DNA of 64,000 nucleotides from Rufibacter radiotolerans (GTDB taxonomy: Bacteria > Bacteroidota > Bacteroidia > Cytophagales > Hymenobacteraceae): NCBI RefSeq assembly GCF_001078055.1, contig NZ_CP010777.1, positions 1,820,408 through 1,884,407 on the forward strand, in the 5' to 3' direction. The position numbers and the translations under genes were made by a program. The notes beneath the pieces were generated by a model. That model was not told the DNA's origin. It was given only the letters and a program-made list of their open reading frames with translations, and did no database searches. The number at the start of each line of letters is the position of its first letter. Position 1 is the stretch's first letter. Below are positions 1 through 64,000 of the stretch, in pieces.

Positions 1-22
1 TTTTTAATTAATTTGGTTGGGG

Positions 23-637
23 TTAGGCGGACTTTTGCAGAACCCAAGTAGTCATACACCGGAGGTTCTGCACGTTGGTGGTTTTAATGGGCTCTACTAA
101 TCTACCGCGCAAGTTCTGGGTATACTCCAGCAGTCTCTTTTCATCTACCAGAAAGCGTTCTGACCCGTCCGGTAAAAGGTACCGGCCATTGCCGAGGTCG
201 GTCACGAGGGATTCTATGCCAATGGAGGAAGCAAGCCGGGCAAAGAGAAACCCGCCAGGCTTTAACTTCTGCCACATGCCCATCAGCATGAGATCAAAAT
301 GCGCGGGGTTGCGAGCGAAATGCAGAACGGCGCTACTGATGATCAGGTCAAAGGAAGCGTTTGCAAAAGGCAGGGCCTCGGCCAAGGCTACCTGAAAGTT
401 AGCTTCCGGAAGGGAAGGCGCTAACCGGGAGGCCAGGTTTTTGGTTTGGGCCACAGCTTCAGGACTAAGGTCTACGGCAAACACTTCAAACCCCTGCTGC
501 AGGAAATACCACAGGTTTCGGCCGGAGCCGCAGCCTACATCCAATACCCGGTGGCAATCCTGGAAACGGTTCTTCAGCAGCTGGTCAAACAAGTAGATGT
601 CAATATCACCGAAGGCTTCTTGCAAGGGAGTGGACAT
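23..637 (-). CDS. class I SAM-dependent methyltransferase
   Basis: Small soluble methyltransferase of about 204 residues, substrate unknown. The SAM-binding motif I (DVGCGSGRN) lies about 33-41 residues after the chosen start, followed by an acidic end of strand 2 (VFAVDLSPEAV) and a motif IV-like LIISSAVLHF segment; this order is typical of the Methyltransf_11/25 families. The reading frame extends upstream to a TTG at 658, but an ATG at 637 lies seven codons further in, leaves the whole fold intact and is preferred. It stands alone on the minus strand, ending close to the window edge. Family assignment is firm; substrate cannot be told from sequence. Confidence 0.85.
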   Translation of the reverse strand: MSTPLQEAFGDIDIYLFDQLLKNRFQDCHRVLDVGCGSGRNLWYFLQQGFEVFAVDLSPEAVAQTKNLASRLAPSLPEANFQVALAEALPFANASFDLIISSAVLHFARNPAHFDLMLMGMWQKLKPGGFLFARLASSIGIESLVTDLGNGRYLLPDGSERFLVDEKRLLEYTQNLRGRLVEPIKTTNVQNLRCMTTWVLQKSA

Positions 638-707
638 TGGAAATGCCTGATTAACCAAGATAAGAAATGATAGATGTTGGAGGAAGGGTTACTTGAACTA
701 TGTGACC

Positions 708-1577
708 TTAATTGGTTGGCCCGTTGTCCACTTTAGATTCCAGTACTGCCTGTAGCTGCTTTGGCAGCACAGACAACAGGTCATAGCCGGTGTTGGCTTC
801 AATCAGATCAATGTTGGTTCTATACGTGCCCCAGTCTGACCGCACCGTGTTGTTGTTGGGGGTATTGATAGCGATGACGCGGGTGGCAGTGGTGATGCGT
901 TCCAGGTCTTTGTCGCCGTCTGGCAGTACCACCAGAACCTTCCAGATTTGGGCGGGCACCGTTACGCGGCCATTGGCGATGGTGGTGGCTGGACCGTTAC
1001 TGCCGGTGCCACCGGTGCCATAGCTGCCCATAATCACATAGACTTCCTGGCCTGCGTTAACCAATTGCCGAGTGTACTCCTCTAGGTTAGACCAAAGCTC
1101 GCGGTTATGGGTGGGAGCCTGCGGCAGAATATTGGTCATGAGAAAGGTAGCCGAGTTGGCCTCTATGGTATTGGTGCGGTCCCCCGAGGGGATGTTGTGG
1201 CCCCGGTCAAAGCCAGTGCCGGTGTAGACCGAAGTAGTCACTTTGTACCAATCTGAAGGCAAGGCTGCATCTGCCCTGAAATCATCTTGCCGCGGGGCGT
1301 CCCCTAACCAGTCTTTGCTCACGTGCCAACTTACCCAATTGGCATTACCGCGGTCGCGGCTATAGGAAAGGGCGTATTCTTTCTTCACCATCAGGTAATT
1401 GTTGGACCCAGAGACCGAAGCCACGGCCTGACTGGGGTTTCCTAGCACCAAATGTTGGCTTACCGGCAATTGGGAGGTGGCGGGCGTTACCTGGATTTCC
1501 TTACAGCTAAAGATAAAAAGCGCGAGGCTTACCAGGGAGGCGTATTTTTTGAGGGAGGAAAGACTTCTTTTCGTCAT
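708..1577 (-). CDS. DNA/RNA non-specific endonuclease, lipoprotein-type export signal
   Basis: Secreted sugar-non-specific nuclease of the NUC (Serratia nuclease) family, 289 residues. Residues 1-24 form a lipoprotein signal with Cys25 (FIFSC), so it is probably anchored in the envelope. The family signature DRGH is at 124-127 with His127 as the predicted general base, followed by DRT and the metal-binding Asn region (MTNILPQ, about 147-152, then N158). Length fits the family. Likely role is degradation of extracellular or periplasmic nucleic acid for nutrition. A TAnnTTTG-like promoter lies at 1718-1725. It is divergent from the motor/cytoskeleton cluster that starts at 1935, and nothing ties it to that cluster functionally. 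Confidence 0.9.
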   Translation of the reverse strand: MTKRSLSSLKKYASLVSLALFIFSCKEIQVTPATSQLPVSQHLVLGNPSQAVASVSGSNNYLMVKKEYALSYSRDRGNANWVSWHVSKDWLGDAPRQDDFRADAALPSDWYKVTTSVYTGTGFDRGHNIPSGDRTNTIEANSATFLMTNILPQAPTHNRELWSNLEEYTRQLVNAGQEVYVIMGSYGTGGTGSNGPATTIANGRVTVPAQIWKVLVVLPDGDKDLERITTATRVIAINTPNNNTVRSDWGTYRTNIDLIEANTGYDLLSVLPKQLQAVLESKVDNGPTN

Positions 1578-1934
1578 ACTATTCTGGGTTGGGGCCTTTG
1601 GGCAGGCAAAGTAAGGAAAGCGGTTTGGTATTCAAGGAAGCAGAGGGTAAAAGAATCAAAGCAAAGGCACCTGGGCCTTCCTGTTTTACGCCCGTTTTTC
1701 AGTAAACAGGTTAAAAACAAAAGTAATCGGCTTTAATTAATACCAAATTCCTGCGCCTGACGTTGTTTCTTCTGATTAGCCTTACCCATTAGATAGACGG
1801 GGCAGGGTCTGTTAACCAGGATGCGGGTGGTAACGAAGAAATTTTGCGGAATATTATCTAATTTCCTTTATAACCAAAGATAACCTTTTCCCTATATTCT
1901 TAGTAAGTTGCCAATAATACTCAACCCAAAGGGC
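1578..1934. other. intergenic region between divergent genes
   Basis: This 357-base gap separates the minus-strand nuclease from the plus-strand cluster. It holds a good minus-strand promoter (1718-1725) and a degenerate copy of the GCCTGTTTT palindrome family near 1679-1722. I find no clear TAnnTTTG element for the plus-strand cluster; the region just upstream of 1935 is AT-rich (TAACCTTTTC near 1881 is only a partial match). No ORF of note. Confidence 0.5.
1718..1747 (-). promoter_or_regulatory. Bacteroidota-type promoter for the nuclease
   Basis: On the minus strand TTTG (1747-1744) is followed after 18 bases by TACTTTTG (1725-1718), matching the Bacteroidota consensus TTTG-N19-TAnnTTTG. 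The predicted transcript start near 1711 leaves a leader of about 130 bases before the ATG at 1577. The consensus is established for the phylum; use here is inferred. Confidence 0.5.
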
Positions 1935-3314
1935 ATGGATAAAACCAGGTGTACGCGCAGCAGTAAGGTTCTTTTGCTTTCATTGGCATTAGTCTTTACC
2001 GGATGCTACAAAAAGGAAACAAAACTAGAAGAATCAACCCCCCAGGTAACACAGGACCAGGGTAAACCGGAGCCTAAACCCAACACACCCGCGGCGAAAG
2101 CCCCGGTAGAGTCGGCCCCCGCCGCCACGGCCTCTACGGTAGACGTAAACCTCTACCTGGAGATCTCCAACGGCATGAAAGGGTTTATTCCGCCGCCTGC
2201 CCCAGACAAACAACCCACGGCTTTCCAAACCCGCCTGAACCAACTGATCTCTGAGATCCAGGATGGCCGCTACGTGAAGTCTAAACGCTATTATCTGGCC
2301 AAAGAAAACAACCAGGGCAAGCCAGTGCTGGACAGTGTCTCTTATACTACCTTAAAAAACACCATCTCCAGTGGTATAAAAGCCGATGTGCGGGGCACTC
2401 CGCTCCCGGACATGCTGGAAGCGGCCTTAGCCAAGTCTTTGCAGCGGAACGCGGTCAGCATAATAATTTCTGATTTTATCCACGGACCAGACCCCCGGAA
2501 TCCAGGCCAGTTCATTTCCCTGGACTCAGACATCAGGAGCAGCCTGAAAGCCGCCGAGCAGAAAAACCAGGTAGTGGCGGTGTTGGGTGCTACTTCGCCT
2601 TTTTACGGTACCTACCACCCAGCCGTGAAAAAACCAGCCGTGAGCCGCGTGCTGCAAGGGGAGGAGATTCCTTACTACATCTGGATTATAGGCAACCAGC
2701 AAGAAGTGCAGGTGGTCATGAACAAGATTCTCCGGAACCTGCCGGCCCAGCAGGCCTACTTCGGGTTTCAGTACAAAACGGTGCCCTATTCAGCGGTGTT
2801 AAAGGCTGCGGCTTTCAAACCCATGGGATTGGTGTACTGTACCAGCCGCACAGCCCAGGCCTGTACCTCGGTTAATTTAAGGCCCGAGCCCAAAGAGCCC
2901 GTGCAGTTTACCATTGGCTTGGATTTAAGCCAGTTACCAGCTTCAATGAAAGATGCCGGCTACCTGAAACAGCATTTAAAGCTGACCACCACTGGCGCGA
3001 AGGCTTCTCTTGGCACTGTAATTGCGGCTAATGAAGAAACCAGGGCCGTTCCTGAGTTAAGCCAATTTACCCATTTCGTGAAAGTAAATGTGCCGGCGTT
3101 GACAGCCTCCATTGGCGCCCTGACCCTGGCGCTTCCGCAGGTAAGCCCGGCCTGGGTTGGCAACTGGTCCACTGAAAATGACAACAATCCTGCGGCGGCC
3201 CCTAAGAAAACTTACCAGTTCTCCAAAATCATTCAAGGGGTGCAGGCCCTCTACAGAGACCAAAACCAAAATGTGCTAAGTGTAACTATGAAATTTAACA
3301 AAGAAAACAACTAA
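1935..3314 (+). CDS. vWA-like lipoprotein, first gene of the motor/cytoskeleton cluster
   Basis: Predicted lipoprotein of 459 residues. The signal peptide ends in the lipobox VFTGC with Cys24, followed by a Lys/Glu/Pro-rich linker to about residue 68. The next segment looks like a von Willebrand A fold: strand VDVNLYLEISNGMKGF (69-84) where the MIDAS DxSxS is degenerate (E76-x-S78-x-G80), a Thr at 155 and a strand ending in Asp180 (SIIISDF). The remainder (about 240-459) looks beta-rich and unassigned. The frame opens at a TTG at 1908, but the ATG at 1935 sits directly before the signal peptide and is preferred. The next gene starts 2 bases after its stop. vWA homology is my reading of motif shape only. 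Confidence 0.6.
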   Translation: MDKTRCTRSSKVLLLSLALVFTGCYKKETKLEESTPQVTQDQGKPEPKPNTPAAKAPVESAPAATASTVDVNLYLEISNGMKGFIPPPAPDKQPTAFQTRLNQLISEIQDGRYVKSKRYYLAKENNQGKPVLDSVSYTTLKNTISSGIKADVRGTPLPDMLEAALAKSLQRNAVSIIISDFIHGPDPRNPGQFISLDSDIRSSLKAAEQKNQVVAVLGATSPFYGTYHPAVKKPAVSRVLQGEEIPYYIWIIGNQQEVQVVMNKILRNLPAQQAYFGFQYKTVPYSAVLKAAAFKPMGLVYCTSRTAQACTSVNLRPEPKEPVQFTIGLDLSQLPASMKDAGYLKQHLKLTTTGAKASLGTVIAANEETRAVPELSQFTHFVKVNVPALTASIGALTLALPQVSPAWVGNWSTENDNNPAAAPKKTYQFSKIIQGVQALYRDQNQNVLSVTMKFNKENN

Positions 3315-3316
3315 GA

Positions 3317-3730
3317 ATGATACAGAACTTTTTCTCAGGATTGTATGAATTGTTCCTGGGCCGTCCGCTGCCTGCCAATTACACCAATGACTACCGCGAG
3401 GTAGTGTTCCCTAACACCGGGCTTACCTTATTCCTGATCACGTTGGGCATGGTGCTCTTATACTATTATGTTTTTAATCGCCTGATGAGCACCGGCTTTT
3501 ACAAAACCCAGCACTGGACCATTATGCTGGTACTTAATGCCGTCATTGCTTTTTTCATCCCGATCATGCAGGTGAACAGCAATGGCATAGAAACCCATTC
3601 GTATACCTACACCTTCGCCTTTGTGAATGCGGTATTGAGCGTGGTTCTGTTTTTTCTTTTTTCCCTCCTTTTCAAAAAAGGGTCGGTTCAAGCCTGGACT
3701 ACCCCTATGAAATGGCCTCACACTAAATAA
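3317..3730 (+). CDS. small membrane protein, three predicted TM helices
   Basis: 137 residues with no family I recognise. Hydrophobic segments at about 32-52 (TGLTLFLITLGMVLLYYYVF), 68-86 and 100-118 suggest three membrane helices in the inner membrane, with a short basic tail. It lies between the lipoprotein (2 bases upstream) and the tubulin-like gene (3 bases downstream), so the three are almost certainly co-translated from one message. The position suggests it is a membrane partner or anchor of the cluster; no function can be read from the sequence itself. Confidence 0.7.
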   Translation: MIQNFFSGLYELFLGRPLPANYTNDYREVVFPNTGLTLFLITLGMVLLYYYVFNRLMSTGFYKTQHWTIMLVLNAVIAFFIPIMQVNSNGIETHSYTYTFAFVNAVLSVVLFFLFSLLFKKGSVQAWTTPMKWPHTK

Positions 3731-3733
3731 CCT

Positions 3734-5185
3734 ATGGCAAAATTATTTGTATTCGGGATTGGGGGCACAGGCTCCCGGGTAATCCGCTCACTGGTCATGC
3801 TCATGGCCGCCGGCGTGAAAATCAAGAACTGTGATAAGATTGTCCCTATCATCATTGACCCCGACACCCAGAACGGGGATATGAACCGCACCGTTGAATT
3901 GCTGAAGACCTATAAGCACCTGCACTCCAAGCTGGGCCGCCGGGACGAAGGCTTCTTCCACACCGACATCAGTACCCTTTCCAGCATTGCCAATGACGGT
4001 AATGCCAAGATAAGAGACAGCTTTGTGTATGATTTTGGTGGTATTAACAAACCGTTCAAAGATCACGTGGGCTATAACCAACTGGACATTGATTCCCAGG
4101 CGCTGGTTGATCTGCTCTTTACCTCAGAGAACCTCAACAACAGTCTGGATGTAGGCTTTAGAGGCAGCCCGAACGTGGGGTCCGTGGTGCTCAATGAAAT
4201 CATTGACTCCCCCGAGATGCGTTTCTTCGCCTCTAACTTCCAGGCCGGGGACCGGATCTTCTTTGTAAGCTCCATCTTTGGCGGAACCGGCGCGGCTGGC
4301 TTCCCGCTGCTGCTGAAGAATTTCAAGGACGTGCATTCCACGCTTCCCAATGCGGCCAGCCTGAACAACGCCCTCACAGGCGCCATGGTGGTATTACCTT
4401 ATTTCTCTTTGGAGCAACCTGCTGCTGGCGTACAAACCGACTTTATTGACTCCAACGCCTTTACCACCAAGGCCAAAGACGCGCTTTCTTATTATCAGAA
4501 CCACCTGAACGGTTTGAACGCCACTTATTACATGGGTGACACGCCAGACAAGCCGCTGGAAAACAACCCAGGCCGCGCCAGCCAGAAAAACGATGCCCAT
4601 TTGGTGGAGTTGTTGAGCGCCCTGGCAATTGTGGACTTCATGGATTACTCAGACAATGAGTTGCAAGGAAATTCCCTTTTCCATGAGTATGGCTTGCGCG
4701 AAGACGTGGACCATATCCAGTTCTCGCATTTAGATAATGAGACCCGGGACCGGATTGCCAAGCAGTTGATCAAATTCCATTACTTTGAGCGGTACTACTC
4801 ACAGCATTTACCGGAAGACGCCCAGGCTGCTTACTCCAAAGGGGTGGACCTGCAAGGCGCCATCCGGAACGAGCCTATCTTCAAAGACCTGAATAAATTC
4901 CTTTCAAACCCGGAGTTTGGTTACCAGTCCTGGTTAAAAGAATTAGGACGGCAGGAACGGACCTTTGCGGCCTTGAACCTGAATGAGACCGACTTTAACC
5001 GCATGGTTTCTGACAAGCAGGTAGAGACCGGGTTCCTGAACAAGGGAATCCATCAGGGTTCGTTTGTAAAAGAACTCAACAGAGCTTCTGAGTCTATCTC
5101 TGACCGTGACGCGTTTGTGGCGACCATTAAAGCTTTTGAAGCCGCTACTACTAACCTGGTAGATGATAAACTGAAATATTCATAA
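3734..5185 (+). CDS. tubulin/FtsZ-like protein
   Basis: 483-residue soluble protein with the marks of a tubulin-type GTPase. The N-terminus opens with a beta strand and glycine loop (FVFGIGGTGSR, residues 5-15) like the start of FtsZ/tubulin and of the tubulin-like Tubulin_2 family. The tubulin signature G-box is at 183-189 (GGTGAAG) after strand FFVSSIF. An acidic loop after strand 2 (IIIDPDTQNGD) fits the expected nucleotide pocket. The C-terminal third is helical. It lacks an obvious FtsZ C-terminal tail. It follows the small membrane protein by 3 bases and precedes the actin-like gene by 161 bases. GTP binding and polymerisation are predicted from motifs, not shown. Confidence 0.7.
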   Translation: MAKLFVFGIGGTGSRVIRSLVMLMAAGVKIKNCDKIVPIIIDPDTQNGDMNRTVELLKTYKHLHSKLGRRDEGFFHTDISTLSSIANDGNAKIRDSFVYDFGGINKPFKDHVGYNQLDIDSQALVDLLFTSENLNNSLDVGFRGSPNVGSVVLNEIIDSPEMRFFASNFQAGDRIFFVSSIFGGTGAAGFPLLLKNFKDVHSTLPNAASLNNALTGAMVVLPYFSLEQPAAGVQTDFIDSNAFTTKAKDALSYYQNHLNGLNATYYMGDTPDKPLENNPGRASQKNDAHLVELLSALAIVDFMDYSDNELQGNSLFHEYGLREDVDHIQFSHLDNETRDRIAKQLIKFHYFERYYSQHLPEDAQAAYSKGVDLQGAIRNEPIFKDLNKFLSNPEFGYQSWLKELGRQERTFAALNLNETDFNRMVSDKQVETGFLNKGIHQGSFVKELNRASESISDRDAFVATIKAFEAATTNLVDDKLKYS

Positions 5186-5346
5186 CGGGTTAACCTCCCT
5201 TAGAGGGAAGAGAGGTAGGACGCCTTTTGATTAATAAAGGCTTCCCACTTTCACCGCTTTGGAAGATCAAATTACAAGAAAAGCCCCAGGGAGCAGATTC
5301 TGTTTTCAGTCTCTTTTCTATAAAACGCCTTAAAAACACGTAAAAA
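5186..5346. other. intra-cluster gap
   Basis: 161 bases between the tubulin-like and actin-like genes. It contains a short hairpin (TCCCT/AGGGA near 5206) and a degenerate GTTTT...AAAAAC copy of the intergenic palindrome family near 5300-5336. I see no clear promoter or U-tract terminator, so read-through from the upstream genes is plausible. Confidence 0.35.
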
Positions 5347-8300
5347 ATGCCTAAAGTACTTCGTCTTCATAAAACCGGCTCAAACGTAGAGGGCTGGGCA
5401 CAGACCAGCCAGATTACCAGCACCGAGATCAAAGACATGGTGGATGGCGCCGGTGGTAGGGCCCAGAAGATAAACGCTTCTATTCCTACGCCGTTTGCCC
5501 GAATGCACCTTTTTGAAACCGCTTTTGATTTTGTAAAGCATGGCGTAGGCGGCAATAACAATACCATTTACCACCAGTTTGTGACCCATTTCTGGGATTT
5601 GTGGGAGCTCTTGTACCACCACCAAAGCTATGCCCAGGGCGGAAACAAGATTGTGGTGCGCCGCTGGAATAAGCAGCAGCAACTGGCCAACATGCAGGCT
5701 AACCCCGGGACCCGTCTTTTGGGCAAAACCCTGGAGTTGTTCATGAATGACAACCGGTTCAGGGGTGTAGATGAACTGTTCCTTTTCTACCTGGAAACAG
5801 CCAATGCCCAGGGGCAAACCAGAATGCAACTGTTAGGCGGCACCTCGCCGCTGACTTTCCTGTTTGTGTCGCCGCATGTGCAGCCTTTGGACATTAACCG
5901 CACGCACAACGCCGGGGTGTATTTTGACAACCACTACGTGCCGTTGCAAGACCGGGAGCAGGATTTCAAGGAATACGTGCACAAACTGTTCATGTCCAAC
6001 CCGGCTTTTGTGCAGGCCTTCCCGGCCGTGTACAATACCCTGGATGAGCATCTTCTAAAGAGCATTAACATGTCTGGAGTGGTGGGGCAAAATGCCATTG
6101 CCTCAGACTATATTCCGTTGGTGGACCAGCAGCAAAACCCCGTACACGTAGGGCACCTGAACTTCCTGGTAAAGAAAAACCAGACGGCTGTCAACAGCAG
6201 TGACCTGTTCCTTAGACCTACGAACAGCCGATTTGCCGGCGACCGTCCTATTGTGCTCAAGCCAGACCTACGGTTGGCCCCGCACGTGAAGTACGTAAAT
6301 AACCTGGCTTGGCCGGCCTCTACCCAGGTGGGTTATTCAGATGCCAAAACAATTCCGGCGCGCTCCCTGCCAGGGGTAGGGTTCAACTACCCGTACCTGA
6401 CCGTCAATGACCTGTTGCAGGAAACCATTGTGCAGGTTCCTTATGAGGTGAACACTGAACGCTTTTTCTCCGGCACGGTTCTTTTCCAGCCGGGCGTGAC
6501 CGATAAGACGTTCAATTACCTGCTGCCCATCACCAGCCTGTATTTTGAATATTTTACGCCTGAGGATCTGGCTAATCACCTTACCTTCCATATTGACGTG
6601 AACCACGTGCGGGTAACGCTAAACGTGCCCACCGAAAGCGGAACCGTGGTGTATGAGCGCAGCTACTATGACAACCCGTTAAACTCCAAAGACGCCAACG
6701 GACAGGTAATCCCAGAGAAAGGCCATATCCTGAAATCCAAAGTTGGTGTGGGCGTGTTCCCGTTCTATAAATTTGTAGACGCGCCCACTTACAATGACTT
6801 CTACAAAGTGATGCTGGTTGACGAGGACATTGATCCTTTATTGGTCAATAAAAACCACACCCTTTCTTTCTACGCTGGCGGAAACCAACTAGGCGAAGGC
6901 GGGGGTATTATCTCCGCTACCGGGACACGCCGGACCAAGAAGAGCAACAGCAGCGCGGGCAGTACCTATTATGAAATCAGAGGAACCCATTTTGACTTCG
7001 CTGAGTTCACCCACCAGGGCGTGGATGTGGTTGGTAAAGCCTTGATCGTTCCTAGATTCCGGGAGGTGCAGCAGGGTATCCACAACTTTACCTTCGCCAT
7101 TGATTTCGGGACGTCTAACACCCACATTGCGTTTACCTCTGGCGCCAACCAACCGCCCAAGGAGTTCTCCATCACGGCCAATGACCTGCAGCTAGTCATG
7201 CTGAATAAACCGTCAGATGATCCTGCACTCACAGATTACCAGCGGTTCCATAAGCGGGGCTTCGGGCGTCTATTTGCGGTAGAAACCTTGCTGAAGCGGG
7301 AATTCATTCCGTTGATCATTGGGTCTGGTGGGTCTCTGTACTCATTCCCAACCAGAACGGCTACCTGCGAGTCTATTGACTTTGAGAACCAGATCCCTAA
7401 CCTGTTCGGGAACATCAACATCGGGTTTTCCATCAACACCGAAGGCACGCACCAGGACCAGTACAAGCAAACGTACCACACCGACCTTAAGTGGAGCGAG
7501 ACGCTTACCAATACCGGCAAGCGCCGCATTGAGGCCTTCTTCACAGAGATCATGTACCTCATCAAAAACAAAGTGGTGCTTAACAACGGAAACGTGGCCA
7601 ATACCAAAGTGGTATGGTTTGCCCCTTTGAGCTTTGATGACTACAGCCGCAACATGTTCCAGAACGTGTGGGACACAGTGTACCAGAACGTCTTCAAAAA
7701 TGGCCGCAACACGGCCTGCATCACCGAATCGGTGGCGCCGTTCTACTTTTTATCCAGAACCGGTGCCGTGGTGCCTAGCCAGGATGAGAACCTGATTAAC
7801 GTAGACATTGGCGGTGGTACCACCGATATCTTGCTGTTCACCAACCGCAAGCCTTCGCACAGCTCGTCGTTCCGGTTTGCCGGTAATGACCTGTGGGGTG
7901 ATGGTTTCGCTACGGTAAAAACCAGTAAGGACAATGGCTTGCTGCGCTACGGCGTGGACCATGTGCTGCAGATTCCGCTTACCGATGAAGGCAAGGAATA
8001 CAAGAAGTTCCTGGAGACGTCTCTGGACAACCCTGACTTCAACTCCGCGGATATCACCAGCTTACTGTTCAGCTATGACAAAGAATTGCACTTCAGTTCG
8101 CAACTGTTGCAGGCGCGCCAACTGAGGCTGATGTTCTATCTGCACTTCGGAGCCATGATGTACCACCTGGCGCAACTGACCAAACAGTTAGACACCAAAG
8201 TGCCGCGTTACATTTGCTTCAGTGGTCAGGGTAGTTTGTACATCAAGCTGCTAAGTGCGGGCAACAACCTGTCTAACGTTGAGCGCTACGCCAAAACCAT

Positions 8301-8802
8301 CTTCCAGAAAGTGACAGGCCAGGAGGCACCAGGTAACTTCAAGCTGGTGCTGGTAGACAACCCGAAACAGGTGACAGCCAATGGGGGAGCCCTGGCGTTG
8401 GACGGAGCCAATCTTTCTGACCTTACTGATATTCCGATCATGCGCCCTACCGGGTCAGCCAACAGCGCAGATGCCTTGCTTCCGGTGAATAAAAGCCAGA
8501 TCTCCTCTACCATTCGGCAGGAAGTGCTGGAGAACGTGATGGACTGTTTGCAGTTGCTTTTAGATGATGCAGATGTGGCGCCGCTTATGCGCTCCATGGG
8601 TGTGGAGGTAGACCCGCACTGGGTACTGAACTTCATGCGCAACAACATCCAGGACAGCTACACCATGGTGCTGGAGGAAACCCTGCGTGGGCTTTCAGAC
8701 AGGGAGCTGCTTCCGGAGACCATGTTCTTCATGCCATTGAAGCAGTCTCTGTACCTGTTGTCTAAAGAGCTATACCACCAGCAAGTGGGGGCCATTGTCT
8801 AA
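5347..8802 (+). CDS. giant Hsp70/actin-like ATPase with large N-terminal region
   Basis: 1151-residue cytoplasmic protein. Residues 1 to about 575 match no domain I can name. From about 580 an actin/Hsp70-type ATPase follows: phosphate-1 loop DFGTSNT at 586-592, phosphate-2 loop DIGGGTTD at 820-827, and an adenosine-side SGQGS loop at 959-963 followed by ANGGALAL. About 100 helical residues close the protein. The order and spacing of the loops match the actin/Hsp70 superfamily, although inserts are long. There is no signal peptide or TM helix. Codon use resembles its neighbours. A protein with this opening (MPKVLRLHKTGSNVEGW) recalls conserved unnamed Bacteroidota proteins, from memory. It probably couples ATP binding to the membrane parts of the cluster; this is inference. 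Confidence 0.75.
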   Translation: MPKVLRLHKTGSNVEGWAQTSQITSTEIKDMVDGAGGRAQKINASIPTPFARMHLFETAFDFVKHGVGGNNNTIYHQFVTHFWDLWELLYHHQSYAQGGNKIVVRRWNKQQQLANMQANPGTRLLGKTLELFMNDNRFRGVDELFLFYLETANAQGQTRMQLLGGTSPLTFLFVSPHVQPLDINRTHNAGVYFDNHYVPLQDREQDFKEYVHKLFMSNPAFVQAFPAVYNTLDEHLLKSINMSGVVGQNAIASDYIPLVDQQQNPVHVGHLNFLVKKNQTAVNSSDLFLRPTNSRFAGDRPIVLKPDLRLAPHVKYVNNLAWPASTQVGYSDAKTIPARSLPGVGFNYPYLTVNDLLQETIVQVPYEVNTERFFSGTVLFQPGVTDKTFNYLLPITSLYFEYFTPEDLANHLTFHIDVNHVRVTLNVPTESGTVVYERSYYDNPLNSKDANGQVIPEKGHILKSKVGVGVFPFYKFVDAPTYNDFYKVMLVDEDIDPLLVNKNHTLSFYAGGNQLGEGGGIISATGTRRTKKSNSSAGSTYYEIRGTHFDFAEFTHQGVDVVGKALIVPRFREVQQGIHNFTFAIDFGTSNTHIAFTSGANQPPKEFSITANDLQLVMLNKPSDDPALTDYQRFHKRGFGRLFAVETLLKREFIPLIIGSGGSLYSFPTRTATCESIDFENQIPNLFGNINIGFSINTEGTHQDQYKQTYHTDLKWSETLTNTGKRRIEAFFTEIMYLIKNKVVLNNGNVANTKVVWFAPLSFDDYSRNMFQNVWDTVYQNVFKNGRNTACITESVAPFYFLSRTGAVVPSQDENLINVDIGGGTTDILLFTNRKPSHSSSFRFAGNDLWGDGFATVKTSKDNGLLRYGVDHVLQIPLTDEGKEYKKFLETSLDNPDFNSADITSLLFSYDKELHFSSQLLQARQLRLMFYLHFGAMMYHLAQLTKQLDTKVPRYICFSGQGSLYIKLLSAGNNLSNVERYAKTIFQKVTGQEAPGNFKLVLVDNPKQVTANGGALALDGANLSDLTDIPIMRPTGSANSADALLPVNKSQISSTIRQEVLENVMDCLQLLLDDADVAPLMRSMGVEVDPHWVLNFMRNNIQDSYTMVLEETLRGLSDRELLPETMFFMPLKQSLYLLSKELYHQQVGAIV

Positions 8803-8812
8803 TTAAATCCTG

Positions 8813-8851
8813 AGTCCGTGCTTCTGCTGTAAAACAGAGGCACGGACTTTT
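8813..8851 (+). terminator. hairpin with T-tract inside the cluster
   Basis: AGTCCGTGC and its complement GCACGGACT form a long stem (14 paired positions with one wobble) followed by TTTT, just after the stop of the actin-like gene. It has the form of an intrinsic terminator, so it may attenuate transcription into the downstream Gln/Pro-rich gene and the motor genes, setting subunit ratios. Confidence 0.6.
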
Positions 8852-8884
8852 ACTATGAAAACATTATAAAAGAAGAAGTACCTT

Positions 8885-9916
8885 ATGGTAACTATAGCAA
8901 TCATTTTAGGGGTAGTAGCGCTGGCCTTTGCCGCCTTTGCCCTTTATAGAATAGGCTCTCTCTCCAACCGGATAAGCCGCCTGAATGAAAAGATCAACAA
9001 TCTGGACCAAAAGCTGCAAGAAGCCAAAGGCCAGTTAGCCAGATCTGGCAGAAACCAGCCACAACAGGTTTCGGCTAAGGTTCCCCAGGACAAACCAACC
9101 CGCCAAAGCCAGACGGCACCGCAGGAGCCACGGCAAAAGCAACAAGGCCAGCAACCCGGGAGAGGTCAGCAGCCCCAGGAGGGAAGAGTTAATACCCCGC
9201 AGCAAGAGCCCCAGGGCCAGGCGCAACAAGGCCGTCAGCCACGTCAGCCGCAGCAGGGACAAGCGGCTCAACCCGCACAGCAACCTCGTCAACCGCAGCA
9301 ACAGCAACAACAGCAGCCTCAACAACCAAATCAACCAAGGCAGAATCAGCCGCGGCAAGGAGCGGTGAACGCGCCTGAACAAGCTGGACAACAAGCACCA
9401 CAACAGCAACAACAGAAGAAAAGAAGAGAAGGTCAACCCAGAAACCCTATGAACCCAACAGAAGGACAACCAGCCCAAAATCAACCCCGGCCAAACCAAT
9501 CGGCCTCCCTGGGTTCAGACCTGGTAGGCAGTGATCTCTTGTCTGAGCTGACCAGCCAGCAAGCCCCGGAACAAGTTCAACCGCAGGAGCCACAGAGCAA
9601 AACGGCTTTCGCCATTATCCCGGAAGACGGTGTAATTAAGCAGCACCAACTGCAGCAGCGCCCAGATTCTGACAGTTACCTGGAAATTGACAATCCCGCC
9701 GGAAGCAACAGCAACGCTACCGCTTACCGGTTTAACCTTTCGGGCAACCAGGCCTTCGTGATCTCACAAGGAATGGACCGTCTGGAGAATGCTTTTTCCT
9801 TTGAGAAACCCACCAACCGCCAGGTAAGCCAGATTGTGCAGCAGGGCGATGGGCTGTTGACCAAAGTAGGCAACGGCTGGAAAATAGAACGGAAGGCCCG
9901 GATTGATTTCCGCTAA
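8885..9916 (+). CDS. membrane-anchored Gln/Pro-rich protein with C-terminal globular domain
   Basis: 343 residues. Residues 2-22 form one hydrophobic helix (IAIILGVVALAFAAFAL), followed by a coiled-coil stretch (about 28-55), then about 170 residues of low-complexity Gln/Pro/Arg/Gly sequence with polyglutamine runs, and a compact C-terminal part (about 238-343) of mixed strands and helices that resembles no family I know. The layout is a tethered domain on a flexible arm, with the N-out/C-in orientation uncertain. It lies between the actin-like gene (82 bases) and the MotA-like gene (201 bases). The repeat-rich middle is likely to vary in length between strains. Function unknown. Confidence 0.7.
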   Translation: MVTIAIILGVVALAFAAFALYRIGSLSNRISRLNEKINNLDQKLQEAKGQLARSGRNQPQQVSAKVPQDKPTRQSQTAPQEPRQKQQGQQPGRGQQPQEGRVNTPQQEPQGQAQQGRQPRQPQQGQAAQPAQQPRQPQQQQQQQPQQPNQPRQNQPRQGAVNAPEQAGQQAPQQQQQKKRREGQPRNPMNPTEGQPAQNQPRPNQSASLGSDLVGSDLLSELTSQQAPEQVQPQEPQSKTAFAIIPEDGVIKQHQLQQRPDSDSYLEIDNPAGSNSNATAYRFNLSGNQAFVISQGMDRLENAFSFEKPTNRQVSQIVQQGDGLLTKVGNGWKIERKARIDFR

Positions 9917-9934
9917 TTTGCATTGATTTCAAGG

Positions 9935-9970
9935 AAAGCAGGTCGGGTGTAATGCCAGGCCTGCTTTTGT
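9935..9970 (+). terminator. hairpin after the Gln/Pro-rich gene
   Basis: AAAGCAGG (9935-9942) and CCTGCTTT (9960-9967) pair perfectly over 8 bases with a T-rich tail, about 18 bases after the stop codon. It fits a weak intrinsic terminator and would separate the motor gene pair into its own transcription unit or lower read-through to it. Confidence 0.45.
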
Positions 9971-10084
9971 TGCGCCTGACCGTTTTTGGGCCGTTTTTAG
10001 AAAAACAGGCTCAAAACAGAAATAAGGTCAATTACCTTTTAAAATGATAAATCATTGCCCCTGTTTTAATTAACCTAGGGCGCT

Positions 10085-10092
10085 TATCTTTA
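10085..10092 (+). promoter_or_regulatory. possible -7 element for the motor gene pair
   Basis: TATCTTTA matches seven of eight positions of TAnnTTTG and lies 17 bases after a TTTT that could serve as a -33 element. The motor gene starts at 10118. The match is imperfect and the call is tentative. Confidence 0.3.
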
Positions 10093-10117
10093 TCCTTCAT
10101 TTAACACACGCACTACC

Positions 10118-11848
10118 ATGTTAGGTATTTTCTTTTTAGAGGCTTTTCTGATTCTGATAATCCTGGGTTACCAGCTGTTTATCTACCGGGCCAATAAAAG
10201 AAAGATTGCAGCCGTGGAAGACCTCTTCCCGGAGGAGGGGCAACTGGCTATTCAGGAGCACATGCTGGAGACCGCCAAGTCTTCTGGCCGGAACCCCATG
10301 CCGCCTGAGCAAGTGTGGGCACACCTAATCAAAGCTCAGCCCTTTCGGGAATATTCCCCTACCAACCCCGTCTTGAAACGCATTCTAGCCGTGGGCGATG
10401 ACCAGTTGCAGATTGAGGTAAAAGGTGGCACCGTACCGCTTTACGCCATCAGCAAAGAGCGTTTTCAGCAGTTACTGGCCAAAGGCAACATCTTTCTGGA
10501 GGAGGGCGGTTCTGAAGCCTGGGACGAACCAAGGGTGCTGTCTGGGGAGATGATGACCATTGACCTGATTGAGGCCCGTAAACCGTCGCCCACGTTTCAG
10601 AAGATCCTGCACAATACCAATGAGTACCTGCGCCTGAACAAAGGAGCCGCCGCCGATTTTGAGATCCTCAAAGACGTGTCTGAGCGGTACGCCGATGCCC
10701 AGGACGATGAGGTGCAGTCCACCATTGCCACCCCGCTGTACGTGGGTTTGCTGGGTACCTTTTCGGGGGTGATCATTGGCTTGTCCAGCCTTATCTGGTC
10801 TGGGAGCCAGGCCGAGGGTTCTGCCTTTATCACCGATGAGAACATCCCGTCGTTCCTGTTTGGGGTCTTGATTGCCATGACCGGCAGTTTTCTGGGGCTA
10901 CTGCTGACCTTGATGGGCAACAACGCCCTCAAGAATGCCCGTAGCACCCGCGACCGGCTCAAGAACGAATATTACACCTTCCTGCAAACCCACCTGCTGC
11001 CTAAGCTGAACTCAGATATGGCCGCCAGCCTGGGCAACCTCAAATCGGTGCTGGATTCTTTTAACCGCGATTTCCTGGACAAGATCCTGGGCTTTCGGCC
11101 AATTGTAGAGACGCTCACCGAAAACATCAGCATTCAGAAAGACTTTATCCAGAAACTGGACCAGATTGGCTTCACGCAGATGGCCAACGCCAATCTGCAG
11201 GTCTTTGACAAGATCAAGGAAAGCGAGCGCCTGTTCATGAACTTCCTGCAGTACCAGGAGGCCTTGAATGAATCTGTGCGGCAAGGCGGGGAACTTACGC
11301 AAAACATCTCACAGGTGCTGGGTCGGCTTACGTCACTGCAGGAAGGCTTTGACAAGGTGCCAGGCTACCTGCAACAGCATGACGAGAACATTCAACGGCA
11401 AATCCATTTCTTTGACCGCCACGAACAGGACCTGGACAGCATCGCGCAGCGCACCGAGCAGTATTTTGACAAAGCCGCCCTTCGGCTTACCGATCTGATG
11501 GAAGCCCGCCTGCAGCACCAGGAACGCGATGCCCAGAATGCCTATGAGAAGTGGCAGGAACATTTCAGGCGGCTCAACGAGGATAACATTTACCAGCGCA
11601 TACTGGACTATATGCGGCCCTTTGAGAACCTGCAACAGCAGCAGGAACGGCTGGGCACCCAACAGCAAGTACTGGCTGGGCAGATCAACCAGACCAATGA
11701 CCGGCTGCTCCAAAAAATAGAGGAAGACGCGCAGATCCAACAGCAACTGCTCAAGCAACTGGCCACCCTGAACGCTAATCTGGAGAAGAGCATGGAGCCA
11801 GGACCTATCAAGGCGGCTATGGGTAAGATTTTCGGGACCAAACGGTAA
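10118..11848 (+). CDS. MotA/TolQ/ExbB-like proton-channel subunit with long coiled-coil tail (ZorA-like)
   Basis: 576-residue inner-membrane protein. One N-terminal helix (about 4-23) is followed by a cytoplasmic segment of about 180 residues, then two closely spaced helices at about 205-228 (TPLYVGLLGTFSGVIIGL) and 242-266 (IPSFLFGVLIAMTGSFLGLLL) with the Gly/Thr/Ala pattern of MotA/TolQ/ExbB stator subunits. Residues about 290-570 are heptad-like, Gln/Glu/Leu-rich coiled coil. A three-helix stator with a long cytoplasmic tail is the architecture of ZorA from Zorya defence systems. It is followed 13 bases later by its MotB-like partner. Expected to form a pentamer around a dimer of that partner and to conduct ions; inferred from the family. 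Confidence 0.75.
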   Translation: MLGIFFLEAFLILIILGYQLFIYRANKRKIAAVEDLFPEEGQLAIQEHMLETAKSSGRNPMPPEQVWAHLIKAQPFREYSPTNPVLKRILAVGDDQLQIEVKGGTVPLYAISKERFQQLLAKGNIFLEEGGSEAWDEPRVLSGEMMTIDLIEARKPSPTFQKILHNTNEYLRLNKGAAADFEILKDVSERYADAQDDEVQSTIATPLYVGLLGTFSGVIIGLSSLIWSGSQAEGSAFITDENIPSFLFGVLIAMTGSFLGLLLTLMGNNALKNARSTRDRLKNEYYTFLQTHLLPKLNSDMAASLGNLKSVLDSFNRDFLDKILGFRPIVETLTENISIQKDFIQKLDQIGFTQMANANLQVFDKIKESERLFMNFLQYQEALNESVRQGGELTQNISQVLGRLTSLQEGFDKVPGYLQQHDENIQRQIHFFDRHEQDLDSIAQRTEQYFDKAALRLTDLMEARLQHQERDAQNAYEKWQEHFRRLNEDNIYQRILDYMRPFENLQQQQERLGTQQQVLAGQINQTNDRLLQKIEEDAQIQQQLLKQLATLNANLEKSMEPGPIKAAMGKIFGTKR

Positions 11849-11861
11849 GCGCCCCAGTACC

Positions 11862-12524
11862 ATGAACAAAGAAAACAGAGATTTCTTCTGGCCCAGTTAT
11901 GTAGACCTCATGACCGTGCTCTTTTTGGTAATGCTGGTCCTTTTTATCCTGAGCTTTAAAATGTTCCGGGACAAGGCAGCCGAGAACGAGCGGAATATTG
12001 CCCAACTGCAGGTAGAAGTACAAGAGAAACGGAAGCTGGACGAGATTAAAGCCGCTCTTTCACGTTTGGAAGGTAAGTACTTTACTTACAATGAGAAGTA
12101 TAAGCGACATGAGTTATTGGTAGACGTGATTTTCCCCCAGAGTAGCGCCGAGATTCCGGCCCGGGCATTGCAGCCTTTGCGGCAGGCAGGCATTGAGCTG
12201 AGCAAGGTGGTGAACTCCATTAAAGACCAGGAAGTAAAGTATCTTATTGTAATAGATGGCCGGGCCGCCAGTTTCCCCAGAGGAGATTCCCGCAACATCA
12301 CCCAGCGGGAATACGCCTTAGAGCTTAGCTACAAAAGGGCCTTGGCCTTACTACAGTTCTGGCGCAATGCTGGTATCAAATTCCCAAAAAACCGCATTGA
12401 GTTGATTGCCTCCGGCAGCGGGTTTGAAGGCGCCGGCCGAACTGGAGATACCCGCGACCGGCGCTTCGTGATTCAAATTCTGCCAAAAGTGGGGGCCCTG
12501 GAAACCCGGCGGATTACCAGGTAG
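11862..12524 (+). CDS. MotB/OmpA-like stator partner (ZorB-like)
   Basis: 220 residues. A short cytoplasmic N-terminus leads into a single TM helix (about 13-32) that contains Asp15 in the motif SYVDLMTVLF, matching the ion-carrying Asp of MotB and ZorB. A coiled-coil linker (40-70) is followed by an OmpA-like peptidoglycan-binding domain (about 80-212) with IDGRA, LSYKRAL and a closing RRFVIQI strand, the usual NxxLSxxRA and RR-V landmarks. It would anchor the motor in the cell wall. The ATG is 13 bases after the MotA-like stop, so translation is probably coupled. A strong bidirectional terminator follows at 12578-12625. Confidence 0.8.
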   Translation: MNKENRDFFWPSYVDLMTVLFLVMLVLFILSFKMFRDKAAENERNIAQLQVEVQEKRKLDEIKAALSRLEGKYFTYNEKYKRHELLVDVIFPQSSAEIPARALQPLRQAGIELSKVVNSIKDQEVKYLIVIDGRAASFPRGDSRNITQREYALELSYKRALALLQFWRNAGIKFPKNRIELIASGSGFEGAGRTGDTRDRRFVIQILPKVGALETRRITR

Positions 12525-12577
12525 AATCCTGGTCTGTTTTTACAAAAAGTAATTTGTTCTTTGTTTCCTTAAATGAG

Positions 12578-12625
12578 AAAAGCGTTTCGGGCCTGTTTTC
12601 TTAAAAACAGGCCCGAAACGCTTTT
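12578..12625. terminator. long palindrome, bidirectional terminator, GCCTGTTTT family
   Basis: Nearly perfect inverted repeat: AAAAGCGTTTCGGGCCTGTT on the left arm, its complement on the right, loop of about 3-4 bases, T-tract on both sides. It separates the convergent motor gene (plus strand) and the barrel gene (minus strand). It shares the GCCTGTTTT/AAAACAGGC core seen at many other gene ends in the window. Confidence 0.7.
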
Positions 12626-12725
12626 TGGCTTCTTGCTAAACTTAACTTTGATTCCTTAAAGTGTTGAAGGGTGTTTTACCCAAATTACTGAATCTTAGTT
12701 TAGGGCTATTTTAGGGAAAACACCC

Positions 12726-13898
12726 TTAAAACGCCTCGGCGAAGGAGAAGTAAATGTACATGCCCTGGTTAGAGAAAGCCACGTCGCCGCGCACCACCAT
12801 GCCTTCATTATTCAGTTTGTAGCGTACGCCGCCACCTCCAGTTAAATGGAAACGGTTAAAGGAAAGGTCATTCGTGCCTGGGGCTACCTGGCCAGCACCG
12901 CCAAAAACGGCTCCGCCAAAGCGCCAAAAAAGAGGAAACCGGTAATCGGCCTGGGCCACCAGCGCGTTTTCATCTCTGAACCGGCCTTCCAGCAAGCCCC
13001 GCATCACAAACACCCCGCCAATAGGCGACAAGAACTGAAAAGGGGTATTACCGGTGGTAAAGGTGTAAAGTCCCTGCACCGCCAGCACGCCCGGGCCGAA
13101 GCCAGACATGTATTTGCGGAGGTCTATCTTGTAACGGGCGAAGTTATTATCGCTGCCCATGAATTTCTGAAAAAATACGGCCGACAATTGGTGGTAACCT
13201 CCCTTGGTAGGGGTGAACAAATTGTCGCGGCTATCATAGATCAGGACCGGTCCCAGCCCTGAAGCGATCGTTCCTTCGCTGCCCAGGATACCGTCACTGT
13301 CTAATTGCCCTTCTGGAGTCACCTTCGGGATGTCTTCTTTTTTAAATTCATAGCGCCCCCCCAGGTAAACTTTTTGCGTAATTTTCTGCTCATACTGGGC
13401 ATTGGCGTTAAAGGTGCGGCTGGTGTAATCTTCCTCGGCATCATCTGGCGTGTCATTGCCAATCCCGAAGAAAAAGTACGGGTAATCATTATACTCCAGC
13501 AACCCGGAGAAATGCCGGGCATTGTGCTTGCGCCATACATCGGCGGTAAAGGCCGTCAGGATCTGCTTTCTGGTGGTATAGATGAGCGTAGGTGAATAGG
13601 AGGTAGGCCTGTCGGTAGGCAAATGACCGGCCTGCTTGCGAACGTGAATTAGTTTCACCCCAAACCCGAACTGTGTCTCAGGTGTGTAATACGCCACCGG
13701 GAAAATATTCCATTTCTTGGTAGCGGGCGCCACCGAATCTGTCTGGGTTGGCATCTCTACCTTGAGAGAAGTAGTATCAACCGGTATGACGCGGGCCGTA
13801 TCTACGGGGATCACCCGCGAGGTATCCTGCGTGATTTGCGCAAAAGAGAATTGGCTGGTCGCCAGGAGGGCTATGCCTACAAGTAGTTTTGTTTTCAA
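12726..13898 (-). CDS. Omp85/BamA-type surface-antigen outer-membrane barrel
   Basis: 390 residues with a signal peptide (KLLVGIALLATSQFSFAQ). A short linker carries a repeated RVIPVDT motif, then from about residue 65 the sequence alternates strands and turns as in the Bac_surface_Ag (D15/BamA C-terminal) barrel: YTPETQFGFGVKL, YDSRDNLFTPTKGGYHQL and a terminal aromatic (FSFAEAF) that fits a BAM-recognised last strand. There are no POTRA domains, so this is a short barrel-only member of unknown substrate. The start is TTG: no in-frame ATG lies between it and the upstream region, and the signal peptide needs it. Confidence 0.8.
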   Translation of the reverse strand: MKTKLLVGIALLATSQFSFAQITQDTSRVIPVDTARVIPVDTTSLKVEMPTQTDSVAPATKKWNIFPVAYYTPETQFGFGVKLIHVRKQAGHLPTDRPTSYSPTLIYTTRKQILTAFTADVWRKHNARHFSGLLEYNDYPYFFFGIGNDTPDDAEEDYTSRTFNANAQYEQKITQKVYLGGRYEFKKEDIPKVTPEGQLDSDGILGSEGTIASGLGPVLIYDSRDNLFTPTKGGYHQLSAVFFQKFMGSDNNFARYKIDLRKYMSGFGPGVLAVQGLYTFTTGNTPFQFLSPIGGVFVMRGLLEGRFRDENALVAQADYRFPLFWRFGGAVFGGAGQVAPGTNDLSFNRFHLTGGGGVRYKLNNEGMVVRGDVAFSNQGMYIYFSFAEAF

Positions 13899-14210
13899 AG
13901 AAAGGTTGTTTTCGGTTTGGGACTCTATACGTACTCTGCTGAATTTATATATAATAAATGTAATTTACTATTCAAAATTTGGCTGAGGCAAGCTGTAATG
14001 CATTTCTGTTTTCAATCGTTTCGCCTCAGTTCCTAATTTAAAGACGGGTAATTGGACGGATTTTACCTTTTCTGAAAGGTAGCACAGTATTTGCATTGCT
14101 CCTTTCTAAGTGATGGATTAGAGTATTTTTGGGCAGGTTGAAAGGGTAGCCTTATAACCTTTCAACCAATTAATAGTTTTAATAGTCTTTTAAAACAAGA
14201 ATTGAGAAAC
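13899..14210. other. divergent intergenic region
   Basis: 312 bases between the barrel gene and the DUF547 gene. It holds a plus-strand -7 element (14124-14131) and a perfect 10-bp hairpin (14136-14167). The rest is AT-rich without a clear minus-strand promoter or ORF. Confidence 0.4.
14124..14167 (+). promoter_or_regulatory. promoter and 5' leader hairpin of the DUF547 gene
   Basis: TATTTTTG (14124-14131) matches TAnnTTTG exactly. Just downstream, GGTTGAAAGG (14136-14145) and CCTTTCAACC (14158-14167) form a perfect 10-bp stem that would lie at the very 5' end of the transcript. It may stabilise the message or be an operator. The -33 element is poor. Confidence 0.4.
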
Positions 14211-14969
14211 ATGAAAAAAGTAATAGGTCTGTGGTTGGTGCTGGTAGCGCTGTCTTTTACTGGGGGTGGGTTTTCCTCTGCAGTTGTTGCCCAATCAAAA
14301 CCAGTAAGCCATGCAGCCTTTGACCAGCAGCTTAAGAAATTTGTGTCGTCTAACGGCACGGTCAATTACAAGGCCTGGCGACAGGAGAGGCCAGCGTTGC
14401 AGGCTTACCTGAAACTGCTGAGTGAAAATGCCCCAAGTAGCAAATGGACCCAGCAAGAGCAGTTGGCTTACTGGATCAATGCCTACAATGCCTTTACTAT
14501 TGAGCGTATTTTAATGGACTACCCCGTTAAGAGCATCAAGGACCTTGGCGGGAAAGTCACATTCGTGAATACGGTGTGGGACCAGAAGTTCTTTAAAATT
14601 GGCGGCAAGGCGGTAGACCTAAATTACATTGAGCACAGCATCCTCCGGAAGAATTTTGAAGAACCCCGCATTCATTTCGCCATTGTCTGCGCCTCGGTTT
14701 CCTGCCCTAAACTCCGGAACGAAGCCTTTACGGCCGCCAACCTGGAGAAACAGCTGGAAAACCAAACCATCCAGTTTATCAATGACCCAACTAAAAACAA
14801 GATAACCGCTACCAAAGCCGAATTGTCTGAGATTTTCAACTGGTTCTCCGGGGACTTTAGGAAGAACGGAACGGTCTTACAGTTTGTGAACCGCTACAGC
14901 AAGATTAAAGCCAACCCCAAAGCAAAAATCAGTTACAAGGACTATAATTGGGCCTTGAACGGCATCTAG
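14211..14969 (+). CDS. DUF547 secreted protein
   Basis: 252 residues with a signal peptide (residues 1 to about 27, ending VVAQ). The mature part carries DUF547 hallmarks: LAYWINAYNAFTIERIL, the HFAIVCASVSCPKL cysteine segment and the C-terminal LSEIFNWFSGDF. DUF547 is widespread in Bacteroidota and of unknown function, possibly thiol-linked because of the conserved CxxxxC. The frame opens at a TTG at 14202; the ATG at 14211 directly before KKVIGLW is preferred. A strong terminator follows at 15016. It appears monocistronic. Confidence 0.85.
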   Translation: MKKVIGLWLVLVALSFTGGGFSSAVVAQSKPVSHAAFDQQLKKFVSSNGTVNYKAWRQERPALQAYLKLLSENAPSSKWTQQEQLAYWINAYNAFTIERILMDYPVKSIKDLGGKVTFVNTVWDQKFFKIGGKAVDLNYIEHSILRKNFEEPRIHFAIVCASVSCPKLRNEAFTAANLEKQLENQTIQFINDPTKNKITATKAELSEIFNWFSGDFRKNGTVLQFVNRYSKIKANPKAKISYKDYNWALNGI

Positions 14970-15015
14970 TTTTGCCTGGATTACCAAAAAACGGCCCTAA
15001 AACGGCTTAAAGCTT

Positions 15016-15053
15016 AACCAAAGCCCCGTAACTGCGGGGCTTTGGTTTTTTTT
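15016..15053 (+). terminator. intrinsic terminator
   Basis: AACCAAAGCCCCG and CGGGGCTTTGGTT form a perfect 13-bp stem with a 6-base loop, followed by a run of T. It ends the DUF547 transcript about 45 bases after the stop and lies 16 bases upstream of the HD-domain gene start. Confidence 0.85.
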
Positions 15054-15068
15054 GGGTAATTTTCGGCG

Positions 15069-15782
15069 ATGAACCCTGAAGAATTGGTGGCAGTTACAGC
15101 CCAACATGTAGAAAGTTTATTTGCCGGCGAAGGCTCTGGCCATGACTGGTGGCATATCAGAAGGGTCTGGCAAAATGCCCTCCAGATAGGGAAGAAAGAA
15201 CAAGCTGACCTGATGGTGGTGCAACTGGGCGCCCTCCTCCATGACATTGCCGACTGGAAATTCCACCACGGGGATGAGGAGGCTGGCCCTAAGGCGGCCC
15301 AGGAATGGCTCCGGAGCCACAACGCCCCGCAGGAATTGATAAATAAGGTCTGCCAGATTGTACGGGAAGTCACTTTTAAAGGGGCCGGGGTAGATACCAC
15401 TCCCTCCACCCTGGAAGGCAAGGTAGTGCAGGACGCTGACCGCTTGGATGCCATTGGCGCCATCGGTATTGGTCGGGCGTTTGCCTACGGCGGCCATAAG
15501 GGAAGGGAAATGTACCATCCAAACCAAGCTCCGCAACTGCATGCCTCCTTTGAGGAATACAAGAAAAACCAGGCCCCTACGTTAAACCATTTTTATGAGA
15601 AGCTTTTCCTGCTCAAAGACCGCATCAACACAGTCGCCGGTCAAGAGATGGCGCAGGAACGGCACCAGTACATGCAGCAGTTTGTGCAGCAATTCTTACA
15701 GGAATGGCACGGGCCCGAGGAGGCACCTGCTGCCTTTCACTTGGAAACAAACCACCCGCAGGCGGGGGTAAAGACCGCTTGA
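15069..15782 (+). CDS. HD-domain metal-dependent phosphohydrolase
   Basis: 237 residues of the YedJ-like HD family. Metal ligands are visible: H25-D26 (GHDWWHIRRV), the HD doublet at 58-59 (LLHDIADWKF), and a downstream Asp in VQDADRLDAIGAIGI. Such proteins hydrolyse phosphate esters or nucleotides; the substrate here is unknown. It opens a plus-strand run with two M14-like genes (11 and 9 bases between genes), suggesting one operon. The C-terminal 20 residues are Pro/Glu-rich and run past the usual family end. Confidence 0.85.
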   Translation: MNPEELVAVTAQHVESLFAGEGSGHDWWHIRRVWQNALQIGKKEQADLMVVQLGALLHDIADWKFHHGDEEAGPKAAQEWLRSHNAPQELINKVCQIVREVTFKGAGVDTTPSTLEGKVVQDADRLDAIGAIGIGRAFAYGGHKGREMYHPNQAPQLHASFEEYKKNQAPTLNHFYEKLFLLKDRINTVAGQEMAQERHQYMQQFVQQFLQEWHGPEEAPAAFHLETNHPQAGVKTA

Positions 15783-15793
15783 TTTTACCTAAC

Positions 15794-17464
15794 ATGAGTA
15801 CTCCCCTAACAGCGTCTTTGCTTGGTCTGGCCCTTACAGCGGCAGTTTGCTCCTCCGGACTGGCTCAGCAACGTGATTACCAAAGCTATGATCAGCTTAC
15901 GGCCCGCCTGAAGCATTTGACCAATAAGTACAGCAAGTTAAGCTCGCTCACCACCATTGGGAAAACCGCCACGGGCAAGGAAGTGTGGCTACTGACCCTG
16001 GGCAGGGACAATGCGGTCAACAAACCGGCCATAGTTATTGCGGCAGGGGTCGAAGGGACCCAGTTGGCCACCACAGAGCTTTCCATGCAGATGACTGAGC
16101 AGATGCTGGAGGCCGCCATGATCCAGGACTCGGTGCGGGAATTGTTGCAGAAAAAGACCTTTTACATATTCCCCAACCTTACCCCAGACGCCTCAGAACA
16201 ATACCATGAAGCATTGCGGTGGGAAAGGGCAGCCAATGCTCAACCCACCGATGACGACCGGGATGGCCGCATGTTTGAAGATGCCTTTGAAGACCTGAAC
16301 AAAGACGGCCAGATCACCATGATGCGGGTAAAATCCCCGAATGGGCTTTACCGTCCATCCTTGGAAGATCCTCGCGTGATGGTAAAAGCGGATACCACCA
16401 AAGGTGAAAAGGGAGGCTACCTGCTGCTCACCGAAGGCAATGACAATGACAAAGATGGTAAGTGGAATGAAGATGCCGAAGGGGGCGTGGTTTTTAACAG
16501 GAACTTCTCCTATGATTTCCCCTATTTCCAGGTAGGCGCGGGCGAACACCCCATTTCTGAGCGCGAGACCAAGGCCTTTGCCGATTTCATGTTTGAGGCG
16601 AAGAACGTATATGCCGTCTTTGTCTTCGGGCCGGCCAACACCTTGTCGTTTTCCACCCCTTTAAGCGCCGCCAAAACGGCCGCTGAAAACCTTACCGGTC
16701 CCTTGCCCAAAGAGGCGTCGCTCCAGGAAAAAGTTTCAGGCCTCTACAACCAAACCACCCAACTGCAAAATCCGCCCAGGGTAGCGCCTAGCCCAGGAGA
16801 TGTGGTGCAGTGGGCGTATTTTCATTATGGCCGGTTTAGTTACAGCACGCCCGGCTGGTGGGTGCCCAAGGTAGCGGCCTCCTTAGATTCTGCTGGCGCT
16901 GAAGCCTCTTTTTCCTCAGAAGAAAACCAGGAAGACCTTAATTTTTTACGGTGGGCCAGGGCCAATGATATTCCCGGGGTTTTTGTGAATTGGCAGCCTA
17001 TGGCGCACCCAGATTTCCCAGGCGAATTGGTAGAAGTAGGAGGGCTGGCGCCTTACGTGAAGCAAACGCCTCCTTTGCGGTTTTTGGCCCCGGTGGCTGA
17101 AAAGCATTTCCAGTTTTTCTCGGCGTATGCCAAATGGATGCCTACACTTAAAATTGAGAAAGTGCAGACGGAGAAAGTGGCCGGCGGACATACCCGCATC
17201 ACGGCCACTGTTTCAAATGTTGGAGCTCTTCCCACCCATTCAGAGATAGGAGACCAGTCTAAGTGGGTACAGAAAATAAGGGCATCTTTGAAGTTACAGG
17301 AAGGCCATACGCTCATCTCCGGTAACCTGGTGCAGCCTACCCATGCGCTGGCCCCTGGGCAAAAGGCGCAGTTTAGCTGGGTAGTAGAAGGCAAAGGCTA
17401 CATAACCCTTACCGTAGGAAGTCCGGCTGTAGGGCAACAAACCAAAGAGGTTTACTTATACTAA
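15794..17464 (+). CDS. M14 carboxypeptidase-like protein, zinc ligands lost
   Basis: 556 residues with a signal peptide (to about residue 25). The overall M14 fold is recognisable: GKTATGKEVWLLTLG, KKTFYIFPNLTPDA, two Asp-rich EF-hand-like loops (DDDRDGRMFED and DNDKDGKWNED), FNRNFSYDFP and the late WQPMAHPDFPGELVEVGG. However the HxxE zinc motif is replaced by AAGVEGTQ (84-90) and the later His ligand region reads VFGPANTLS. It is therefore probably a pseudo-peptidase, binding rather than cutting. The frame opens at 15704 inside the previous gene; the ATG at 15794 directly precedes the signal peptide. Second of three genes in an apparent operon. Confidence 0.8.
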   Translation: MSTPLTASLLGLALTAAVCSSGLAQQRDYQSYDQLTARLKHLTNKYSKLSSLTTIGKTATGKEVWLLTLGRDNAVNKPAIVIAAGVEGTQLATTELSMQMTEQMLEAAMIQDSVRELLQKKTFYIFPNLTPDASEQYHEALRWERAANAQPTDDDRDGRMFEDAFEDLNKDGQITMMRVKSPNGLYRPSLEDPRVMVKADTTKGEKGGYLLLTEGNDNDKDGKWNEDAEGGVVFNRNFSYDFPYFQVGAGEHPISERETKAFADFMFEAKNVYAVFVFGPANTLSFSTPLSAAKTAAENLTGPLPKEASLQEKVSGLYNQTTQLQNPPRVAPSPGDVVQWAYFHYGRFSYSTPGWWVPKVAASLDSAGAEASFSSEENQEDLNFLRWARANDIPGVFVNWQPMAHPDFPGELVEVGGLAPYVKQTPPLRFLAPVAEKHFQFFSAYAKWMPTLKIEKVQTEKVAGGHTRITATVSNVGALPTHSEIGDQSKWVQKIRASLKLQEGHTLISGNLVQPTHALAPGQKAQFSWVVEGKGYITLTVGSPAVGQQTKEVYLY

Positions 17465-17473
17465 AGCAAACCC

Positions 17474-19222
17474 ATGAACAGAAATTTCCTTTTTGCTTCA
17501 TTGTTGCTTTTAGGTCTCCAGGTGCCTGGGGTTCCGGAGGCGACTGCGCAAGCGAAACTTCCCTTAATTTATACTTCCGGCACTATGAAGGCCCCCAAAG
17601 TGGCAGTGGACTTGAAACAGCGCCTTGACTACGCGAGCCTAACAGCCATCTGCCAACAATTGGCAAAGGCCTACCCAGGTCTGGTGAAGGTAGAAACCAT
17701 TGGTGATTCCTATGAAGGCCGCCGTATCTGGGCCATGACCATTTCTGATTTCAGGACTGGCGACCCAGACAGAAAACCAGCCTATTACCTGGACGGAAAC
17801 ATTGCTTTACAAGATGAGCAGGCCTCTGAGATGGCCTTGTATACAGCCTGGTACCTGCTGGAGAACTTCAAAGAAAACCCTTTCATACAGGAGCTTCTGC
17901 TGCAGAAAACCTTCTATATTCTGCCCGCCGTGTATCCAGATGCCTGGGAGAAATCCTTTTCTGTTGAGGCCTCCGGCAAACCGGCAAAAAGTAGCTTAGG
18001 GCTGTACGATGATGACGGAGACGGCTTGGTGGACGAGGACCAGCCCCAGGACCTGAACCAGGATGGCTTCATCACCTACATGCGCCGCAAATCTGCCAAC
18101 GGCAAGTATGTGGCAGACCCAAAGAACCCACTCAAACTTGTCCGGGTTAAACCGGGGCAGAAAGGGGAGTTTGAGTTATTGGGCTTAGAAGGCCTGGACA
18201 ATGACGGAGACGGAAAAGTAAACGAAGACCCGGCTGGTTACCAGGATTCCAACAGCGATTGGGCCTGGAACTGGCAACCAGATTATGTGCAACGTAGCGC
18301 CTCCCGGTTTCCGTTTGCCTTACCAGAGAACCGTATCCTGAAAGATTTCATCTTAAAGCACCCCAACATTGCCGGGGCTCAGAATTACTGTAATACGCTT
18401 TTAACACCCACTAACCACACCGTTCCGGTGGCAGGCAGTGTCTACCAGCAGGAAGAAAACCAGGTAAAGCAGGATCTAGAGAAAATAGCCGAAACGCTGT
18501 TGCCAGGATTTACTTACACCTCCTCGGGCCTTGACTGGTACAACGCCTACGGGGGGCAATTGGAATGGCTGCGGGCAGCACGGGGCATCTTCACGTTCAG
18601 AAATGAATTGATGTCCCAGAACCTTAAATTCAACCAGGAATTTGCCTCCGTTTCCAACCAGGACCCTGAGCAGAAAGCTTTGGTGACCCATCCGCTTTTC
18701 CAGGATGCCTTTGTAGAATGGACTCCCTTTAACCATCCCACGTACGGGGCCATTGAGATTGGCGGCTATAAGAAAGGCTATAGCTATGGTAGTTCAGGCA
18801 TTCAGTTGGAAGAAGACGCCCATCGCAACCTTGTGTCTACCTTGTTTCAGGCGTACCATACGCCCCAGATTGAGATAAAAGACGTACTAACCCAAACCTT
18901 ACCTAACGGTTTAACAGAGGTATCTGCCACGGTGGTGAATACCCGGCTTATCCCCACGCATTCTACCCATGATTTACTGAATAAGATTGAGCGCCCAGAT
19001 TACATTACCTTAAAAGATTCTACGGTTGTAGCCGGGAGCTTTCAGATAGTAGGAAAGGCGACCTCGTTTCATGAACAGACTTATATCCCAGCCAAACTGG
19101 AAGTGCCAACTATCCCCGGAAGAGGTGCCGTAAAAGTGAGATGGGTGGTGAAGGGCATAAAGCCAAACCTGGAGATTGAGGTAGACAGTCGCAAAGGCGG
19201 AGTTGTCTGCCAGCGTTTCTAG
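17474..19222 (+). CDS. second M14 carboxypeptidase-like protein, zinc ligands replaced
   Basis: 582 residues, secreted (signal to about residue 26). Same architecture as the gene 9 bases upstream: GDSYEGRRIWAM, the DGNI strand, EF-hand-like loops (DDDGDGLVDED; DNDGDGKVNED) and PFNHPTYGAIEIGG near the end. At the zinc site the family pattern NIHGNE reads NIALQD, so His becomes Ala111 and Glu becomes Asp114; the third His is Cys305 (NYCNTLL). Glu377 (FRNEL), at the place of the catalytic base, is kept. Likely inactive as a metallopeptidase. The two paralogues seem to have arisen by old duplication, as they now differ widely. Confidence 0.8.
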   Translation: MNRNFLFASLLLLGLQVPGVPEATAQAKLPLIYTSGTMKAPKVAVDLKQRLDYASLTAICQQLAKAYPGLVKVETIGDSYEGRRIWAMTISDFRTGDPDRKPAYYLDGNIALQDEQASEMALYTAWYLLENFKENPFIQELLLQKTFYILPAVYPDAWEKSFSVEASGKPAKSSLGLYDDDGDGLVDEDQPQDLNQDGFITYMRRKSANGKYVADPKNPLKLVRVKPGQKGEFELLGLEGLDNDGDGKVNEDPAGYQDSNSDWAWNWQPDYVQRSASRFPFALPENRILKDFILKHPNIAGAQNYCNTLLTPTNHTVPVAGSVYQQEENQVKQDLEKIAETLLPGFTYTSSGLDWYNAYGGQLEWLRAARGIFTFRNELMSQNLKFNQEFASVSNQDPEQKALVTHPLFQDAFVEWTPFNHPTYGAIEIGGYKKGYSYGSSGIQLEEDAHRNLVSTLFQAYHTPQIEIKDVLTQTLPNGLTEVSATVVNTRLIPTHSTHDLLNKIERPDYITLKDSTVVAGSFQIVGKATSFHEQTYIPAKLEVPTIPGRGAVKVRWVVKGIKPNLEIEVDSRKGGVVCQRF

Positions 19223-19325
19223 ACCGTTTTTCAGAAATAAGGGCAAAACCAGCGGTCGCATTAAATTGCTACTTTGTCCCGCTGCAAATCTGGTCTTTTA
19301 CCGGTATTTAATTCGGGACTGCCGT

Positions 19326-19387
19326 AAAAAAGCTATCCTGTTTTAAGGCTGTTTTCACAAAAACGGCCTTAAAACAGGATAGCTTTT
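19326..19387. terminator. long palindrome, bidirectional terminator, GCCTGTTTT family variant
   Basis: AAAAAGCTATCCTGTTTTAA on the left arm pairs with its complement on the right over about 27 bp with one mismatch and a short loop, ending in T on both strands. It lies between convergent genes. The inner GGCTGTTTT/AAAACGGCC core varies slightly from the other family members. Confidence 0.7.
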
Positions 19388-19419
19388 TATTTGTATTTCC
19401 TTCTTCAAGGAGAAAGGAT

Positions 19420-20190
19420 TTATAAAGATTGGTAATAGGTAACCACCTTCACTAAATCGGTTTCAGAAGACATGGCCAATTTCTGGCTGGCTATGTAGGA
19501 TTTCAGTTTTTCAGATTGGTTAGGCAGGGCCTCTACAATAGATTTCTTGTTGAGTTTCACCTTCTGCATAGACCCATTGGCCACCACATAATACTGGATA
19601 TCTTCCACTATCTCATCATAGGTCTGGCCAGAGCTGTAGGGCCCCTTAAAGTTGGCGTCGATCTTTTTCTTGCCAATTCTTTTCACCAAGGCCACCTTAC
19701 CGTCGGTGCTTTCCTGCAGTACGGCAAAGAAGGTTTCGCGCAGGTTAGGGTCTACGGTCTGGGCCTCTTTAAAGCGTTTAAAGACCAGGGGTTGGCCGGT
19801 AGTAGGCATTTCCAGCGAAAAAGAAATAACCGGGGTGGTGCTAAACTGAAGCGTGTCTTTAGACGCCGGTAACACCGCCTGTAAAGCATTGGAAAAAGCA
19901 TCATATTTCAACCGTACGCCCTTGTACACTTCAGACTTGCCGGCGTTTCCGCTTTTGATTTCCACGGTCCCGTCCACAAACAAATCCAAAAAGTACGGAC
20001 TCCCTTTCACACCCTGGTAGCGGTTGTCAAAAATCTGCACGTTGGCATCTGATCCTTTGGAGCTCAGGGTCTGCAAGTTCATCTGGGCCGCCAATCCCTG
20101 CGGAGCACTGGCTGTTTGCGCATAGGCCGCAGTAGCGCAGGTGAAACCCAGCGCAAGAAGGAAAACTGACTTAGAAGGAAATAAAGGCAT
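19420..20190 (-). CDS. secreted protein of unknown function
   Basis: 256 residues with a clear signal peptide (LALGFTCATAAYAQ). The mature sequence is mixed alpha/beta with few cysteines and no motif I recognise; segments such as KGSPYFLDLFVDGTVEIKSG and VRLKYDAFSNALQAVLP suggest a beta-rich exported protein. It is monocistronic, convergent with the M14 pair and ends at a shared palindromic terminator. Probably conserved in Cytophagales, but I cannot name a family. Confidence 0.7.
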   Translation of the reverse strand: MPLFPSKSVFLLALGFTCATAAYAQTASAPQGLAAQMNLQTLSSKGSDANVQIFDNRYQGVKGSPYFLDLFVDGTVEIKSGNAGKSEVYKGVRLKYDAFSNALQAVLPASKDTLQFSTTPVISFSLEMPTTGQPLVFKRFKEAQTVDPNLRETFFAVLQESTDGKVALVKRIGKKKIDANFKGPYSSGQTYDEIVEDIQYYVVANGSMQKVKLNKKSIVEALPNQSEKLKSYIASQKLAMSSETDLVKVVTYYQSL

Positions 20191-20318
20191 AGGGTAGGTA
20201 TACTATTTTATTGAATTAAGCTTTACTAATGTAGGGTTATTTAATGATTCCTCAAAACATAAGGGGTTGAGGCCAGAAATAGTTTATTTTGCAGAATTAA
20301 TGAGAAGAAATCCACGCC

Positions 20319-20576
20319 ATGGTACACAGATTTAGTAAACGTATAGTTCCGGTTGTCGCCATTTTGTTGGGAAGCCTGGCCTTTTCCTGCCGTCCATCTT
20401 GTCCCATTCCGTCATGCCAAACCCGCATGGTACACCGGCACGGGGAAGGGGAATACAGAGGCAGTCCCTGGTATAAAAAACAAAACCCCAGGATAGGCGA
20501 AAACCTGGACAAACCCTCCAAAGAAATGAAGCAGCAAATGCAAGGAAAGAGTAGCCCGAAGAAGCGCAAAAATTAG
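20319..20576 (+). CDS. small lipoprotein-like protein
   Basis: 85 residues. An N-terminal hydrophobic segment ends in LAFSC (Cys24), a lipobox-like site, followed by CPIPSCQTRMVHRHGEGEY, with paired cysteines and several His, and a basic Lys-rich tail. Its size and the coherent signal support a real gene. A weak TATTTTG sits about 30 bases upstream of the start. Function unknown; surface exposure is possible. Confidence 0.6.
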   Translation: MVHRFSKRIVPVVAILLGSLAFSCRPSCPIPSCQTRMVHRHGEGEYRGSPWYKKQNPRIGENLDKPSKEMKQQMQGKSSPKKRKN

Positions 20577-20646
20577 CATTTCACTATCTTTATTTGTAAA
20601 TTGCAAGCTTACAAAAAGTACAAATTTTAAGCTCTATTGAAGTAAA

Positions 20647-23214
20647 ATGGCAGAAAACGAGCGGATAATTCCCATAAACATAGAAGACGAGATGCGCGGT
20701 GCGTACATTGACTATTCAATGTCCGTAATTATTTCCCGCGCCCTTCCAGATGTGCGTGACGGCCTTAAGCCTGTGCACCGCCGCGTGTTGTATGGAATGT
20801 CTGAATTGGGAGTATCCTATAACAAAGCATACAAAAAATCGGCCAGAATTGTAGGGGAGGTACTGGGTAAGTATCACCCGCACGGTGACTCCTCTGTGTA
20901 CGACACCATGGTACGTATGGCCCAGCCTTGGTCCCTGCGTTACCCCTTGGTAGACGGCCAGGGTAACTTCGGTTCTATTGACGGTGACTCCCCGGCCGCA
21001 ATGCGTTACACAGAGGCCCGCCTGAAGCGGATTGCCGATGAGTTGCTGGCTGATCTGGAGAAGAACACGGTGGACTTTGTCCCTAACTTTGACGACTCTC
21101 TTAAAGAACCCAGCGTATTCCCGGCCAAGTTTCCTAACCTGCTGGTAAACGGTACCTCTGGTATTGCGGTAGGTATGGCCACTAACATGGCGCCCCACAA
21201 CCTTACAGAGGTTGTGAACGGCACTATTGCTTACATTGATGATCCCGAGATCAGCATCGCTGATCTAATGAAATACATTACGGCGCCAGATTTCCCTACC
21301 GGAGGTATCATTTACGGATACGATGGGGTAAAGAACGCCTTTGAAACCGGCCGTGGCCGAGTAATTGTGCGGGCCCGCGCCGTGATTGAAACCACCAAGA
21401 CCGGTAAAGACCAGATCATTGTCACGGAGATTCCTTACATGGTGAACAAAGCCGCCATGATTGAAAAAACCGCCGGCCTGATCAATGAGAAAAAGATTGA
21501 AGGCATCTCTGACCTGAGAGATGAGTCTGACCGCGACGGTCTGCGCATTGTCTATGACCTGAAGCGCGACGCCGTGGCAAACGTGGTATTGAACAACCTG
21601 TTCAAGTACACCGCGCTGCAATCCTCCTTCGGGGTGAACAACGTGGCCCTGGTAGGCGGCCGCCCAATGACCCTTAACCTCAAGGACCTGATTAAACACT
21701 TTGTGGTGCACCGCCATGAGGTAGTGATCCGGAGAACCCAGTACGAGCTGGAAGAGGCACGCAAACGCGCCCACATCCTGGAAGGCTTACTCATTGCCCT
21801 GGACAACCTTGACGAAGTGATCAATCTGATCAGGGCCTCCAGAGACCCGGAGATTGCCCGTACTGGTTTAATTGAACGGTTCCAGTTATCAGACATTCAG
21901 GCTCGTGCTATTCTGGAGATGCGTCTTCAGCGTTTGACCGGTCTGGAGCGTGACAAGATCCAGAAAGAGTACGATGAGCTGATGAAGCTGATTGATTACC
22001 TGACTGAGGTTCTCGCCGACGAAGGCCTGCGCATGAACATCATTAAGCAGGAACTGATTGACATCAGGGAACGCTACGGTGATGAGCGCCGCACGGCCAT
22101 TGAAATGGTGTCCAGTGACATCTCCCTGGAAGACATGATCCCAGATGAGAACATGGTGATCACTATTTCACATGAAGGCTATGTAAAGCGTACTGCGCTC
22201 ACTGAGTACAGAAGCCAAAGCCGTGGGGGCGTAGGTTCCCGCGGGGCGGCTGCCGGTAAGCAGGATGACTTTACAGAACACTTGTTTATTGCCAGCACCC
22301 ACAACTACCTACTCATCTTCACCGAGTCTGGCCGTGTGTTCTGGCTGAAGGTGTACGAGGTACCAGAAGGAGGCAAGACCACCAAAGGCCGTGCCATCCA
22401 GAACCTGATCAACATTGAGAAGGATGACAAGGTACGGGCCGTGATCAATGTGCATGGCTTAAAGAACCCAGATTATGTAATCAACAACTATCTGGTCTTC
22501 TGCACTGAGCAAGGCACTATCAAGAAAACTCCGCTGGAAGCGTATTCCAGACCAAGAGCCACAGGTATTCAGGCCATCACTATCAATGAGGGTGACCGTT
22601 TGCTGGATGTGCAACTGACCAATGGGGCCAATGATATCATCATTGCCCTGAAGTCTGGCAGAGCCGTTAGGTTCCCAGAGGAGAAAGTGCGCACCATGGG
22701 CCGTACTGCGGCCGGGGTACGCGGTATCACCTTAGCCGGACCAGACGACAAAGTAGTTGGTATGGTTTGTGTACACAACCCTGACACCAACTTATTGGTA
22801 GTATCTGAGAAAGGCTTCGGGAAACGTTCATTACTGGAGGAATACCGGATTACCAACCGGGGCGGTAAAGGCGTGAAAACCCTGAACGTAACCGAGAAAA
22901 CCGGTCACCTGGTTGCCATCATGGGCGTGATTGATACAGATGACCTCATGATCATTAACAAGTCTGGCATAAGCATTCGCTTGCGCGTGGCAGATCTGCG
23001 GGTGATTGGACGGGTATCACAAGGGGTAAGGCTTTTGAGGCTAAACGAAGGCGACGAGATTTCTTCTGTGGCTAAGATTGAAGTGGAAGATAAGGCGGAA
23101 GTCATCTTAAACGAATCTGAGCTGCCACTTGATGAAACCTTGAACCCGGAAGACCTGATTGATCCTGAGACTGCCACTGATTTAACTGGCCCGGAAACCA
23201 TAAGTGAGAACTAA
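20647..23214 (+). CDS. gyrA: DNA gyrase subunit A
   Basis: 855-residue GyrA, the DNA breakage-reunion subunit that works with GyrB to introduce negative supercoils. Catalytic Tyr121 sits in AMRYTEARL. The quinolone-determining segment reads [18 protein letters not shown] with Ser82 and Asp86 at the places of E. coli Ser83 and Asp87, so no classical resistance change is seen. The C-terminal half contains the repeated blades of the beta-pinwheel, including [15 protein letters not shown] in the place of the GyrA box, and an acidic tail. Length is normal. gyrB is not in this window. The TPR gene follows after 64 bases. Confidence 0.97.
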
Positions 23215-23278
23215 GCTTCGGCTTGGTTCTTAAATTTTTAATTACACAAAACAACTATCCACAAACGTAAAGAAAGCA

Positions 23279-24436
23279 ATGAAAAAGTTTCTTTTGACTG
23301 CAGTAGCGGCAATTTCCATGCAAGTGGCCTTCGCCCAGACTTCTGCTATTACCAATGCCATTATGTACCAACAGAAAGGTACACTAGATAAGGCCAAATC
23401 TGAGATTGACAAAGCGGTGGTGAACGAGAAAACGGCCAACAACGCTAAAGCCTGGTATTACAAAGGCGTCATCTACATGGACATGGCCAATCACCCCGTC
23501 TATGGCAAACTGATGGACCAGACGGAAGCGACCAAACAGGCGTTTGAGGCCTTCTCTAAAGTGCCGGCCCTGGAGGCCAATGCCAAGAAAAAGGAGTTCA
23601 CCGAGGAATCCAACAAGCGCAAGGAGATCCTGACGAACAACATGTATGCCCTAGCCTTGAACGCAGGGGTGGAGCAATACAATGCCAAGAAGTTCGCGGA
23701 GGCCCAGAAGTCTTACATGGAGGCCATCAACTATAAGCCAGAAGATACTACGGCTTATATCTACGCCGCTTATGCCGCTGCCGGAAACCAGGATTATCCT
23801 GCCGCTAAAAAACTGTACAACCAATTAGTAGACAAAAACCTGGCCTCTGCCTCAGTTTACAGCCAATTGCTGTACATCTCTGCTAACGTGGAGAAGAACG
23901 ACAAGGAGACCATGGCTATTCTGGAAAAGGCCCGTGCCAAATACCCCAATAACCGTGACTTCATGCTGCAGGAACTGGATTTGTTCATCAAGTCGGGCAG
24001 AGAGCAGGAAAGCCTTGCCAAACTGGATGCCGCCATTGCCGCTGACCCTAAGAACGCCAACCTGTACACCGTTAAAGGAAACTTACTGGAGCGCACTAAA
24101 AAGCCAGAAGATGCCTTAACCGCCTACAAAAAAGCTGCTGAGTTAGACCCTACTAACTTTGATGCCCAGTACAACCTGGGAGTTTACTATTTCAACAAAG
24201 GCGCTAACCTGAACAACAAAGCCAACAAGATGAGCCTGGCCGAGTACCAGAAAAGCGGGAAAGCCGTACAGGCCGAAGCCAAGAAATTCTTTGTTCAAGC
24301 GTTGCCTTACTTTGAGGCCGCCCACAAGGCCCAGCCAAAAGACCGCACCACGGTTCAGTCTCTCCTGAAAGTGTACACCGCTTTAGACAGACCAGCTGAC
24401 GCCAAGAGAATGGATGCCATTCTGCAGACCTTATAG
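23279..24436 (+). CDS. secreted tetratricopeptide-repeat protein
   Basis: 385 residues with a signal peptide (KKFLLTAVAAISMQVAFAQ). Several TPR units are visible by their spaced Ala/Gly/Tyr/Pro positions, for example NAGVEQYNAKKFAEAQKSYM, then AIAADPKNANLYTVKGNLLE and AAELDPTNFDAQYNLGVYYF. It is likely a periplasmic scaffold; partner unknown. It follows gyrA by 64 bases and could share its message. A strong terminator (24457-24488) and a second palindrome end the unit. Confidence 0.85.
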   Translation: MKKFLLTAVAAISMQVAFAQTSAITNAIMYQQKGTLDKAKSEIDKAVVNEKTANNAKAWYYKGVIYMDMANHPVYGKLMDQTEATKQAFEAFSKVPALEANAKKKEFTEESNKRKEILTNNMYALALNAGVEQYNAKKFAEAQKSYMEAINYKPEDTTAYIYAAYAAAGNQDYPAAKKLYNQLVDKNLASASVYSQLLYISANVEKNDKETMAILEKARAKYPNNRDFMLQELDLFIKSGREQESLAKLDAAIAADPKNANLYTVKGNLLERTKKPEDALTAYKKAAELDPTNFDAQYNLGVYYFNKGANLNNKANKMSLAEYQKSGKAVQAEAKKFFVQALPYFEAAHKAQPKDRTTVQSLLKVYTALDRPADAKRMDAILQTL

Positions 24437-24456
24437 TTAACCGCTGAATTATTTTT

Positions 24457-24490
24457 AAAAAAAGGGCCTCCTGTGAGGCCCTTTTTTTAT
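24457..24490 (+). terminator. intrinsic terminator after the TPR gene
   Basis: AAAAAAAGGGCCTC and GAGGCCCTTTTTTT form a perfect 14-bp stem with loop CTGT, with a T-tract, about 20 bases after the TPR gene stop. Confidence 0.85.
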
Positions 24491-24526
24491 GTCCTTACTT
24501 TTCCTTTGGGAAAAAGGACTTTCTGT

Positions 24527-24576
24527 CTTTCCTGTTTTTGGCCTGTTTTCTTAAGAACAGGCCAAAAACAGGAAAG
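24527..24576. repeat. GCCTGTTTT-family palindrome
   Basis: Perfect inverted repeat: CTTTCCTGTTTTTGGCCTGT on the left arm and its complement on the right, loop of about 4 bases. It stands between the TPR-gene terminator and mgsA, so it is a second, apparently redundant hairpin and a typical member of the window's repeat family. Confidence 0.6.
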
Positions 24577-24634
24577 TAGGATACCACGCTTTTTAAATAA
24601 AACTGTAGTTTTAGCCAGTTAAGAAATTAAGTCT

Positions 24635-25024
24635 ATGACAAAGATGAAACGAATAGCCGTGATTGCCCATGATGGCATGAAAGCCGAAATGGTGGCTTTT
24701 GTAAAAGACCATTCTGCCTTGTTCAGTAACTCAAAATTGTTTGCCACCGGCACCACGGGACAGTATGTACAGCAGGCCGGCCTTACAGTGAAGAAACTTC
24801 TGTCTGGCCCCAAAGGTGGTGATGCCCAGATTGCCAGCATGGTGGCCGAAGGAAAACTGGACGCCGTTATTTTCTTTAGAGATGCCCTAGGCAAACATCC
24901 CCATGAACCAGACGTGCAAATGCTGCTTCGCCTCTGTGACCTGCATAACGTAGCCCTGGCCACCAACCCATCCACCGCCAAACTGCTGGTGCTTGGGTTA
25001 GAAGCCCAAATGGCCAATGAGTAG
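24635..25024 (+). CDS. mgsA: methylglyoxal synthase
   Basis: 129 residues. MgsA converts dihydroxyacetone phosphate to methylglyoxal and phosphate, a bypass when sugar phosphates accumulate. Landmarks matching E. coli MgsA: His12 (IAHDGMK), Asp63 in GPKGGDAQI (catalytic base), Asp83 (FFRD), His90 and Asp93 in HPHEPDVQMLLRLC, and the LATNPST phosphate-binding turn. Length is slightly shorter than the E. coli enzyme. The start ATG at 24635 could be replaced by ATG at 24644. Stands alone between two plus-strand genes. Confidence 0.95.
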   Translation: MTKMKRIAVIAHDGMKAEMVAFVKDHSALFSNSKLFATGTTGQYVQQAGLTVKKLLSGPKGGDAQIASMVAEGKLDAVIFFRDALGKHPHEPDVQMLLRLCDLHNVALATNPSTAKLLVLGLEAQMANE

Positions 25025-25119
25025 CATTTATTAGGATTGATTGCCCTGCAATAGCTTTAAAGAACTTTGTCTCACTTAACGGGTATATAAAGGGATGTAA
25101 ACCTTTAAAAAATAAACCC

Positions 25120-25665
25120 ATGGTAAGACTGAGGCTGATGATGTGTTTAGGGCTCCTTTTTCTGGGTGTTGCTTGCCAATCGGTGCGGGTAGTGAAACAG
25201 GAAGCGGCTGAACAGTTTTCCCTAGCTTCCTATAAGACCTTTGACTTTTACCCTGAAGATAACGGTGCCAAAGATACCCTGAGCCAGGAGAGTATCCTGG
25301 ATATGAAGATCCTGAAAAAAGAGGTGGAACAGCACTTGACTGCCCGAGGTTTGGTAAAAAGTCCGCAGGAACCAGACGTTTGGGTGAACCTGGGGATGGT
25401 GATAGTAGAGAAAGACCAAACCCGGGAAACTATCTTCGGCCGTGATGCGCCCTATTACCTGGGCCAGCGCCGCTACTCCTGGAAAAGCCAGGAAGTAAAG
25501 GTAGGCCAGTACAAAGAAGGCACCATTTCCCTGCACCTGGTAGACCGGCGGAACAATGAATTAGGATGGCAAGGGGAAGCCGAGACCGTTATCCCGAAGA
25601 AGCCGGCCTCCTCCGAGGAAAGAATTAAGGAAGGAGTGGCCGCTTTATTTAAGAGAATAAAGTAG
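25120..25665 (+). CDS. DUF4136-like lipoprotein
   Basis: 181 residues. Signal peptide ends in LGVACQS with Cys19 as lipidation site. The mature part follows the DUF4136 plan: SLASYKTFDFYPED, a helix with VEQHLTARGLVKSPQEPDVWVNLGM, GTISLHLVDRRNNELGWQGEAE and the closing RIKEGVAALFKRI. DUF4136 proteins are outer-membrane lipoproteins of unknown role in Bacteroidota and Proteobacteria. Monocistronic, with a palindromic terminator directly after the stop. Confidence 0.85.
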   Translation: MVRLRLMMCLGLLFLGVACQSVRVVKQEAAEQFSLASYKTFDFYPEDNGAKDTLSQESILDMKILKKEVEQHLTARGLVKSPQEPDVWVNLGMVIVEKDQTRETIFGRDAPYYLGQRRYSWKSQEVKVGQYKEGTISLHLVDRRNNELGWQGEAETVIPKKPASSEERIKEGVAALFKRIK

Positions 25666-25670
25666 TTCTT

Positions 25671-25704
25671 TTTTGGGCCTGTTTTCATTAAAACAGGCCC
25701 AAAA
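25671..25704. terminator. GCCTGTTTT-family palindrome, bidirectional terminator
   Basis: TTTTGGGCCTGTTTT pairs perfectly with AAAACAGGCCCAAAA around a CATT loop. It begins 5 bases after the DUF4136 stop and lies between convergent genes. Confidence 0.7.
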
Positions 25705-25788
25705 CAGAAACAAGTCTTTAGGAAAAAGATTCTGTATCTCCTTCATAGCTTCATTTTCCATGAGCCTTCCATCAAGCATTATGCAAGC

Positions 25789-26913
25789 TTATCCGGCGAG
25801 GGAAACCCCGATCCATTTCCCTATGAAAAAGGTGATGGCGGCCGCTGCCAGCCCAAACAGCACCTGCCGGGCACCGGAATACCAGACACTTTTGCCCGTA
25901 AACAGCGTAATGGCCGCTCCAATAATAAACAACCCCAGCGTACTGAAGACCAGGCTCTGGATAATGGCGCTGTTACCAGAAGTATAGAAAAAAGGTATTA
26001 CCGGCAGCACCGCGCCAACCGCAAATAGCAGGAAAGAGGCAATGGCGGCTTCCCAGGCCGAGCCTTCCAATTCATCTCTGTTGATACCTAGTTCCTCTTT
26101 CACCAGAATATCATGCGCCCGCTTGGGGTCAGACATGGCGGTGGCAGCCATCTGGTGGGCCTGCTCCTCAGGTAATCCCTTGGCAATATAGATGAGGGCC
26201 AACTCGCGCAGTTCCCCTTCGGGGTTGGTTTCTATCTCCAGCATTTCCAGGGCCATTTGCCGTTCATATAGCTCCTGCGAGCTTTTTACGGATATCCATT
26301 CGCCCAAGGCCATGGACAAGGCCCCGGCCAGAAGCCCCGCCAAACCCGCCAGCAAGACGCCGCTGCCGCCGTTGGTGGCACCGGCTACGCCCATCACCAG
26401 GCTCATGTTGGACACCAGCCCATCATTGGCACCTAATACGGCCGCCCGTAAAGCGTTTCCGCCAATGCTCCGATGCTTGCCTTCTATGCGGGAAATGTGC
26501 TCGCCCGTCACCTTGCTTTTATTGTTTAGCAGGGTTTGTAGGATCCTGACGTGGTTGACTTCATCGCCGGAAGGCGCAATATTGCTTTTCTCTTTTAGCG
26601 AAAGTTGCGCCACGGCTATGCTTTTCTCGGTGTCCATGAGCACGCCAATCACGTAGCCGTACCCCAGGATTTTACCAAGCCGGTCCAGCACCCGGGCCCG
26701 CCAGGAGGGGGGCGGCAAAGAAATATCATGCCCGTCTTGCTTCAGCCTTTGCTGCATCTTTTCGGCGTGTTCCTGCTCAATTTCCCCTAATTCCTGAAAC
26801 AAACGGGCAATGGCCGGCACTTCCTCGGCAGCCGCAATGCGCCCGTACAGGTAGGAAGCGTCTACTTCGGTTTGCAGGCTGTCTGTGTATTTTCTGGCGG
26901 GTACTGGATTCAT
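25789..26913 (-). CDS. VIT1/CCC1 family transporter with rubrerythrin-like N-terminal domain
   Basis: 374 residues. The N-terminal part (1 to about 135) resembles a ferritin-like/rubrerythrin diiron domain: E in AAAEEVPAIARLFQELGEIEQEHAEKM and further acidic helices. The C-terminal part is the VIT1/CCC1 iron/manganese transporter fold: GANDGLVSNMSLVMGVAGA, AGALSMALGEWISVKSSQE, and helices at the end. Such fusions export or sequester Fe(II)/Mn(II). It is third in a minus-strand operon behind the adaptor gene (28-base gap) and the CzcA-TolC pump, linking iron or manganese handling to heavy-metal efflux. Confidence 0.88.
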   Translation of the reverse strand: MNPVPARKYTDSLQTEVDASYLYGRIAAAEEVPAIARLFQELGEIEQEHAEKMQQRLKQDGHDISLPPPSWRARVLDRLGKILGYGYVIGVLMDTEKSIAVAQLSLKEKSNIAPSGDEVNHVRILQTLLNNKSKVTGEHISRIEGKHRSIGGNALRAAVLGANDGLVSNMSLVMGVAGATNGGSGVLLAGLAGLLAGALSMALGEWISVKSSQELYERQMALEMLEIETNPEGELRELALIYIAKGLPEEQAHQMAATAMSDPKRAHDILVKEELGINRDELEGSAWEAAIASFLLFAVGAVLPVIPFFYTSGNSAIIQSLVFSTLGLFIIGAAITLFTGKSVWYSGARQVLFGLAAAAITFFIGKWIGVSLAG

Positions 26914-26941
26914 AACAGGAGTTTTAAATTGCGAATAAAAG

Positions 26942-28108
26942 CTATTCTTCCTCTTTGTTCTTTAGTTTCATGAGCAGGGAATAGGCGCCCTTGGTGACAT
27001 AGGTCTGGCTTTCGGGGTTAAGGCCCGGGGAGGGAAGGCCCGGGGAGGGAAGCAAGGCCGTGAATCCGTGCTCTGAGTTCCCGGTCTGAGCCTCCACCAT
27101 CTCAAAGACGCCAGTGTCACGGACGGTAAACACAAACTGCTTGTTACCGAAGCGCACAATGGCATCTTCTGGCAAGGTGTAGGCTTCATGGCTTTGTAAT
27201 TCTATTTCGGCGGTCATAAACATGCCAGGCACCAGGGAAGGGTCATCCTTCTCCAGATGGCAGTGCACTTCAATGGCCCGGTCCTGGGCCACGTCTTTGC
27301 CAATGTAGATGATTTTGGCAGGGTGCTTCTTCTCCGGCTGACTGGTCTGGTAGGCCATTACCTGTTGCCCTATCTGCAGCTTACCTAAATCTTTTTCGAA
27401 GACCGTCAGCATCAGGTGTAGGTCTTTGGGATTGACCAATTCAAAGAGAATATCAGAGGGGACCACATATTTCCCCTGGTTCACGTTTACCTTGGTCACG
27501 TACCCGTCAATGGGGGAATACAGCCTGAGCCGGCGGGAGAGGTTTTGCTCTGTCAGGCGGCTGGGGTTTAAACCCACCATGCGTAGTTTTTCTGCCAGGG
27601 CCTGCTGCAACACCCGCTGGCTTTTATACTCCGAAACGGTTTGCTGGTAAACTTTGTCGCTGGTGGCTTTGCTTTGGTTAAGGTCGCGCTGGCGGGCGTA
27701 TTCTTTTTCCAGGTAATACAGGCGGGCCTTGGCGGTGAGGTAATCCTGCTGCAGTTGTATGTAGGCCTGGTCTTCCAGTTCGGCCATGAGCTGCCCTTTT
27801 TTAAGGTGCATACCGGGTAAAAGGGTCGTTTTCTTGATATATCCGCCCAGCGGCACACTCACGGAGACAAGGCTTTGGGGCGGCGCCTCCATGACCCCAT
27901 TTACCTGCAGGGCCGTGCCAATGGTTTTAAGCTGCGCCTTTCCTGTCTTTACGTTGCCATTGCGTAATTGCGCGGGCGTGAGCTGCACCAGATTGGTCAC
28001 CTGCTCTTTCTCTGCTTCTGCCGTACTGGGTTCTGACGCAGGCTCAGAGCTGCAGCCCAGCAGCAGCCCGCCTAGAACAGAGATTAAGAAATAGACGGTT
28101 CTTTTCAT
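26942..28108 (-). CDS. RND efflux periplasmic adaptor, lipoprotein
   Basis: 388-residue membrane-fusion protein (CusB/CzcB class). Lipoprotein signal ends LLLGCSS with Cys19. The barrel-sandwich hybrid halves are seen at about 75-115 (VSVPLGGYIKKTTLLPG) and 205-230 (LYSPIDGYVTKVNVNQG), flanking a long alpha-hairpin (about 115-195). A beta-barrel and a membrane-proximal domain follow. Near the C-terminus a 15-base tandem duplication gives the repeated residues PSPGL. It lies 4 bases after the pump gene and supplies the periplasmic bridge of the tripartite complex. Confidence 0.9.
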   Translation of the reverse strand: MKRTVYFLISVLGGLLLGCSSEPASEPSTAEAEKEQVTNLVQLTPAQLRNGNVKTGKAQLKTIGTALQVNGVMEAPPQSLVSVSVPLGGYIKKTTLLPGMHLKKGQLMAELEDQAYIQLQQDYLTAKARLYYLEKEYARQRDLNQSKATSDKVYQQTVSEYKSQRVLQQALAEKLRMVGLNPSRLTEQNLSRRLRLYSPIDGYVTKVNVNQGKYVVPSDILFELVNPKDLHLMLTVFEKDLGKLQIGQQVMAYQTSQPEKKHPAKIIYIGKDVAQDRAIEVHCHLEKDDPSLVPGMFMTAEIELQSHEAYTLPEDAIVRFGNKQFVFTVRDTGVFEMVEAQTGNSEHGFTALLPSPGLPSPGLNPESQTYVTKGAYSLLMKLKNKEEE

Positions 28109-28112
28109 GGGC

Positions 28113-31100
28113 TTATCTTCTGCCGGTTAGGGCTTTAATGTCTAAAGTAATCTGGTTGTAACTTCTCACCGCCTCGAGGTAATTGGTTTGGATAGTGATG
28201 GCCTGGTTAGTGAGCAACACCCATTCCAGGTAATCAATCTCCCCGTTCCTGAACAGGTCATTGGCAGAGGAGATAATGGTGGCAGCATTCGGCAAAGCCG
28301 ATTTCTCAAAATAAGTCAGCGCCTCTTCGGCTAACAGAAACTGCTCCCGTGCCTTCTTGAGTTGGGCCTCCAGGGCAAAGGTGACCGCCACTACGGAGTT
28401 CTCAGCGATCTGCTCCTGGATTCTGGCGGCCTGGATTCTGGATTTCTGCGCCCAGGAAAATAGAGGCAGCCCAACTCCTACCTGAACCGAGGAGAACCGG
28501 TCTGCTGAACTGTAATTCTTTTCCACTCCGTCTACGGTCTGGTTTCCCTTTATGCTTTGGTTATTGTACCCGGCCAGAAGGTCGGGGAGGAGCCTGTTTT
28601 TTTCGGCCCTGGTTCTGGCTTTGCTAACTTCCTGTTGTTGCTGCAGCAGTTTCAGGTAGGGGTGCTGCCTGACGGAAAGTGAATCACGCACCGGGGGAAA
28701 AGCAATCTTCAGAGGGTGGACCGCTGGCACAAACACGGTATCTGTCTGTAGAAGATCCTGAAACTGCTGCTGCAGGCTGACCATCTCTTGCTGTACTTGT
28801 TTTACGTGCAAACTCACTTGTCCGTGCTGTGTTTGGGCGGTGTTTTTCTCTAGGATGTTGCTGGCCCCTTTGGCAAACCGAAGCTCGGCGTTGCGCAGAA
28901 AAGAGGCATACAAACTGTCGGTTCGTAGAAGTAGTCGCTGTTTTTCCCGGGAGTATAGCATCTCATAAAAGACCTTAGTTACCTGCCATTCCAATTCATA
29001 GGCCGTTACCTCACTTTGGGCATTGCCCTGCTGCCATTCCTGTTTAAGAAGGTTTTTCTGTGTAGTGTACACTGCCGGCAACTTCATGCTTTGGGTGATT
29101 CCAAAACGGGTGTCTTTGTAAGCGCTGTTGATCTGGCCATATTCGCCGTTGACCGTGGTGGAAGGAAGGTCCCAGGCGGTACCCTGTAGTTTCTGCAAAG
29201 AAGAGGCGTGCAGCCGGTCGTTCTGCAACCGCAGGTTTTGCTGCAGTGCCTTGGCCACCGCGTTGTCCAGGGTTATAGGTTGTTGCGCAGCCGCTACCGC
29301 GGGTAAAAGAAAGGCAAGTAGTAAAAGTACAAGGGCGGGAGCAGGAGTAGAGCCTGTCTCTTCCTGGCCTGGGTGCTCATCATGGTAGACGGCTTTCTCA
29401 AACAGAATATACAGGGAGGGTAACACGAAGAGTGTAAGAAGCGTAGCCACCACCAACCCGCCAATCACCACAGTGGCCAAAGGGCGTTGCACCTCGGCCC
29501 CGGCGCCCGCGCTAAGCGCCATAGGCAGGAACCCGAGAGAAGCCACGCTGGCCGTCATCAAAACTGGGCGAAGGCGGGAGTGCGTGCCTTCCAGCACGAT
29601 TTCCTGGAGCGTCATGGGTTTGCCCGCTTTTTTGCGCAGGCGGTTGAACTCTGCTATCATGACAATGCCGTTTAGAACCGCTACCCCAAACAAAGCGATA
29701 AAACCTACCCCCGCTGAAATACTGAAGGGCATATCCCTGAGCCATAGGCCAAATACTCCACCAATAGCAGACAGGGGAATGGCCGAAAAGATAAGCAGCC
29801 CGTACCGGAAAGACCTGAACGCGAAATACAAGAGAAGGAAAATAAGCGCCAGCGAGACCGGGACCGCCACGGACAGCCGTTTGCGGGCCGCCTCCAGATT
29901 CTCAAAAGCGCCGCCGTACACCACGTAATAGGCAGGAGGGAGGTTTAATTGCTGCTGTACCTTTTGCTGCAATTCCGCTACCAGGCTCTGCACATCGCGG
30001 TCCCGTACGTTAAACCCTACCATTATGCGCCGTTTGGCGTCTTCCCGCTGAATCTGGTAAGGGCCTTCCTCCAGCTTGACCTCAGCTACCAGGTACAGCG
30101 GAATCTGCTGGCCGTCTTGCGTGGGGACCAGAAGGTTCTGCACGTCGTTTATGTTTTGGCGCAGTTCCCCCTGCAGGCGCACCACCAGGTCAAACCTTCT
30201 TTCGCCCTCAAACACCAGCCCCGTACTTACCCCTGCAAAGGCGGTGTTCACGGCCTGGTTGATGTTTGAAATGGTGGCTCCGTGCTGGGCAATGGCGGCG
30301 TGGTTGTACTTGATCACTATCTGGGGCATACCGGTGACAGTCTCCACGTACATGTCTTTGGCGCCTTGCACCGTAGCCGCTATCTGTCCCAGCCGCTGGG
30401 CATAATGAGCTAAGGTGTCCAAGTCTTCACCGTAGATTTTACACACCACATCCTGGCGAGCACCGGTCATCAATTCATTGAAACGCATTTGCACCGGGTA
30501 CTGGAAACCAGCTGTGATGCCTGGCACCTCCTGCATGGCCTCGCCCATTTTCTCCGCTAATTCATTAAAGGAAGAAGCAGAGGACCATTCTTTTTTGGGT
30601 TTCAGGATGACCATCATATCACTGGCCTCAATAGGCATGGGGTCGGTGGGGATCTCGCCGGAGCCTATTTTGGTAACTATTTTCTCTACTTCCGGGAAAC
30701 GGTCCAGCAATATACCAGAGGCTTGCTGCGTGGCTTTAATGGTGGTGTTAAGGTTACTGCCGGTCAGTACCCGGGTATCTACCGCGAAGTCGCCTTCCTC
30801 CAGCGCCGGGATAAACTCCCCGCCCAAGGACATGAGCACCCAAACGGCCCCGGCAAAAAGAAGAAAAGCACTGGCCACCACCGTTTTGGGATAGTTGATG
30901 ACGCGGCGCAGGTGTTTTTGGTAGAAGTTTTCCAGGCGGGCCATCATCCGGTCAGAGAAGGTAGGGGTATGCGTGATTTTCTTACTTAAAAACACCGCGC
31001 TCATCATTGGCACATAGGTAATGGACAGGAGGGCGGCACCTACCAGGGCAAAGGATACCGTTTGGGCCATGGGTCTGAACATTTTACCTTCAATGCCCTG

Positions 31101-32507
31101 CAGCGTAAGAATAGGCAGGTACACTATGAGAATAATGATCTGCCCGAAGATGGCGCTGTTCATCATGCGGCTGGCAGCTTTCTGCACCGTGTCGTCCATG
31201 TTTTGCTGGGACAGGTGGATGGTGGTGGCAAAGCGCTTGTTATAGGCAAACGTGTGCAGCACGGCCTCTACTATAATGACGGCCCCGTCCACAATCAGCC
31301 CGAAATCCAGGGCGCCCAGGCTCATCAGGTTGCCACTGACGCCAAACGTGTTCATCATTGTGATGGCAAACAGCATGGAGAGCGGGATCACTGAGGCCAC
31401 CAGTAAGCCCGCCCGAAAGTTGCCCAGGAACAAAACCAGAACGAACACTACAATTAGCGCCCCTTCCAGCAGGTTGCGCTCTACGGTGCTTATGGCGTTA
31501 TTCACCATCTTGGTCCGGTCCAGGAACGCTTCAATCACCACGCCTTCGGGCAACGACTTTTTGATTTGTTCAATGCGCGTTTTAACTTCCTTGATGACCT
31601 GGTTGCTGTTGGCACCCTTTAGCATCATGACCACGGCGCCCGCAACCTCGCCTTTGTCATTGTAGGTCATGGCCCCAAAGCGGGTGGCATGCCCATAGGT
31701 TACTTCGGCCACGTCACGCACCAGCAGGGGAGAGCCGTTGGAGGTTTGGCCCAGGGCAATATTTTCAATATCTTCCAGAGAACCCACCAAACCTTCGCTC
31801 CTGATAAAAAGTACGGCGTCTCCTTTGTCTATGTAAGAGCCCCCGGTATTTTGGTTGTTTTGCTCCAGCGCAGTAAATACATCGGCAATGGATAATCCAT
31901 AGGATTTAAGCCGGAGCGGGTTCACCTCAATCTGGTACTGCTTCAGGAAACCCCCAAAGCTGCTGACATCTGCCACGCCTGGCACGCCCAGCAACTGCCT
32001 CCGGACAATCCAATCCTGGATGGTGCGCAGTTCCATGGCGCCATACTGGTTTTCATACCCTGGTTTGGGGCGGACCACATACTGGTAGATTTCGCCCAGG
32101 CCAGTGGTCACGGGGCCCAGTTCCGGCTGCCCCACGCCTTGCGGAATTTGCGAAGCGACCGTCTGCAACCGTTCGGCTACCTGCTGCCGGGCCCAGTATA
32201 CATCAACCCCGTCTCCAAAAACGATGGTAACCAGGGAGAGCCCGAAACGCGAAAAACTCCTTATCTCCTTAATTCCGGGAATGTTGCTGTTGGCCTGTTC
32301 CACCGGAAAGGTGACCAGCCGTTCAATGTCCGGGGCACCCAGCGAAGGAGCCACGGTGATGACCTGCACCTGGTTGTTGGTAATGTCTGGGACGGCGTCA
32401 ATGGGCAGGAGGGTCACGTTATAAGAGCCTACCACTACCAATACAATCACCATCAGGCCAATGATGAGCTTATTTTGGATAGAGAAGGAAATGATCTTGT
32501 TTAGCAT
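28113..32507 (-). CDS. CzcA-family heavy-metal RND pump fused to a TolC/CzcC-like outer-membrane channel
   Basis: 1464 residues. Residues 1 to about 1035 are an HME-RND pump: DFGLIVDGAVIIVE places Asp401, Asp407 and Glu414 at the proton-relay positions of CzcA (402, 408, 415), with twelve predicted TM helices and two periplasmic loops. After a short linker a hydrophobic segment ending in LLPAVAAAQ (about 1055-1073) resembles a signal peptide, followed by an outer-membrane efflux-protein domain of about 390 residues (ITLDNAVAKALQQNLRL, coiled-coil pairs). So inner pump and outer channel are in one polypeptide, possibly cut at the internal signal. CzcA-like rather than CusA-like because of the DFG...DGA relay; the exact metal is unknown. 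Confidence 0.9.
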   Translation of the reverse strand: MLNKIISFSIQNKLIIGLMVIVLVVVGSYNVTLLPIDAVPDITNNQVQVITVAPSLGAPDIERLVTFPVEQANSNIPGIKEIRSFSRFGLSLVTIVFGDGVDVYWARQQVAERLQTVASQIPQGVGQPELGPVTTGLGEIYQYVVRPKPGYENQYGAMELRTIQDWIVRRQLLGVPGVADVSSFGGFLKQYQIEVNPLRLKSYGLSIADVFTALEQNNQNTGGSYIDKGDAVLFIRSEGLVGSLEDIENIALGQTSNGSPLLVRDVAEVTYGHATRFGAMTYNDKGEVAGAVVMMLKGANSNQVIKEVKTRIEQIKKSLPEGVVIEAFLDRTKMVNNAISTVERNLLEGALIVVFVLVLFLGNFRAGLLVASVIPLSMLFAITMMNTFGVSGNLMSLGALDFGLIVDGAVIIVEAVLHTFAYNKRFATTIHLSQQNMDDTVQKAASRMMNSAIFGQIIILIVYLPILTLQGIEGKMFRPMAQTVSFALVGAALLSITYVPMMSAVFLSKKITHTPTFSDRMMARLENFYQKHLRRVINYPKTVVASAFLLFAGAVWVLMSLGGEFIPALEEGDFAVDTRVLTGSNLNTTIKATQQASGILLDRFPEVEKIVTKIGSGEIPTDPMPIEASDMMVILKPKKEWSSASSFNELAEKMGEAMQEVPGITAGFQYPVQMRFNELMTGARQDVVCKIYGEDLDTLAHYAQRLGQIAATVQGAKDMYVETVTGMPQIVIKYNHAAIAQHGATISNINQAVNTAFAGVSTGLVFEGERRFDLVVRLQGELRQNINDVQNLLVPTQDGQQIPLYLVAEVKLEEGPYQIQREDAKRRIMVGFNVRDRDVQSLVAELQQKVQQQLNLPPAYYVVYGGAFENLEAARKRLSVAVPVSLALIFLLLYFAFRSFRYGLLIFSAIPLSAIGGVFGLWLRDMPFSISAGVGFIALFGVAVLNGIVMIAEFNRLRKKAGKPMTLQEIVLEGTHSRLRPVLMTASVASLGFLPMALSAGAGAEVQRPLATVVIGGLVVATLLTLFVLPSLYILFEKAVYHDEHPGQEETGSTPAPALVLLLLAFLLPAVAAAQQPITLDNAVAKALQQNLRLQNDRLHASSLQKLQGTAWDLPSTTVNGEYGQINSAYKDTRFGITQSMKLPAVYTTQKNLLKQEWQQGNAQSEVTAYELEWQVTKVFYEMLYSREKQRLLLRTDSLYASFLRNAELRFAKGASNILEKNTAQTQHGQVSLHVKQVQQEMVSLQQQFQDLLQTDTVFVPAVHPLKIAFPPVRDSLSVRQHPYLKLLQQQQEVSKARTRAEKNRLLPDLLAGYNNQSIKGNQTVDGVEKNYSSADRFSSVQVGVGLPLFSWAQKSRIQAARIQEQIAENSVVAVTFALEAQLKKAREQFLLAEEALTYFEKSALPNAATIISSANDLFRNGEIDYLEWVLLTNQAITIQTNYLEAVRSYNQITLDIKALTGRR

Positions 32508-32566
32508 GACCCTTTTCTTGCCTTTTGGGTCCTGATACCTGGACCAAGCTGGAACGGATAGTTAAT

Positions 32567-32589
32567 AAAGGGGCATTTAATGCTCCTTT
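32567..32589. promoter_or_regulatory. inverted repeat upstream of the metal-efflux operon
   Basis: AAAGGGGCATT and AATGCTCCTTT form an 11-base inverted repeat around one central base with a single mismatch, 60-82 bases upstream of the pump start. Its length and symmetry suit a dimeric metal-sensing repressor, but no regulator gene is adjacent. Confidence 0.35.
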
Positions 32590-32720
32590 TACTTAAACAA
32601 TTCTAATCTTTAATACGAATAAAACCAGTAAATACCCATGTATAATGCTAGAAATGCAAAGGGATTTTCCCCTACGTTGAACCGGGGACGTCAAAAAATA
32701 AATCGTCTAAATAAGCCGTC

Positions 32721-33572
32721 ATGGAGGTACCTAAAGGAAAAATAATAGCCATAGGAGGGAACGAAGACAAAGGAACTGTTCCTGCCCCAACCGAGGTGCA
32801 AGCGCAACACCAGTTAAGGTTCTTTGACTATGGAATCTTGAAGCGTATCCATGACGAACTCCATGGGCTAGGCTCCCGCATAGAAGTGGTCACCACCGCC
32901 TCGTTAATTCCGGAAGAGATAGGAAAGGTGTACCAAGAGGCTTTTCTCCGTTTAGGGTGCGACAACGTGGGGGTGCTCCACATAAAATCTATACAAGAAG
33001 CAAATGACCCCCAAAACCTGCACAGGTTTTCCGCTGCGCATGGCGTTATGTTTACTGGCGGCGATCAAAGCAGAATCACAACGGCCTTTAATGGCTCAGA
33101 AGCCCTGAAAGTCCTTAAGAAAAGGTATGCGCAGGAGGAAAAGTTTTTGATATCGGGGACCAGTGCGGGCGCCATGGCCCTGTCTCAGGTCATGATCAAA
33201 GGGTCCTGGGAACAAAATGCCCTGGTTAAAGGGATGGTGACGTTAGATAAAGGGATGGGTTTGTTAAACGAGATTGTAGTAGACACACACTTTGTAAACC
33301 GCCGCCGCATTCCGCGCCTAATAGAAGCCATTGCCAGTAATCCGTTACACCTGGGCATTGGCCTGGGGGAAGACACCGGAATTCTGGTGACAGAGAACCA
33401 ATATATTGAAACCATAGGTTCTGGCCTGGTCATAGTCATTGACGGCCGACAACTGGAGGAAAACAACTATGGCGGGGTGAAGGAAGGGGAAGCCCTGTGC
33501 CTGGAACATCTGGTCATGCACGTACTACCCAAAGGAAGACGCTATAATATGGCCACCGGGGAGTTCATGTAA
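32721..33572 (+). CDS. cphB: cyanophycinase
   Basis: 283 residues of the peptidase S51 family, which cuts cyanophycin (multi-L-arginyl-poly-L-aspartate) to beta-Asp-Arg dipeptides. The nucleophile Ser148 lies in GTSAGAMALS, GGDQ is at 113-116 and an acidic residue follows in the expected order. Length is typical for cytoplasmic CphB. No cyanophycin synthetase is in the window, so it may scavenge cyanophycin from other organisms or act on a related isoaspartyl peptide. Monocistronic; start ATG is clear. Confidence 0.88.
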   Translation: MEVPKGKIIAIGGNEDKGTVPAPTEVQAQHQLRFFDYGILKRIHDELHGLGSRIEVVTTASLIPEEIGKVYQEAFLRLGCDNVGVLHIKSIQEANDPQNLHRFSAAHGVMFTGGDQSRITTAFNGSEALKVLKKRYAQEEKFLISGTSAGAMALSQVMIKGSWEQNALVKGMVTLDKGMGLLNEIVVDTHFVNRRRIPRLIEAIASNPLHLGIGLGEDTGILVTENQYIETIGSGLVIVIDGRQLEENNYGGVKEGEALCLEHLVMHVLPKGRRYNMATGEFM

Positions 33573-34105
33573 GCCTGTCAAGCCCTGGTAGAGGCATTTC
33601 CCACAGGAATTTTGCTGAATGCAGGATAGGGACTTTCTAGTGGTTATTCTGGAAAGCGAAAACCAAAAGTAGCAAGAAACCTGTTACCGCCAGTAGACCG
33701 TGGCCAACTGCCAGAAGTTTTGGGAATGGGTTTACCCGTCAGGTCACGGAAATTTTTTTAGTATGATAGATAAAAAAAGATGGATAAAAGGCACAGTTGT
33801 GAGAGCAGCAAATAGATGAGAACAATAGTGGTCTCCAATTAAGGCTGCAGCAAAAAGGATACTATTTGTAAGCCTTATAATTTCTACATACTTACAAAAG
33901 GATGCTAGCTTTGCAAACCCTAGTAATATTGTTAGAGGAAGCGATTACCTGGTATTTGAGAGGAAATTCTAAACATAAGGAAGTGGTTTGAAGTACTACT
34001 TTACATAATATAAATTATAAGACTTTTATAGAGGATTATTTTAAATAGCCTTATACCTTATTATATGTTAAGTAGTATTTAGACCCATGCATAATCAGCA
34101 AAGTC
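33573..34105. other. 533-base AT-rich region without recognisable genes
   Basis: No ORF above 60 residues on either strand. The right half (from about 33900) is clearly richer in A+T than the neighbouring genes. I find no strong promoter, terminator, tRNA or repeat here. It may hold decayed DNA between the cyanophycinase and the S41 protease gene. Confidence 0.5.
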
Positions 34106-35419
34106 TTATTGTTTAACTAACACCTTAGCTTTTTCAAACAATGGATCCTCGTTCAGATATGCTTCTGGCAATGCTGAAAGTTCTACATCTGGCGTAATGC
34201 CTTTGTCTAAAGATTGTCCAGCCTTATTAAATGATTTCCCGGATGGCAGGAACAGGCCTACGCCATTTGATAACTTAAATTCCACCGGGTTGCCATTGCT
34301 TCCCGCAGACCGCTGGCCAATTAGTTGCGCATTCAGAGAGTTTTGCATCATCAATAAAAAGGATTCGCAGCTGCCGGCGTTTTGCGGGCCCATTAAGACC
34401 ACTACTTTACTTTTATACAAGAAATCTTTAGCGGGCTCCAGAACCCTTGTGATCTCTTTGGTAAATGTCTTATGGGCTTCATCAAACAGTAGCACCTTTT
34501 CATAAGCCACCGGTTTATTTACAAAATGGCGGGCAAACTGCTGGGCTAACAGATCATCACCGCCCGGGTTTCCCCGCACATCTAGGATCAGGTACGGCAA
34601 ATGCTGCAAGGCTTTTAATTTGGCGGTGGCAAAGGCAATGTCAACTGCTTGGGTTTTGTTCCAGGTATTGATCCTGATATAGCCAATGTTGTCTTGTACC
34701 GTACCCGCCACCACAAGTCTTCTAGGACTGGTTGTCAAATTCTGGAGCTGGGCATTAACCGCCTCAAAGTTATAGTTGGTGATTTTAAAGGTTGGCGGCT
34801 TGGTAACAAACAAGGTTTTGCCCAGGCGTACCCATACGTCCAGATCATCTGCCGGAGCTAAGCCATGAATCAGTTTGGTGGCAAAACCGCCGGTAGTCTT
34901 CTGTCGGATAATTTCCGGCTCCAAGGAATTTAAGGCTGCCTCCCAGTTATAGCCATTTTTACTAAGGGGCACATACCGCTGTAGAAAATAAGCTTTGAAT
35001 TCCTGAAAAGCCGTTGCGTTGGCTTTTTGGTTTAATTCATTCTTCCTGCTTTGGGTATGAAACACCAATTGGGTGGCGGGCAAAGGCATGCCGCCTGCAC
35101 TCTGGAATTTGTTACTGCTCTCCCCGTTCATGCGTAGTATATACAACCTTCCCCCTTTCAATTTCACGGGAATAATCACTTTCCTGGTGGTTGGCCAGAA
35201 GGGTTTGTCTATAATGTCTACCGAGGCCATGCTGGTGCCAGGAAAAGAGACTCCAGAGGTCATGTCCTTATCAAACTCAATGGTAATCTGAGTAAGTGTA
35301 GTGTCTACATCTGTCGCGCCGGAAGCTGGGAAAGACCTGGTTACTTTGGGCGCATTTGGCTGAGCCCAAACCGTCATTACAGAAAGCAGCCCAAGAACAA
35401 ATACAGACAAAAACTTCAT
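34106..35419 (-). CDS. S41-family (C-terminal processing) peptidase with Ig-like N-terminus
   Basis: 437 residues with a signal peptide (LSVFVLGLLSVMTVWAQ). Residues about 22-130 look like a bacterial Ig-like (Big_5) domain: RSFPASGATDVDTTLTQITI, followed by FDKDM. A tail-specific protease core follows: GYIRINTWNKTQA, LPYLILDVRGNPGGDD, and NAGSCESFLL which carries the catalytic Ser region of S41. No PDZ domain is obvious. The frame opens 23 codons earlier at 35488, but ATG 35419 precedes the signal peptide directly. It follows the TIGR02117 gene by 7 bases in an apparent operon. Confidence 0.82.
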   Translation of the reverse strand: MKFLSVFVLGLLSVMTVWAQPNAPKVTRSFPASGATDVDTTLTQITIEFDKDMTSGVSFPGTSMASVDIIDKPFWPTTRKVIIPVKLKGGRLYILRMNGESSNKFQSAGGMPLPATQLVFHTQSRKNELNQKANATAFQEFKAYFLQRYVPLSKNGYNWEAALNSLEPEIIRQKTTGGFATKLIHGLAPADDLDVWVRLGKTLFVTKPPTFKITNYNFEAVNAQLQNLTTSPRRLVVAGTVQDNIGYIRINTWNKTQAVDIAFATAKLKALQHLPYLILDVRGNPGGDDLLAQQFARHFVNKPVAYEKVLLFDEAHKTFTKEITRVLEPAKDFLYKSKVVVLMGPQNAGSCESFLLMMQNSLNAQLIGQRSAGSNGNPVEFKLSNGVGLFLPSGKSFNKAGQSLDKGITPDVELSALPEAYLNEDPLFEKAKVLVKQ

Positions 35420-35426
35420 TTGAGGG

Positions 35427-36101
35427 TTATTTGTAGTGGTAAAAGATACCCTGGTAAAAAGGTGTCCAGATGGCGGCTTTCTGACCACAGGCTTTCAAGC
35501 CGGCATTGGCCCACGTGTTGCAGGTGTAAAACAGATTGTAGCTCCCTTTGGCCTCATAAAAAGCATCATCCATTCCGTAATTGGCATTTGTCACAATGTG
35601 CCTTGAGTCCCCGCGGGCATCTAGGTCAAACCGGGCTATAATAAACTTAGCCAACCGCTCATATTGCTCCTGACTTATGTCAATTCTCTTGCAGGCGTCA
35701 TTCTCCACCATGGCGTGCATAAAGGTGGCATGTATGGCCGAAGAGCTTAGACCGGTCATGGCCTCAAACGCGGTACTAACCTTTAAATCTGCCCAGGTGG
35801 GTGTTTCCAGATAAAAGCCCTTGTCTCCCCACCCAAAACCCAGGTACCGGGCGGTGGTATCATTGCCTTTGGTGTGGCTGTACTTAACATATTTAGTCCA
35901 ATCAATGACATTGCTCTTAACCGGTACTACCAGATCTGTGTGCACCCCATTGGTGAGAATATAAATGGAAATCTCTTTTTTGGTTTCAGGCTCCTGCGCC
36001 ACACTCATTCTGGACAAGACAAAGGCAAAAACAAAATATATTAAAACCAAAAGGACCAGGACCATAAAGCCGTAGCCCACAATGTGGAGCGCTAATTTCA
36101 A
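35427..36101 (-). CDS. DUF2459 / TIGR02117 family membrane-anchored protein
   Basis: 224 residues. One N-terminal TM helix (about 9-32), then a conserved extracytoplasmic domain with TNGVHTDLVVP, YLGFGWGDKGFYLETPTWADL, and YNLFYTCNTWANAGLKACG near the end. These are the hallmarks of TIGR02117/DUF2459; the His, Asp and Cys pattern hints at an unconfirmed hydrolase or peptidase. Start codon is TTG: no upstream in-frame ATG is found, and the next ATG would remove most of the TM helix. Paired with the S41 protease gene. Confidence 0.75.
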   Translation of the reverse strand: MKLALHIVGYGFMVLVLLVLIYFVFAFVLSRMSVAQEPETKKEISIYILTNGVHTDLVVPVKSNVIDWTKYVKYSHTKGNDTTARYLGFGWGDKGFYLETPTWADLKVSTAFEAMTGLSSSAIHATFMHAMVENDACKRIDISQEQYERLAKFIIARFDLDARGDSRHIVTNANYGMDDAFYEAKGSYNLFYTCNTWANAGLKACGQKAAIWTPFYQGIFYHYK

Positions 36102-36503
36102 GAATGGAAGAGTTATAAAGTTTGCTACAAGGAAAAAGAAATTACCTGGTTTTTACTCGTTTTAAGAAAAACAGGCCATAAACGGCAATAAAAATCCTCC
36201 CCTTTTGTAACAAGTACGGCAAACCTGCCATTAAATAGAAATAAATTTTGGCCGTAAGGTCCTCCCCTTTCTGTTTTAACCCCGTTTTCCTAAAAACATG
36301 CCTAAAACGGTTAGGCTGGCAAGGAGCTTAAAAAGCGTTTCCTCCCTCCTTCTTCGTTCTGCGGGTCCGTTACCTTTTTCCCAAATGAATTTAACCCAAC
36401 AGAAAACATAGCCGTTGAATGCAGTTCAGAATTCTTATTTTTGCAGCCTTTGCCAGGCCATTTACCCCAACAGTTTCCTGTACTTACTACTCTGGACAAC
36501 ACC
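36102..36503. other. divergent intergenic region with two degenerate palindromes
   Basis: 402 bases between the TIGR02117 gene and the nucleoid-associated gene. It contains degenerate copies of the GTTTT...AAAAACAGGC family near 36143-36182 and 36270-36312, and a well-formed plus-strand promoter at 36415-36443. No ORF of interest. Confidence 0.45.
36415..36443 (+). promoter_or_regulatory. Bacteroidota-type promoter of the nucleoid-associated gene
   Basis: TTG (36415-36417) followed after 18 bases by TATTTTTG (36436-36443) matches the -33/-7 consensus. Predicted start near 36449 gives a 5' leader of about 55 bases. Confidence 0.5.
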
Positions 36504-37547
36504 ATGAAATTTGATACCGCTTCGCTTACCCAGCTTTCCATTCACCACGTGGGCAACAAAGGGCTGGAGCAAAAACTCACGCTGTCAGAGAACCCCGTCT
36601 CCCCTGGGGATGGTCTAATCGAAAGGCTGGAAAAGTTCTTTCTTACCAAATTCGCGCAGGCGCACGAGCGTTTCAAATTCACCCATGCTTCCTCGCTGCA
36701 GTTTAATGAAGTGTACAGCTACGCCGAGAACATCTTCGCCGATAAGGAGAACTTTCATGAGAACAGCCGCAACATTGCCCGCCACCTGTTTGAAAGCTCC
36801 AGCCACCCCAAGATTAAGCCCGGCGAACTGTACGTGTGCCATTTTATTAACTGCGAGATTGAAGAACGCGTAGTGGAAGCCGTGGGGATCTTTAAAACCG
36901 AGGTGAAAAGCGGCTACTTTGACGTGCAGCGCAAAAACCGCGACTTTGCCATCTCCTACCTGGAGGGCATTGACAGCAACAAATTTGACAAAGGCTGCAT
37001 CATTTTCAATACCCGTCCGGACGAGGGCTTTATTGTAGCCATCATTGACAACCAGAACCGCGGCGAAGAAGCCCAATACTGGCGCGCGAATTTCCTGGGC
37101 CTTACCCAGATCAGCAATGAATTCCACCAGACCAACCACCTGCTCAACATGACCAAGGAGTTTATCTCTGAGCGCATGACCGAGGAGTTTGAGGTAGAAA
37201 ACACGGATCAGATTGTGCTATTAAACCGGTCGGTGGAGTACTTCAACAAACACGAGACCTTTGACAAAGAGGAGTTTGAGACCGAGGTCTTTGGGCAACC
37301 CGACCTGATTGAGTCATTCCGGAATTTTGACGGGGAGTACCGCCAGAACTATGACATTGAATTAGAAGACAGCTTTGATATTTCGCCGCAGGCCGTTAAG
37401 AAACAGTCAAGGGTGTTCAAAAGCGTGCTCAAGCTGGACAAGAACTTCCATGTATACATTCATGGCAATAAAGACATGATAGAAAAAGGCGTGGACGAAG
37501 ACGGCCGCAAGTATTATAAACTATACTTTGAGGAAGAGGAAGTATAG
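36504..37547 (+). CDS. nucleoid-associated protein, NdpA/YejK family
   Basis: 347 residues. The PF04245 pattern is clear: LSIHHVGNKGLEQKLTLS at the start, the FNEVYSYAENIF helix, GELYVCHF and IFKTEVKSGYFDV strands, and the C-terminal KLDKNFHVYIHG. YejK-type proteins bind DNA; their exact role is poorly known. The frame opens at 36441, but ATG 36504 fits the family start. Monocistronic with its own promoter, ending at a bidirectional terminator. Confidence 0.88.
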   Translation: MKFDTASLTQLSIHHVGNKGLEQKLTLSENPVSPGDGLIERLEKFFLTKFAQAHERFKFTHASSLQFNEVYSYAENIFADKENFHENSRNIARHLFESSSHPKIKPGELYVCHFINCEIEERVVEAVGIFKTEVKSGYFDVQRKNRDFAISYLEGIDSNKFDKGCIIFNTRPDEGFIVAIIDNQNRGEEAQYWRANFLGLTQISNEFHQTNHLLNMTKEFISERMTEEFEVENTDQIVLLNRSVEYFNKHETFDKEEFETEVFGQPDLIESFRNFDGEYRQNYDIELEDSFDISPQAVKKQSRVFKSVLKLDKNFHVYIHGNKDMIEKGVDEDGRKYYKLYFEEEEV

Positions 37548-37585
37548 TTTTCGTTTTAAGCCCGTTTTTCTGAAAACAACGCAAA

Positions 37586-37622
37586 AACGCCCGCTCAATG
37601 TAAGTAGAGCGGGCGTTTGTTT
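37586..37622. terminator. bidirectional terminator
   Basis: AACGCCCGCTC and GAGCGGGCGTT form a perfect 11-bp stem with a 10-base loop and T-rich flanks, between the convergent nucleoid-associated and holin-like genes. A degenerate palindrome of the repeat family lies immediately left (37552-37585). Confidence 0.8.
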
Positions 37623-37641
37623 TATTAAACTAGTGTACTGG

Positions 37642-38037
37642 CTAGCTTAGCAGCGCTTCGGTTTTTGGCGAAAGCGAACCGTAATCTTCGCGTACTTCAT
37701 CGTCATTTGACCGGTGGATGAACGTGCTTACCAAAGACAAGGCTAAGGCAATAACCAGGGCAGGCCAGAAGCCTCTTACCTCAAAGCCACGCACCAACTT
37801 GTCTACAATCTTAATCACGATGGCAGAAACAATCAGTTTCACTATGAACTCCAGCAGGAAGAACGTGACCAGGTTCAGGACAAACGTCAGGATGTAACCT
37901 ATCAAGACATTCAGGATACCAATTAGGATGGCTACCCACAAGGCGGTCCAGAAACTTTTCACGGTTACCTGCGGCATCAAATACGCTAGTAGCAGCAACA
38001 CTCCGGCGCTTACTAAAAGATCAAGAATAAAATTCAT
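37642..38037 (-). CDS. phage-holin-superfamily membrane protein (PF04020-like)
   Basis: 131 residues with four predicted TM helices (about 3-20, 28-50, 54-77 and 87-105) and a charged C-terminus. The pattern, with QVTVKSFWTALWVAILIGILN near the start, is that of the mycobacterial four-TM phage holin superfamily IV. Despite the name these are chromosomal proteins of unknown function in many bacteria; no phage genes are nearby. It lies 90 bases downstream of the amidoligase operon and might be co-transcribed. Confidence 0.75.
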   Translation of the reverse strand: MNFILDLLVSAGVLLLLAYLMPQVTVKSFWTALWVAILIGILNVLIGYILTFVLNLVTFFLLEFIVKLIVSAIVIKIVDKLVRGFEVRGFWPALVIALALSLVSTFIHRSNDDEVREDYGSLSPKTEALLS

Positions 38038-38127
38038 TTGTTTTCATAGTTAAGGTAGAACAGAATTTTGATCATCGGGCCACTGCTGACCGACTTGAAA
38101 GCATATACTGCACTTAAGGCAATTAGG

Positions 38128-38829
38128 TTAAAGCGCCTGCCTAAAAGATTGCACCAGGACCTGCTGCAGCTCCTGCCATTTGGCGGGTTTCCCCTCCGGG
38201 AAACGTTGGTTTACCTCCAGTTCAAGGCCGGCATATTGATCATTGGAATAGTGCTTGCGAAGTTGGGTCACAAACCCATCGGCGGTGCCTTTGTAGGGGT
38301 AGTTGTACCTGATTTTATAAGCCGGCTGAAGTTGCTGCATCTGTTGCCGCCAGCGGGCGGCAAAGAATTGCTCCCGCTCCCGCTTGGGGTCATACAGAAA
38401 ACCAATATCGGTGGTGCGCTCCTTGCCGTTTAGCTCTGGGGTGAAGCTGTGCACCGAAAGATGCAGCACCTGAAAGCCTTTCTCTACCCACGCCGCCACC
38501 TGGTTCTCCACCTTCTGCCGGTAAGGGTAGTAATATTTCTCCAGCACAGCGGCTGACTGTCCCGGAGAAAGCACCTGCGTGATTTCTGAGAACAAGTTTG
38601 GGTGGTGCAAAGACCGGTTCAACTCTACCAGTAACCGGCTGGTGGTGCTGGAAAGACTGAAGTCTGCCTGGCCCTTGAATTTTTTGAACAGTTCCAGCGC
38701 CCCTATGTCATACCCCCGGTGGGTTTGCAGGACGTCTTGGTGCTGCGCAAAAAAGGTCGCGTATTCTGCCGGAATCTCATTGCCGCCGTGCTCACAGGTC
38801 ACCAATATCTTTAACCGCCGGTCATTCAC
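38128..38829 (-). CDS. N-formylglutamate amidohydrolase-like enzyme
   Basis: 233 residues of the FGase (HutG-like) family, which hydrolyses N-formyl-L-glutamate or related N-acyl amino acids. LVTCEHGGNEIP at the N-terminus carries the metal-binding Glu/His pair; a later LHLSVHSFTP supplies further His residues. Start is GTG and overlaps the stop of the upstream GCS2-type gene by 4 bases (GTGA), a sign of translational coupling. As last gene of the four-gene operon it probably hydrolyses an amide made by the ligases rather than taking part in histidine degradation; no hut genes are seen. Confidence 0.8.
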   Translation of the reverse strand: MNDRRLKILVTCEHGGNEIPAEYATFFAQHQDVLQTHRGYDIGALELFKKFKGQADFSLSSTTSRLLVELNRSLHHPNLFSEITQVLSPGQSAAVLEKYYYPYRQKVENQVAAWVEKGFQVLHLSVHSFTPELNGKERTTDIGFLYDPKREREQFFAARWRQQMQQLQPAYKIRYNYPYKGTADGFVTQLRKHYSNDQYAGLELEVNQRFPEGKPAKWQELQQVLVQSFRQAL

Positions 38830-40067
38830 GGGACAAACAGTTTATTCTGGGCAAGGCTTTGCGCCAGCCTTTGGTACACGTCTTTAATCTCTGGTAACCC
38901 AGGGGCTTCGCCCAGCGCTTTCAGAAGCCTGGTGGACAAAGGGCCATGTTCTAATAAAAGGTTTGCACTGTGGGCTAATTCTGAGGAAAAAGCTTCCTGG
39001 CTATAGATTTGTGACCACAAGTTTTCCCATACCTGTTTCATGGAAGCCTGCTCCTGCTCTATGCCAAATAACTTTAAATAACCTGTATTGGTGATTTGCG
39101 TTTCGGGGCCGTTTTTCAGAGAATTGAGGAAAAGCGCAGCCAGGTCTTGCGTGTCTGCTGTCTTCTGGTCATAATAACTGCTCCAGGTTTCGGCGGTTAG
39201 ATGCTTGAGTACTTCGGTTACCAGCGCCACAATGGTAATATCTGCCAGCGGGCACTCCTGGTTGTCAATGATCCTTATCTCAATGGCGCCCCGGCTAAAC
39301 CTGGCAATGGCTCCTCTGGAGTTCAGGAATTCGTCCTGTAATTGGCCGTCTGGGTCATACGGGGCAATGGCTTCAAACAAAGGCCTGAAAATCTGCGCAT
39401 GGTAGTCTTCCTCAGAAAATACCGCCTCCGGAATTACCTGCCCGGCAATGAGCGGTATTTTTTGTTGATTTTTCCGGTACACCTCCAGGCGGGTATCCAG
39501 GAGGCCTGTGATCTGGCTGTCCAGCACCGGGGAAGCCGCGCTTATGGCCGGGATCAACGGTAACACTAACCTAATGGCCGCATGCAGCCTGCCAAATTCC
39601 ACATCATTCCCAAAGGGCAGGTTCAGGTGGGTGCTCTGCAGGTTAGACCAGCCGTGGCCCTGGCAGTTGAAAATACGGTTGTAGGCCTCGTAAATCTCAC
39701 TGGACTCATGGGGCCACAACACGGTTTCAGCATTTGGGTCCATGAATGGGTGCGCGCCTGAGGGCAACAGCATGGCATTGAAGGGTTCCAATAGTTCATT
39801 TACCCGCAGCACTTCCTGGTGAAAGGAATTGGCCAGAGAAGTAAGTTCAGGCGCGGGGCCGTTGGTCTTGAGCTCTAGTACGTGTAGCACCAGCTCATTT
39901 GACCAGGCCATGGTGCCGCGCTCCACGTCTGAGGTCAACTCCCCTGCTTCGGCTTTGAGAACCTCGTCTGCTATGGGTTTTACGGCCAGCGTGTCACGGT
40001 CTACAATCATGTATTCCATCTCCACGCCAAACCCTTCAAAGAGACCTAATTTGCGGTTGGTGCTCAT
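38826..40067 (-). CDS. GCS2-type glutamate-cysteine ligase-like amidoligase
   Basis: 413 residues. The start GLFEGFGVEMEYMIVDRDTL carries the conserved GxEMEY motif of the carboxylate-amine ligase family (YbdK/EgtA-like), and STHLNLPFGND continues the ATP/metal site. These COOH-NH2 ligases form gamma-glutamyl or similar amide bonds with ATP. Start ATG overlaps the stop of the RimK-like gene (ATGA), and its own stop overlaps the next start. Because it sits between an ATP-grasp ligase and an amidohydrolase, a peptide-like product other than glutathione is likely. Confidence 0.85.
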   Translation of the reverse strand: MSTNRKLGLFEGFGVEMEYMIVDRDTLAVKPIADEVLKAEAGELTSDVERGTMAWSNELVLHVLELKTNGPAPELTSLANSFHQEVLRVNELLEPFNAMLLPSGAHPFMDPNAETVLWPHESSEIYEAYNRIFNCQGHGWSNLQSTHLNLPFGNDVEFGRLHAAIRLVLPLIPAISAASPVLDSQITGLLDTRLEVYRKNQQKIPLIAGQVIPEAVFSEEDYHAQIFRPLFEAIAPYDPDGQLQDEFLNSRGAIARFSRGAIEIRIIDNQECPLADITIVALVTEVLKHLTAETWSSYYDQKTADTQDLAALFLNSLKNGPETQITNTGYLKLFGIEQEQASMKQVWENLWSQIYSQEAFSSELAHSANLLLEHGPLSTRLLKALGEAPGLPEIKDVYQRLAQSLAQNKLFVP

Positions 40068-41530
40068 GACAATTCCAGCTTCTTTTGGTTATCTATGCGG
40101 CGCTTGATTGATTTGAGAATGGTGAGGTAAAGGTCCTTCTTCAGGAATTTATCTTCCACGCCATAGTCAATATTGGGGTTGTCATTCACCTCAATCACGT
40201 AAGCCTTCCCGTCTATCTCTTTCACGTCTACCCCGTACAATCCGTCCCCAATTAAATTGGCGGCCTTTAGCGCAGTGTGCAGAACAAAGAAAGGAACCTG
40301 CTCAAAGGGCACGGTCTCAAAGTTACCCGAGATGTCTTTTTTCTTGCCTTCCCAGTTATAGATCTGCCAGTGGTCTTTGGCCATAAAATACTTGCAGGCA
40401 TAAAGCGGCTGCTTGTCCAGCACGCCAATGCGCCAGTCAAAATCAGTAGGCGTGAATTCCTGGCCTATGATCAGGTCAGACTCGGCCAACATTTCATTAA
40501 GCTGTTCGGCCAATTCCTCTTCTGTTTTCACTTTCACCACGCCCTGGGAGAAAGACGAATCTGGTTTCTTGAGCACACACGGTAGCCCTAGTTCTTCCAC
40601 CACTTTGTTGCAGTTATCGCGGTGAATGATCATGCTTTTCGGGATGGGCACCTTGGCTTTGGTGAGCAACTCTGCCAGGTACACTTTGTTGGTGCACCGG
40701 AGAATGGAAACCGGGTCATCAATCACCACCAGGCCATCGGCGTGGGCCCGGCGGGCAAACCTATACGTATGGTGGTTCACCGATGTGGTTTCTCTGATAA
40801 ACAGGGCATCAAATTCTGAAAGCCGGCGGTAGTCTTCTTTGGTAATGAGTTCCGTGTAGAAGCCTAGCGTCTCGGCGGCTTCCATAAAGTTCTGGATGGC
40901 CTTGTCATTGGACGGTGGGTCGCTGTCGGCGGGGTTCACCAGAATGGCCAGGTCATAGATCTTCTTGTTGATGCGGTTGTTGGAGAACCGGTTACGGGCA
41001 AAATAGGCCCGCGCAAACTTGTACAGGTCCCGCAAGTGGTGTTCTGGTACTTCATTCACCGGAATGGGGTTGATGCTTTCCAGAATCCATTCTTTGTTGT
41101 AGACAAACTGCGCCCGCAGCAATGGGGCTTGAAACAGGTCATGCAACTGCTTGCTCAGTTTCTCATATTGCTTGGCCACGTTCTGCCCAAAGTAAATGCT
41201 GAGGGTAAAATTCTTGGACTTGAGCTTGGAAAGGCTTTTCTGGATAGACTCATTTATCTCATCGGTGATAGCCCTTACAATGGTCTGGGACTTGAGATCC
41301 TGAATGGTGGTCACGTTGGGGATAGCCCTGTGCCCCCTGGCTTCGGCTAATAAAGACACATAATACCCACTGCTCTGGTACTTGTAAGAACGGCATAAAT
41401 TGAAAATACGGGCGCTCTTAATTTCAGTGTAGGCAGGATCTGTGAGGTACCGTTGCGCGTCTACCACTTCTACATCCTCTACGTCTAAATCCCAATCTTT
41501 AGGATTATTGACTACTACTAATTTGCGCAT
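40064..41530 (-). CDS. RimK-family ATP-grasp ligase with RLAN-type N-terminal domain
   Basis: 488 residues. The N-terminal half (about 1-200) is the RimK-associated domain typical of long RimK-like proteins. The C-terminal half is an ATP-grasp: LPCVLKKPDSSFSQGVVKVK (ATP lysine and Gly-rich loop), DLIIGQEFTP, and VEVNDNPNIDYGVED with the metal-binding Asn and Glu residues. ATP-grasp RimK relatives attach amino acids such as glutamate to peptides or proteins. The first 26 bases overlap the end of the C39-like gene, tying the two together. It is not ribosomal RimK by length. Confidence 0.88.
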   Translation of the reverse strand: MRKLVVVNNPKDWDLDVEDVEVVDAQRYLTDPAYTEIKSARIFNLCRSYKYQSSGYYVSLLAEARGHRAIPNVTTIQDLKSQTIVRAITDEINESIQKSLSKLKSKNFTLSIYFGQNVAKQYEKLSKQLHDLFQAPLLRAQFVYNKEWILESINPIPVNEVPEHHLRDLYKFARAYFARNRFSNNRINKKIYDLAILVNPADSDPPSNDKAIQNFMEAAETLGFYTELITKEDYRRLSEFDALFIRETTSVNHHTYRFARRAHADGLVVIDDPVSILRCTNKVYLAELLTKAKVPIPKSMIIHRDNCNKVVEELGLPCVLKKPDSSFSQGVVKVKTEEELAEQLNEMLAESDLIIGQEFTPTDFDWRIGVLDKQPLYACKYFMAKDHWQIYNWEGKKKDISGNFETVPFEQVPFFVLHTALKAANLIGDGLYGVDVKEIDGKAYVIEVNDNPNIDYGVEDKFLKKDLYLTILKSIKRRIDNQKKLELS

Positions 41531-42284
41531 GAAGGTCTTTTGGGTCTGAAGTATAACTTGAATTTGGTTCTATGGCCAATAAATTGGCATCATACGTGAC
41601 AATGCCCAGCATAATGGCATTAAGGAGCCTTGATATGGTGACATTGTAATAATTGTTGCCATACAGGGGGTTTTCCTGGTAAGGATCTGCCACGATCACG
41701 TGCTCTTTGTCATCGTCATTCTCAAAGCCGGCCAGCACCACAAAATGGCCCAGAGGCTCTCCCCGAACATCATCATAAATGGCTTCGCCGCGGTCATTGG
41801 TTCTTTCACGGGCGCAGTTATAGAGGTAGGTAGCGCTCAGGCCGGTAAGCAACGGCACGCCTCTGGAGAAATAGCTGTCCAGGAGGTTGGCCGTGAGGTC
41901 GCGGTGGCAAATCTCCCCGCCCAGCGTCAGGAACTCTACATAGGCTTGGGTGGCCACATGCAGTTTGGCGTCTGGTTTGTAGATCAGTTGTTCTTTGAGA
42001 TTGGCAATGAGATCTTCTTTGCTAAGTTTAAACCAAGTGGGGTCAAACACGTGCAGGTTGTAGGTGTAGATTCTGGCCCGGTACCCTCTTTTCAAGGCAT
42101 GGCAGCCTAAGAGCACCGCCAGGGTTCCACCTTCTTCTAAAAAGGAAACTTCTGAGATGACCTGCTCCAATGGTACCACATCTTTAAAATACTGGTATAC
42201 CGCATGCAGGCTGGTAGGCCCGCAGGTAGAGTCATCTGGCTGGGTTAAAATCCTGAGAGAACTTAATAGGGTAACTGGAAGCAC
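41505..42284 (-). CDS. C39-like cysteine peptidase
   Basis: 259 residues. The papain-like triad is visible: Cys21 in DDSTCGPTSLHAVY, His in EPLGHFVVLAGFE, and Asp in VIVADPYQ. The C39 fold cleaves leader peptides after double glycine in bacteriocin transporters, but here it stands alone without ABC or TM parts, and could cleave or transfer a small peptide. Start is GTG; no ATG lies between it and Cys21. It is first of four overlapping genes with RimK-like, GCS2-like and FGase-like enzymes. Confidence 0.8.
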   Translation of the reverse strand: MLPVTLLSSLRILTQPDDSTCGPTSLHAVYQYFKDVVPLEQVISEVSFLEEGGTLAVLLGCHALKRGYRARIYTYNLHVFDPTWFKLSKEDLIANLKEQLIYKPDAKLHVATQAYVEFLTLGGEICHRDLTANLLDSYFSRGVPLLTGLSATYLYNCARERTNDRGEAIYDDVRGEPLGHFVVLAGFENDDDKEHVIVADPYQENPLYGNNYYNVTISRLLNAIMLGIVTYDANLLAIEPNSSYTSDPKDLHAQISSSQ

Positions 42285-42489
42285 TTTGTCTACGTCTTTT
42301 TGTGTCTCTTATACGTGATTTACAAGTTGGGTTATAACCCAGGCGGGCTCCAGGGCAAAAACTTTTCAACGGCTAGGTAGTATTGGACAATCCAAAGTGC
42401 TTTTTTGCCTTAGGCCCAAAGGGTTGCTTTGGTTATATTCTTTTTTAAGAAAGAGTGTAGAATTCTGCAAACTATCACCTAGATTGGTA

Positions 42490-42518
42490 CTTTAAGCGGC
42501 AAAGCCTTTAAGCGGCAA
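42490..42518 (+). repeat. direct repeat upstream of the LytTR regulator
   Basis: The 13-base unit CTTTAAGCGGCAA occurs twice (42490-42502 and 42506-42518), period 16, about 25 bases before the start codon. LytTR domains bind paired direct repeats, usually with longer period, so this may be an autoregulatory site; a simple tandem duplication is also possible. Confidence 0.4.
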
Positions 42519-42543
42519 TTTTCTGTAGTAAATCTTATTCCCC

Positions 42544-43263
42544 TTGAAAAAAGAAACACCTTACCGGGCCATTATAATTGACGATGATGAACTTAGCCGA
42601 ATGATTCTGGAGCGGCACATCAAGGCCACCCCCACCTTAGAATTGGTACATTCCTTTGGGTCTAGCACCGAAGGCCTGGCCTGGCTGTTAAAGAAGGAGG
42701 GAGTAGACCTGCTTTTTCTGGACGTAGAAATGCCTGAAATGACCGGACTGGAATTGCTACGCACGCTGCCCCAAAAACCACAGACCATTCTTATCACGTC
42801 GCATAAAGACTTTGCCCTGCAGGCCTTTGAACTGCAGGTAGCCGATTACCTTCTAAAGCCCGCCGACTTTGCCCGTTTTACCCAGGCAGTTTTGAATGCC
42901 ATAGGGAAAATGGAAAAGCCAAATGGTTCTCCTGCCCTTGTAACCGCTCAGGCTGAGGCCCTGTTTGTGAAGGTTGACAATAAGATCATTAAGTTAGATC
43001 TTAACCAGGTAGGGTACATTGAAGCCCGCGGTGATTACGTGGTCATTAACATGGAAGGCAAAAAACACATTGTCTACACCACCATGAGCGCCATTGACCA
43101 GAAACTCCCTGAAGATCAATTCATGCGGATTCACCGGTCATTTATTGTGAACTTAAGATTGATTGAGCTGATTGAAGATGATTCTGTTTTCATGCTGGAG
43201 AAGTACATTCCTATAGGTGGCTCTTACCAGTCTAAATTTTATAGCCGCATCAATAAGCTTTAG
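42544..43263 (+). CDS. LytTR-family response regulator
   Basis: 239 residues. Receiver domain (about 7-125) with acidic pocket D13-D15, phosphoacceptor Asp60 in LLFLDVEMPEMTG, Thr85 and Lys105 (YLLKPAD). A LytTR DNA-binding domain follows (about 140-239): KIIKLDLNQVGYIEARGDYV, then MRIHRSFIVNL. Start is TTG; the first internal ATG would remove the acidic pocket, so TTG is needed. No histidine kinase lies next to it, so it is an orphan whose partner is elsewhere. A terminator palindrome follows the gene. Confidence 0.88.
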   Translation: MKKETPYRAIIIDDDELSRMILERHIKATPTLELVHSFGSSTEGLAWLLKKEGVDLLFLDVEMPEMTGLELLRTLPQKPQTILITSHKDFALQAFELQVADYLLKPADFARFTQAVLNAIGKMEKPNGSPALVTAQAEALFVKVDNKIIKLDLNQVGYIEARGDYVVINMEGKKHIVYTTMSAIDQKLPEDQFMRIHRSFIVNLRLIELIEDDSVFMLEKYIPIGGSYQSKFYSRINKL

Positions 43264-43290
43264 CCGACTCTTTTTCTTTTCGCACCTGCA

Positions 43291-43347
43291 AAATCCCGTT
43301 TTGGGGCTGTTTTTGATGAAACAGCCCCAAAACGGGATTTTTTTTTG
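43291..43347. terminator. palindromic terminator, GGGCTGTTTT family variant
   Basis: AAATCCCGTTTTGGGGCTGT on the left arm pairs with its complement over more than 20 bp, followed by nine T. It ends the LytTR gene; the core differs slightly (GGGCTGTTTT) from the main family. Confidence 0.7.
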
Positions 43348-43372
43348 GCATTTATTTCCAAACTTTATAACC

Positions 43373-43386
43373 TGAACGAACGTTCA
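43373..43386. promoter_or_regulatory. operator-like inverted repeat in front of the TetR gene
   Basis: TGAAC and GTTCA flank a 4-base centre (TGAACGAACGTTCA), with an inner perfect GAACGTTC. It ends 6 bases before the TetR start codon. Sites of this form are typical TetR-family operators, so the regulator probably represses itself and the hydrolase behind it. Confidence 0.5.
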
Positions 43387-43392
43387 ATCATT

Positions 43393-43962
43393 ATGTCTAA
43401 ACGTAAAATTCAGCGGGAAACGAGCCTGCAATCCATTCTGGATGCCGCCTTGGAATTGTTTGCAGAGCAGGGATATGATAAAACTTCCATCCGGCAGATA
43501 GCCCAGAGGGCCGATATTTCTTTAGGGTTACTTTACAATTACTTTAAGAGTAAGGAAGATCTGCTGAAGGAGATTCTAGTGAAAGGCAGGCAGGATATTC
43601 TGGCTTCTTTTGAAAGACCCGAAGGTCTCACTCCTATTCAGTTTCTGGAGCACCACATTAGAAAGACATTTGAACTGCTGGAAAAGAATAAAAACTTCTG
43701 GCGGTTGTATCACAGCCTTAGGCTACAGTCTGAAGTGCTGAGAACGCTGGAGCAAGAGGTGGCTGCGGAAAACCAAATGATCCTCCAAAAGCTTACCCAT
43801 AATTTGGCAGCCGCTGGCTCTACCTCTCCCTCGGCAGAAGCAGTGCTTATGTTTGCTACCCTAGACGGAATTGCACAGCACTACCTTATTCTCCCAAATT
43901 TCCCCTTACAGGATGTCATAATCCGGTACCTGGTTCAACTGAAAAGTCATCTGGCCTCTTAA
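43393..43962 (+). CDS. TetR/AcrR family transcriptional regulator
   Basis: 189 residues. The N-terminal HTH is canonical: SILDAALELFAEQGYDKTSI, then RQIAQRADISLGLLYNYFKSKEDLL. The C-terminal ligand-binding part is helical and unassigned. The frame opens earlier at a TTG (43345), but the ATG at 43393 lies right after the operator-like repeat and gives the usual short N-terminal arm. It precedes the dehalogenase-like hydrolase by 11 bases; that enzyme's substrate may be related to the inducer. Confidence 0.9.
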   Translation: MSKRKIQRETSLQSILDAALELFAEQGYDKTSIRQIAQRADISLGLLYNYFKSKEDLLKEILVKGRQDILASFERPEGLTPIQFLEHHIRKTFELLEKNKNFWRLYHSLRLQSEVLRTLEQEVAAENQMILQKLTHNLAAAGSTSPSAEAVLMFATLDGIAQHYLILPNFPLQDVIIRYLVQLKSHLAS

Positions 43963-43973
43963 AAATAAAGACT

Positions 43974-44840
43974 ATGGAAACGAAGAATTGGGTTGATCGC
44001 TTGGCGTATCCATTCAAAGAAAACTACCTGCAGGTACCAGGTGGGCGGCTGCATTATGTAGATGAGGGAACCGGAGCGCCCCTTCTTTTCGTGCACGGTA
44101 CCCCAACCTGGTCTTTTCTGTGGCGGCACCAGATAAAAGAGCTTTCCAAACAATACCGCTGCATTGCGGTAGACCATCTGGGTTTTGGCTTATCTGATAA
44201 ACCTAAATCGTTTTCATACTCTTTAGAGGACCACCGCCAAAACCTGGGAAGGTTGGTAGACCATCTGGGACTGAACAAGGTTAACTTAGTGGTCCATGAT
44301 TTTGGCGGATCTATTGGTTTGGGCTGGGCAGTAAGGAACCCTGATAAAGTATCCCGCCTGGTGATTATGAATACATGGATGTGGCCGGTCACAGAAGTGA
44401 AACCCATGATGCAGGCCAGCAAGTTATTTAGTAGCTGGTTAGGCAAGTTGCTTTACATAAATTTCAACCTTTCGCCCAGATTTCTGCTGCCCCAGGCCTT
44501 TTTTCAAAAAGAAAAACTAACCAAAGAGATTCACTCCCAGTATTTAGGTCCTTTTCAAAAAGAAGAACAGCGGTGGGGATTGTGGTACTTCGCGAAGGCC
44601 TTAGCGGGAGAAGCTGCTTACTTTCAGGAAATATACAACCAACGCCCCGTCCTGCTGAATAAGCCAACTTTGCTTATCTGGGGAAAACAGGATAAACTCA
44701 TTCCTTATTCTTTCCTAGAAAAGTGGAAGGAAACATTACCGATGGCGAAAGTGGTAGAATTGAATACGGGGCATTTTATGCAGGAGGAAGAACCGGAAAC
44801 CGTTACCACCGCCATCCAGGAATTCTTAACCCGCACCTAA
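43974..44840 (+). CDS. alpha/beta hydrolase, haloalkane-dehalogenase-like
   Basis: 288 residues. The oxyanion motif HGTPTWS (41-47) and an aspartate nucleophile (Asp109 in VVHDFGGSIG) instead of Ser fit the haloalkane dehalogenase/epoxide hydrolase branch; acid Asp240 (GKQDKLIP) and His267 (NTGHFMQ) complete a triad. HGxPTWS and NTWMWP favour dehalogenase-like proteins, but halide-binding Trp next to the nucleophile is replaced by Phe110, so activity on halides is uncertain. Co-transcribed with the TetR gene. A bidirectional terminator follows directly. Confidence 0.82.
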   Translation: METKNWVDRLAYPFKENYLQVPGGRLHYVDEGTGAPLLFVHGTPTWSFLWRHQIKELSKQYRCIAVDHLGFGLSDKPKSFSYSLEDHRQNLGRLVDHLGLNKVNLVVHDFGGSIGLGWAVRNPDKVSRLVIMNTWMWPVTEVKPMMQASKLFSSWLGKLLYINFNLSPRFLLPQAFFQKEKLTKEIHSQYLGPFQKEEQRWGLWYFAKALAGEAAYFQEIYNQRPVLLNKPTLLIWGKQDKLIPYSFLEKWKETLPMAKVVELNTGHFMQEEEPETVTTAIQEFLTRT

Positions 44841-44842
44841 AC

Positions 44843-44880
44843 AAAAGGACCAGTTACTGATCTGTAACTGGTCCTTTTCG
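44843..44880. terminator. bidirectional terminator at the end of the his operon
   Basis: AAAAGGACCAGTTAC and GTAACTGGTCCTTTT form a perfect 15-bp stem with a 6-base loop, with T-tracts on both strands, between the hydrolase gene and hisIE, which converge here. Confidence 0.85.
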
Positions 44881-44898
44881 CTTTATAACTAGAATATT

Positions 44899-45549
44899 TT
44901 ATCCGCGGGGTTTGTGCCGGCTTTCCAGTACCTGCACTACTTCGGCAAGAGAAAGGCCAGAGGCTTCCAGCAGCACTAGTAAGTGGAAAATCAAGTCGGC
45001 GGCCTCGCCTTTCATGGTGTCCGTTTTTCCGGCTACGGCATCAATCACTACCTCAACAGCCTCCTCCCCTACCTTCTGTGCCATCTTGTTCAGGCCTTTG
45101 TCAAAAAGAAAGTTGGTGTAGGATCCTTCCACAGGGTTCTTTACCCGGTCTTTGATGGTCTGCTCCAGGCTGGCAATAAATTGAAGGGCCTTTTCTGTGG
45201 GCGTGAAGTTCTGAAAACTCCTCTGGTGATAAGAAGGCTCTCCATTTTGCTTGTCAAAGCAGGTTTCGGTATTGCGGTGACAGGCCGGGCCGGTAGGGTT
45301 TACCAAAACCAAAAGAGTATCACGGTCGCAGTCCAGTTCCACCTGCACTACTTGCAGGGTGTTACCAGAGGTTTCGCCTTTGGTCCAGAGGCGGTTTTTG
45401 GAGCGGGAGTAAAAGGTAACCAACCCGGTTTCCTGGGTCTTCTGGTACGCCTCCTGGTTCATGTAGGCCAGCATGAGTACTTTCCCGTCGGAGGCATTCT
45501 GAATGACAGCCGGAACTAGCCCGCCGCCTTTATTGAAATCTATGGTCAT
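44899..45549 (-). CDS. hisIE: bifunctional phosphoribosyl-AMP cyclohydrolase / phosphoribosyl-ATP pyrophosphatase
   Basis: 216 residues covering steps 2 and 3 of histidine synthesis. The HisI half (about 1-110) has [43 protein letters not shown] and the zinc Cys/His cluster near [12 protein letters not shown]. The HisE half (about 118-210) carries the helical MazG-like signature with [14 protein letters not shown]. Last gene of the operon, 63 bases behind hisF. Fusion of the two activities is common in Bacteroidota and enterobacteria. Confidence 0.95.
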
Positions 45550-45612
45550 TTAGGTTGAGGTAATAAAGGCTAGCTTCTTGGGTTTCTTAAAAGTAAGGCC
45601 AGCATCCAGGTA

Positions 45613-46365
45613 CTAATATCTAACGTCTATATGGTGATTGGCCAGGAAATGCTTTAAGTCTGTAATGCTCACTTCCTGAAAGTGGAAGATACTGGCGGCC
45701 AAGGCGGCATCTGCTCCGGCTTCAAACACGTCCAGGAAATGTTGTTGGTTGCCCGCCCCCCCTGAGGCAATAACTGGCACTATTACTTGCCTTGAGATTT
45801 CACCGGTAATGTCCAGGGCGAACCCGTTTTTGGTGCCGTCGTTGCTCATGGAGGTAAGCAGAATTTCACCGGCACCGCGCTCCACTACTTCCTTCGCCCA
45901 ATCCAGCGCGAAAAGCCCCGTGTCTACCGTACCGGCTTTGCTGAACACTTTCCAGCCTTCGGCGGTGTGCTTGGTATCAATGGCCACGGTCACGCATTGA
46001 CTCCCGAACCGGTTGGCCAATTGGGTGATCAGTTCGGGGTGCTGAATGGCAGAAGAGTTTATGGAAACCTTGTCGGCACCGTTTTGCAAAAGCACCTCTA
46101 CGTCTTCTACGGCACTAATTCCCCCTCCCACTGTGAACGGAATGTCTATGTGCCGGGCCACTTCGCGCACTAATTCCCGCAGGGTTTTGCGTTTTTCATT
46201 GGTAGCGGTAATGTCCAGGAAAACCAGTTCATCGGCGCCCTGCTTGGCATAAAGCGCCGCCAGTTCCACCGGGTCCCCGGCATCCCTAATATCTTCAAAC
46301 CGAACGCCCTTGACGGTGCGCCCGTTTTTGATGTCAAGGCAAGGAATAATTCTTTTAGTAAGCAT
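45613..46365 (-). CDS. hisF: imidazole glycerol phosphate synthase cyclase subunit
   Basis: 250 residues, a (beta/alpha)8 barrel. Catalytic Asp11 (PCLDIKNG) and Asp130 (VAIDTKH) are in place, as are the phosphate-binding GGGIS and ASGGAGN loops. Pairs with HisH to convert PRFAR and glutamine-derived ammonia to imidazole glycerol phosphate and AICAR. A 172-base gap before it holds a degenerate palindrome of the repeat family. Confidence 0.96.
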
Positions 46366-46537
46366 ATAATGGGCTTTACCCTAAACCGCTCTTTTTAAGG
46401 GTGGCTTCCGGCTTTTGCTGTAGTTATTTGAAAATCGTTTTGAGCCTCTTTTTTAAAAAATAGCCGTAAAACAGGAACTCATACTTTTAAAGTGAAGCAG
46501 AAAAAGAATACATCTCCATCTCCTTAAATCTTTAAAT

Positions 46538-47257
46538 CTAGATTACCTCTTTGGCCAGATCTTCCAGTGAAATGGTACCTTCATAAATGGCTTTCCCGAT
46601 GATGGCGCCATGGAGACCGGCTGCTCTTAATTGGCGCACTTCCTCAATGGTGGTCACACCGCCGCTTGCAATAAATTGGAGGTCTGGAAAGGAGGCGATC
46701 AACTTTTGGTAAATATCTAAGGAGGAACCTTGTAGTTTTCCGTCTTTGCTCACGTCTGTGCAGATAAACGTTTTGGCGCCCTTTTCAGAAAAAGAGGCTA
46801 TAAACGACTCCAGCGTCAAATCACTTTGGTCTGCCCAGGCATTAATGGCGATGAAGTTATCTTTGAAATCGGCCCCTACAATAATGCGGTCGGCGCCATA
46901 TTCTTTCAGCCATTTTTGTACCGTTTTTGGTTCCCGCACAGCTATACTTCCGGCGGTAACCTGCTGTGCCCCTGCGTCTAACGCCATTTGAATGGCATCT
47001 ACACTTTGCAAACCTCCGCCGTAATCAATGACCAGGTTGGTTTCCCGGGCAATGCGCGCTAAAATGGGCAAATTCACCGGTTGTTTGGCCCGGGCCCCGT
47101 CCAGGTCAACTAAATGTAGCCGACGAAGACCCAAAGCCTCAAACTGTTTGGCCACTTCCACGGGGTCTGAGTGGTAGGTAGTTTGCTGTGAGAAATCGCC
47201 CTCGGTAAGACGAACGCATTTGCCGTCAATCAGGTCTATGGCTGGAATGATTTCCAT
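46538..47257 (-). CDS. hisA: ProFAR isomerase
   Basis: 239 residues, barrel homologous to HisF. Catalytic Asp8 (IPAIDLIDGKCVRL) and Asp130 (VGADFKDNF) are present with the GGGLQ and ASGGVT phosphate loops. It isomerises ProFAR to PRFAR. It starts 2 bases after hisH, so the two are translated together. Confidence 0.96.
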   Translation of the reverse strand: MEIIPAIDLIDGKCVRLTEGDFSQQTTYHSDPVEVAKQFEALGLRRLHLVDLDGARAKQPVNLPILARIARETNLVIDYGGGLQSVDAIQMALDAGAQQVTAGSIAVREPKTVQKWLKEYGADRIIVGADFKDNFIAINAWADQSDLTLESFIASFSEKGAKTFICTDVSKDGKLQGSSLDIYQKLIASFPDLQFIASGGVTTIEEVRQLRAAGLHGAIIGKAIYEGTISLEDLAKEVI

Positions 47258-47259
47258 AT

Positions 47260-47841
47260 CTAAAGCTGTAAAAAGTTCTGGAGAATCTGCGCACCCGCCG
47301 GGCCGCTTTTCTCGGTGTGAAACTGTACTGCGTAAAAGTTCTGGTATTGCAACGCCGCGCTAAACGGTTCTGGATACGAGCTTTGGGCAATGGTGTACTC
47401 CGTTACGGGCGCGTAATAACTATGCACAAAATACGCATATTCATTTTCTTTGATGCCTGAAAATAAGGGGCCATTCAGATCATGAAGGTTGTTCCAGCCC
47501 ATGTGCGGCACTTTTAACGCCACCTCAAACCTTTTTACCTGAACGGGAATAATGCCTAGCATTTCGGTGTCGCCTTCCTCAGAGTGCTGGCACAAGAGCT
47601 GCATGCCCAGGCAAACACCCAGAAAGGGTTGGGTAAGCGTAGGTAATAGCTGGTCCAGGTTCTTTTCTTTTAAGGCGCGCATCGCAGATGAGGCCTCTCC
47701 CACCCCCGGAAAGATCACTTTGTCCGCCGACTTGATCTCTTCTGCATTGGAGGTAACGGTGGCCTGTACCCCCAATCGCTCCAGTGCGAAGAGCACACTC
47801 TGCACGTTGCCGGCTTTATAATCTACAATGATTGTTTTCAT
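47260..47841 (-). CDS. hisH: imidazole glycerol phosphate synthase glutaminase subunit
   Basis: 193 residues, class I glutamine amidotransferase. Triad Cys77 (GVCLGMQLL), His175 and Glu177 (VQFHTEKSG) is intact, as is the PGVGEA oxyanion turn. Supplies ammonia to HisF. Its ATG overlaps the last base of hisB, and hisA starts 2 bases after its stop. Confidence 0.96.
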   Translation of the reverse strand: MKTIIVDYKAGNVQSVLFALERLGVQATVTSNAEEIKSADKVIFPGVGEASSAMRALKEKNLDQLLPTLTQPFLGVCLGMQLLCQHSEEGDTEMLGIIPVQVKRFEVALKVPHMGWNNLHDLNGPLFSGIKENEYAYFVHSYYAPVTEYTIAQSSYPEPFSAALQYQNFYAVQFHTEKSGPAGAQILQNFLQL

Positions 47842-48935
47842 TACAGAATTCCTTTGGTGCTTGGAATCTCCATCTTATTCACATCGCGCACCAGCGCCAT
47901 TTTCATGGCTTTGGCTACGGCCTTAAAGATAGCCTCAATCTTGTGGTGCTCATTTTCTCCCTCGGCTTTGATGTTGAGGTTTGACTTGGAAGTGTCTGAA
48001 AACGACTTGAAGAAGTGCATGAACATCTCAGTGGGCATATCGCCTACTTTCTCACGGGTGAATTTGGCGTCCCACACCAGCCAGGGACGGCCAGAAAAGT
48101 CAATGGCGGCGTGCACCAGGGCATCATCCATTGGTAATAAAAACCCATACCGACTGATACCACGCTTGTCACCGATGGCCTGGGAAAAAGCCTCGCCCAG
48201 GGCCAGGGCCGTGTCTTCAATGGTGTGGTGCTCATCAATATGCAGATCACCCTTCACGTTAATGCGCAGGTCTACGCCTGAATGGCGGGCCAATTGGTCC
48301 AACATGTGATCAAAGAAACCCAGGCCGGTGTGCATGTCTGATTTCCCTTCGCCATCCAGGTTGATATCCACAGTAATCTGGGTCTCGTTGGTGTTACGCT
48401 GGATGGTGGCCTTACGAGCCGGCAGCTTCAGGAAGGCATAAATAGCATCCCAGTCGGTGCTGGTGAAGGCGGCCTCTTCATGGGCCTGGTCCTGCAGGAA
48501 AATGCTTTTAGCCCCAAGGTTTTTAGCCAGTTGAATGTCTGTCTGGCGGTCACCTATTACATAGGAGTTGGCCAGGTCATATTCGCCGGAGAGGTATTTC
48601 CCCAGCATACCCAGACGCGGCTTGCGGTTAGGGCTGTTCTCGTGCTCAAAAGAAGGGTCAATGAAAACCTCAGAGAAAATAATGCCCTCCCCTTCCAGTA
48701 TTTCCAGCATTTTATTCTGGTAAGGCCAGAAGGTATCCTCGGGGTAAGAGTCGGTGCCCAGGCCGTCCTGGTTGGTAACCATCACAAACTCGTAATCCAA
48801 TTCAGAATAGATTTTGAAGAGGTTCCGGATGACTTTGGGGTAAAACGTGAATTTCTCAAAGGAATCTACCTGAAAATCGGTAGGTGGCTCAATTAATATG
48901 GTACCGTCTCGGTCAATGAATAAGACTTTTTTCAT
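47841..48935 (-). CDS. hisB: bifunctional histidinol-phosphatase / imidazoleglycerol-phosphate dehydratase
   Basis: 364 residues. The N-terminal HAD-type phosphatase (about 1-165) has nucleophile Asp8 and Asp10 (FIDRDGTIL) and a Cys/His zinc loop near [16 protein letters not shown]. The C-terminal IGP dehydratase (about 173-364) has [14 protein letters not shown] and [14 protein letters not shown] manganese motifs. The two halves carry out steps 6 and 8 of the pathway. Between it and hisC lies a 145-base gap holding a perfect palindrome of the repeat family. Confidence 0.96.
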
Positions 48936-49037
48936 GTGGCTGGTTTCAGGTATAGGCGAGTTGGTGGCTCCCTATACAAGGATAGTTGATAATAGGCCTG
49001 GGGATACAAGTATGCCAGGGCCTGAATAAATTATTCT

Positions 49038-49073
49038 GTTTTAAGCCTGTTTTCTGGAAAACAGGCTTAAAAC
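49038..49073. repeat. GCCTGTTTT-family palindrome inside the his operon
   Basis: GTTTTAAGCCTGTTTT and its perfect complement around a CTGG loop, between hisC and hisB. It lacks a strong T-tract on the minus strand (...GTTTTAAGC is followed by no long T run), so full termination is not expected; it may limit read-through or protect mRNA ends. Confidence 0.6.
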
Positions 49074-49080
49074 GCAAAAG

Positions 49081-50148
49081 CTAAGCTACGCTCTTTTCCT
49101 GGGAGTATGCCTTTAAAGACCCTAATAAATGGTCATTTTCAGCGGGCGTACCAATGGTTATGCGCAGGCAATTGGCACAGCCCGGCTGGGTAGAACGGTT
49201 TCTGACCACCACGCCTCGCTCCAGAAGATAGGCATACAGGTCATTGGCGTTGGCCACCTGCACCAGCACGAAGTTGGCATCTGAGGGGAACACCTTTTCA
49301 ATTAGCGGCATCTGGTTAAAGGCCGCCATCACCCGCTCCCGCTCTGTGGTAATTACCTGTAACATGTCTTGCAGTTGCGCTGTTTTGTCCAGTGCCGCAC
49401 TTACCAGTTCCTGGGTGACCGCATTGATGTTGTAAGGGGGCTTTATCTTGTTGAGGTAGGCAATGATTTCTGGCGAGGCAAAGGCCATACCCAGGCGCAG
49501 ACCAGCCATCCCCCAGGCTTTGGAAAGCGTTTGCAGCACTACCAGGTTTGGGAATTCAAAAAGGCGCGTGCTCCAGCTAGGGGCCTCGGTAAAGTCAATA
49601 TAGGCTTCATCTACTACCACCAACCCATTGAAAGACTTGATCAGGCGCTCTACAGTGTCCGGGTTCAGCAGATTTCCGGTGGGGTTGTTGGGCGAACACA
49701 GGAAAAGGATTTTGGTACGGTCTGTCTGTTTTGCGGCTATTTTCTCAAAAACAGGCTGAAAACGCTCATCCAATGCTACCCGCTGAATACCCACGTGGTG
49801 AATATTGGCGCTTACCTCATACATGCCATACGTGGGTGGCAGCAAGATCACTTCATCTTTCCCGGGTTCGCATACCAGCCGGACCAACAGGTCAATGGCT
49901 TCATCTGAGCCGTTGCCAATAAAGATCTGCTCAGGACGTATGCCTTTCAACAGTGACAGCTTTTCCTTGATGGCTTTCTGGTAGGGATCTGGATACCGGT
50001 TATAGTCTACCCCGCCGGCCAGGCTCCCCAGGTTATTCTCGTTGGCATCTAAATAGACGCTGGCCTCACCCTCAAACTCATCCCTGGCCGAAGAATACGG
50101 CTTCAATGACAGCAGGTGTGGGCGAATGAATTTATCTATTGAAAACAT
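49081..50148 (-). CDS. hisC: histidinol-phosphate aminotransferase
   Basis: 355 residues, fold type I PLP enzyme. Landmarks are NENNLG near the N-terminus, CSPNNPTGN (151-159), VVVDEAYIDF and the PLP lysine Lys210 in LSKAWGMAGLRLG. It transaminates imidazole acetol phosphate with glutamate. It is separated from hisD by 187 bases, where no promoter is evident. Confidence 0.95.
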   Translation of the reverse strand: MFSIDKFIRPHLLSLKPYSSARDEFEGEASVYLDANENNLGSLAGGVDYNRYPDPYQKAIKEKLSLLKGIRPEQIFIGNGSDEAIDLLVRLVCEPGKDEVILLPPTYGMYEVSANIHHVGIQRVALDERFQPVFEKIAAKQTDRTKILFLCSPNNPTGNLLNPDTVERLIKSFNGLVVVDEAYIDFTEAPSWSTRLFEFPNLVVLQTLSKAWGMAGLRLGMAFASPEIIAYLNKIKPPYNINAVTQELVSAALDKTAQLQDMLQVITTERERVMAAFNQMPLIEKVFPSDANFVLVQVANANDLYAYLLERGVVVRNRSTQPGCANCLRITIGTPAENDHLLGSLKAYSQEKSVA

Positions 50149-50335
50149 TGTATAATGTGCTAATTAAATAATGTGCTGATGTGCTATTTTACTGGTTTAG
50201 GTAAAACACACCATACGACTGCTTTAATTCTTTACTCCTCTCTTTTGCCATTCTGAAACGACCTTGTGGGCGAACTGTAAATGCTTGACACAAACGGGTT
50301 GGCCAATCGCTACCCAGATTTCCAGGAGGTCAAAC

Positions 50336-51616
50336 TTATTTTTTAGCGAGTCTGATAGACACCGCATGCTTATGGGCGCGCAGTCCTTCAGCTTCGGCCA
50401 TGGTTTCCACGGCTGGACCAATACGCTCCAGGCCTTCGCGGGTAAGGTGCTGAAAGGTGATTTTCTTCACAAAGCTATCCAATGACACCCCGCTGTAATT
50501 ACGGGCGTAGCCGTTGGTAGGTAACGTGTGGTTAGTGCCTGAGGCATAGTCTCCTACCGATTCTGGACTGTAGTGACCCATGAAAACAGAACCCGCCTGG
50601 GTTACCTTTTCTGCCAGGGCTTCCGGGTTCGCAACAGAGAGAATCAAGTGCTCTGGCGCGTATTGGTTAGAGAAATCCAGCGCTTCTTCTGACGTGTTTA
50701 ACACTACCCCTACGCTATTGTTTAACGCCTGCTGGGCCACGGCCTGGCGAGGCAATTGCGCCACTTGCGTGGCAATAGCCGCCTTTACGTCTTGAAGCTG
50801 TTTTTCTGAATTCGTGACAAAAACAACTTGAGAGTCCGGGCCGTGTTCAGCTTGGGACAGTAAATCGGCTGCCACGAAATCTGGGTCCGCGGAGTCATCC
50901 GCAATCACCAGCACTTCTGAAGGTCCGGCTGGCATGTCAATGGCTACGCCTAATTGGGTAACCATTTGTTTGGCGGCTGTCACGTATTGATTACCCGGTC
51001 CGAAAATCTTGTCTACCGCCGGAACCGTTTCTGTTCCGAAGGCCAGGGCTGCAATGGCCTGGGCCCCGCCTGCTTTTAAAATGCGTGAAATCCCTAGCAC
51101 GTGGGCAGTATACAAAATGGATGGGTGCACGGTGCCATTTGCGCCCGGAGGCGTAGCCAACACAATTTCCTGGCAACCCGCAATTTGCGCCGGTATGCCC
51201 AGCATCAACAAGGTAGAAAACAAAGGAGCGCTTCCGCCGGGTATGTATAGCCCGACCTTTTGGATAGCCACTGATTTCCGCCAGCAGGTTACCCCGGCAA
51301 TGGTTTCAACCTGCTTTACCGGTTCCCGCTGCGCTTCATGGAACACCTGTATGTTATTATAAGCTAGCGCAATGGCTGCTTTCAATTCCTGAGAGACTTG
51401 AGAGATGGCCGCAGAAATCTCAGCTTCACTCACCCACACATCTTGCAGGCTCGCTTTATCAAATTTAGCGGCCAGTTCTATAAGGGCGGCATCACCACGT
51501 TGGCGTACCAGGTCAAAGGTTTGCTGCACGCCTTCCCGTAATTGGCTCAGTTCCTGCACCGGCCGTTTGCTCAGGGCTGCCCAATCTGCGGGTTCTGGAT
51601 AAAGAAACGTCTTCAT
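50336..51616 (-). CDS. hisD: histidinol dehydrogenase
   Basis: 426 residues. It oxidises histidinol to histidine in two NAD-dependent, zinc-using steps. The family path is clear: GLYIPGGSAPLFSTLLMLGIPA, KIFGPGNQYVTAAK, DMPAGPSEVLVIAD, AEHGPDSQ and APEHLILS with the catalytic Glu/His pair. Starts 1 base after the hisG stop and so is coupled to it. Confidence 0.97.
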   Translation of the reverse strand: MKTFLYPEPADWAALSKRPVQELSQLREGVQQTFDLVRQRGDAALIELAAKFDKASLQDVWVSEAEISAAISQVSQELKAAIALAYNNIQVFHEAQREPVKQVETIAGVTCWRKSVAIQKVGLYIPGGSAPLFSTLLMLGIPAQIAGCQEIVLATPPGANGTVHPSILYTAHVLGISRILKAGGAQAIAALAFGTETVPAVDKIFGPGNQYVTAAKQMVTQLGVAIDMPAGPSEVLVIADDSADPDFVAADLLSQAEHGPDSQVVFVTNSEKQLQDVKAAIATQVAQLPRQAVAQQALNNSVGVVLNTSEEALDFSNQYAPEHLILSVANPEALAEKVTQAGSVFMGHYSPESVGDYASGTNHTLPTNGYARNYSGVSLDSFVKKITFQHLTREGLERIGPAVETMAEAEGLRAHKHAVSIRLAKK

Positions 51617-51617
51617 G

Positions 51618-52469
51618 TTAGCCTATCATTTTTTCAATAGGAACCACCAGAATGCCTTCGGCGCCGGCCTCTTTCAGTTTCTGGATAATGTCCCAGAAGT
51701 CATCTTCGTTTACCACAGAGTGTAAAGAGCTCCAGCCTTCGGTCGCCAAGGGAATAATGGTAGGCGATTTAATGCCCGGCAGCAACGGCTTGATTTGCGG
51801 AATAGCAGAGTTTGGCGCGTTCAGGACTACGTATTTAGATTTCTGGGCTTTCTGCACAGCTTCCATCCGGAACAAAAGTTGCTGCAGAATCCGGTTTTTC
51901 TCCTGGTCCAGGTTTTGGTTGGCAATCAGGACCGCCTCAGATTTGAACACAGTCTCTACTTCCCGAAGGCCGTTGCTGATCAAGGTAGAACCCGACGAAA
52001 CAATGTCACACACGGCGTCTGCCAGGCCAATGCTGGGCGCAATCTCCACCGAACCGCTTATGGTATGTATGTCGGCTTTCACTCCTTTTGAAGTGAGGTA
52101 TTCCTGCAACAGGTTGGGATAAGAGGTGGCAATGCTTTTGCCTTCCAGGGTGGTCACATCCTGGTAATCGTCTCCTTTAGACACGGCCAGAGACAAGCGG
52201 CATTTACTGAAGCCTAGGTTTTTAACAGAGAGTTTCTGGAGTCCTTCCTCTACCAATACGTTCTGCCCTACAATCCCAATGTCGGCCACGCCGTCAGCCA
52301 CGTAGCCCGGTATGTCATCATCCCGGAGAAAAAGGATTTCCAGCGGAAAATTGGTGGCCTCTGTTTTGAGTTTTGAAGTGGTGCTGATAAAAGATATGCC
52401 GCATTCCCGAATGAGCTTAAGGGAGTCGTCTGACAAGCGACCGGATTTTTGGATGGCTAACCGGATCAT
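51618..52469 (-). CDS. hisG: ATP phosphoribosyltransferase, long form
   Basis: 283 residues with a C-terminal regulatory domain, so the long, HisZ-independent, histidine-inhibited form. MIRLAIQKSGRLSDDSLKL at the start, then VDIGIVGQNVL and a DAVCDIVSSGSTL phosphate loop mark the catalytic part; the last 75 residues form the ACT-like regulatory domain. The frame extends to 52574, but ATG 52469 matches the family start. First structural gene of the operon, behind the leader peptide region. Confidence 0.95.
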   Translation of the reverse strand: MIRLAIQKSGRLSDDSLKLIRECGISFISTTSKLKTEATNFPLEILFLRDDDIPGYVADGVADIGIVGQNVLVEEGLQKLSVKNLGFSKCRLSLAVSKGDDYQDVTTLEGKSIATSYPNLLQEYLTSKGVKADIHTISGSVEIAPSIGLADAVCDIVSSGSTLISNGLREVETVFKSEAVLIANQNLDQEKNRILQQLLFRMEAVQKAQKSKYVVLNAPNSAIPQIKPLLPGIKSPTIIPLATEGWSSLHSVVNEDDFWDIIQKLKEAGAEGILVVPIEKMIG

Positions 52470-52602
52470 AGAAGTATGGAGTTGCTTTGGTAAGCGTGGT
52501 GAATTGAGACAAAGATAGTACCTGAACTGCTTATCTTCCTGACAAGCAACGGTAAATATGGGGCCCAGCCCCAATACGGGCGATATGATGTATTGATTCC
52601 TC
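52470..52602 (-). promoter_or_regulatory. attenuator-like region between his leader peptide and hisG
   Basis: On the minus strand, CGCCC (52582-52578) can pair with GGGCG inside the leader gene (52639-52635), or its GCCC part with the GGGC (52571-52568) that follows; the segment GGGGC (52572-52568) can instead pair with GCCCC (52564-52560) as a short hairpin followed by ATATTT. These are mutually exclusive stems in the 1:2, 2:3, 3:4 order of a classical attenuator. The U-tract is weak, so termination efficiency is uncertain. Confidence 0.5.
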
Positions 52603-52613
52603 CTAGGAGGAAT
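52596..52613. repeat. perfect 18-base palindrome at the leader-peptide stop
   Basis: ATTCCTCCTAGGAGGAAT reads identically on both strands and covers the last codons and the stop of the his leader gene. It could form a 7-bp hairpin with a CTAG loop in the transcript, or be a binding site. It may be part of the attenuator switch. Confidence 0.5.
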
Positions 52614-52692
52614 GGTGGAAATGATGGCAATGCACGCCCTGCACCGTAGAAACGGCGTTAGAAAGGGAGATATGTGTTAGGGCGTTGCTCAT
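52603..52692 (-). CDS. hisL: histidine operon leader peptide
   Basis: 29-codon gene from ATG 52692 to TAG 52603. Its last residues read V-H-C-H-H-F-H-H-S-S, five His among seven codons, with a further His at position 7. This is what is expected of an attenuation leader: low charged tRNA-His stalls the ribosome and favours transcription into hisG. It is too short for ordinary gene calling and lies 133 bases upstream of hisG. A TACCTTTG -7 element (52710-52703) puts the transcript start about 5 bases before the ATG, so translation would be almost leaderless. Not homologous in sequence to the E. coli hisL I know, but analogous. Confidence 0.8.
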   Translation of the reverse strand: MSNALTHISLSNAVSTVQGVHCHHFHHSS

Positions 52693-52702
52693 CTTGGTGC
52701 GC

Positions 52703-52710
52703 CAAAGGTA
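52703..52710 (-). promoter_or_regulatory. -7 element of the his operon
   Basis: TACCTTTG on the minus strand matches TAnnTTTG exactly, just upstream of the leader peptide gene. No good -33 element is found at the usual spacing (the nearest TTG is 23 bases upstream). Confidence 0.5.
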
Positions 52711-52779
52711 AAAAGTATTTCCAATAATCCTTCAACTTAATCGTTTCTATTTCGCTTGCGTTGAAAGCCTAACAACAGT

Positions 52780-52787
52780 TACCTTTG
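52780..52787 (+). promoter_or_regulatory. -7 element of the DUF2911 gene
   Basis: TACCTTTG matches TAnnTTTG exactly, with TTG about 21 bases upstream. It is divergent from the his promoter 70 bases away and gives a leader of about 120 bases to ATG 52914. Confidence 0.45.
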
Positions 52788-52913
52788 CAAAGCGCTACTT
52801 TATATCAAAATAAATACATTATTAAGCGCCGCTGCTTTTTATTGGTGAAGAATTGACCTTCTGGCAGAAATGTTTTGTTGCTTTTAGTACGGCTACTTAA
52901 GTGTGTTGAAACT

Positions 52914-53789
52914 ATGAAAATATCATTCCTTCTTCTTTCCTGCTTCTTCCTTCTTTGCCTTTCTGGCTTTGCCCAAACTACCCTTAAACTGCCGCAGGCA
53001 AGTCCCCGGGTAAATGTCACCTACACCATTGGCGTCACTGAAATCACGATCAATTACGGGGCACCCGGCGTGAAAGGCCGCACCATCTGGGGGAAACTGG
53101 TGCCTTATGGCCAGGTTTGGCGGGCGGGTGCCAATGAAGCCACCACTATCAAATTCAGTACCGAGGTGAAGATTTCGCAGGAGACCATTCCCGCGGGTAT
53201 CTATACCTTGTATGTAATGCCCCAGGATGAGGATAACTGGACCCTGATTTTAAGCAAGCAGAAAGGCCTTTGGGGAACGGAAGGCTATGACCCTGCACAG
53301 GACCAGATCAGGTTGCCCTTCTCCCCTAAGAAATCGCCTTTCCATGAAACACTCCAATATACCGTTACTAACATTCAACCCAACAGCGGAAACTTAACCC
53401 TTAACTGGGCCGACCAGCAATTGGAAGTGCCTGTACGGGTAGAAACCCATGACCAGACCATGCGCCTCATCAAAGAAGCTCTGGACCATTCAAAGAAAAC
53501 AGATTGGTCTGTGTACGCGGAGGCGGTCAATTACCTGTTACAGCAAAACCAAGACCATGAACTGGCCTTGAAGTGGGTAAACAAATCCATTGACATTGAG
53601 GAGAACTTTTACAATACCTGGTTAAAGGCCAAGCTGTTAGCTCAGAACAATGAATACATGGAAGCGCTGGAACTGAACAAAAAGGCTCAGCGGTTAGGCA
53701 AGAAAACCAAGGAAAGCTACCAGACCTACGCCGATGAAATTGAAGATGATGCCGTGCTATGGAAGGAAAAGAGATTCAACGTCAATTAA
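52914..53789 (+). CDS. DUF2911 secreted protein with TPR-like C-terminus
   Basis: 291 residues with a signal peptide (LLLSCFFLLCLSGFAQ). The DUF2911 core is plain: YTIGVTEITINYGAPGVKGR, IWGKLVPYGQVWRAGANEAT, IPAGIYTLYVMP and DNWTLILSK. The last 100 residues are helical and TPR-like (AEAVNYLLQQNQDHELALKW). DUF2911 is common in Bacteroidota; function unknown. The frame opens 13 codons earlier, but ATG 52914 directly precedes the signal peptide. Its own promoter lies at 52780. Confidence 0.85.
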   Translation: MKISFLLLSCFFLLCLSGFAQTTLKLPQASPRVNVTYTIGVTEITINYGAPGVKGRTIWGKLVPYGQVWRAGANEATTIKFSTEVKISQETIPAGIYTLYVMPQDEDNWTLILSKQKGLWGTEGYDPAQDQIRLPFSPKKSPFHETLQYTVTNIQPNSGNLTLNWADQQLEVPVRVETHDQTMRLIKEALDHSKKTDWSVYAEAVNYLLQQNQDHELALKWVNKSIDIEENFYNTWLKAKLLAQNNEYMEALELNKKAQRLGKKTKESYQTYADEIEDDAVLWKEKRFNVN

Positions 53790-53831
53790 GCTTCTAACCT
53801 GTTATAGGCCTGTTTTCACGAAAACGGCCCC

Positions 53832-53876
53832 AAAACGGAATCGTCTGCTCTATACCAGAGCAGGCGATTCCGTTTT
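53832..53876. terminator. bidirectional terminator
   Basis: AAAACGGAATCGTCTGCTC pairs with its complement (one mismatch) around a 7-base loop between convergent genes. Directly left at 53807-53836 is a GGCCTGTTTTCACGAAAACGG element of the palindrome family, so the two hairpins overlap in sequence. Confidence 0.7.
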
Positions 53877-53890
53877 AGACAATCCGCTGG

Positions 53891-56347
53891 TTAGAACTTG
53901 GCCATGAACCGTACGTTCACCAAACGGCTAGTCAGGTAATTAGGTACTGCATAGGTGACGCCATTGAAATCTTTAATGTAATTATAAGACACCACGTTGT
54001 TGGCGGCAATCATGTTCAATACCTCCAGGCTCAGCCAAAGGCTTTTAAGTCCGAATTTACTTTCCTCTGAGGGCCTGAGGGTGATCAGTTTGGAAAACCC
54101 AATGTCTACCCGTTTATAGGAAGGTCCGTCAAAGGCGCTCCGCAGGTTAATATCGCCGGGAGGGCCGAATGGAAGGCCGGAGCTAAAAACGCCGTTCAGG
54201 TACATGCGCAAGGTGGGGTTGTTGGGCAAATGGTCCTGGAAAAATACCCCGAAATTTAATAACTGATCTGAAGGACGACGCACATAGCCTGTCGCTTCTT
54301 TGCGGACCACTTCTCTAGTCTCAGGGTTTCTGATGGATGTGGAATCGCCGGTCAGGTTTTCCCTTGTTCTCAGGAATCCTACGCTAAACCAAGACTCCTC
54401 CCCTTTGATAAACTCGCCGTTCACCCGCACGTCCAGGCCCATGGCATAAGCCGTGCCTTTTACGCCAGGCAAGTACCTGATGCGCATGTTGTCCTGCTCA
54501 TAAGGGATAATGGAGGGCAGGTATTTGTAATAGGCTTCGGCGGAAAGTTTGAAAGGCCGCCCCCATTTCTGAAACTGGTATTCTGAGCCCGTGATAAAAT
54601 GCCAAGCCTGCTGGTTCTCCATATTTGGGTGAAGGGTACCGTTCCCATTGCGTAATTCACGATATAACGGGGCCTGCACGTACAAACCTGTGGCTACTTT
54701 AAAAGACCAGGCCGGTAAATTGGGAAACCGTAGCGCGTATTGCACCCGGGGGCTGACAGATAATTGCTTGTTCACCGACCAATAGTGGAAGCGCGCACCG
54801 TAGGTAAGGGTTTGTATGCTGTCCAGTTGCCACTGGTGCTGCGCAAAGCCTTGGTAGCGCCAGGAATTCAGAGATTGCTGGGTATGCAGCGTGGTAAGGT
54901 TATAGACGTAGTCGGATGAATCCTGGAAAGAATACTCCTGCAAATGGTCCTGAATGTTTTCATGGCCAGTTTTAAGCCCCGCGCTAAACTCACTTCTTCT
55001 GGAGGCTGTCCAGGTAGTTTTAAGTTCAATGGTCTGCAGGGATGCCCTTAACCGGTTGCGGGAAAATTCATACCTGGAACCAATTCCCCGCTCTCCGGCG
55101 CATCTATTGAAAGGCGAAACGCCCGGCGAAGGCTCTGCGTCACAGAATCTGTAACCCGCCTCCAAATCCCGGTATTCGCGCTCCTGGCTGTATAACCCAG
55201 AATAGATAAGCTCGGCCTTCAGATTTGGTTTAAGTTCATGCTGGAGTCTGAGCCCGCCCTGGTAGGTAGTATACCGCATTTGCTCCTGCCCGTCATAGCC
55301 TACTAAAAGTCTTACCATTTGAAACTGATTCCCGAAACTTGTTTCCCGAGTTTCTGGCCGTACTTGATAGTTATTATGGGCGATGTTCCCTAAAAAGCTT
55401 AGCTGGGTTTTGGGTTCCAGCCCCGCTGCCCTTTGGTCTGCCGGTGACAGATCATAAGTGAGAAACGTCTGGACATCTGAGAATTTTGGCCGGTAGTTTC
55501 CTTCTACCTGAAGGCTATTCAGCACATAAGTGGCGTTTTTGTGTCGGGCGCCCAGCAGGTAGGTCATCCGGCCTTTAGCCGCAACGCCTTCGGTATGCAA
55601 AGAGCCCCCGGTCAGGCTTCCGGAAACGGTACTCTCAAAGGTGGTGAGTGTTTTGTATTGGATGTCTAATACAGAAGAAAGCTTGTCGCCGTATTTGGGT
55701 TGCCAACCTCCGGAAGAGAAAGTGATGTCCTGCACCAGGTCTGGGTTCACAAAACTAAGTCCCTCCTGCTGTCCACTAATGTTCAGGAACGGTCGGTACA
55801 CTTCCATGCCATTTACATAAACTAGGTTCTCATCAAAGTTTCCGCCCCTCACGGAGTAACTGGAGGAAAGCTCATTATTACTAGTCACGCCGGGCAGGGT
55901 GAGCAACACTTTGTTGAATTCCTGAAAAGGAGCTGGCAGCCGTTGGGTTAGGCGAGGGTCCAGCCTGGTAATACTAACCTGTTCTCGGGTATCATTCAGG
56001 CTTTTCCCTAGTATTCTTACTTCATTAATGTGAGTATTTACTTCCTGTAATTCTACGGTCAGGAATCGGGTTTCCTGAGGCAATAATTCTATCTCCCGGG
56101 TATAGGCGTGATAGCCAATGTAGGTGATGACCAGAACGTGTTTGGTATTTGGCTCCAGCTTTAACGAAAATTTTCCCCGGGCATCGGTGGACGTACCCAA
56201 GTCTTTGCCCTGGATAGCCACCGTGGCGCCCACCAGGGGCTTTTGCTTTGGGTCTTGAACTATTCCCTGTAAAAACGACTGTTGTGCCCAGGAGGGCAGA
56301 CTGGTTGAAAGAAATAGAACAATCAACCAACCCCTGCGGAAACCCAT
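53891..56347 (-). CDS. TonB-dependent outer-membrane receptor with carboxypeptidase-regulatory-like domain
   Basis: 818 residues. Signal peptide (to about residue 21), then a CarboxypepD_reg-like beta-sandwich (LQGIVQDPKQKPLVGATVAI; ITYIGYHAYTREIEL), a plug domain (RLPAPFQEFNKVLLTLPGV; YSVRGGNFDENLVYVNGMEV) and a 22-strand-type barrel ending in VRFMAKF. No SusD partner is present, so a nutrient other than large glycans, or a metal complex, may be its ligand. It follows rpe by 6 bases, an unusual pairing that may be only positional. Confidence 0.9.
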   Translation of the reverse strand: MGFRRGWLIVLFLSTSLPSWAQQSFLQGIVQDPKQKPLVGATVAIQGKDLGTSTDARGKFSLKLEPNTKHVLVITYIGYHAYTREIELLPQETRFLTVELQEVNTHINEVRILGKSLNDTREQVSITRLDPRLTQRLPAPFQEFNKVLLTLPGVTSNNELSSSYSVRGGNFDENLVYVNGMEVYRPFLNISGQQEGLSFVNPDLVQDITFSSGGWQPKYGDKLSSVLDIQYKTLTTFESTVSGSLTGGSLHTEGVAAKGRMTYLLGARHKNATYVLNSLQVEGNYRPKFSDVQTFLTYDLSPADQRAAGLEPKTQLSFLGNIAHNNYQVRPETRETSFGNQFQMVRLLVGYDGQEQMRYTTYQGGLRLQHELKPNLKAELIYSGLYSQEREYRDLEAGYRFCDAEPSPGVSPFNRCAGERGIGSRYEFSRNRLRASLQTIELKTTWTASRRSEFSAGLKTGHENIQDHLQEYSFQDSSDYVYNLTTLHTQQSLNSWRYQGFAQHQWQLDSIQTLTYGARFHYWSVNKQLSVSPRVQYALRFPNLPAWSFKVATGLYVQAPLYRELRNGNGTLHPNMENQQAWHFITGSEYQFQKWGRPFKLSAEAYYKYLPSIIPYEQDNMRIRYLPGVKGTAYAMGLDVRVNGEFIKGEESWFSVGFLRTRENLTGDSTSIRNPETREVVRKEATGYVRRPSDQLLNFGVFFQDHLPNNPTLRMYLNGVFSSGLPFGPPGDINLRSAFDGPSYKRVDIGFSKLITLRPSEESKFGLKSLWLSLEVLNMIAANNVVSYNYIKDFNGVTYAVPNYLTSRLVNVRFMAKF

Positions 56348-56353
56348 GTACGT

Positions 56354-57010
56354 TTACTTTTGAATTTGCTTCAGATCAAGGATGGTTTGAACCGGGTTTT
56401 CTGAGTTGAAAACAAAGGAGCCAGCTACCAATACGTCTGCCCCAGCCTCTAATAAAAGCGGTGCATTTTCTTGGTTTACCCCACCGTCTATTTCTATTAA
56501 ACAGGCTGAACGTTTTTGAGTGATCAAGGTTTTTAAGTCCTTAATTTTCTGGTACGTATGCTGGATAAACTTCTGCCCTCCAAATCCTGGGTTCACCGAC
56601 ATCAAACACACCACATCAATATCCTGAATGATTTCGGAAAGGGAGGAAATGGGGGTATGCGGGTTCAGGGCCACCCCGGCTTTGGCGCCGCTAGCTTTAA
56701 TCTGTTGCAGCGTCCGGTGCAAATGCGGGCACGCCTCATAATGCACGGTGATGTTATCTGCCCCCACCTGTCTAAACTGCTCAATATAGAGCTCCGGGTG
56801 CTCAATCATCAAGTGCACATCCATAGTCTTCTTTGCTATCTTCTGGATAGCCTGAATAACCGGAAAGCCAAAGGAGATATTAGGCACAAACCGCCCGTCC
56901 ATTACGTCAATATGGATCCAGTCAGCAGAGCTTTGGTTTAACATTTCAACATCAGTGCCTAATTGGGCAAAGTTGGCGGCTAAAACAGAAGGAGCAATTA
57001 GATGAGACAT
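56354..57010 (-). CDS. rpe: ribulose-phosphate 3-epimerase
   Basis: 218 residues, (beta/alpha)8 barrel of the pentose phosphate pathway. PSVLAANFAQLG, HIDVMDGRFVPNISFG (metal His and Asp), MDVHLMIEHPE, LMSVNPGFGGQKF, and EIDGGVNQENAPLL are all in place. Cytoplasmic. First of a pair with the TonB receptor gene. Confidence 0.96.
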   Translation of the reverse strand: MSHLIAPSVLAANFAQLGTDVEMLNQSSADWIHIDVMDGRFVPNISFGFPVIQAIQKIAKKTMDVHLMIEHPELYIEQFRQVGADNITVHYEACPHLHRTLQQIKASGAKAGVALNPHTPISSLSEIIQDIDVVCLMSVNPGFGGQKFIQHTYQKIKDLKTLITQKRSACLIEIDGGVNQENAPLLLEAGADVLVAGSFVFNSENPVQTILDLKQIQK

Positions 57011-57136
57011 GTGAGGAAGATTTTATGATGCTGCAAAGCAACGGTTTCTAGAGAGGAAAACAAATTGGAAATTGCGGGATATGTTTAAACTACGGGCGCC
57101 TTTTCAATAGATCTTATATATGACTGAAGAGTTAAA

Positions 57137-57180
57137 GAAAAAGGCATTATCCTCATTTTAGGGTAATGCCTTTTTCTTGG
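57137..57180 (-). terminator. terminator of the mnmA-lipoprotein unit
   Basis: AAGAAAAAGGCATTA and TAATGCCTTTTTCTT form a 15-bp stem extended by CCT/AGG inside the loop, with a T-tract on the minus strand, 13 bases after the lipoprotein stop. Confidence 0.75.
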
Positions 57181-57192
57181 TAATATATTGGT

Positions 57193-57927
57193 TTAAATTT
57201 TACCTGAGCTTTCCAGTTCCTCAATTCGGTCTGTTCCAGATATAATATATCCAGAACCTATCTGACAGTTGGTACCAGGAGAAGCATCACAATTGTATCT
57301 TACCTTTGAAAAGCGATAAATGGAGCCAAGATCTGCCGCATAAATCTCATACACCTCTACTTCATTAATGAAATCATCAGGATCACTTTTCGCTTTGTTA
57401 ACCTTTAGGGTGTTTGGGTACGTTTTGCCCGCTACATCAAAAGAAGCGCCTATTTGCTCATAGAAAAAAGTATCCCTTAGCTGTCGGTCCTCCTCCTTGG
57501 GAAAGTAGTTAGGATTAAAGGCATTCGGGTTCCAACTTTTACCTTCTTCCACCGGGTACACCATTTCAACCACAATGCGGTTATTGGTTTGTAACTGTAG
57601 ATCACGGGTGCTTTTTGAAATGGCTTTCACCCCAGTAACTATCCAAGACTGATTGGCATTAGCCCTTTGGCTTACCTCTACCGTGTACCATTCTTTGCCA
57701 GTCTGGTCTTTAGATACGCCTTTTACTAATTCGCGGGTTTGCAACAAGGTGGTTGTGCCAACGTTGTTGGTATACTTCGTTTCCTTAACGTTATAAACCC
57801 GGTAAGTACCCACTTCCATGGGATAGTACGCCTGACCAGTTTTCAAAGGGTCTAATACAACCTCCTCATCACCGCAGGAAGAAAATATTCCAGCCAGGAT
57901 GGCTACCACAAGCAAAAGTTTTTTCAT
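57193..57927 (-). CDS. lipoprotein of unknown function
   Basis: 244 residues. The signal ends in IFSSCGDEE with Cys18 as the lipidation site. The mature part is beta-rich (YYPMEVGTYRVYNVKETKY; GKEWYTVEVSQRAN; KTYPNTLKVNKA) and ends in a Cys-containing loop (CDASPGTNCQIG). No family name comes to mind; many Bacteroidota have such small lipoproteins. It is 17 bases downstream of mnmA and ends at a strong terminator. Confidence 0.75.
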   Translation of the reverse strand: MKKLLLVVAILAGIFSSCGDEEVVLDPLKTGQAYYPMEVGTYRVYNVKETKYTNNVGTTTLLQTRELVKGVSKDQTGKEWYTVEVSQRANANQSWIVTGVKAISKSTRDLQLQTNNRIVVEMVYPVEEGKSWNPNAFNPNYFPKEEDRQLRDTFFYEQIGASFDVAGKTYPNTLKVNKAKSDPDDFINEVEVYEIYAADLGSIYRFSKVRYNCDASPGTNCQIGSGYIISGTDRIEELESSGKI

Positions 57928-57944
57928 GGAGTTTTTTTAATAGA

Positions 57945-59054
57945 CTATTCGTCTAACATAAAGCTTGTTTCAATCCACCCTCCGCCTATCACGTCATCTC
58001 CTTCATAGAAGACGGCGGCCTGACCAGGGGCAATGGCGTTGACGCCTGCGTGGAATTTTACCAGCATTTTATCTCCCACCTGTTCAATAGTAGCAGCCGT
58101 ACCAATGTCATTATAACGTACTTTGGTTACGGTTTCAGTGGGCAGGCCATGTAGGTTCTCGTATTTACCCAGACTTAACTTGCCAACGTTCATTCCGTTC
58201 TTAGCCAGCTGCTTGTAATTGCCAAGCACTACCCTATTCGTATCTTTCTCTATTCGGGTTACAAAAGCAGGATACCCTAGGGCCACACCCAGGCCTTTGC
58301 GCTGACCTATGGTGTAAAACGGATAGCCTTCGTGCTTACCAACAACGGTGCCGTCTTCCAGCACAAACTCGCCCCCGGCTACTTCTGCCTGTAAGGTAGG
58401 TACCCGACGCTTCAGGAAACTGCGGTAGTCATTGTCTGGGATAAAGCAGATCTCATATGATTCGGCTTTCTTTACCAGGGCATCAAAGCCACGGTCCATG
58501 GCCATTTGCCTGATCTCCGTCTTGTGCAGTTGCCCCAGCGGGAAAATAGTCCGGCTTAAGCTTTCCTGCGAAATTCCCCAGAGGGCGTAGGATTGGTCTT
58601 TGTTATGGTCTTTGCCTTTGGAGATCACGTAACGGCCATTCTCCTGCCTGATGTTGGCGTAGTGCCCGGTGGCTATGAAATCACAGCCTAGTTTATCGGC
58701 GCGGCGCAACAGGGCATCCCATTTAATGTGGGTGTTGCATAGCACACAAGGATTGGGCGTGCGGCCGGCAATATACTCGTCCGTGAAGTGATTGATGACA
58801 TAATCACCAAATTCCTCGCGTATGTCAATAATGTAGTGCGGGAAACCCAGCTGCACGGCTATGTCGCGGGCGTCATTGATGGAATCAAGGCTGCAGCAGC
58901 CGGTTTCCTTCTTGCTGCCACCTGCACTGGCGTAATCCCAGGTTTTCATGGTCATACCCACTACTTCGTATCCCTGCTCATGGAGCAATACTGCTGCCAC
59001 CGAGGAATCAATGCCGCCACTCATGGCGACCAAAACTCTTCCTTTTGAATTCAT
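57945..59054 (-). CDS. mnmA: tRNA-specific 2-thiouridylase
   Basis: 369 residues. It forms 2-thiouridine at the wobble position 34 of tRNAs for Lys, Glu and Gln. The PP-loop MSGGIDSSV (11-19), catalytic Cys103 in NPCVLC and Cys203 in YEICFIPD, and the GQRKGLG segment are all seen. The C-terminal beta-barrel is present. A TATATTTG -7 element on the minus strand lies at 59112-59105. Typical length; cytoplasmic. Confidence 0.95.
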   Translation of the reverse strand: MNSKGRVLVAMSGGIDSSVAAVLLHEQGYEVVGMTMKTWDYASAGGSKKETGCCSLDSINDARDIAVQLGFPHYIIDIREEFGDYVINHFTDEYIAGRTPNPCVLCNTHIKWDALLRRADKLGCDFIATGHYANIRQENGRYVISKGKDHNKDQSYALWGISQESLSRTIFPLGQLHKTEIRQMAMDRGFDALVKKAESYEICFIPDNDYRSFLKRRVPTLQAEVAGGEFVLEDGTVVGKHEGYPFYTIGQRKGLGVALGYPAFVTRIEKDTNRVVLGNYKQLAKNGMNVGKLSLGKYENLHGLPTETVTKVRYNDIGTAATIEQVGDKMLVKFHAGVNAIAPGQAAVFYEGDDVIGGGWIETSFMLDE

Positions 59055-59104
59055 TTTTTTCTAAGATGAAACGGGATTCACAGTCCCGCCGAAAAACAAT
59101 GTTG

Positions 59105-59112
59105 CAAATATA
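59105..59112 (-). promoter_or_regulatory. -7 element of mnmA
   Basis: TATATTTG on the minus strand matches TAnnTTTG, about 50 bases before the mnmA ATG. No clear -33 element. Confidence 0.4.
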
Positions 59113-59274
59113 GTGAATTCAGGGGGCTTTCGCTCCTCTCTGACCCTAAGGCAGTTTCTGCTTCTTATCTCAACCCCTTCGTAAAAGAAATAGTTTAACC
59201 AATATGCCTTAAGAAATTTTCAATGAATTCTTTCTTTTTATGCAGTCCTTATAGGCAATAAGCGGTTTACCAAG

Positions 59275-59282
59275 TACATTTG
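59275..59282 (+). promoter_or_regulatory. -7 element of the TrpF-like gene
   Basis: TACATTTG matches TAnnTTTG, 53 bases before the ATG at 59336. Between it and the start lies a degenerate palindrome-family copy (59300-59333). Confidence 0.4.
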
Positions 59283-59335
59283 ACCAGCAAAACAGTCTTG
59301 TTTAGGAGCTGTTTTTCTCAAAACTAGATAAAAAC

Positions 59336-59956
59336 ATGGCACTGAATACAATAGTCCTGGTAAACCAAATCACTAACCTTAGTGATGCCCGTTATTGCGC
59401 CGGTATGGGCGTAGAAATGTTAGGTTTTTCCCTTCAGGCTGGTCAGCCGCAACACATCTCACCGGCTGCCTTCAAAGAAATCTCTGGCTGGGTTTCTGGC
59501 GTGAAACTGGTTGGAGAAGTCACAGACCTGCCCGTTAATGAGCTGGAAGAACTGCTCTTAGACTACAAAGTAGACCTCCTGCAGTTGAACAGCCTCTATT
59601 ATATTGAAGAGTTAGATGACCTGCCCCTGCCCATTATACTGCGGGTCATGATTGATAAAGATTCTGTGGAAGAGAACATCATCAGCACCCTGGATCTTTA
59701 CCACCAGCACGTAGAGTATTTCCTGATAGATTCTGAAGACTTCTCCTTTATTGATGAGACTAACCTGCGGTTCCTACGCGATATTTCCAAGCAATACCCT
59801 ATCCTTTTAGGCTTTGGGCTGACCAAAGAAAACACCAAAGAAGCTCTGGACCGCATTCAACCGGCAGGCATAGCCCTGAAAGGTGGTGAGGAAATTAGAC
59901 CTGGTTACAAGAATTTTGATGAGCTAGAGGAAATCTTTGAGCAATTGGAAGACTGA
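59336..59956 (+). CDS. phosphoribosylanthranilate isomerase-like barrel protein, probably not catalytic
   Basis: 206 residues. The N-terminus VNQITNLSDARYCAGMGVEMLGF aligns in shape with TrpF (KxCGIT, then a helix and LGF), and later FLIDSEDF and LLGFGLTKENTKEAL follow the barrel's last strands. The catalytic Cys of TrpF (KxCG) is replaced by Asn-Gln here, although an Asp at the place of the general acid may remain. No other trp genes are nearby. Probably a TrpF paralogue with a changed role, conserved in Cytophagales from memory only. Monocistronic. Confidence 0.65.
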   Translation: MALNTIVLVNQITNLSDARYCAGMGVEMLGFSLQAGQPQHISPAAFKEISGWVSGVKLVGEVTDLPVNELEELLLDYKVDLLQLNSLYYIEELDDLPLPIILRVMIDKDSVEENIISTLDLYHQHVEYFLIDSEDFSFIDETNLRFLRDISKQYPILLGFGLTKENTKEALDRIQPAGIALKGGEEIRPGYKNFDELEEIFEQLED

Positions 59957-60066
59957 GATAATGTGCTAATTTTTTAATGTGCTAGTAAGCTAATTTGTGA
60001 TTAGCCAAAGCCTTGAATGTAAAAACAGAAACTTAGGCTACTCTGAAATTAATTAACTTCTTTGAT

Positions 60067-60130
60067 AAAAGCCGAAATCCGTTTTGGGCCTGTTTTCTGA
60101 AAAACAGGCCCAAAACGGATTTCGGCTTTT
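60067..60130. terminator. 64-base perfect palindrome, bidirectional terminator, GCCTGTTTT family
   Basis: AAAAGCCGAAATCCGTTTTG starts a 30-bp perfect stem (loop CTGA) with T-tracts on both strands, between the convergent TrpF-like and trmB genes. It is the longest perfect copy of the repeat family in the window. Confidence 0.75.
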
Positions 60131-60198
60131 AAATGGTTTAAAGGTTCTGTCCCTTATGGGTGATTACAAATCAATAAGATCCTTAACTCATTAGCACA

Positions 60199-60855
60199 TT
60201 AACCAACTGTAAATTGCAGGTATTTAATAGGCACGCCCAACTCAAGATAGGTTTTCTCAAAGGTGGTGTAAATGCCCATGGTGTGGTCCTGTAGGTCAGA
60301 TTCATATAAGTCTTTGGTATAAAGCAGGTTTTGCGCCTTACGCTCTTCCAATACTTCCAGGGAATAATCAAACAATAGCTCACTGTCCGTCTTGAGGTGT
60401 ACCTTGCCGCCGGGCTTTAGAATACGCTGGTACATGTCCAGAAACCGGGGCGACATGAGCCGGCGCTTGATATCGCGTTTGCGGGGTTGCGGGTCTGGGA
60501 ACGTAACCCAGATTTCATCCACCTCCTGCTCCCCAAAATGTTGGTCAAGGTTCTCAATAAAAACCCGAAGGAAGCCCACGTTGTGCAGGGCATTCTCTAT
60601 GGCCAAGGTGCTGCCTTTCCAGATGCGGTTACCCTTTATGTCTATGCCGATGAAGTTCTTTTGAGGGTACCGCTGGGCCATGCCAATAGTGTATTCCCCT
60701 TTTCCGCAGCCTACCTCCAGTACTAGGGGTTGGTTCTTATGGAAGAACTCGCTGTTCCAGCGTCCCTTTAACTTTTCGTACTGATCTTTGCCGGGTTCTA
60801 CCACGTTGGCCCGGTTCGCGTTTACCGCAAATTTCTCTAGTTTACCTCTGCCCAT
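60199..60855 (-). CDS. trmB: tRNA (guanine-N7-)-methyltransferase
   Basis: 218 residues. It methylates G46 of tRNA using SAM. LEVGCGKGEYT (46-56) is the SAM loop, followed by FIGIDIKGNRIWKG and VTFPDPQPRKRDIKRRL with the catalytic Asp, typical of TrmB. Last gene of the exbB-exbD-tonB-folC-trmB run, starting 3 bases after folC. Confidence 0.93.
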   Translation of the reverse strand: MGRGKLEKFAVNANRANVVEPGKDQYEKLKGRWNSEFFHKNQPLVLEVGCGKGEYTIGMAQRYPQKNFIGIDIKGNRIWKGSTLAIENALHNVGFLRVFIENLDQHFGEQEVDEIWVTFPDPQPRKRDIKRRLMSPRFLDMYQRILKPGGKVHLKTDSELLFDYSLEVLEERKAQNLLYTKDLYESDLQDHTMGIYTTFEKTYLELGVPIKYLQFTVG

Positions 60856-60858
60856 GAA

Positions 60859-62151
60859 TTATAGTTCGGGAATTTCCGCTACCACAAAGGTACTGCCTCC
60901 TATGAATATTACCTCATCTTCCTGTGCATAGGCTTTGGCGGCCAAAATGGCGTCTTCCACGGTGGGATAAGCGGCCCCCTTAAGGCCGGCGAACTGGGCT
61001 TCTTCCCAAAGCTTCTGTACGGGCAAAGCCCTCGGTATCTGGGCCTCACAGAAATAATACCGGTAGGAAACTGGTAAAAGCCGAAGCACGCTTGATATGT
61101 CTTTGTCATTAACGGCGCCAAATACCACATGCACCTGGGGAGCTTTTAACGCCAGCAATTGTTTCACCACCTCCGTAAGGCCGTCTATGTTATGCCCGGT
61201 ATCACAGATGGTAAGCGGCTTTTCTGACAAAATCTGCCATCGGCCTTTGAGCCCGGTCAACTGTTGCACGTTTCGGAGCCCTTCACGGATATGTGCTTCG
61301 GTAATCGTGAAACCTTGCTGGTTTAGCTGTGCTACCGTCGCCAAGACGCCAGGCAGGTTGAAGCGTTGGTAATTCCCCAGTAAGGACAACTCCAGGTCCT
61401 GTAAATAAATAGCGCCCTTGTGCCTTACAGTATAGATAGAGGAAAAGGCTTTGCTTTCTTTTAGTTCCACCTGGTACTCCTGGTCAGCGAAGAGCAGGGG
61501 ACTTTGCGTTTCAAGGGCTTTTTTCTCAAAAGTGCCTGAAACGGCAGGTTGGGTGGTACTGATGATTGCCGGGATGCCAGGCTTGATGATGCCTGCTTTT
61601 TCCTGGGCTATTTCTGGTAAGGTATTGCCTAAGAGCAGTTGGTGGTCTAAGCCAATATTGGTGATTAAGGAAACCAGAGGGGTAATGATGTTAGTGGAAT
61701 CAAGGCGGCCGCCCAGGCCTACCTCTATCACGGCAATGTCTACCGCTTCTTCTTTAAAATACTCAAAGGCCAGGGCCACGGTCATCTCAAAGAACGACGG
61801 CTTAATTTTCTCAAAGAGCGCCTGGTGCTGGGTTGTAAATTGGGCCACCTTCTCCTTGGAGATCATCTGGCCATTTACTCTAATGCGTTCTGTGAAGTCT
61901 TTGAGGTGCGGTGAGGTGTACAGGCCGGTTTTGTAGCCAGCCGCCTGCAAGATTGCCGCCAGCATGGAAGACGAGCTTCCTTTCCCGTTGGTGCCGGCAA
62001 TGTGCACGGCTTTAAAACTGTCCTGGGGATTATGTACTGCTTCAGTTAAGGCAATGATGTTGTCCAGGCTCTTCTTAAAAGCAGCGTTGCCGATGCGGTG
62101 AAACATCGGCAACTGCTGGTAAAGATAGTCTAAGGCTTGTTCGTAGGTCAC
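60859..62151 (-). CDS. folC: bifunctional folylpolyglutamate / dihydrofolate synthase
   Basis: 430 residues of the Mur ligase fold. P-loop GTNGKGS (53-59), VIEVGLGGRLDSTNII and TNIGLDHQLLLG metal/ATP motifs, and the C-terminal Mur ligase domain with CDTGHNIDGL are clear. It joins glutamate to dihydropteroate and to folates. Start is GTG; no nearby in-frame ATG. It lies 16 bases behind tonB. Confidence 0.93.
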   Translation of the reverse strand: MTYEQALDYLYQQLPMFHRIGNAAFKKSLDNIIALTEAVHNPQDSFKAVHIAGTNGKGSSSSMLAAILQAAGYKTGLYTSPHLKDFTERIRVNGQMISKEKVAQFTTQHQALFEKIKPSFFEMTVALAFEYFKEEAVDIAVIEVGLGGRLDSTNIITPLVSLITNIGLDHQLLLGNTLPEIAQEKAGIIKPGIPAIISTTQPAVSGTFEKKALETQSPLLFADQEYQVELKESKAFSSIYTVRHKGAIYLQDLELSLLGNYQRFNLPGVLATVAQLNQQGFTITEAHIREGLRNVQQLTGLKGRWQILSEKPLTICDTGHNIDGLTEVVKQLLALKAPQVHVVFGAVNDKDISSVLRLLPVSYRYYFCEAQIPRALPVQKLWEEAQFAGLKGAAYPTVEDAILAAKAYAQEDEVIFIGGSTFVVAEIPEL

Positions 62152-62167
62152 GAAATGCAGCGTTGGG

Positions 62168-63016
62168 TTAGTTGGATCTTATGATAAAGGTAATGGTTCC
62201 GGTAGCGCCTGAACTGGCATTGGCGCCATTGATCCGGCTAAAGGTGGTGCGCTGTACCTGGTTCTTATACCAGTTCTCAACCTGCGGACTCACGTTACTT
62301 TCTATCACTTTTAAACTGACAATATCTCCGTCGGCATCAATCTTAATCTGGATCTTGACAATTCCGCTTTCATTGTCATACGGGTCAGGACGGGGAGCAA
62401 TGTCATAGCGCCAGCCGGGCATGTCCAGGTTTCCGCCGCCGCTACCGCCTTTACCGGTTTTCTTACCGGGCATCAACCCTTCCGGATTTCCTTTGTCTCC
62501 TACGGTATTTTCATCCCCGTTATTATTTCCCGTAGGCCGGTTGCTGGTCCCGGCTGTGCCGTTTCCGCCGCCATCTTTGGCTTTGCCGGTCATAAGGGCC
62601 CGGTTATCTACCTTTTTAACTACTTCCTTAGGCGCTTCTACAGGTTTGGGTTTCGGCTCTTCTTTTACTGAAACGGGAGATTCTGCTGTGGTAGTAACCA
62701 CTTTCTCCGGCTTAGAGGCCTCTACAGGCTGTGGTTGTGGTTGAGGCTGTGGCGTCACTTTAGGAGCCACCGCGGCCGGTTTGCTATCTTCTGGGTTTGG
62801 ACTAGGATTAGGCTGGGCTTTGCTATGTACATCCCCGCTTCCGGTCTCTGTGGTTCCGAAGGACATTTCAATGCCGCCCAATTGATCAAGCGGTGGATCT
62901 GGGGTCTGGTAAGCCAGGAAATAAAACAGGAAAAGTAACAACAGCAGATGAACCACCAGGCTCACGCCCATGGCAATGCGTTTATTCTTTTCCTCTTCTT
63001 TTTGTAAGGCAATCAT
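62168..63016 (-). CDS. tonB: energy transducer TonB
   Basis: 282 residues. One N-terminal TM helix (about 16-38), a Pro/Lys/Glu-rich periplasmic linker (about 60-185) with Gly/Asn-rich segments, and a short C-terminal TonB domain (about 195-282) including the strand IVKIQIKIDADGDIVSLKVI. It passes energy from ExbB-ExbD to outer-membrane receptors such as the one at 53891. Starts 6 bases after exbD. Confidence 0.88.
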   Translation of the reverse strand: MIALQKEEEKNKRIAMGVSLVVHLLLLLFLFYFLAYQTPDPPLDQLGGIEMSFGTTETGSGDVHSKAQPNPSPNPEDSKPAAVAPKVTPQPQPQPQPVEASKPEKVVTTTAESPVSVKEEPKPKPVEAPKEVVKKVDNRALMTGKAKDGGGNGTAGTSNRPTGNNNGDENTVGDKGNPEGLMPGKKTGKGGSGGGNLDMPGWRYDIAPRPDPYDNESGIVKIQIKIDADGDIVSLKVIESNVSPQVENWYKNQVQRTTFSRINGANASSGATGTITFIIRSN

Positions 63017-63022
63017 GTATCC

Positions 63023-63424
63023 TTATTCAGTTGCAATAGTGGCAATAGAAATCTTCGCCTTTAAGTCGCTGGCAATCCCTCCTACCTTCACCAGGTACTC
63101 TACGGGAACGGTTTTGTCTACATTCAGGACAACAACCCCCTGCCCTTCTTCGGTTCCGCCCAAGGCAGCGGACAGGTCGGAGCTAAGTGTTTCCAGAGTA
63201 GTAGGTCTATCGTTTACGTAATACTGTAGGTCTTTGGTAATGGTCACGCTTACCTTCTGCATGGTAATGCTGCCCTTAGAACTGGAAGGCAGGTTCACCG
63301 GCAAAGCAGTGGGTGTTACGAAATTGGAGGTGAGCATGAAGAAAATCAGGAGCAGGAAGATGATGTCCGTCATAGAAGACATGCTGAACTCCGCGCTGAT
63401 TCGGTTTTTGGAACGTAAATTCAT
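63023..63424 (-). CDS. exbD: ExbD/TolR family biopolymer transporter
   Basis: 133 residues. One TM helix (about 20-38) with the conserved Asp in SMTDIIFLLLIFFML, which carries protons, then a periplasmic ExbD/TolR fold. Its ATG overlaps the last base of the exbB stop (TAATG), so the two are translated together. Confidence 0.93.
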   Translation of the reverse strand: MNLRSKNRISAEFSMSSMTDIIFLLLIFFMLTSNFVTPTALPVNLPSSSKGSITMQKVSVTITKDLQYYVNDRPTTLETLSSDLSAALGGTEEGQGVVVLNVDKTVPVEYLVKVGGIASDLKAKISIATIATE

Positions 63425-64000
63425 TAGGCTTGCGGCTCCTGTAATAAATCAATGAACTCAATGGAGCTGTACTCCATATCATGCACAATGCTGTCAATTT
63501 TGGCTACCAGGAAGTTATATCCTACGTAGGCTGGCAAACCTATGATCAATCCGGCCGCCGTAGTTACCATGGCTTCATAGATACCTCCAGAAAGCAATTT
63601 AGGGCTGATAGACCCTTCGGCTTGGGCAATAGCGATAAAGGCACCGATCATACCCGTTACCGTTCCCAGGAAGCCCAGCATGGGGGCAGCCCCTGCCACG
63701 GTGGCCAGACCAGAAAGGCCTTTTTCCAGACGGGCAATCTCAATCTTTCCTACGTTTTCAATGGAAGCCTCAATGTTTTTCAAAGGGTGACCAATGCGGG
63801 AAATTCCTTTTTCCAACATGCGGGAAATGGGAGAATTGGTTTGGGCACATAACATGCGGGCGCCTTGTACGTCACCGGCAACCACCAGGCTTTTTAAGCG
63901 GGCATTAAAACCGGCCGGGTTCTGGGCGGCTTTCTTAATGGTAAGGTAGCGCTCCACAAAAATGTAGATGGCCATAATGGAAAGGGCCGCCAGAGGGAAC
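63424..64000 (-). CDS. exbB: ExbB/TolQ/MotA family proton channel subunit, N-terminus outside the window
   Basis: At least 192 residues are visible and the frame stays open to the right edge; the upstream codons read FPLAALSI, so the true start lies beyond 64000. A first TM helix near the edge, two later TM helices (GLATVAGAAPMLGFLGTVTGMIGAFIAI; VTTAAGLIIGLPAYVGYNFL) and the short C-terminus are typical of ExbB. It makes the proton-driven motor with ExbD and TonB. Confidence 0.92.
   Translation of the reverse strand, partial: FPLAALSIMAIYIFVERYLTIKKAAQNPAGFNARLKSLVVAGDVQGARMLCAQTNSPISRMLEKGISRIGHPLKNIEASIENVGKIEIARLEKGLSGLATVAGAAPMLGFLGTVTGMIGAFIAIAQAEGSISPKLLSGGIYEAMVTTAAGLIIGLPAYVGYNFLVAKIDSIVHDMEYSSIEFIDLLQEPQA

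What the first reader, a model, noticed from the sequence alone, without database searches (positions are those of the whole stretch)
1935..12524. Seven-gene cluster joining tubulin-like and actin-like NTPases to a ZorAB-like ion-driven motor
Seen directly: seven consecutive plus-strand genes encoding a lipoprotein with a degenerate vWA-like site, a small three-TM protein, a protein with tubulin signature GGTGAAG, a 1151-residue protein with actin/Hsp70 phosphate loops, a membrane-anchored Gln/Pro-rich protein, a three-TM MotA/TolQ-like protein with long coiled-coil tail, and a MotB/OmpA-like protein with the ion-carrying Asp. Established: ZorA/ZorB of Zorya form a cell-wall-anchored motor with a long cytoplasmic tail. 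Inference: the motor may signal to, or be steered by, the two cytoskeletal-type NTPases, forming an envelope-spanning machine for defence, stress sensing or envelope organisation. I know no named system with this set.
Basis: partly seen in the sequence, partly recalled or inferred. Interest (0 to 1): 0.88.

Follow-up and report, generated by a model that had tools for sequence, protein, structure and literature searches.

The report
Tubulin-actin envelope machine with ion motor
Seven neighbouring bacterial genes form a genuine, horizontally exchanged unit that pairs a tubulin-like and a giant actin-like protein with an ion-driven cell-wall motor; the combination appears undescribed, and its job (most likely envelope surveillance or defence) is still untested.

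Summary
Seven plus-strand genes (1935-12524) encode a vWA-like lipoprotein, a three-TM protein, a tubulin/FtsZ-fold protein, a giant protein with an actin/FtsA/MreB/Hsp70 domain, an N-anchored Gln/Pro-rich protein, a TolQ/ZorA-like motor subunit with a long predicted coiled-coil tail, and a ZorB/MotB-like partner. Predicted models match FtsZ and FtsA/MreB folds (Z about 16); nucleotide-loop, pore and ion-carrying residues are invariant in the relatives aligned. The order of the seven is kept throughout Hymenobacteraceae although neighbours differ; one Rufibacter has a clean empty site; identities point to exchange between Rufibacter and Pontibacter. So it is one module. New here: outside this family, 11 of 12 motor-bearing loci carry a secreted protease or nuclease lipoprotein nearby, usually as the next gene. 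Best reading: an envelope-spanning conflict or surveillance machine; function untested.

The parts
1935..3314 (+). g1: lipoprotein with vWA-like domain, degenerate MIDAS (EISNGM in place of DxSxS; relatives ExSGSM)
   Evidence: DUF58/vWA E 0.008, sub-threshold; C24, M81, D180 invariant
3317..3730 (+). g2: small protein with three hydrophobic (TM) segments
   Evidence: conserved between g1 and g3 in relatives
3734..5185 (+). g3: tubulin/FtsZ-fold GTPase-like protein, Tubulin_2 (FtsZ-like) superfamily
   Evidence: Pfam Tubulin 5e-5, Tubulin_2 4e-4, both below cut-off; AlphaFold2 model pTM 0.85; FtsZ Z 16.2, 221 residues, 4.2 A; relative L127 Tubulin_2 2e-10 above cut-off
5347..8802 (+). g4: 1151-aa protein; residues about 578-1027 actin/FtsA/MreB/Hsp70 fold; N-terminal ~577 residues unassigned
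   Evidence: Pfam FtsA 4e-4, below cut-off; profile vs PDB MreB 2.5e-6; model vs FtsA/MreB Z 15.9
8885..9916 (+). g5: N-terminal TM anchor, Gln/Pro-rich linker, conserved C-terminal domain; several relatives begin with a signal-peptide-like stretch, hence probably periplasmic
10118..11848 (+). g6: TolQ/ExbB/ZorA-like motor subunit, 3 TM, ~300-residue C-terminal tail, probably coiled coil
   Evidence: profile vs PDB TolQ 0.014 and ZorA 0.045 over TM2-TM3; relative L118 MotA_ExbB above cut-off; T214, S257, T264 invariant
11862..12524 (+). g7: ZorB/MotB-like subunit, one TM with candidate ion-carrying Asp D15, OmpA-like C-terminal domain
   Evidence: PADLOC ZorB 4e-10; profile vs PDB ZorB 8vvn 1e-16 (identified); D15 invariant in 14; Pfam OmpA 2e-5, just below cut-off
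708..1577 (-). Doubtful accessory: NucA-type DNA/RNA endonuclease lipoprotein, divergent from g1
   Evidence: Endonuclease_NS 6e-48; one of only two in the genome; related to the nuclease half of the trypsin-nuclease lipoprotein next to g7 in L119; not found upstream of g1 in other Rufibacter

Best explanation
The seven genes encode one envelope-spanning machine, inherited and exchanged as a block. Its centre is a cytoplasmic NTPase pair that resembles FtsZ with FtsA: the tubulin-like g3 and the giant actin-like g4 (supported by fold prediction and near-universal adjacency). g1 (lipoprotein), g2 (membrane) and g5 (anchored or secreted) tie it to the membrane and periplasm (inferred from topology). 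In this branch a TolQ/ZorAB-type ion motor is added: g7 carries the ion via D15 and reaches the cell wall, g6 forms the ring and a long cytoplasmic tail (inferred from profiles and invariant ring residues). Most likely it works as a conflict or surveillance device at the envelope: damage or injection at the wall lets g7 engage peptidoglycan, ion flow turns the motor, and the g6 tail changes assembly or position of the g3-g4 pair at that site; in many relatives the response may be delivered by a secreted protease or nuclease lipoprotein encoded close by. These last steps are inference by analogy with Zorya.
For: Unit: the seven in order in the Hymenobacteraceae loci read in full; flanks differ almost everywhere in Pontibacter; clean empty site in a Rufibacter; Rufibacter-Pontibacter identity of g3 83-90% against FtsZ 72-78%, reversed for genome G001 (64% against 85%). 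Folds. Nucleotide-loop and pore residues invariant. g7 closest to ZorB. Conflict-type features: patchy presence in Pontibacter, divergent extra copies in G058, G051, G791, variable secreted protease/nuclease in 11 of 12 motor-bearing loci outside the family, McrBC-like genes beside L076 (by eye) and a type I methyltransferase among the distant flanks.
Against: No function has been measured. Flanks of the Pontibacter copies do not look like defence islands by PADLOC (20 families, one protein each, many generic). No Hymenobacter-group (g6) genome appears among the listed family genomes without it, which is unusual for a defence system. The protease slot is empty in Hymenobacteraceae. The motor is dispensable in evolution (no g6 homolog found elsewhere in the motorless genomes tested). 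The GHTD stretch seen in L100 is not kept in the other g7, so peptidoglycan binding is unproven.
Confidence: 0.42

Rival explanations
1. Membrane remodelling or morphogenesis machine: g3-g4 form an FtsZ-FtsA-like filament that bends or organises the envelope (vesicles, surface structures), with the motor supplying Tol-Pal-like pulling on the wall and outer membrane.
For: Tubulin and actin folds side by side as in FtsZ-FtsA; Makarova & Koonin proposed membrane remodelling for the FtsZ-like-1/vWA/OmpA operons; very common in the Hymenobacter group; motor aligns with TolQ.
Against: Horizontal exchange, empty site and patchiness in Pontibacter argue against a basic morphogenetic role; secreted nuclease and protease partners are not expected.
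Confidence: 0.27
2. Envelope stress or quality-control system: the motor and vWA lipoprotein sense wall or outer-membrane damage, the NTPase pair acts as switch, and secreted HtrA-like or retropepsin-like proteases clear damaged proteins.
For: Trypsin_2 and retropepsin-like lipoproteins beside the motor in distant loci; TerD and TerY/PP2C genes beside some relatives, families linked to stress response.
Against: NucA and SNase nucleases in or beside the same slot fit poorly; no such protease beside the cluster in Hymenobacteraceae.
Confidence: 0.22
3. The motor pair g6-g7 is a separate operon that merely sits beside g1-g5.
For: 201-bp gap before g6 in the window; motor missing in several relatives.
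Against: In distant lineages the motor follows g5 or g4 with gaps of a few bases (L095, L103, L111), and it is kept within a rearranged cluster in L100; the genes all lean the same way in the Rufibacter-Pontibacter comparison.
Confidence: 0.05

Closest known systems
FtsZ-like-1 (FtsZl1, Pfam Tubulin_2) operons, Makarova & Koonin 2010 (PMC2875224)
   Same: Divergent tubulin-superfamily protein with T1 and T4 loops, neighbouring vWA protein, OmpA-domain protein and membrane proteins; a relative of g3 on a cyanobacterial plasmid is Tubulin_2 above cut-off.
   Different: No P-loop GTPase or kinase among the seven; g3 scores below the Tubulin_2 cut-off and at 483 aa lacks the coiled-coil extension reported for most FtsZl1; an actin-fold partner or a MotA/TolQ-type motor subunit is not mentioned in its main text (its supplements could not be read).
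Zorya anti-phage systems (ZorA/ZorB motor)
   Same: g7 best matches ZorB; g6 has a long C-terminal tail as ZorA has; membrane Asp conserved.
   Different: No ZorC/ZorD/ZorE among the seven or the four adjacent genes tested; cytoplasmic partners are tubulin- and actin-fold proteins instead.
TolQR-Pal / ExbBD / MotAB stators
   Same: Three-TM A subunit; T214 and S257 of g6 align with TolQ T145 and T178; B subunit with TM Asp and OmpA-like domain.
   Different: Tail of about 300 residues on g6; operon context.
FtsZ-FtsA
   Same: A tubulin-fold and an actin-fold NTPase encoded side by side.
   Different: Very remote in sequence; the genome has its own FtsZ; g4 is almost three times the size of FtsA.
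DO-GTPase/GAP1-N2 conflict systems with tubulin and vWA, and NucA-trypsin systems (Kaur et al. 2020, PMC7159879)
   Same: Tubulin plus vWA in one neighbourhood; the trypsin-NucA lipoprotein in L119 resembles their NucA-trypsin core.
   Different: No TRAFAC GTPase or GAP1 among the seven.

Membership tests
Zorya | ZorB-type motor subunit | tested here: met
   PADLOC ZorB 4.3e-10; profile vs ZorB structure 8vvn 9.7e-17
Zorya | ZorA-type motor subunit | tested here: inconclusive
   g6 itself gives no PADLOC ZorA hit; profile vs ZorA structure E 0.045; distant relatives hit ZorA partly through coiled coil
Zorya | ZorC/ZorD or ZorE effector encoded alongside | tested here: not met
   No such PADLOC match in the seven genes or four neighbours
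MotA/TolQ/ExbB - MotB/TolR/ExbD stators | Ring Thr/Ser in the A subunit and membrane Asp in the B subunit | tested here: met
   T214/S257 of g6 invariant in 14 and aligned to TolQ T145/T178; D15 of g7 invariant in 14
MotA/TolQ/ExbB - MotB/TolR/ExbD stators | Pfam MotA_ExbB above cut-off | tested here: inconclusive
   Not for g6; yes for relative L118 (27.5 vs 22.9 bits), just short for L100
MotA/TolQ/ExbB - MotB/TolR/ExbD stators | 5:2 assembly and ion-driven rotation | not testable with these tools
   needs purification and cryo-EM
Tubulin/FtsZ superfamily | Tubulin fold | tested here: met
   model pTM 0.85; FtsZ Z 16.2
Tubulin/FtsZ superfamily | T1 and T4 nucleotide loops | tested here: met
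   G10-G13 and F182-G186 invariant in 18
Tubulin/FtsZ superfamily | T7 catalytic acidic residues | tested here: inconclusive
   a DF motif at D301-F302 is mostly kept but the second acid (304) is not; its equivalence to T7 was not verified structurally
FtsZ-like-1 (Tubulin_2) | Tubulin_2 profile above cut-off | tested here: not met
   g3 20.3 vs 27 bits; relative L127 40.7 bits
FtsZ-like-1 (Tubulin_2) | vWA and OmpA-domain neighbours | tested here: met
   g1 and g7, both sub-threshold in Pfam
FtsZ-like-1 (Tubulin_2) | Associated P-loop GTPase | tested here: not met
   none in the Pfam scan of the seven
Actin/FtsA/MreB/Hsp70 superfamily | Actin fold with phosphate-1, phosphate-2 and adenosine motifs | tested here: met
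   fold Z 15.9; D586, G588, D820, G822, G823, T825, D827, G960 invariant in 20
DO-GTPase/GAP1 conflict systems | TRAFAC DO-GTPase and GAP1 | tested here: not met
   no match among the seven

The most novel reading that the evidence does not exclude
A cytoskeleton-coupled ion-motor machine: a wall-anchored rotary motor works on, or is gated by, a tubulin-like/actin-like filament pair across the bacterial envelope, with exchangeable secreted protease or nuclease partners, forming a new class of envelope-acting anti-phage or anti-competitor system.
Probability: 0.38. Interest if true: 0.92.

Novelty: new variant of a known kind. Interest (0 to 1): 0.72.

Why it matters
No described machine known to me, and none found in the papers searched, joins tubulin-fold, actin-fold and ion-driven stator proteins in one gene cluster. 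If they form one complex, it would be a rotary envelope motor coupled to bacterial cytoskeletal NTPases, would give a testable function to the FtsZ-like (Tubulin_2) proteins left uncharacterised since 2010, and could extend Zorya-like envelope defence to a new architecture. The block is common in cultivable Rufibacter, Pontibacter and Hymenobacter, so deletion tests are feasible.

Tried and rejected
Zorya membership rejected (no effector genes). DO-GTPase/GAP1 membership rejected. SrfABC considered from memory because SrfB is a giant Hsp70-like protein; no Pfam match of g4 to it at E <= 1. Defence-island test on 109 Pontibacter and 119 distant flanking ORFs gave mostly single, generic hits: no clear island. 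hhalign of g3 and g6 profiles against the genome's own FtsZ and an ExbB/TolQ-type protein gave only the T4 loop and a short stretch, weak scores. g4 N-terminal half: low confidence (shallow alignment), so no fold claimed. A search of viral contigs with g4 found nothing; with g3 it found five contigs of uncertain viral nature. A coupling test, structure of the g6 tail with g3/g4, was not possible with single-chain jobs.

Full report
What is there. The genome is a Rufibacter relative (family Hymenobacteraceae): genus-mates found by the genome search coincide with named Rufibacter contigs by length and coordinates. Gene spacing is 2 and 3 bp for g1-g2-g3, then 161, 82 and 201 bp, then 13 bp for g6-g7, so more than one transcript is possible in this species.

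Identity of the proteins. By sequence alone each is remote from named families: g3 hits Tubulin 5e-5 and Tubulin_2 4e-4, g4 FtsA 4e-4, g7 OmpA 2e-5, all under Pfam cut-offs; g7 hits ZorB at 4e-10. Profiles and models settle more. The g3 model (pTM 0.85) aligns with FtsZ at Z 16.2. The g4 model is good mainly in its C-terminal half, which aligns with FtsA, MreB, MamK and Hsp70 at Z 14-16 over residues 578-1027; its first 577 residues remain unassigned. The g7 profile hits ZorB of a Zorya complex, entry 8VVN, at 1e-16. The g6 profile is weak against TolQ (0.014) and ZorA (0.045), but the match covers two membrane helices, and T214 and S257, invariant in 14 homologs, fall on TolQ T145 and T178 (that these are ring residues is from general knowledge of the family). 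A relative, L118 g6, passes the MotA_ExbB cut-off. D15 of g7 is invariant in all 14 homologs, the main actin phosphate-loop residues in 20, and the tubulin T1 and T4 residues in 18. No stator fold was predicted here because the two structure jobs went to g3 and g4.

One module. g3 is found in 122 of 150 genomes of the family and 13 of 395 of the phylum. In the family loci read in full all seven genes follow in the same order. L074 is cut by its contig end and L075 has g3 and g4 split by frameshifts or sequencing errors; the g5 of some was found only with the family profile. The flanks are different in nearly every Pontibacter, while within Rufibacter they are partly shared. In genome G048, a genus-mate that lacks the block, the two genes that border it in other Rufibacter lie 353 bp apart: an empty site. 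g3 of Rufibacter and Pontibacter are 83-90% identical although their FtsZ are 72-78%, while G001 shows 64% for g3 and 85% for most of FtsZ; g1, g2, g4, g6 and g7 all lean the same way. This is best explained by horizontal exchange of the whole block, although a tree-based test was not run for it.

Core and add-on. Outside the family the constant part is g1 to g5, with g3 and g4 adjacent in almost every case; g1 to g4 also occur on cyanobacterial plasmids, most annotated as hypothetical. The cyanobacterial g3 in L127 is Tubulin_2 above cut-off, which ties the family to the FtsZ-like proteins. The motor pair is present in part of the distant loci and absent in others; the g3 tree needs at least 7 changes, consistent with an ancestral motor in the main Bacteroidota branch and repeated loss. 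Long branches make deeper placements unsure. With the g6 profile, the motorless genomes tested showed no motor elsewhere, with the caveat that this profile also missed the diverged L100 motor. A more distant branch carries OmpA-type or TerD-type neighbours instead (L098, L099, L105), and L101 and L106 a DnaK-like neighbour. L100 holds all parts in another order, with MotA_ExbB and OmpA matches on the motor genes.

A recurring exported enzyme. Following a surplus of protease hits among flanking genes, I found that in motor-bearing loci outside the family a lipoprotein is encoded close by, usually the very next gene after g7 on the same strand: trypsin-like in L076, L107, L115; trypsin plus NucA nuclease in L119; retropepsin-like in L111, L113, L118 and a fragment in L096; SNase in L116 and, on the opposite strand, L095; a NucA two genes away in L103. 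That is 11 of 12 motor-bearing loci against 3 of 11 motorless ones (L100 and L109, whose order or end differs, were left out). The Fisher p of 0.003 ignores shared ancestry and the categories were drawn after seeing the data, so it is descriptive only. Hymenobacteraceae lack it in that position. In the window a NucA lipoprotein lies on the other side, divergent from g1 (708-1577); the genome has only two such genes, but other Rufibacter do not have it there, so its membership is open.

Mechanism. Shown or strongly supported: a conserved, exchangeable module; tubulin and actin folds side by side; a TolQ/ZorAB-type membrane pair. Inferred: that g6 and g7 form a 5:2 motor, that the g6 tail meets g3/g4, that g1, g2 and g5 anchor the assembly, and that the whole acts on envelope attack. 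Exchange as a block, extra divergent copies, restriction-type genes near two distant copies (L076 by eye; a type I methyltransferase) and variable exported nucleases and proteases favour a conflict role; the very high frequency in Hymenobacter and the absence of defence islands weaken it. Membrane remodelling, proposed in 2010 for related operons, and envelope quality control remain serious rivals.

Known context. Makarova & Koonin 2010 (PMC2875224) described FtsZ-like-1 operons with vWA, GTPase, kinases and OmpA proteins. Their main text mentions no actin-like or MotA-like partner; supplements could not be read, so the giant protein may be among their unnamed families. Kaur et al. 2020 (PMC7159879) described conflict systems with tubulin plus vWA built on DO-GTPase/GAP1, and NucA-trypsin systems. 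Zorya structures are from PMC11890865. Full-text searches found no paper on this set, within an open-access library only.

Noticed in passing
L119:1793-3232, L107:1141-2226, L115:1853-2911, L076:3457-4212, L111:3034-3603, L116:2116-2781, L118:2370-2984, L092:15897-16469: Secreted lipoproteins, several with a CSGCSRSG-like leader, carry interchangeable trypsin, retropepsin-like, SNase or NucA domains right after the last core gene.
   Followed up: partly
window 708-1577 (-): NucA-type endonuclease lipoprotein divergent from g1; absent at this place in other Rufibacter.
   Followed up: partly
L136 (G048), around 10902-11255: Empty site: the genes that border the block in other Rufibacter are 353 bp apart.
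   Followed up: yes
L098, L099, L105, L106, L101: Distant relatives of the g3-g4 pair sit with TerD-like, OmpA or DnaK-like genes instead of the motor.
   Followed up: partly
L127, L129: Cyanobacterial plasmids carry the vWA-type lipoprotein, small membrane protein, tubulin-like and giant actin-like genes, mostly annotated hypothetical.
   Followed up: partly
L076:1-2018 and 16814-18869: TerY-like vWA and PP2C genes, and McrBC-like genes (by eye), flank the second, diverged copy in a Pontibacter-group genome.
   Followed up: partly
L100: Same components in a different order (g7 first, g6 last) in a distant member of the phylum.
   Followed up: partly
L075 and L096: g3 (and g4 in L075) are split into two frames; decaying copies or sequencing errors.
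   Followed up: no
window 63424-63975 (-): A canonical MotA/TolQ/ExbB gene lies at the far end of the window, unrelated to the cluster.
   Followed up: no
L092:16605-18017, L108:17074-18489: A WG-repeat protein follows the core in some motorless loci; similar-looking ORFs follow it in L094, L114 and L097.
   Followed up: no

Follow-up and report, generated by a model that had tools for sequence, protein, structure and literature searches.

ZorAB motors are so far known, in the accessible parts of the open-access literature searched, solely from the anti-phage Zorya systems. The A/B gene pair described here lies in a stretch of 64,000 nucleotides, hereafter called the window. Like ZorA and ZorB of Zorya types I and II, it comprises an A gene followed by a B gene, the A subunit having three transmembrane (TM) segments and a long cytoplasmic tail. 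The B subunit shares with ZorB a W-x-S-x-x-DLMT-type membrane helix, the ion-path aspartate and an OmpA-like domain. In contrast to Zorya, the pair falls in a separate clade, its G-H-T-D motif is replaced, ZorC, ZorD and ZorE are missing beside it, and it is near-core and fixed in an operon encoding tubulin- and actin-like proteins. No link between Zorya and tubulin was found in the accessible parts of the open-access literature, including PMC12904381. MotAB, TolQR and ExbBD belong to the same superfamily of ion-driven A/B pairs, but our pair lies outside them in the best tree, and its A tail and operon partners differ from theirs.

The FtsZ-like-1 (Tubulin_2) neighbourhoods likewise combine a divergent tubulin-like protein with a vWA protein (vWA-like in the window) and with membrane and OmpA-domain proteins, and were interpreted as membrane remodelling systems (Makarova and Koonin 2010, PMC2875224, in the accessible text); the words MotA, TolQ, ExbB and proton are absent from the accessible main text of that article. 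The Tubulin_2 family has been equated with the Makarova–Koonin proteins in the accessible part of PMC9871819. Unlike FtsZ-like-1, the tubulin-like protein of the window is short (483 aa) and without the long coiled-coil or helical C-terminal extension, and its operon has an actin-fold partner and a ZorAB motor. Pfam detected no P-loop GTPase or Ser/Thr kinase among the seven proteins of the window's operon, whereas kinase and PP2C genes adjoin a diverged copy of the operon, L230. GAP1-N2 GTPase-centric systems also place tubulin, HSP70 (of the actin superfamily) and vWA proteins near the membrane, but occur mainly in actinobacteria and firmicutes (Kaur et al. 2020, PMC7159879); MotA, stator and ExbB do not appear as words in the accessible text of that work. 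These systems have a DO-GTPase and GAP1, whereas the seven proteins gave no GTPase match among Pfam and NCBIfam models. Overall, the operon fits the FtsZ-like-1 neighbourhoods better than Zorya.

Gene content and predicted folds of the operon

The initial annotation had confined the feature to the A and B reading frames. Both frames hold, with 13 bp between them, but they are the final two of seven plus-strand genes, and the whole feature extends from 1908 to 12524. The genes encode, in order, a vWA-like lipoprotein, a small TM protein, an FtsZ/tubulin-fold protein, an actin-fold protein, a TM/linker protein, and the A and B subunits (Table 1). The window is carried by a 4.82 Mb Bacteroidota genome.

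Table 1 Genes of the operon and selected motifs, in positions of the window
Feature	Position	Strand	Description
vWA-like lipoprotein	1908..3314	+	468 aa ORF, TTG start; lipobox Cys33
Small membrane protein	3317..3730	+	137 aa; three TM segments by hydropathy
Tubulin/FtsZ-fold protein (FtsZ-like, Tubulin_2 type)	3734..5185	+	483 aa
FGGTGA nucleotide-loop (T4-like) motif of the tubulin-like protein	4277..4294	+	From alignment
Actin-fold protein	5347..8802	+	1151 aa; actin/Hsp70 ATPase-type domain at ~residues 578–1046 (7078–8484)
One-TM protein with Pro/Gln-rich linker and conserved ~100-aa C-terminal domain	8885..9916	+	From hydropathy and alignment
ZorA-like A subunit	10118..11848	+	576 aa; TM1 10127–10183, TM2 10742–10798, TM3 10856–10912, cytoplasmic tail 10913–11845
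ZorB-like B subunit	11862..12524	+	220 aa; one TM 11901–11957 and OmpA-like domain
Codon of Asp15, ion-path aspartate of B	11904..11906	+	Asp in 84/84 distinct sequences
G-R-A-A of B, where peptidoglycan-binding G-H-T-D is expected	12258..12269	+	From alignment
L-S-Y-K-R of B, kept part of the OmpA-like pocket (R159)	12324..12338	+	Arg in 84/84 distinct sequences

Pfam, NCBIfam and PADLOC models recognise the parts resembling tubulin, actin and OmpA only weakly, and the tubulin and actin folds are settled by predicted structures. The tubulin-like protein of the window matched Pfam Tubulin below the cut-off (E=5.3e-5); among 12 members of its family, Tubulin was found in 11 and Tubulin_2 in 8. 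Its profile retrieved nothing from PDB sequences at E≤0.1, and Foldseek alone was weak for its predicted model (pLDDT 80.5; best E 4.4e-4, TM 0.2–0.4). A second structural comparison followed, in which the model matched Mycobacterium tuberculosis FtsZ with a Z score of 17.4 (219 residues, 4.1 Å). This match is confined to approximately residues 1–350, and the C-terminus is helical, without a long extension. The FGGTGA motif, which we take to be the T4 loop, is invariant from F182 to G186 and nearly invariant at A187 in the family alignment. The actin-like protein matched Pfam FtsA, again below the cut-off (E=4.1e-4), and FtsA was found in 13 of 25 members of its family. Residues 578–1046 of its model resembled ParM (Z 12.8) and MreB (Z 11.5); Hsp70 reached Z 11.3, so the Z score does not separate actin from Hsp70. 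The tubulin-like and actin-like neighbours reported upstream of the pair in the initial annotation are thus real.

The lipoprotein is called vWA-like from its motif: in an alignment of 15 sequences, E85-x-S87...M90 and S188-D189 resemble a MIDAS with Glu in place of the first Asp. Its sole Pfam match was DUF58, below the cut-off (E=0.0086). The small TM gene is a conserved neighbour of the tubulin gene (79 of 80 loci; the exception, L130, is truncated by a contig end).

The absence of ZorC, ZorD and ZorE next to the pair, also noted initially, was confirmed with PADLOC for the nine proteins scanned between 708 and 13898. One ZorC and one ZorE model likewise found nothing in the genome itself, the control of the former having matched nowhere and that of the latter in 1 of 14. 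Among the scanned neighbours, Pfam and NCBIfam matched neither gliding nor type 9 secretion genes, which argues against a surface-motility or secretion motor like GldLM. That reading draws on the family belonging to the Bacteroidota and on a machine that would span the envelope, and we consider it extremely unlikely.

Kinship of the A/B pair and the pocket of B

Hydropathy placed the TM segments of A at residues 4–22, 209–227 and 247–265 and that of B at residues 14–32. The A tail (residues 271–576), with 6 Pro per 306 residues, is long and probably helical, and its sequence is conserved across the family; T214 is present in 92 of 93 family sequences and S257 in 93 of 93. In B, Asp15 lies within the membrane helix, and the OmpA-like domain was matched by Pfam OmpA slightly below the cut-off (E=2e-5; 25.3 bits versus 27.2). 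These data agree with the TM segments first proposed for the two subunits and with Asp15 and the OmpA-like domain of B. PADLOC ZorB1 matched B over its full length (E=4.3e-10), whereas ZorA1 matched A at just E=1.8. With the NCBIfam ZorB1 model, B scored 22.4 bits against a cut-off of 400. The PADLOC ZorB1 model alone is weak evidence because it hits 285 of the phylum's 296 genomes at E≤1e-3, and its match was dropped as proof of Zorya.

Searched against the PDB, the B profile matched 8vvn_B best (E=5.6e-10), followed by 8qyd_F (1.5e-5), 8vvi_A (5e-4) and an outer-membrane-associated protein (0.03), and no protein named MotB, TolR or ExbD appeared at E≤0.1. Chain 8qyd_F, labelled 'Membrane protein', is presumably E. 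coli ZorB, since its entries 8qyh and 8qyy contain 'ZorAB system ZorA' too. Chains 8vvn_B and 8vvi_A are ZorB proteins of Shewanella and S. kujiense, respectively, by the origins given in the accessible text of PMC11890865. Against PDB sequences, the A profile retrieved coiled-coil noise and ZorA of 8qyh alone (E=0.21). Across the phylum, it matched in 5 of 296 genomes and reached Zorya ZorA: three of the five are from the same family, and the matches in the other two lie in loci with ZorB1-like genes, one of which adjoins ZorE. No ExbB/TolQ was reported in this search of 296 genomes, though all 13 genomes searched within the order have PF01618 (MotA/TolQ/ExbB). Matches of the A profile in L054 were dropped as histidine-kinase-like by eye.

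For phylogeny, A sequences were aligned over the last two TM helices (44 rows, 112 columns), with 14 family members, 11 Zorya proteins, 14 of the 25 ExbB/TolQ sequences collected and 5 MotA. The Zorya references comprise 11 of 12 ZorB1-like pairs, all from one phylum, L190 being left out since its ZorA frame looks broken; 7 of the 11 adjoin ZorC and ZorD (3) or ZorE (4), as scored on 10 proteins at 7 loci. Topology and neighbourhood served to assign four of the five MotA/MotB references, and annotation that of E. coli alone. The A tree separated the family plus Zorya from ExbB/TolQ plus MotA (support 97/91) and recovered the family as a clade (99/97), on long branches. In the B tree (29 rows, 218 columns), the family (100/100) and Zorya (98/99) formed separate clades. 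Judged from sequence, the pair is nearest to ZorAB, yet a clade of its own.

The best tree thus places the pair outside MotA and TolQ/ExbB, but AU tests left its grouping with ExbB/TolQ (p 0.092) or with MotA (p 0.295) unrejected. An ordinary TolQR/ExbBD-type energiser that converged on the ZorAB topology is therefore permitted by these tests. It is very unlikely in our judgement, given that the A subunit of the window had no Pfam match to PF01618 at E≤1, that the best tree sets the pair apart, and that B has an OmpA-like domain, which, according to the accessible part of PMC12505986, is missing from generic Tol/Exb-type B subunits. Also against it, the genome already has two other MotA_ExbB genes. 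The A subunit of the diverged copy L230 matched PF01618 below the cut-off (E=8.2e-4).

The OmpA-like domain of B departs from Zorya at its ligand pocket. Among 84 distinct B subunits (from 90 rows), the His of G-H-T-D is found in none (R 46, M 32, S 3, Q 2, N 1) and neither is the Asp (A 78, S 5, E 1), giving the family form G[RMSQN][ATS][ASE]. Gly133, Arg159 and the membrane residue Asp15 are each present in 84 of 84, and Leu155 in 83 of 84. In the references, Zorya has the His in 11 of 11 and the Asp in 9 of 11, and for MotB the figure is 5 of 5. Residues His186, Leu199, Arg203, Arg254 and Arg259 of ZorB I and His141, Ser143, Arg215 and Arg230 of ZorB II are required for peptidoglycan binding and defence, according to the accessible text of PMC11890865. 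Our alignment maps His186 to G-H-T-D, and Leu199 and Arg203 to L-S-x-x-R; the equivalents of H186 and D188 are the His and Asp of G-H-T-D. With His and Asp lost and Asp15 and Arg159 retained, the alignment indicates that the ion path of B is kept and its ligand pocket altered. Classification as a plain Zorya locus minus its effectors was rejected on the grounds of the separate B clade and the G-H-T-D loss.

Conservation and co-inheritance

A tubulin alignment scan of species genomes yielded 513 relatives, and loci were counted on the best 80 of these 513, mostly Hymenobacteraceae, with Hymenobacter, Pontibacter, Rufibacter and Adhaeribacter prevailing, and hence biased to close kin. All seven genes were found in the same order in 74 of these best 80 loci (69 exact, 4 extra, 1 split), indicating that the arrangement is not due to chance. 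The extra element in the four is an additional TM/linker-like match upstream on the opposite strand, and the split concerns the tubulin frame. Five of the remaining six (L078, L106, L130, L131 and L132) are cut by contig ends or lie within 260 bp of them, and L115 is the sole one of the six to lack the B gene itself. Mean pairwise identity over 73 loci was 60% for tubulin, 56% for B, 55% for actin, 50% for A, 40% for vWA and 29% for TM/linker.

The A gene is present in 124 of 150 genomes of the bacterial family and in all six genera. All 40 A-positive genomes that were searched (of the 124) have the tubulin gene, and none of the 20 A-negative ones that were searched (of 26) has it; the two genes come and go together in this family. 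Pairwise gene distances correlate at r 0.90–0.99, as expected from vertical descent too, and the tubulin and A distance matrices at r=0.957, against 0.083 for the best of 200 permutations. Within one family, neighbouring genes that simply descend vertically can show such co-inheritance as well. The tubulin profile matched in 9 of 296 genomes across the phylum. One genome contains the diverged second seven-gene copy (L230), downstream of which lie genes for a trypsin-like lipoprotein, a DUF805 protein, a vWA-like protein (by eye), PP2C and a kinase. Two IMG/VR contigs carry six of the genes in the same order, without TM/linker, at 25–31% identity for the A and tubulin proteins. A viral scan with the Parabacteroides A protein gave no relative, and the phage collection gave no match for the L223 actin protein or the Parabacteroides B protein.

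These distributions bear on whether the locus is a divergent Zorya-type anti-phage system, in which the motor would sense the envelope perturbation of infection and tubulin and actin would act as effector arm. ZorAB are the nearest relatives of the pair, a Parabacteroides member of the B clade adjoins DarT toxin-like and NADAR-antitoxin-like genes, and gene sets of the tubulin/HSP70/vWA type were suggested to be conflict systems (PMC7159879, accessible text). However, the A/B genes are near-core in the family, usually in one copy and with congruent divergence; by contrast, ZorB1-like genes at E<1e-36 occur in 12 of 296 genomes of the phylum. The pair also forms a separate clade, has lost G-H-T-D, whose corresponding residues are required in Zorya (PMC11890865, accessible text), and is accompanied by no nuclease among the seven genes with Pfam and PADLOC. 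We regard a defence function of this type as unlikely. The ZorAB-like identity proposed in the initial annotation consequently stands as closest kinship and fails as membership of Zorya: the clade is separate, the pocket residues are gone, and the distribution is near-core and not patchy.

Proposed machine and loci without ZorAB

The operon context suggests that an ion-driven motor cooperates at the cell envelope with a machine resembling a cytoskeleton. That the pair is the ion-driven motor of an envelope/cytoskeleton machine, and not Zorya minus effectors, is the explanation we favour, with an even chance of being right; all our conclusions draw on sequence and predicted folds. The seven genes would then encode one envelope-spanning machine. 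A and B would form a ZorAB-like motor of A5B2 type within the inner membrane, the stoichiometry following that of its relatives. In the cytoplasm, the tubulin-fold and actin-fold proteins would form nucleotide-dependent assemblies that the A tail acts on or that gate it, probably in contact with it via the TM/linker and small TM proteins. In the periplasm, the OmpA-like domain of B, with its altered pocket, and the vWA-like lipoprotein would make the outer contact, although the G-H-T-D loss counts against the machine as regards this anchor. The outcome could be the sensing of envelope strain, or the conversion of ion flow into envelope work, in a presumed role in envelope mechanics or remodelling. 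A more specific form, in which an ion-driven rotary motor acts directly on the tubulin-like and actin-like assemblies, its ZorA-type tails rotating or pulling nucleotide-dependent filaments along the inner membrane and the vWA-lipoprotein providing a periplasmic link, we find doubtful.

A near-core ZorAB-like clade tied to tubulin and actin and without the peptidoglycan motif would show a role of this motor outside defence. If the motor did act on filaments, Zorya would be one of several machines that pair ZorAB motors with differing cytoplasmic partners. Long-unexplained vWA/FtsZ-like operons would gain a testable energy source in one lineage, and the operon, found in culturable environmental bacteria, offers a concrete test case for an ion motor acting on bacterial cytoskeletal proteins.

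Relatives of the vWA–small TM–tubulin–actin set without ZorAB occur in Prevotella F0039 and on cyanobacterial plasmids. The Prevotella locus also encodes a TM/linker protein, plus a TM protein that has paired Cys motifs. In the plasmid loci, the small TM gene was recognised from its position and hydropathy instead of a profile match, and L228 carries its vWA gene on the opposite strand. In two Bacteroidota loci, actin and TM/linker genes are followed by an SH3 protein and an LD-transpeptidase (L048) or by an aspartyl protease-like lipoprotein and a WG-repeat protein (L046); at that place, L050 has TerD and an OmpA-domain TM protein, L049 an OmpA-domain TM protein, and L231 Hsp70. The presence of the core without ZorAB makes the stator the variable part, and its occurrence in several lineages implies that some versions do without the motor. 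By sequence, vWA–TM–tubulin–actin is the wider conserved core, and ZorAB appears as a swappable module, fixed within one family and its kin. The suggestion that the tubulin- and actin-like proteins are an alternative effector set for the pair is not supported by this comparison, the core occurring without ZorAB, the stator being variable and the pair forming a separate, near-core clade that lacks the His and Asp of G-H-T-D.

The same loci raise the possibility that the operon is an FtsZ-like-1 system for membrane remodelling or vesicles and that ZorAB is just an exchangeable source of energy or anchor in it, with no motor–filament coupling. Supporting this, LD-transpeptidase/SH3, OmpA/TerD, Hsp70, peptidase and TM proteins stand beside the core where ZorAB is missing, and the tubulin-like protein belongs to the Tubulin_2 family equated with the Makarova–Koonin proteins. 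Yet the pair was never seen replaced within ZorAB-bearing loci among the best 80 of 513, and the A tail is conserved in sequence; we judge this reading improbable. In a tubulin tree of 38 rows, the presence of ZorAB needs three changes, and grouping the ZorAB loci in one clade is not rejected (p 0.064). One further locus, L045, encodes the actin-like and TM/linker proteins and an A subunit that has a fourth TM segment, tubulin and B being absent.

Versions of the operon and its flanks

In the window, the seven-gene operon lies between two minus-strand genes, encoding an endonuclease and an outer-membrane protein. A partial version in another genome (L045) lacks the B gene, the ZorB-like member of the motor pair, and its A protein carries a fourth, C-terminal transmembrane (TM) segment. 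In two putatively viral IMG/VR contigs, the six-gene version is followed by a gene for a 500-aa protein ending in DUF4357. The B subunit of the diverged set (L230) reads GNTE at the GHTD site, the peptidoglycan-binding motif of Zorya ZorB, and genes for a trypsin-like lipoprotein, DUF805, a vWA-like protein, PP2C and a protein kinase lie downstream.

Features in the window and related loci
Locus	Position	Strand	Content	E-value
Window	708-1577	-	DNA/RNA non-specific endonuclease	5.9e-48
Window	12726-13898	-	Omp85-like outer-membrane protein
L045 (genome G028)	5300-11566		Actin, TM/linker, A only
L223/L225 (3300031867_010011, 3300021256_004135)			Six-gene version
L230 (genome G365)	3-15281		Second, diverged seven-gene set
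L231 (genome G014)	4665-13178		vWA-like, small TM, tubulin, actin, adjoining Hsp70; without ZorAB	2.2e-77 (Hsp70)
L050	4987-17107		Tubulin, actin, then TerD genes, OmpA-domain TM protein
L049	2-8455		Tubulin, actin, then OmpA-domain TM protein
L027 (Parabacteroides distasonis NZ_OY725823.1)	11403-15525		DarT-like, DUF6939/NADAR-antitoxin-like, ZorA-like, ZorB-like, consecutive	4.5e-30 (DarT-like, Pfam)

Core genes with other neighbours

Core genes without the motor pair adjoin an Hsp70 gene in L231. Tubulin and actin genes precede an OmpA-domain TM protein in L050 and L049, where the extra gene product after actin (467–482 aa) had no match in Pfam.

A ZorAB-like pair beside a DarT-like gene

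Separately, the gene row of L027 is a candidate ZorAB-DarT system. A site-specific integrase lies ~7 kb upstream, and a single plasmid record was found.
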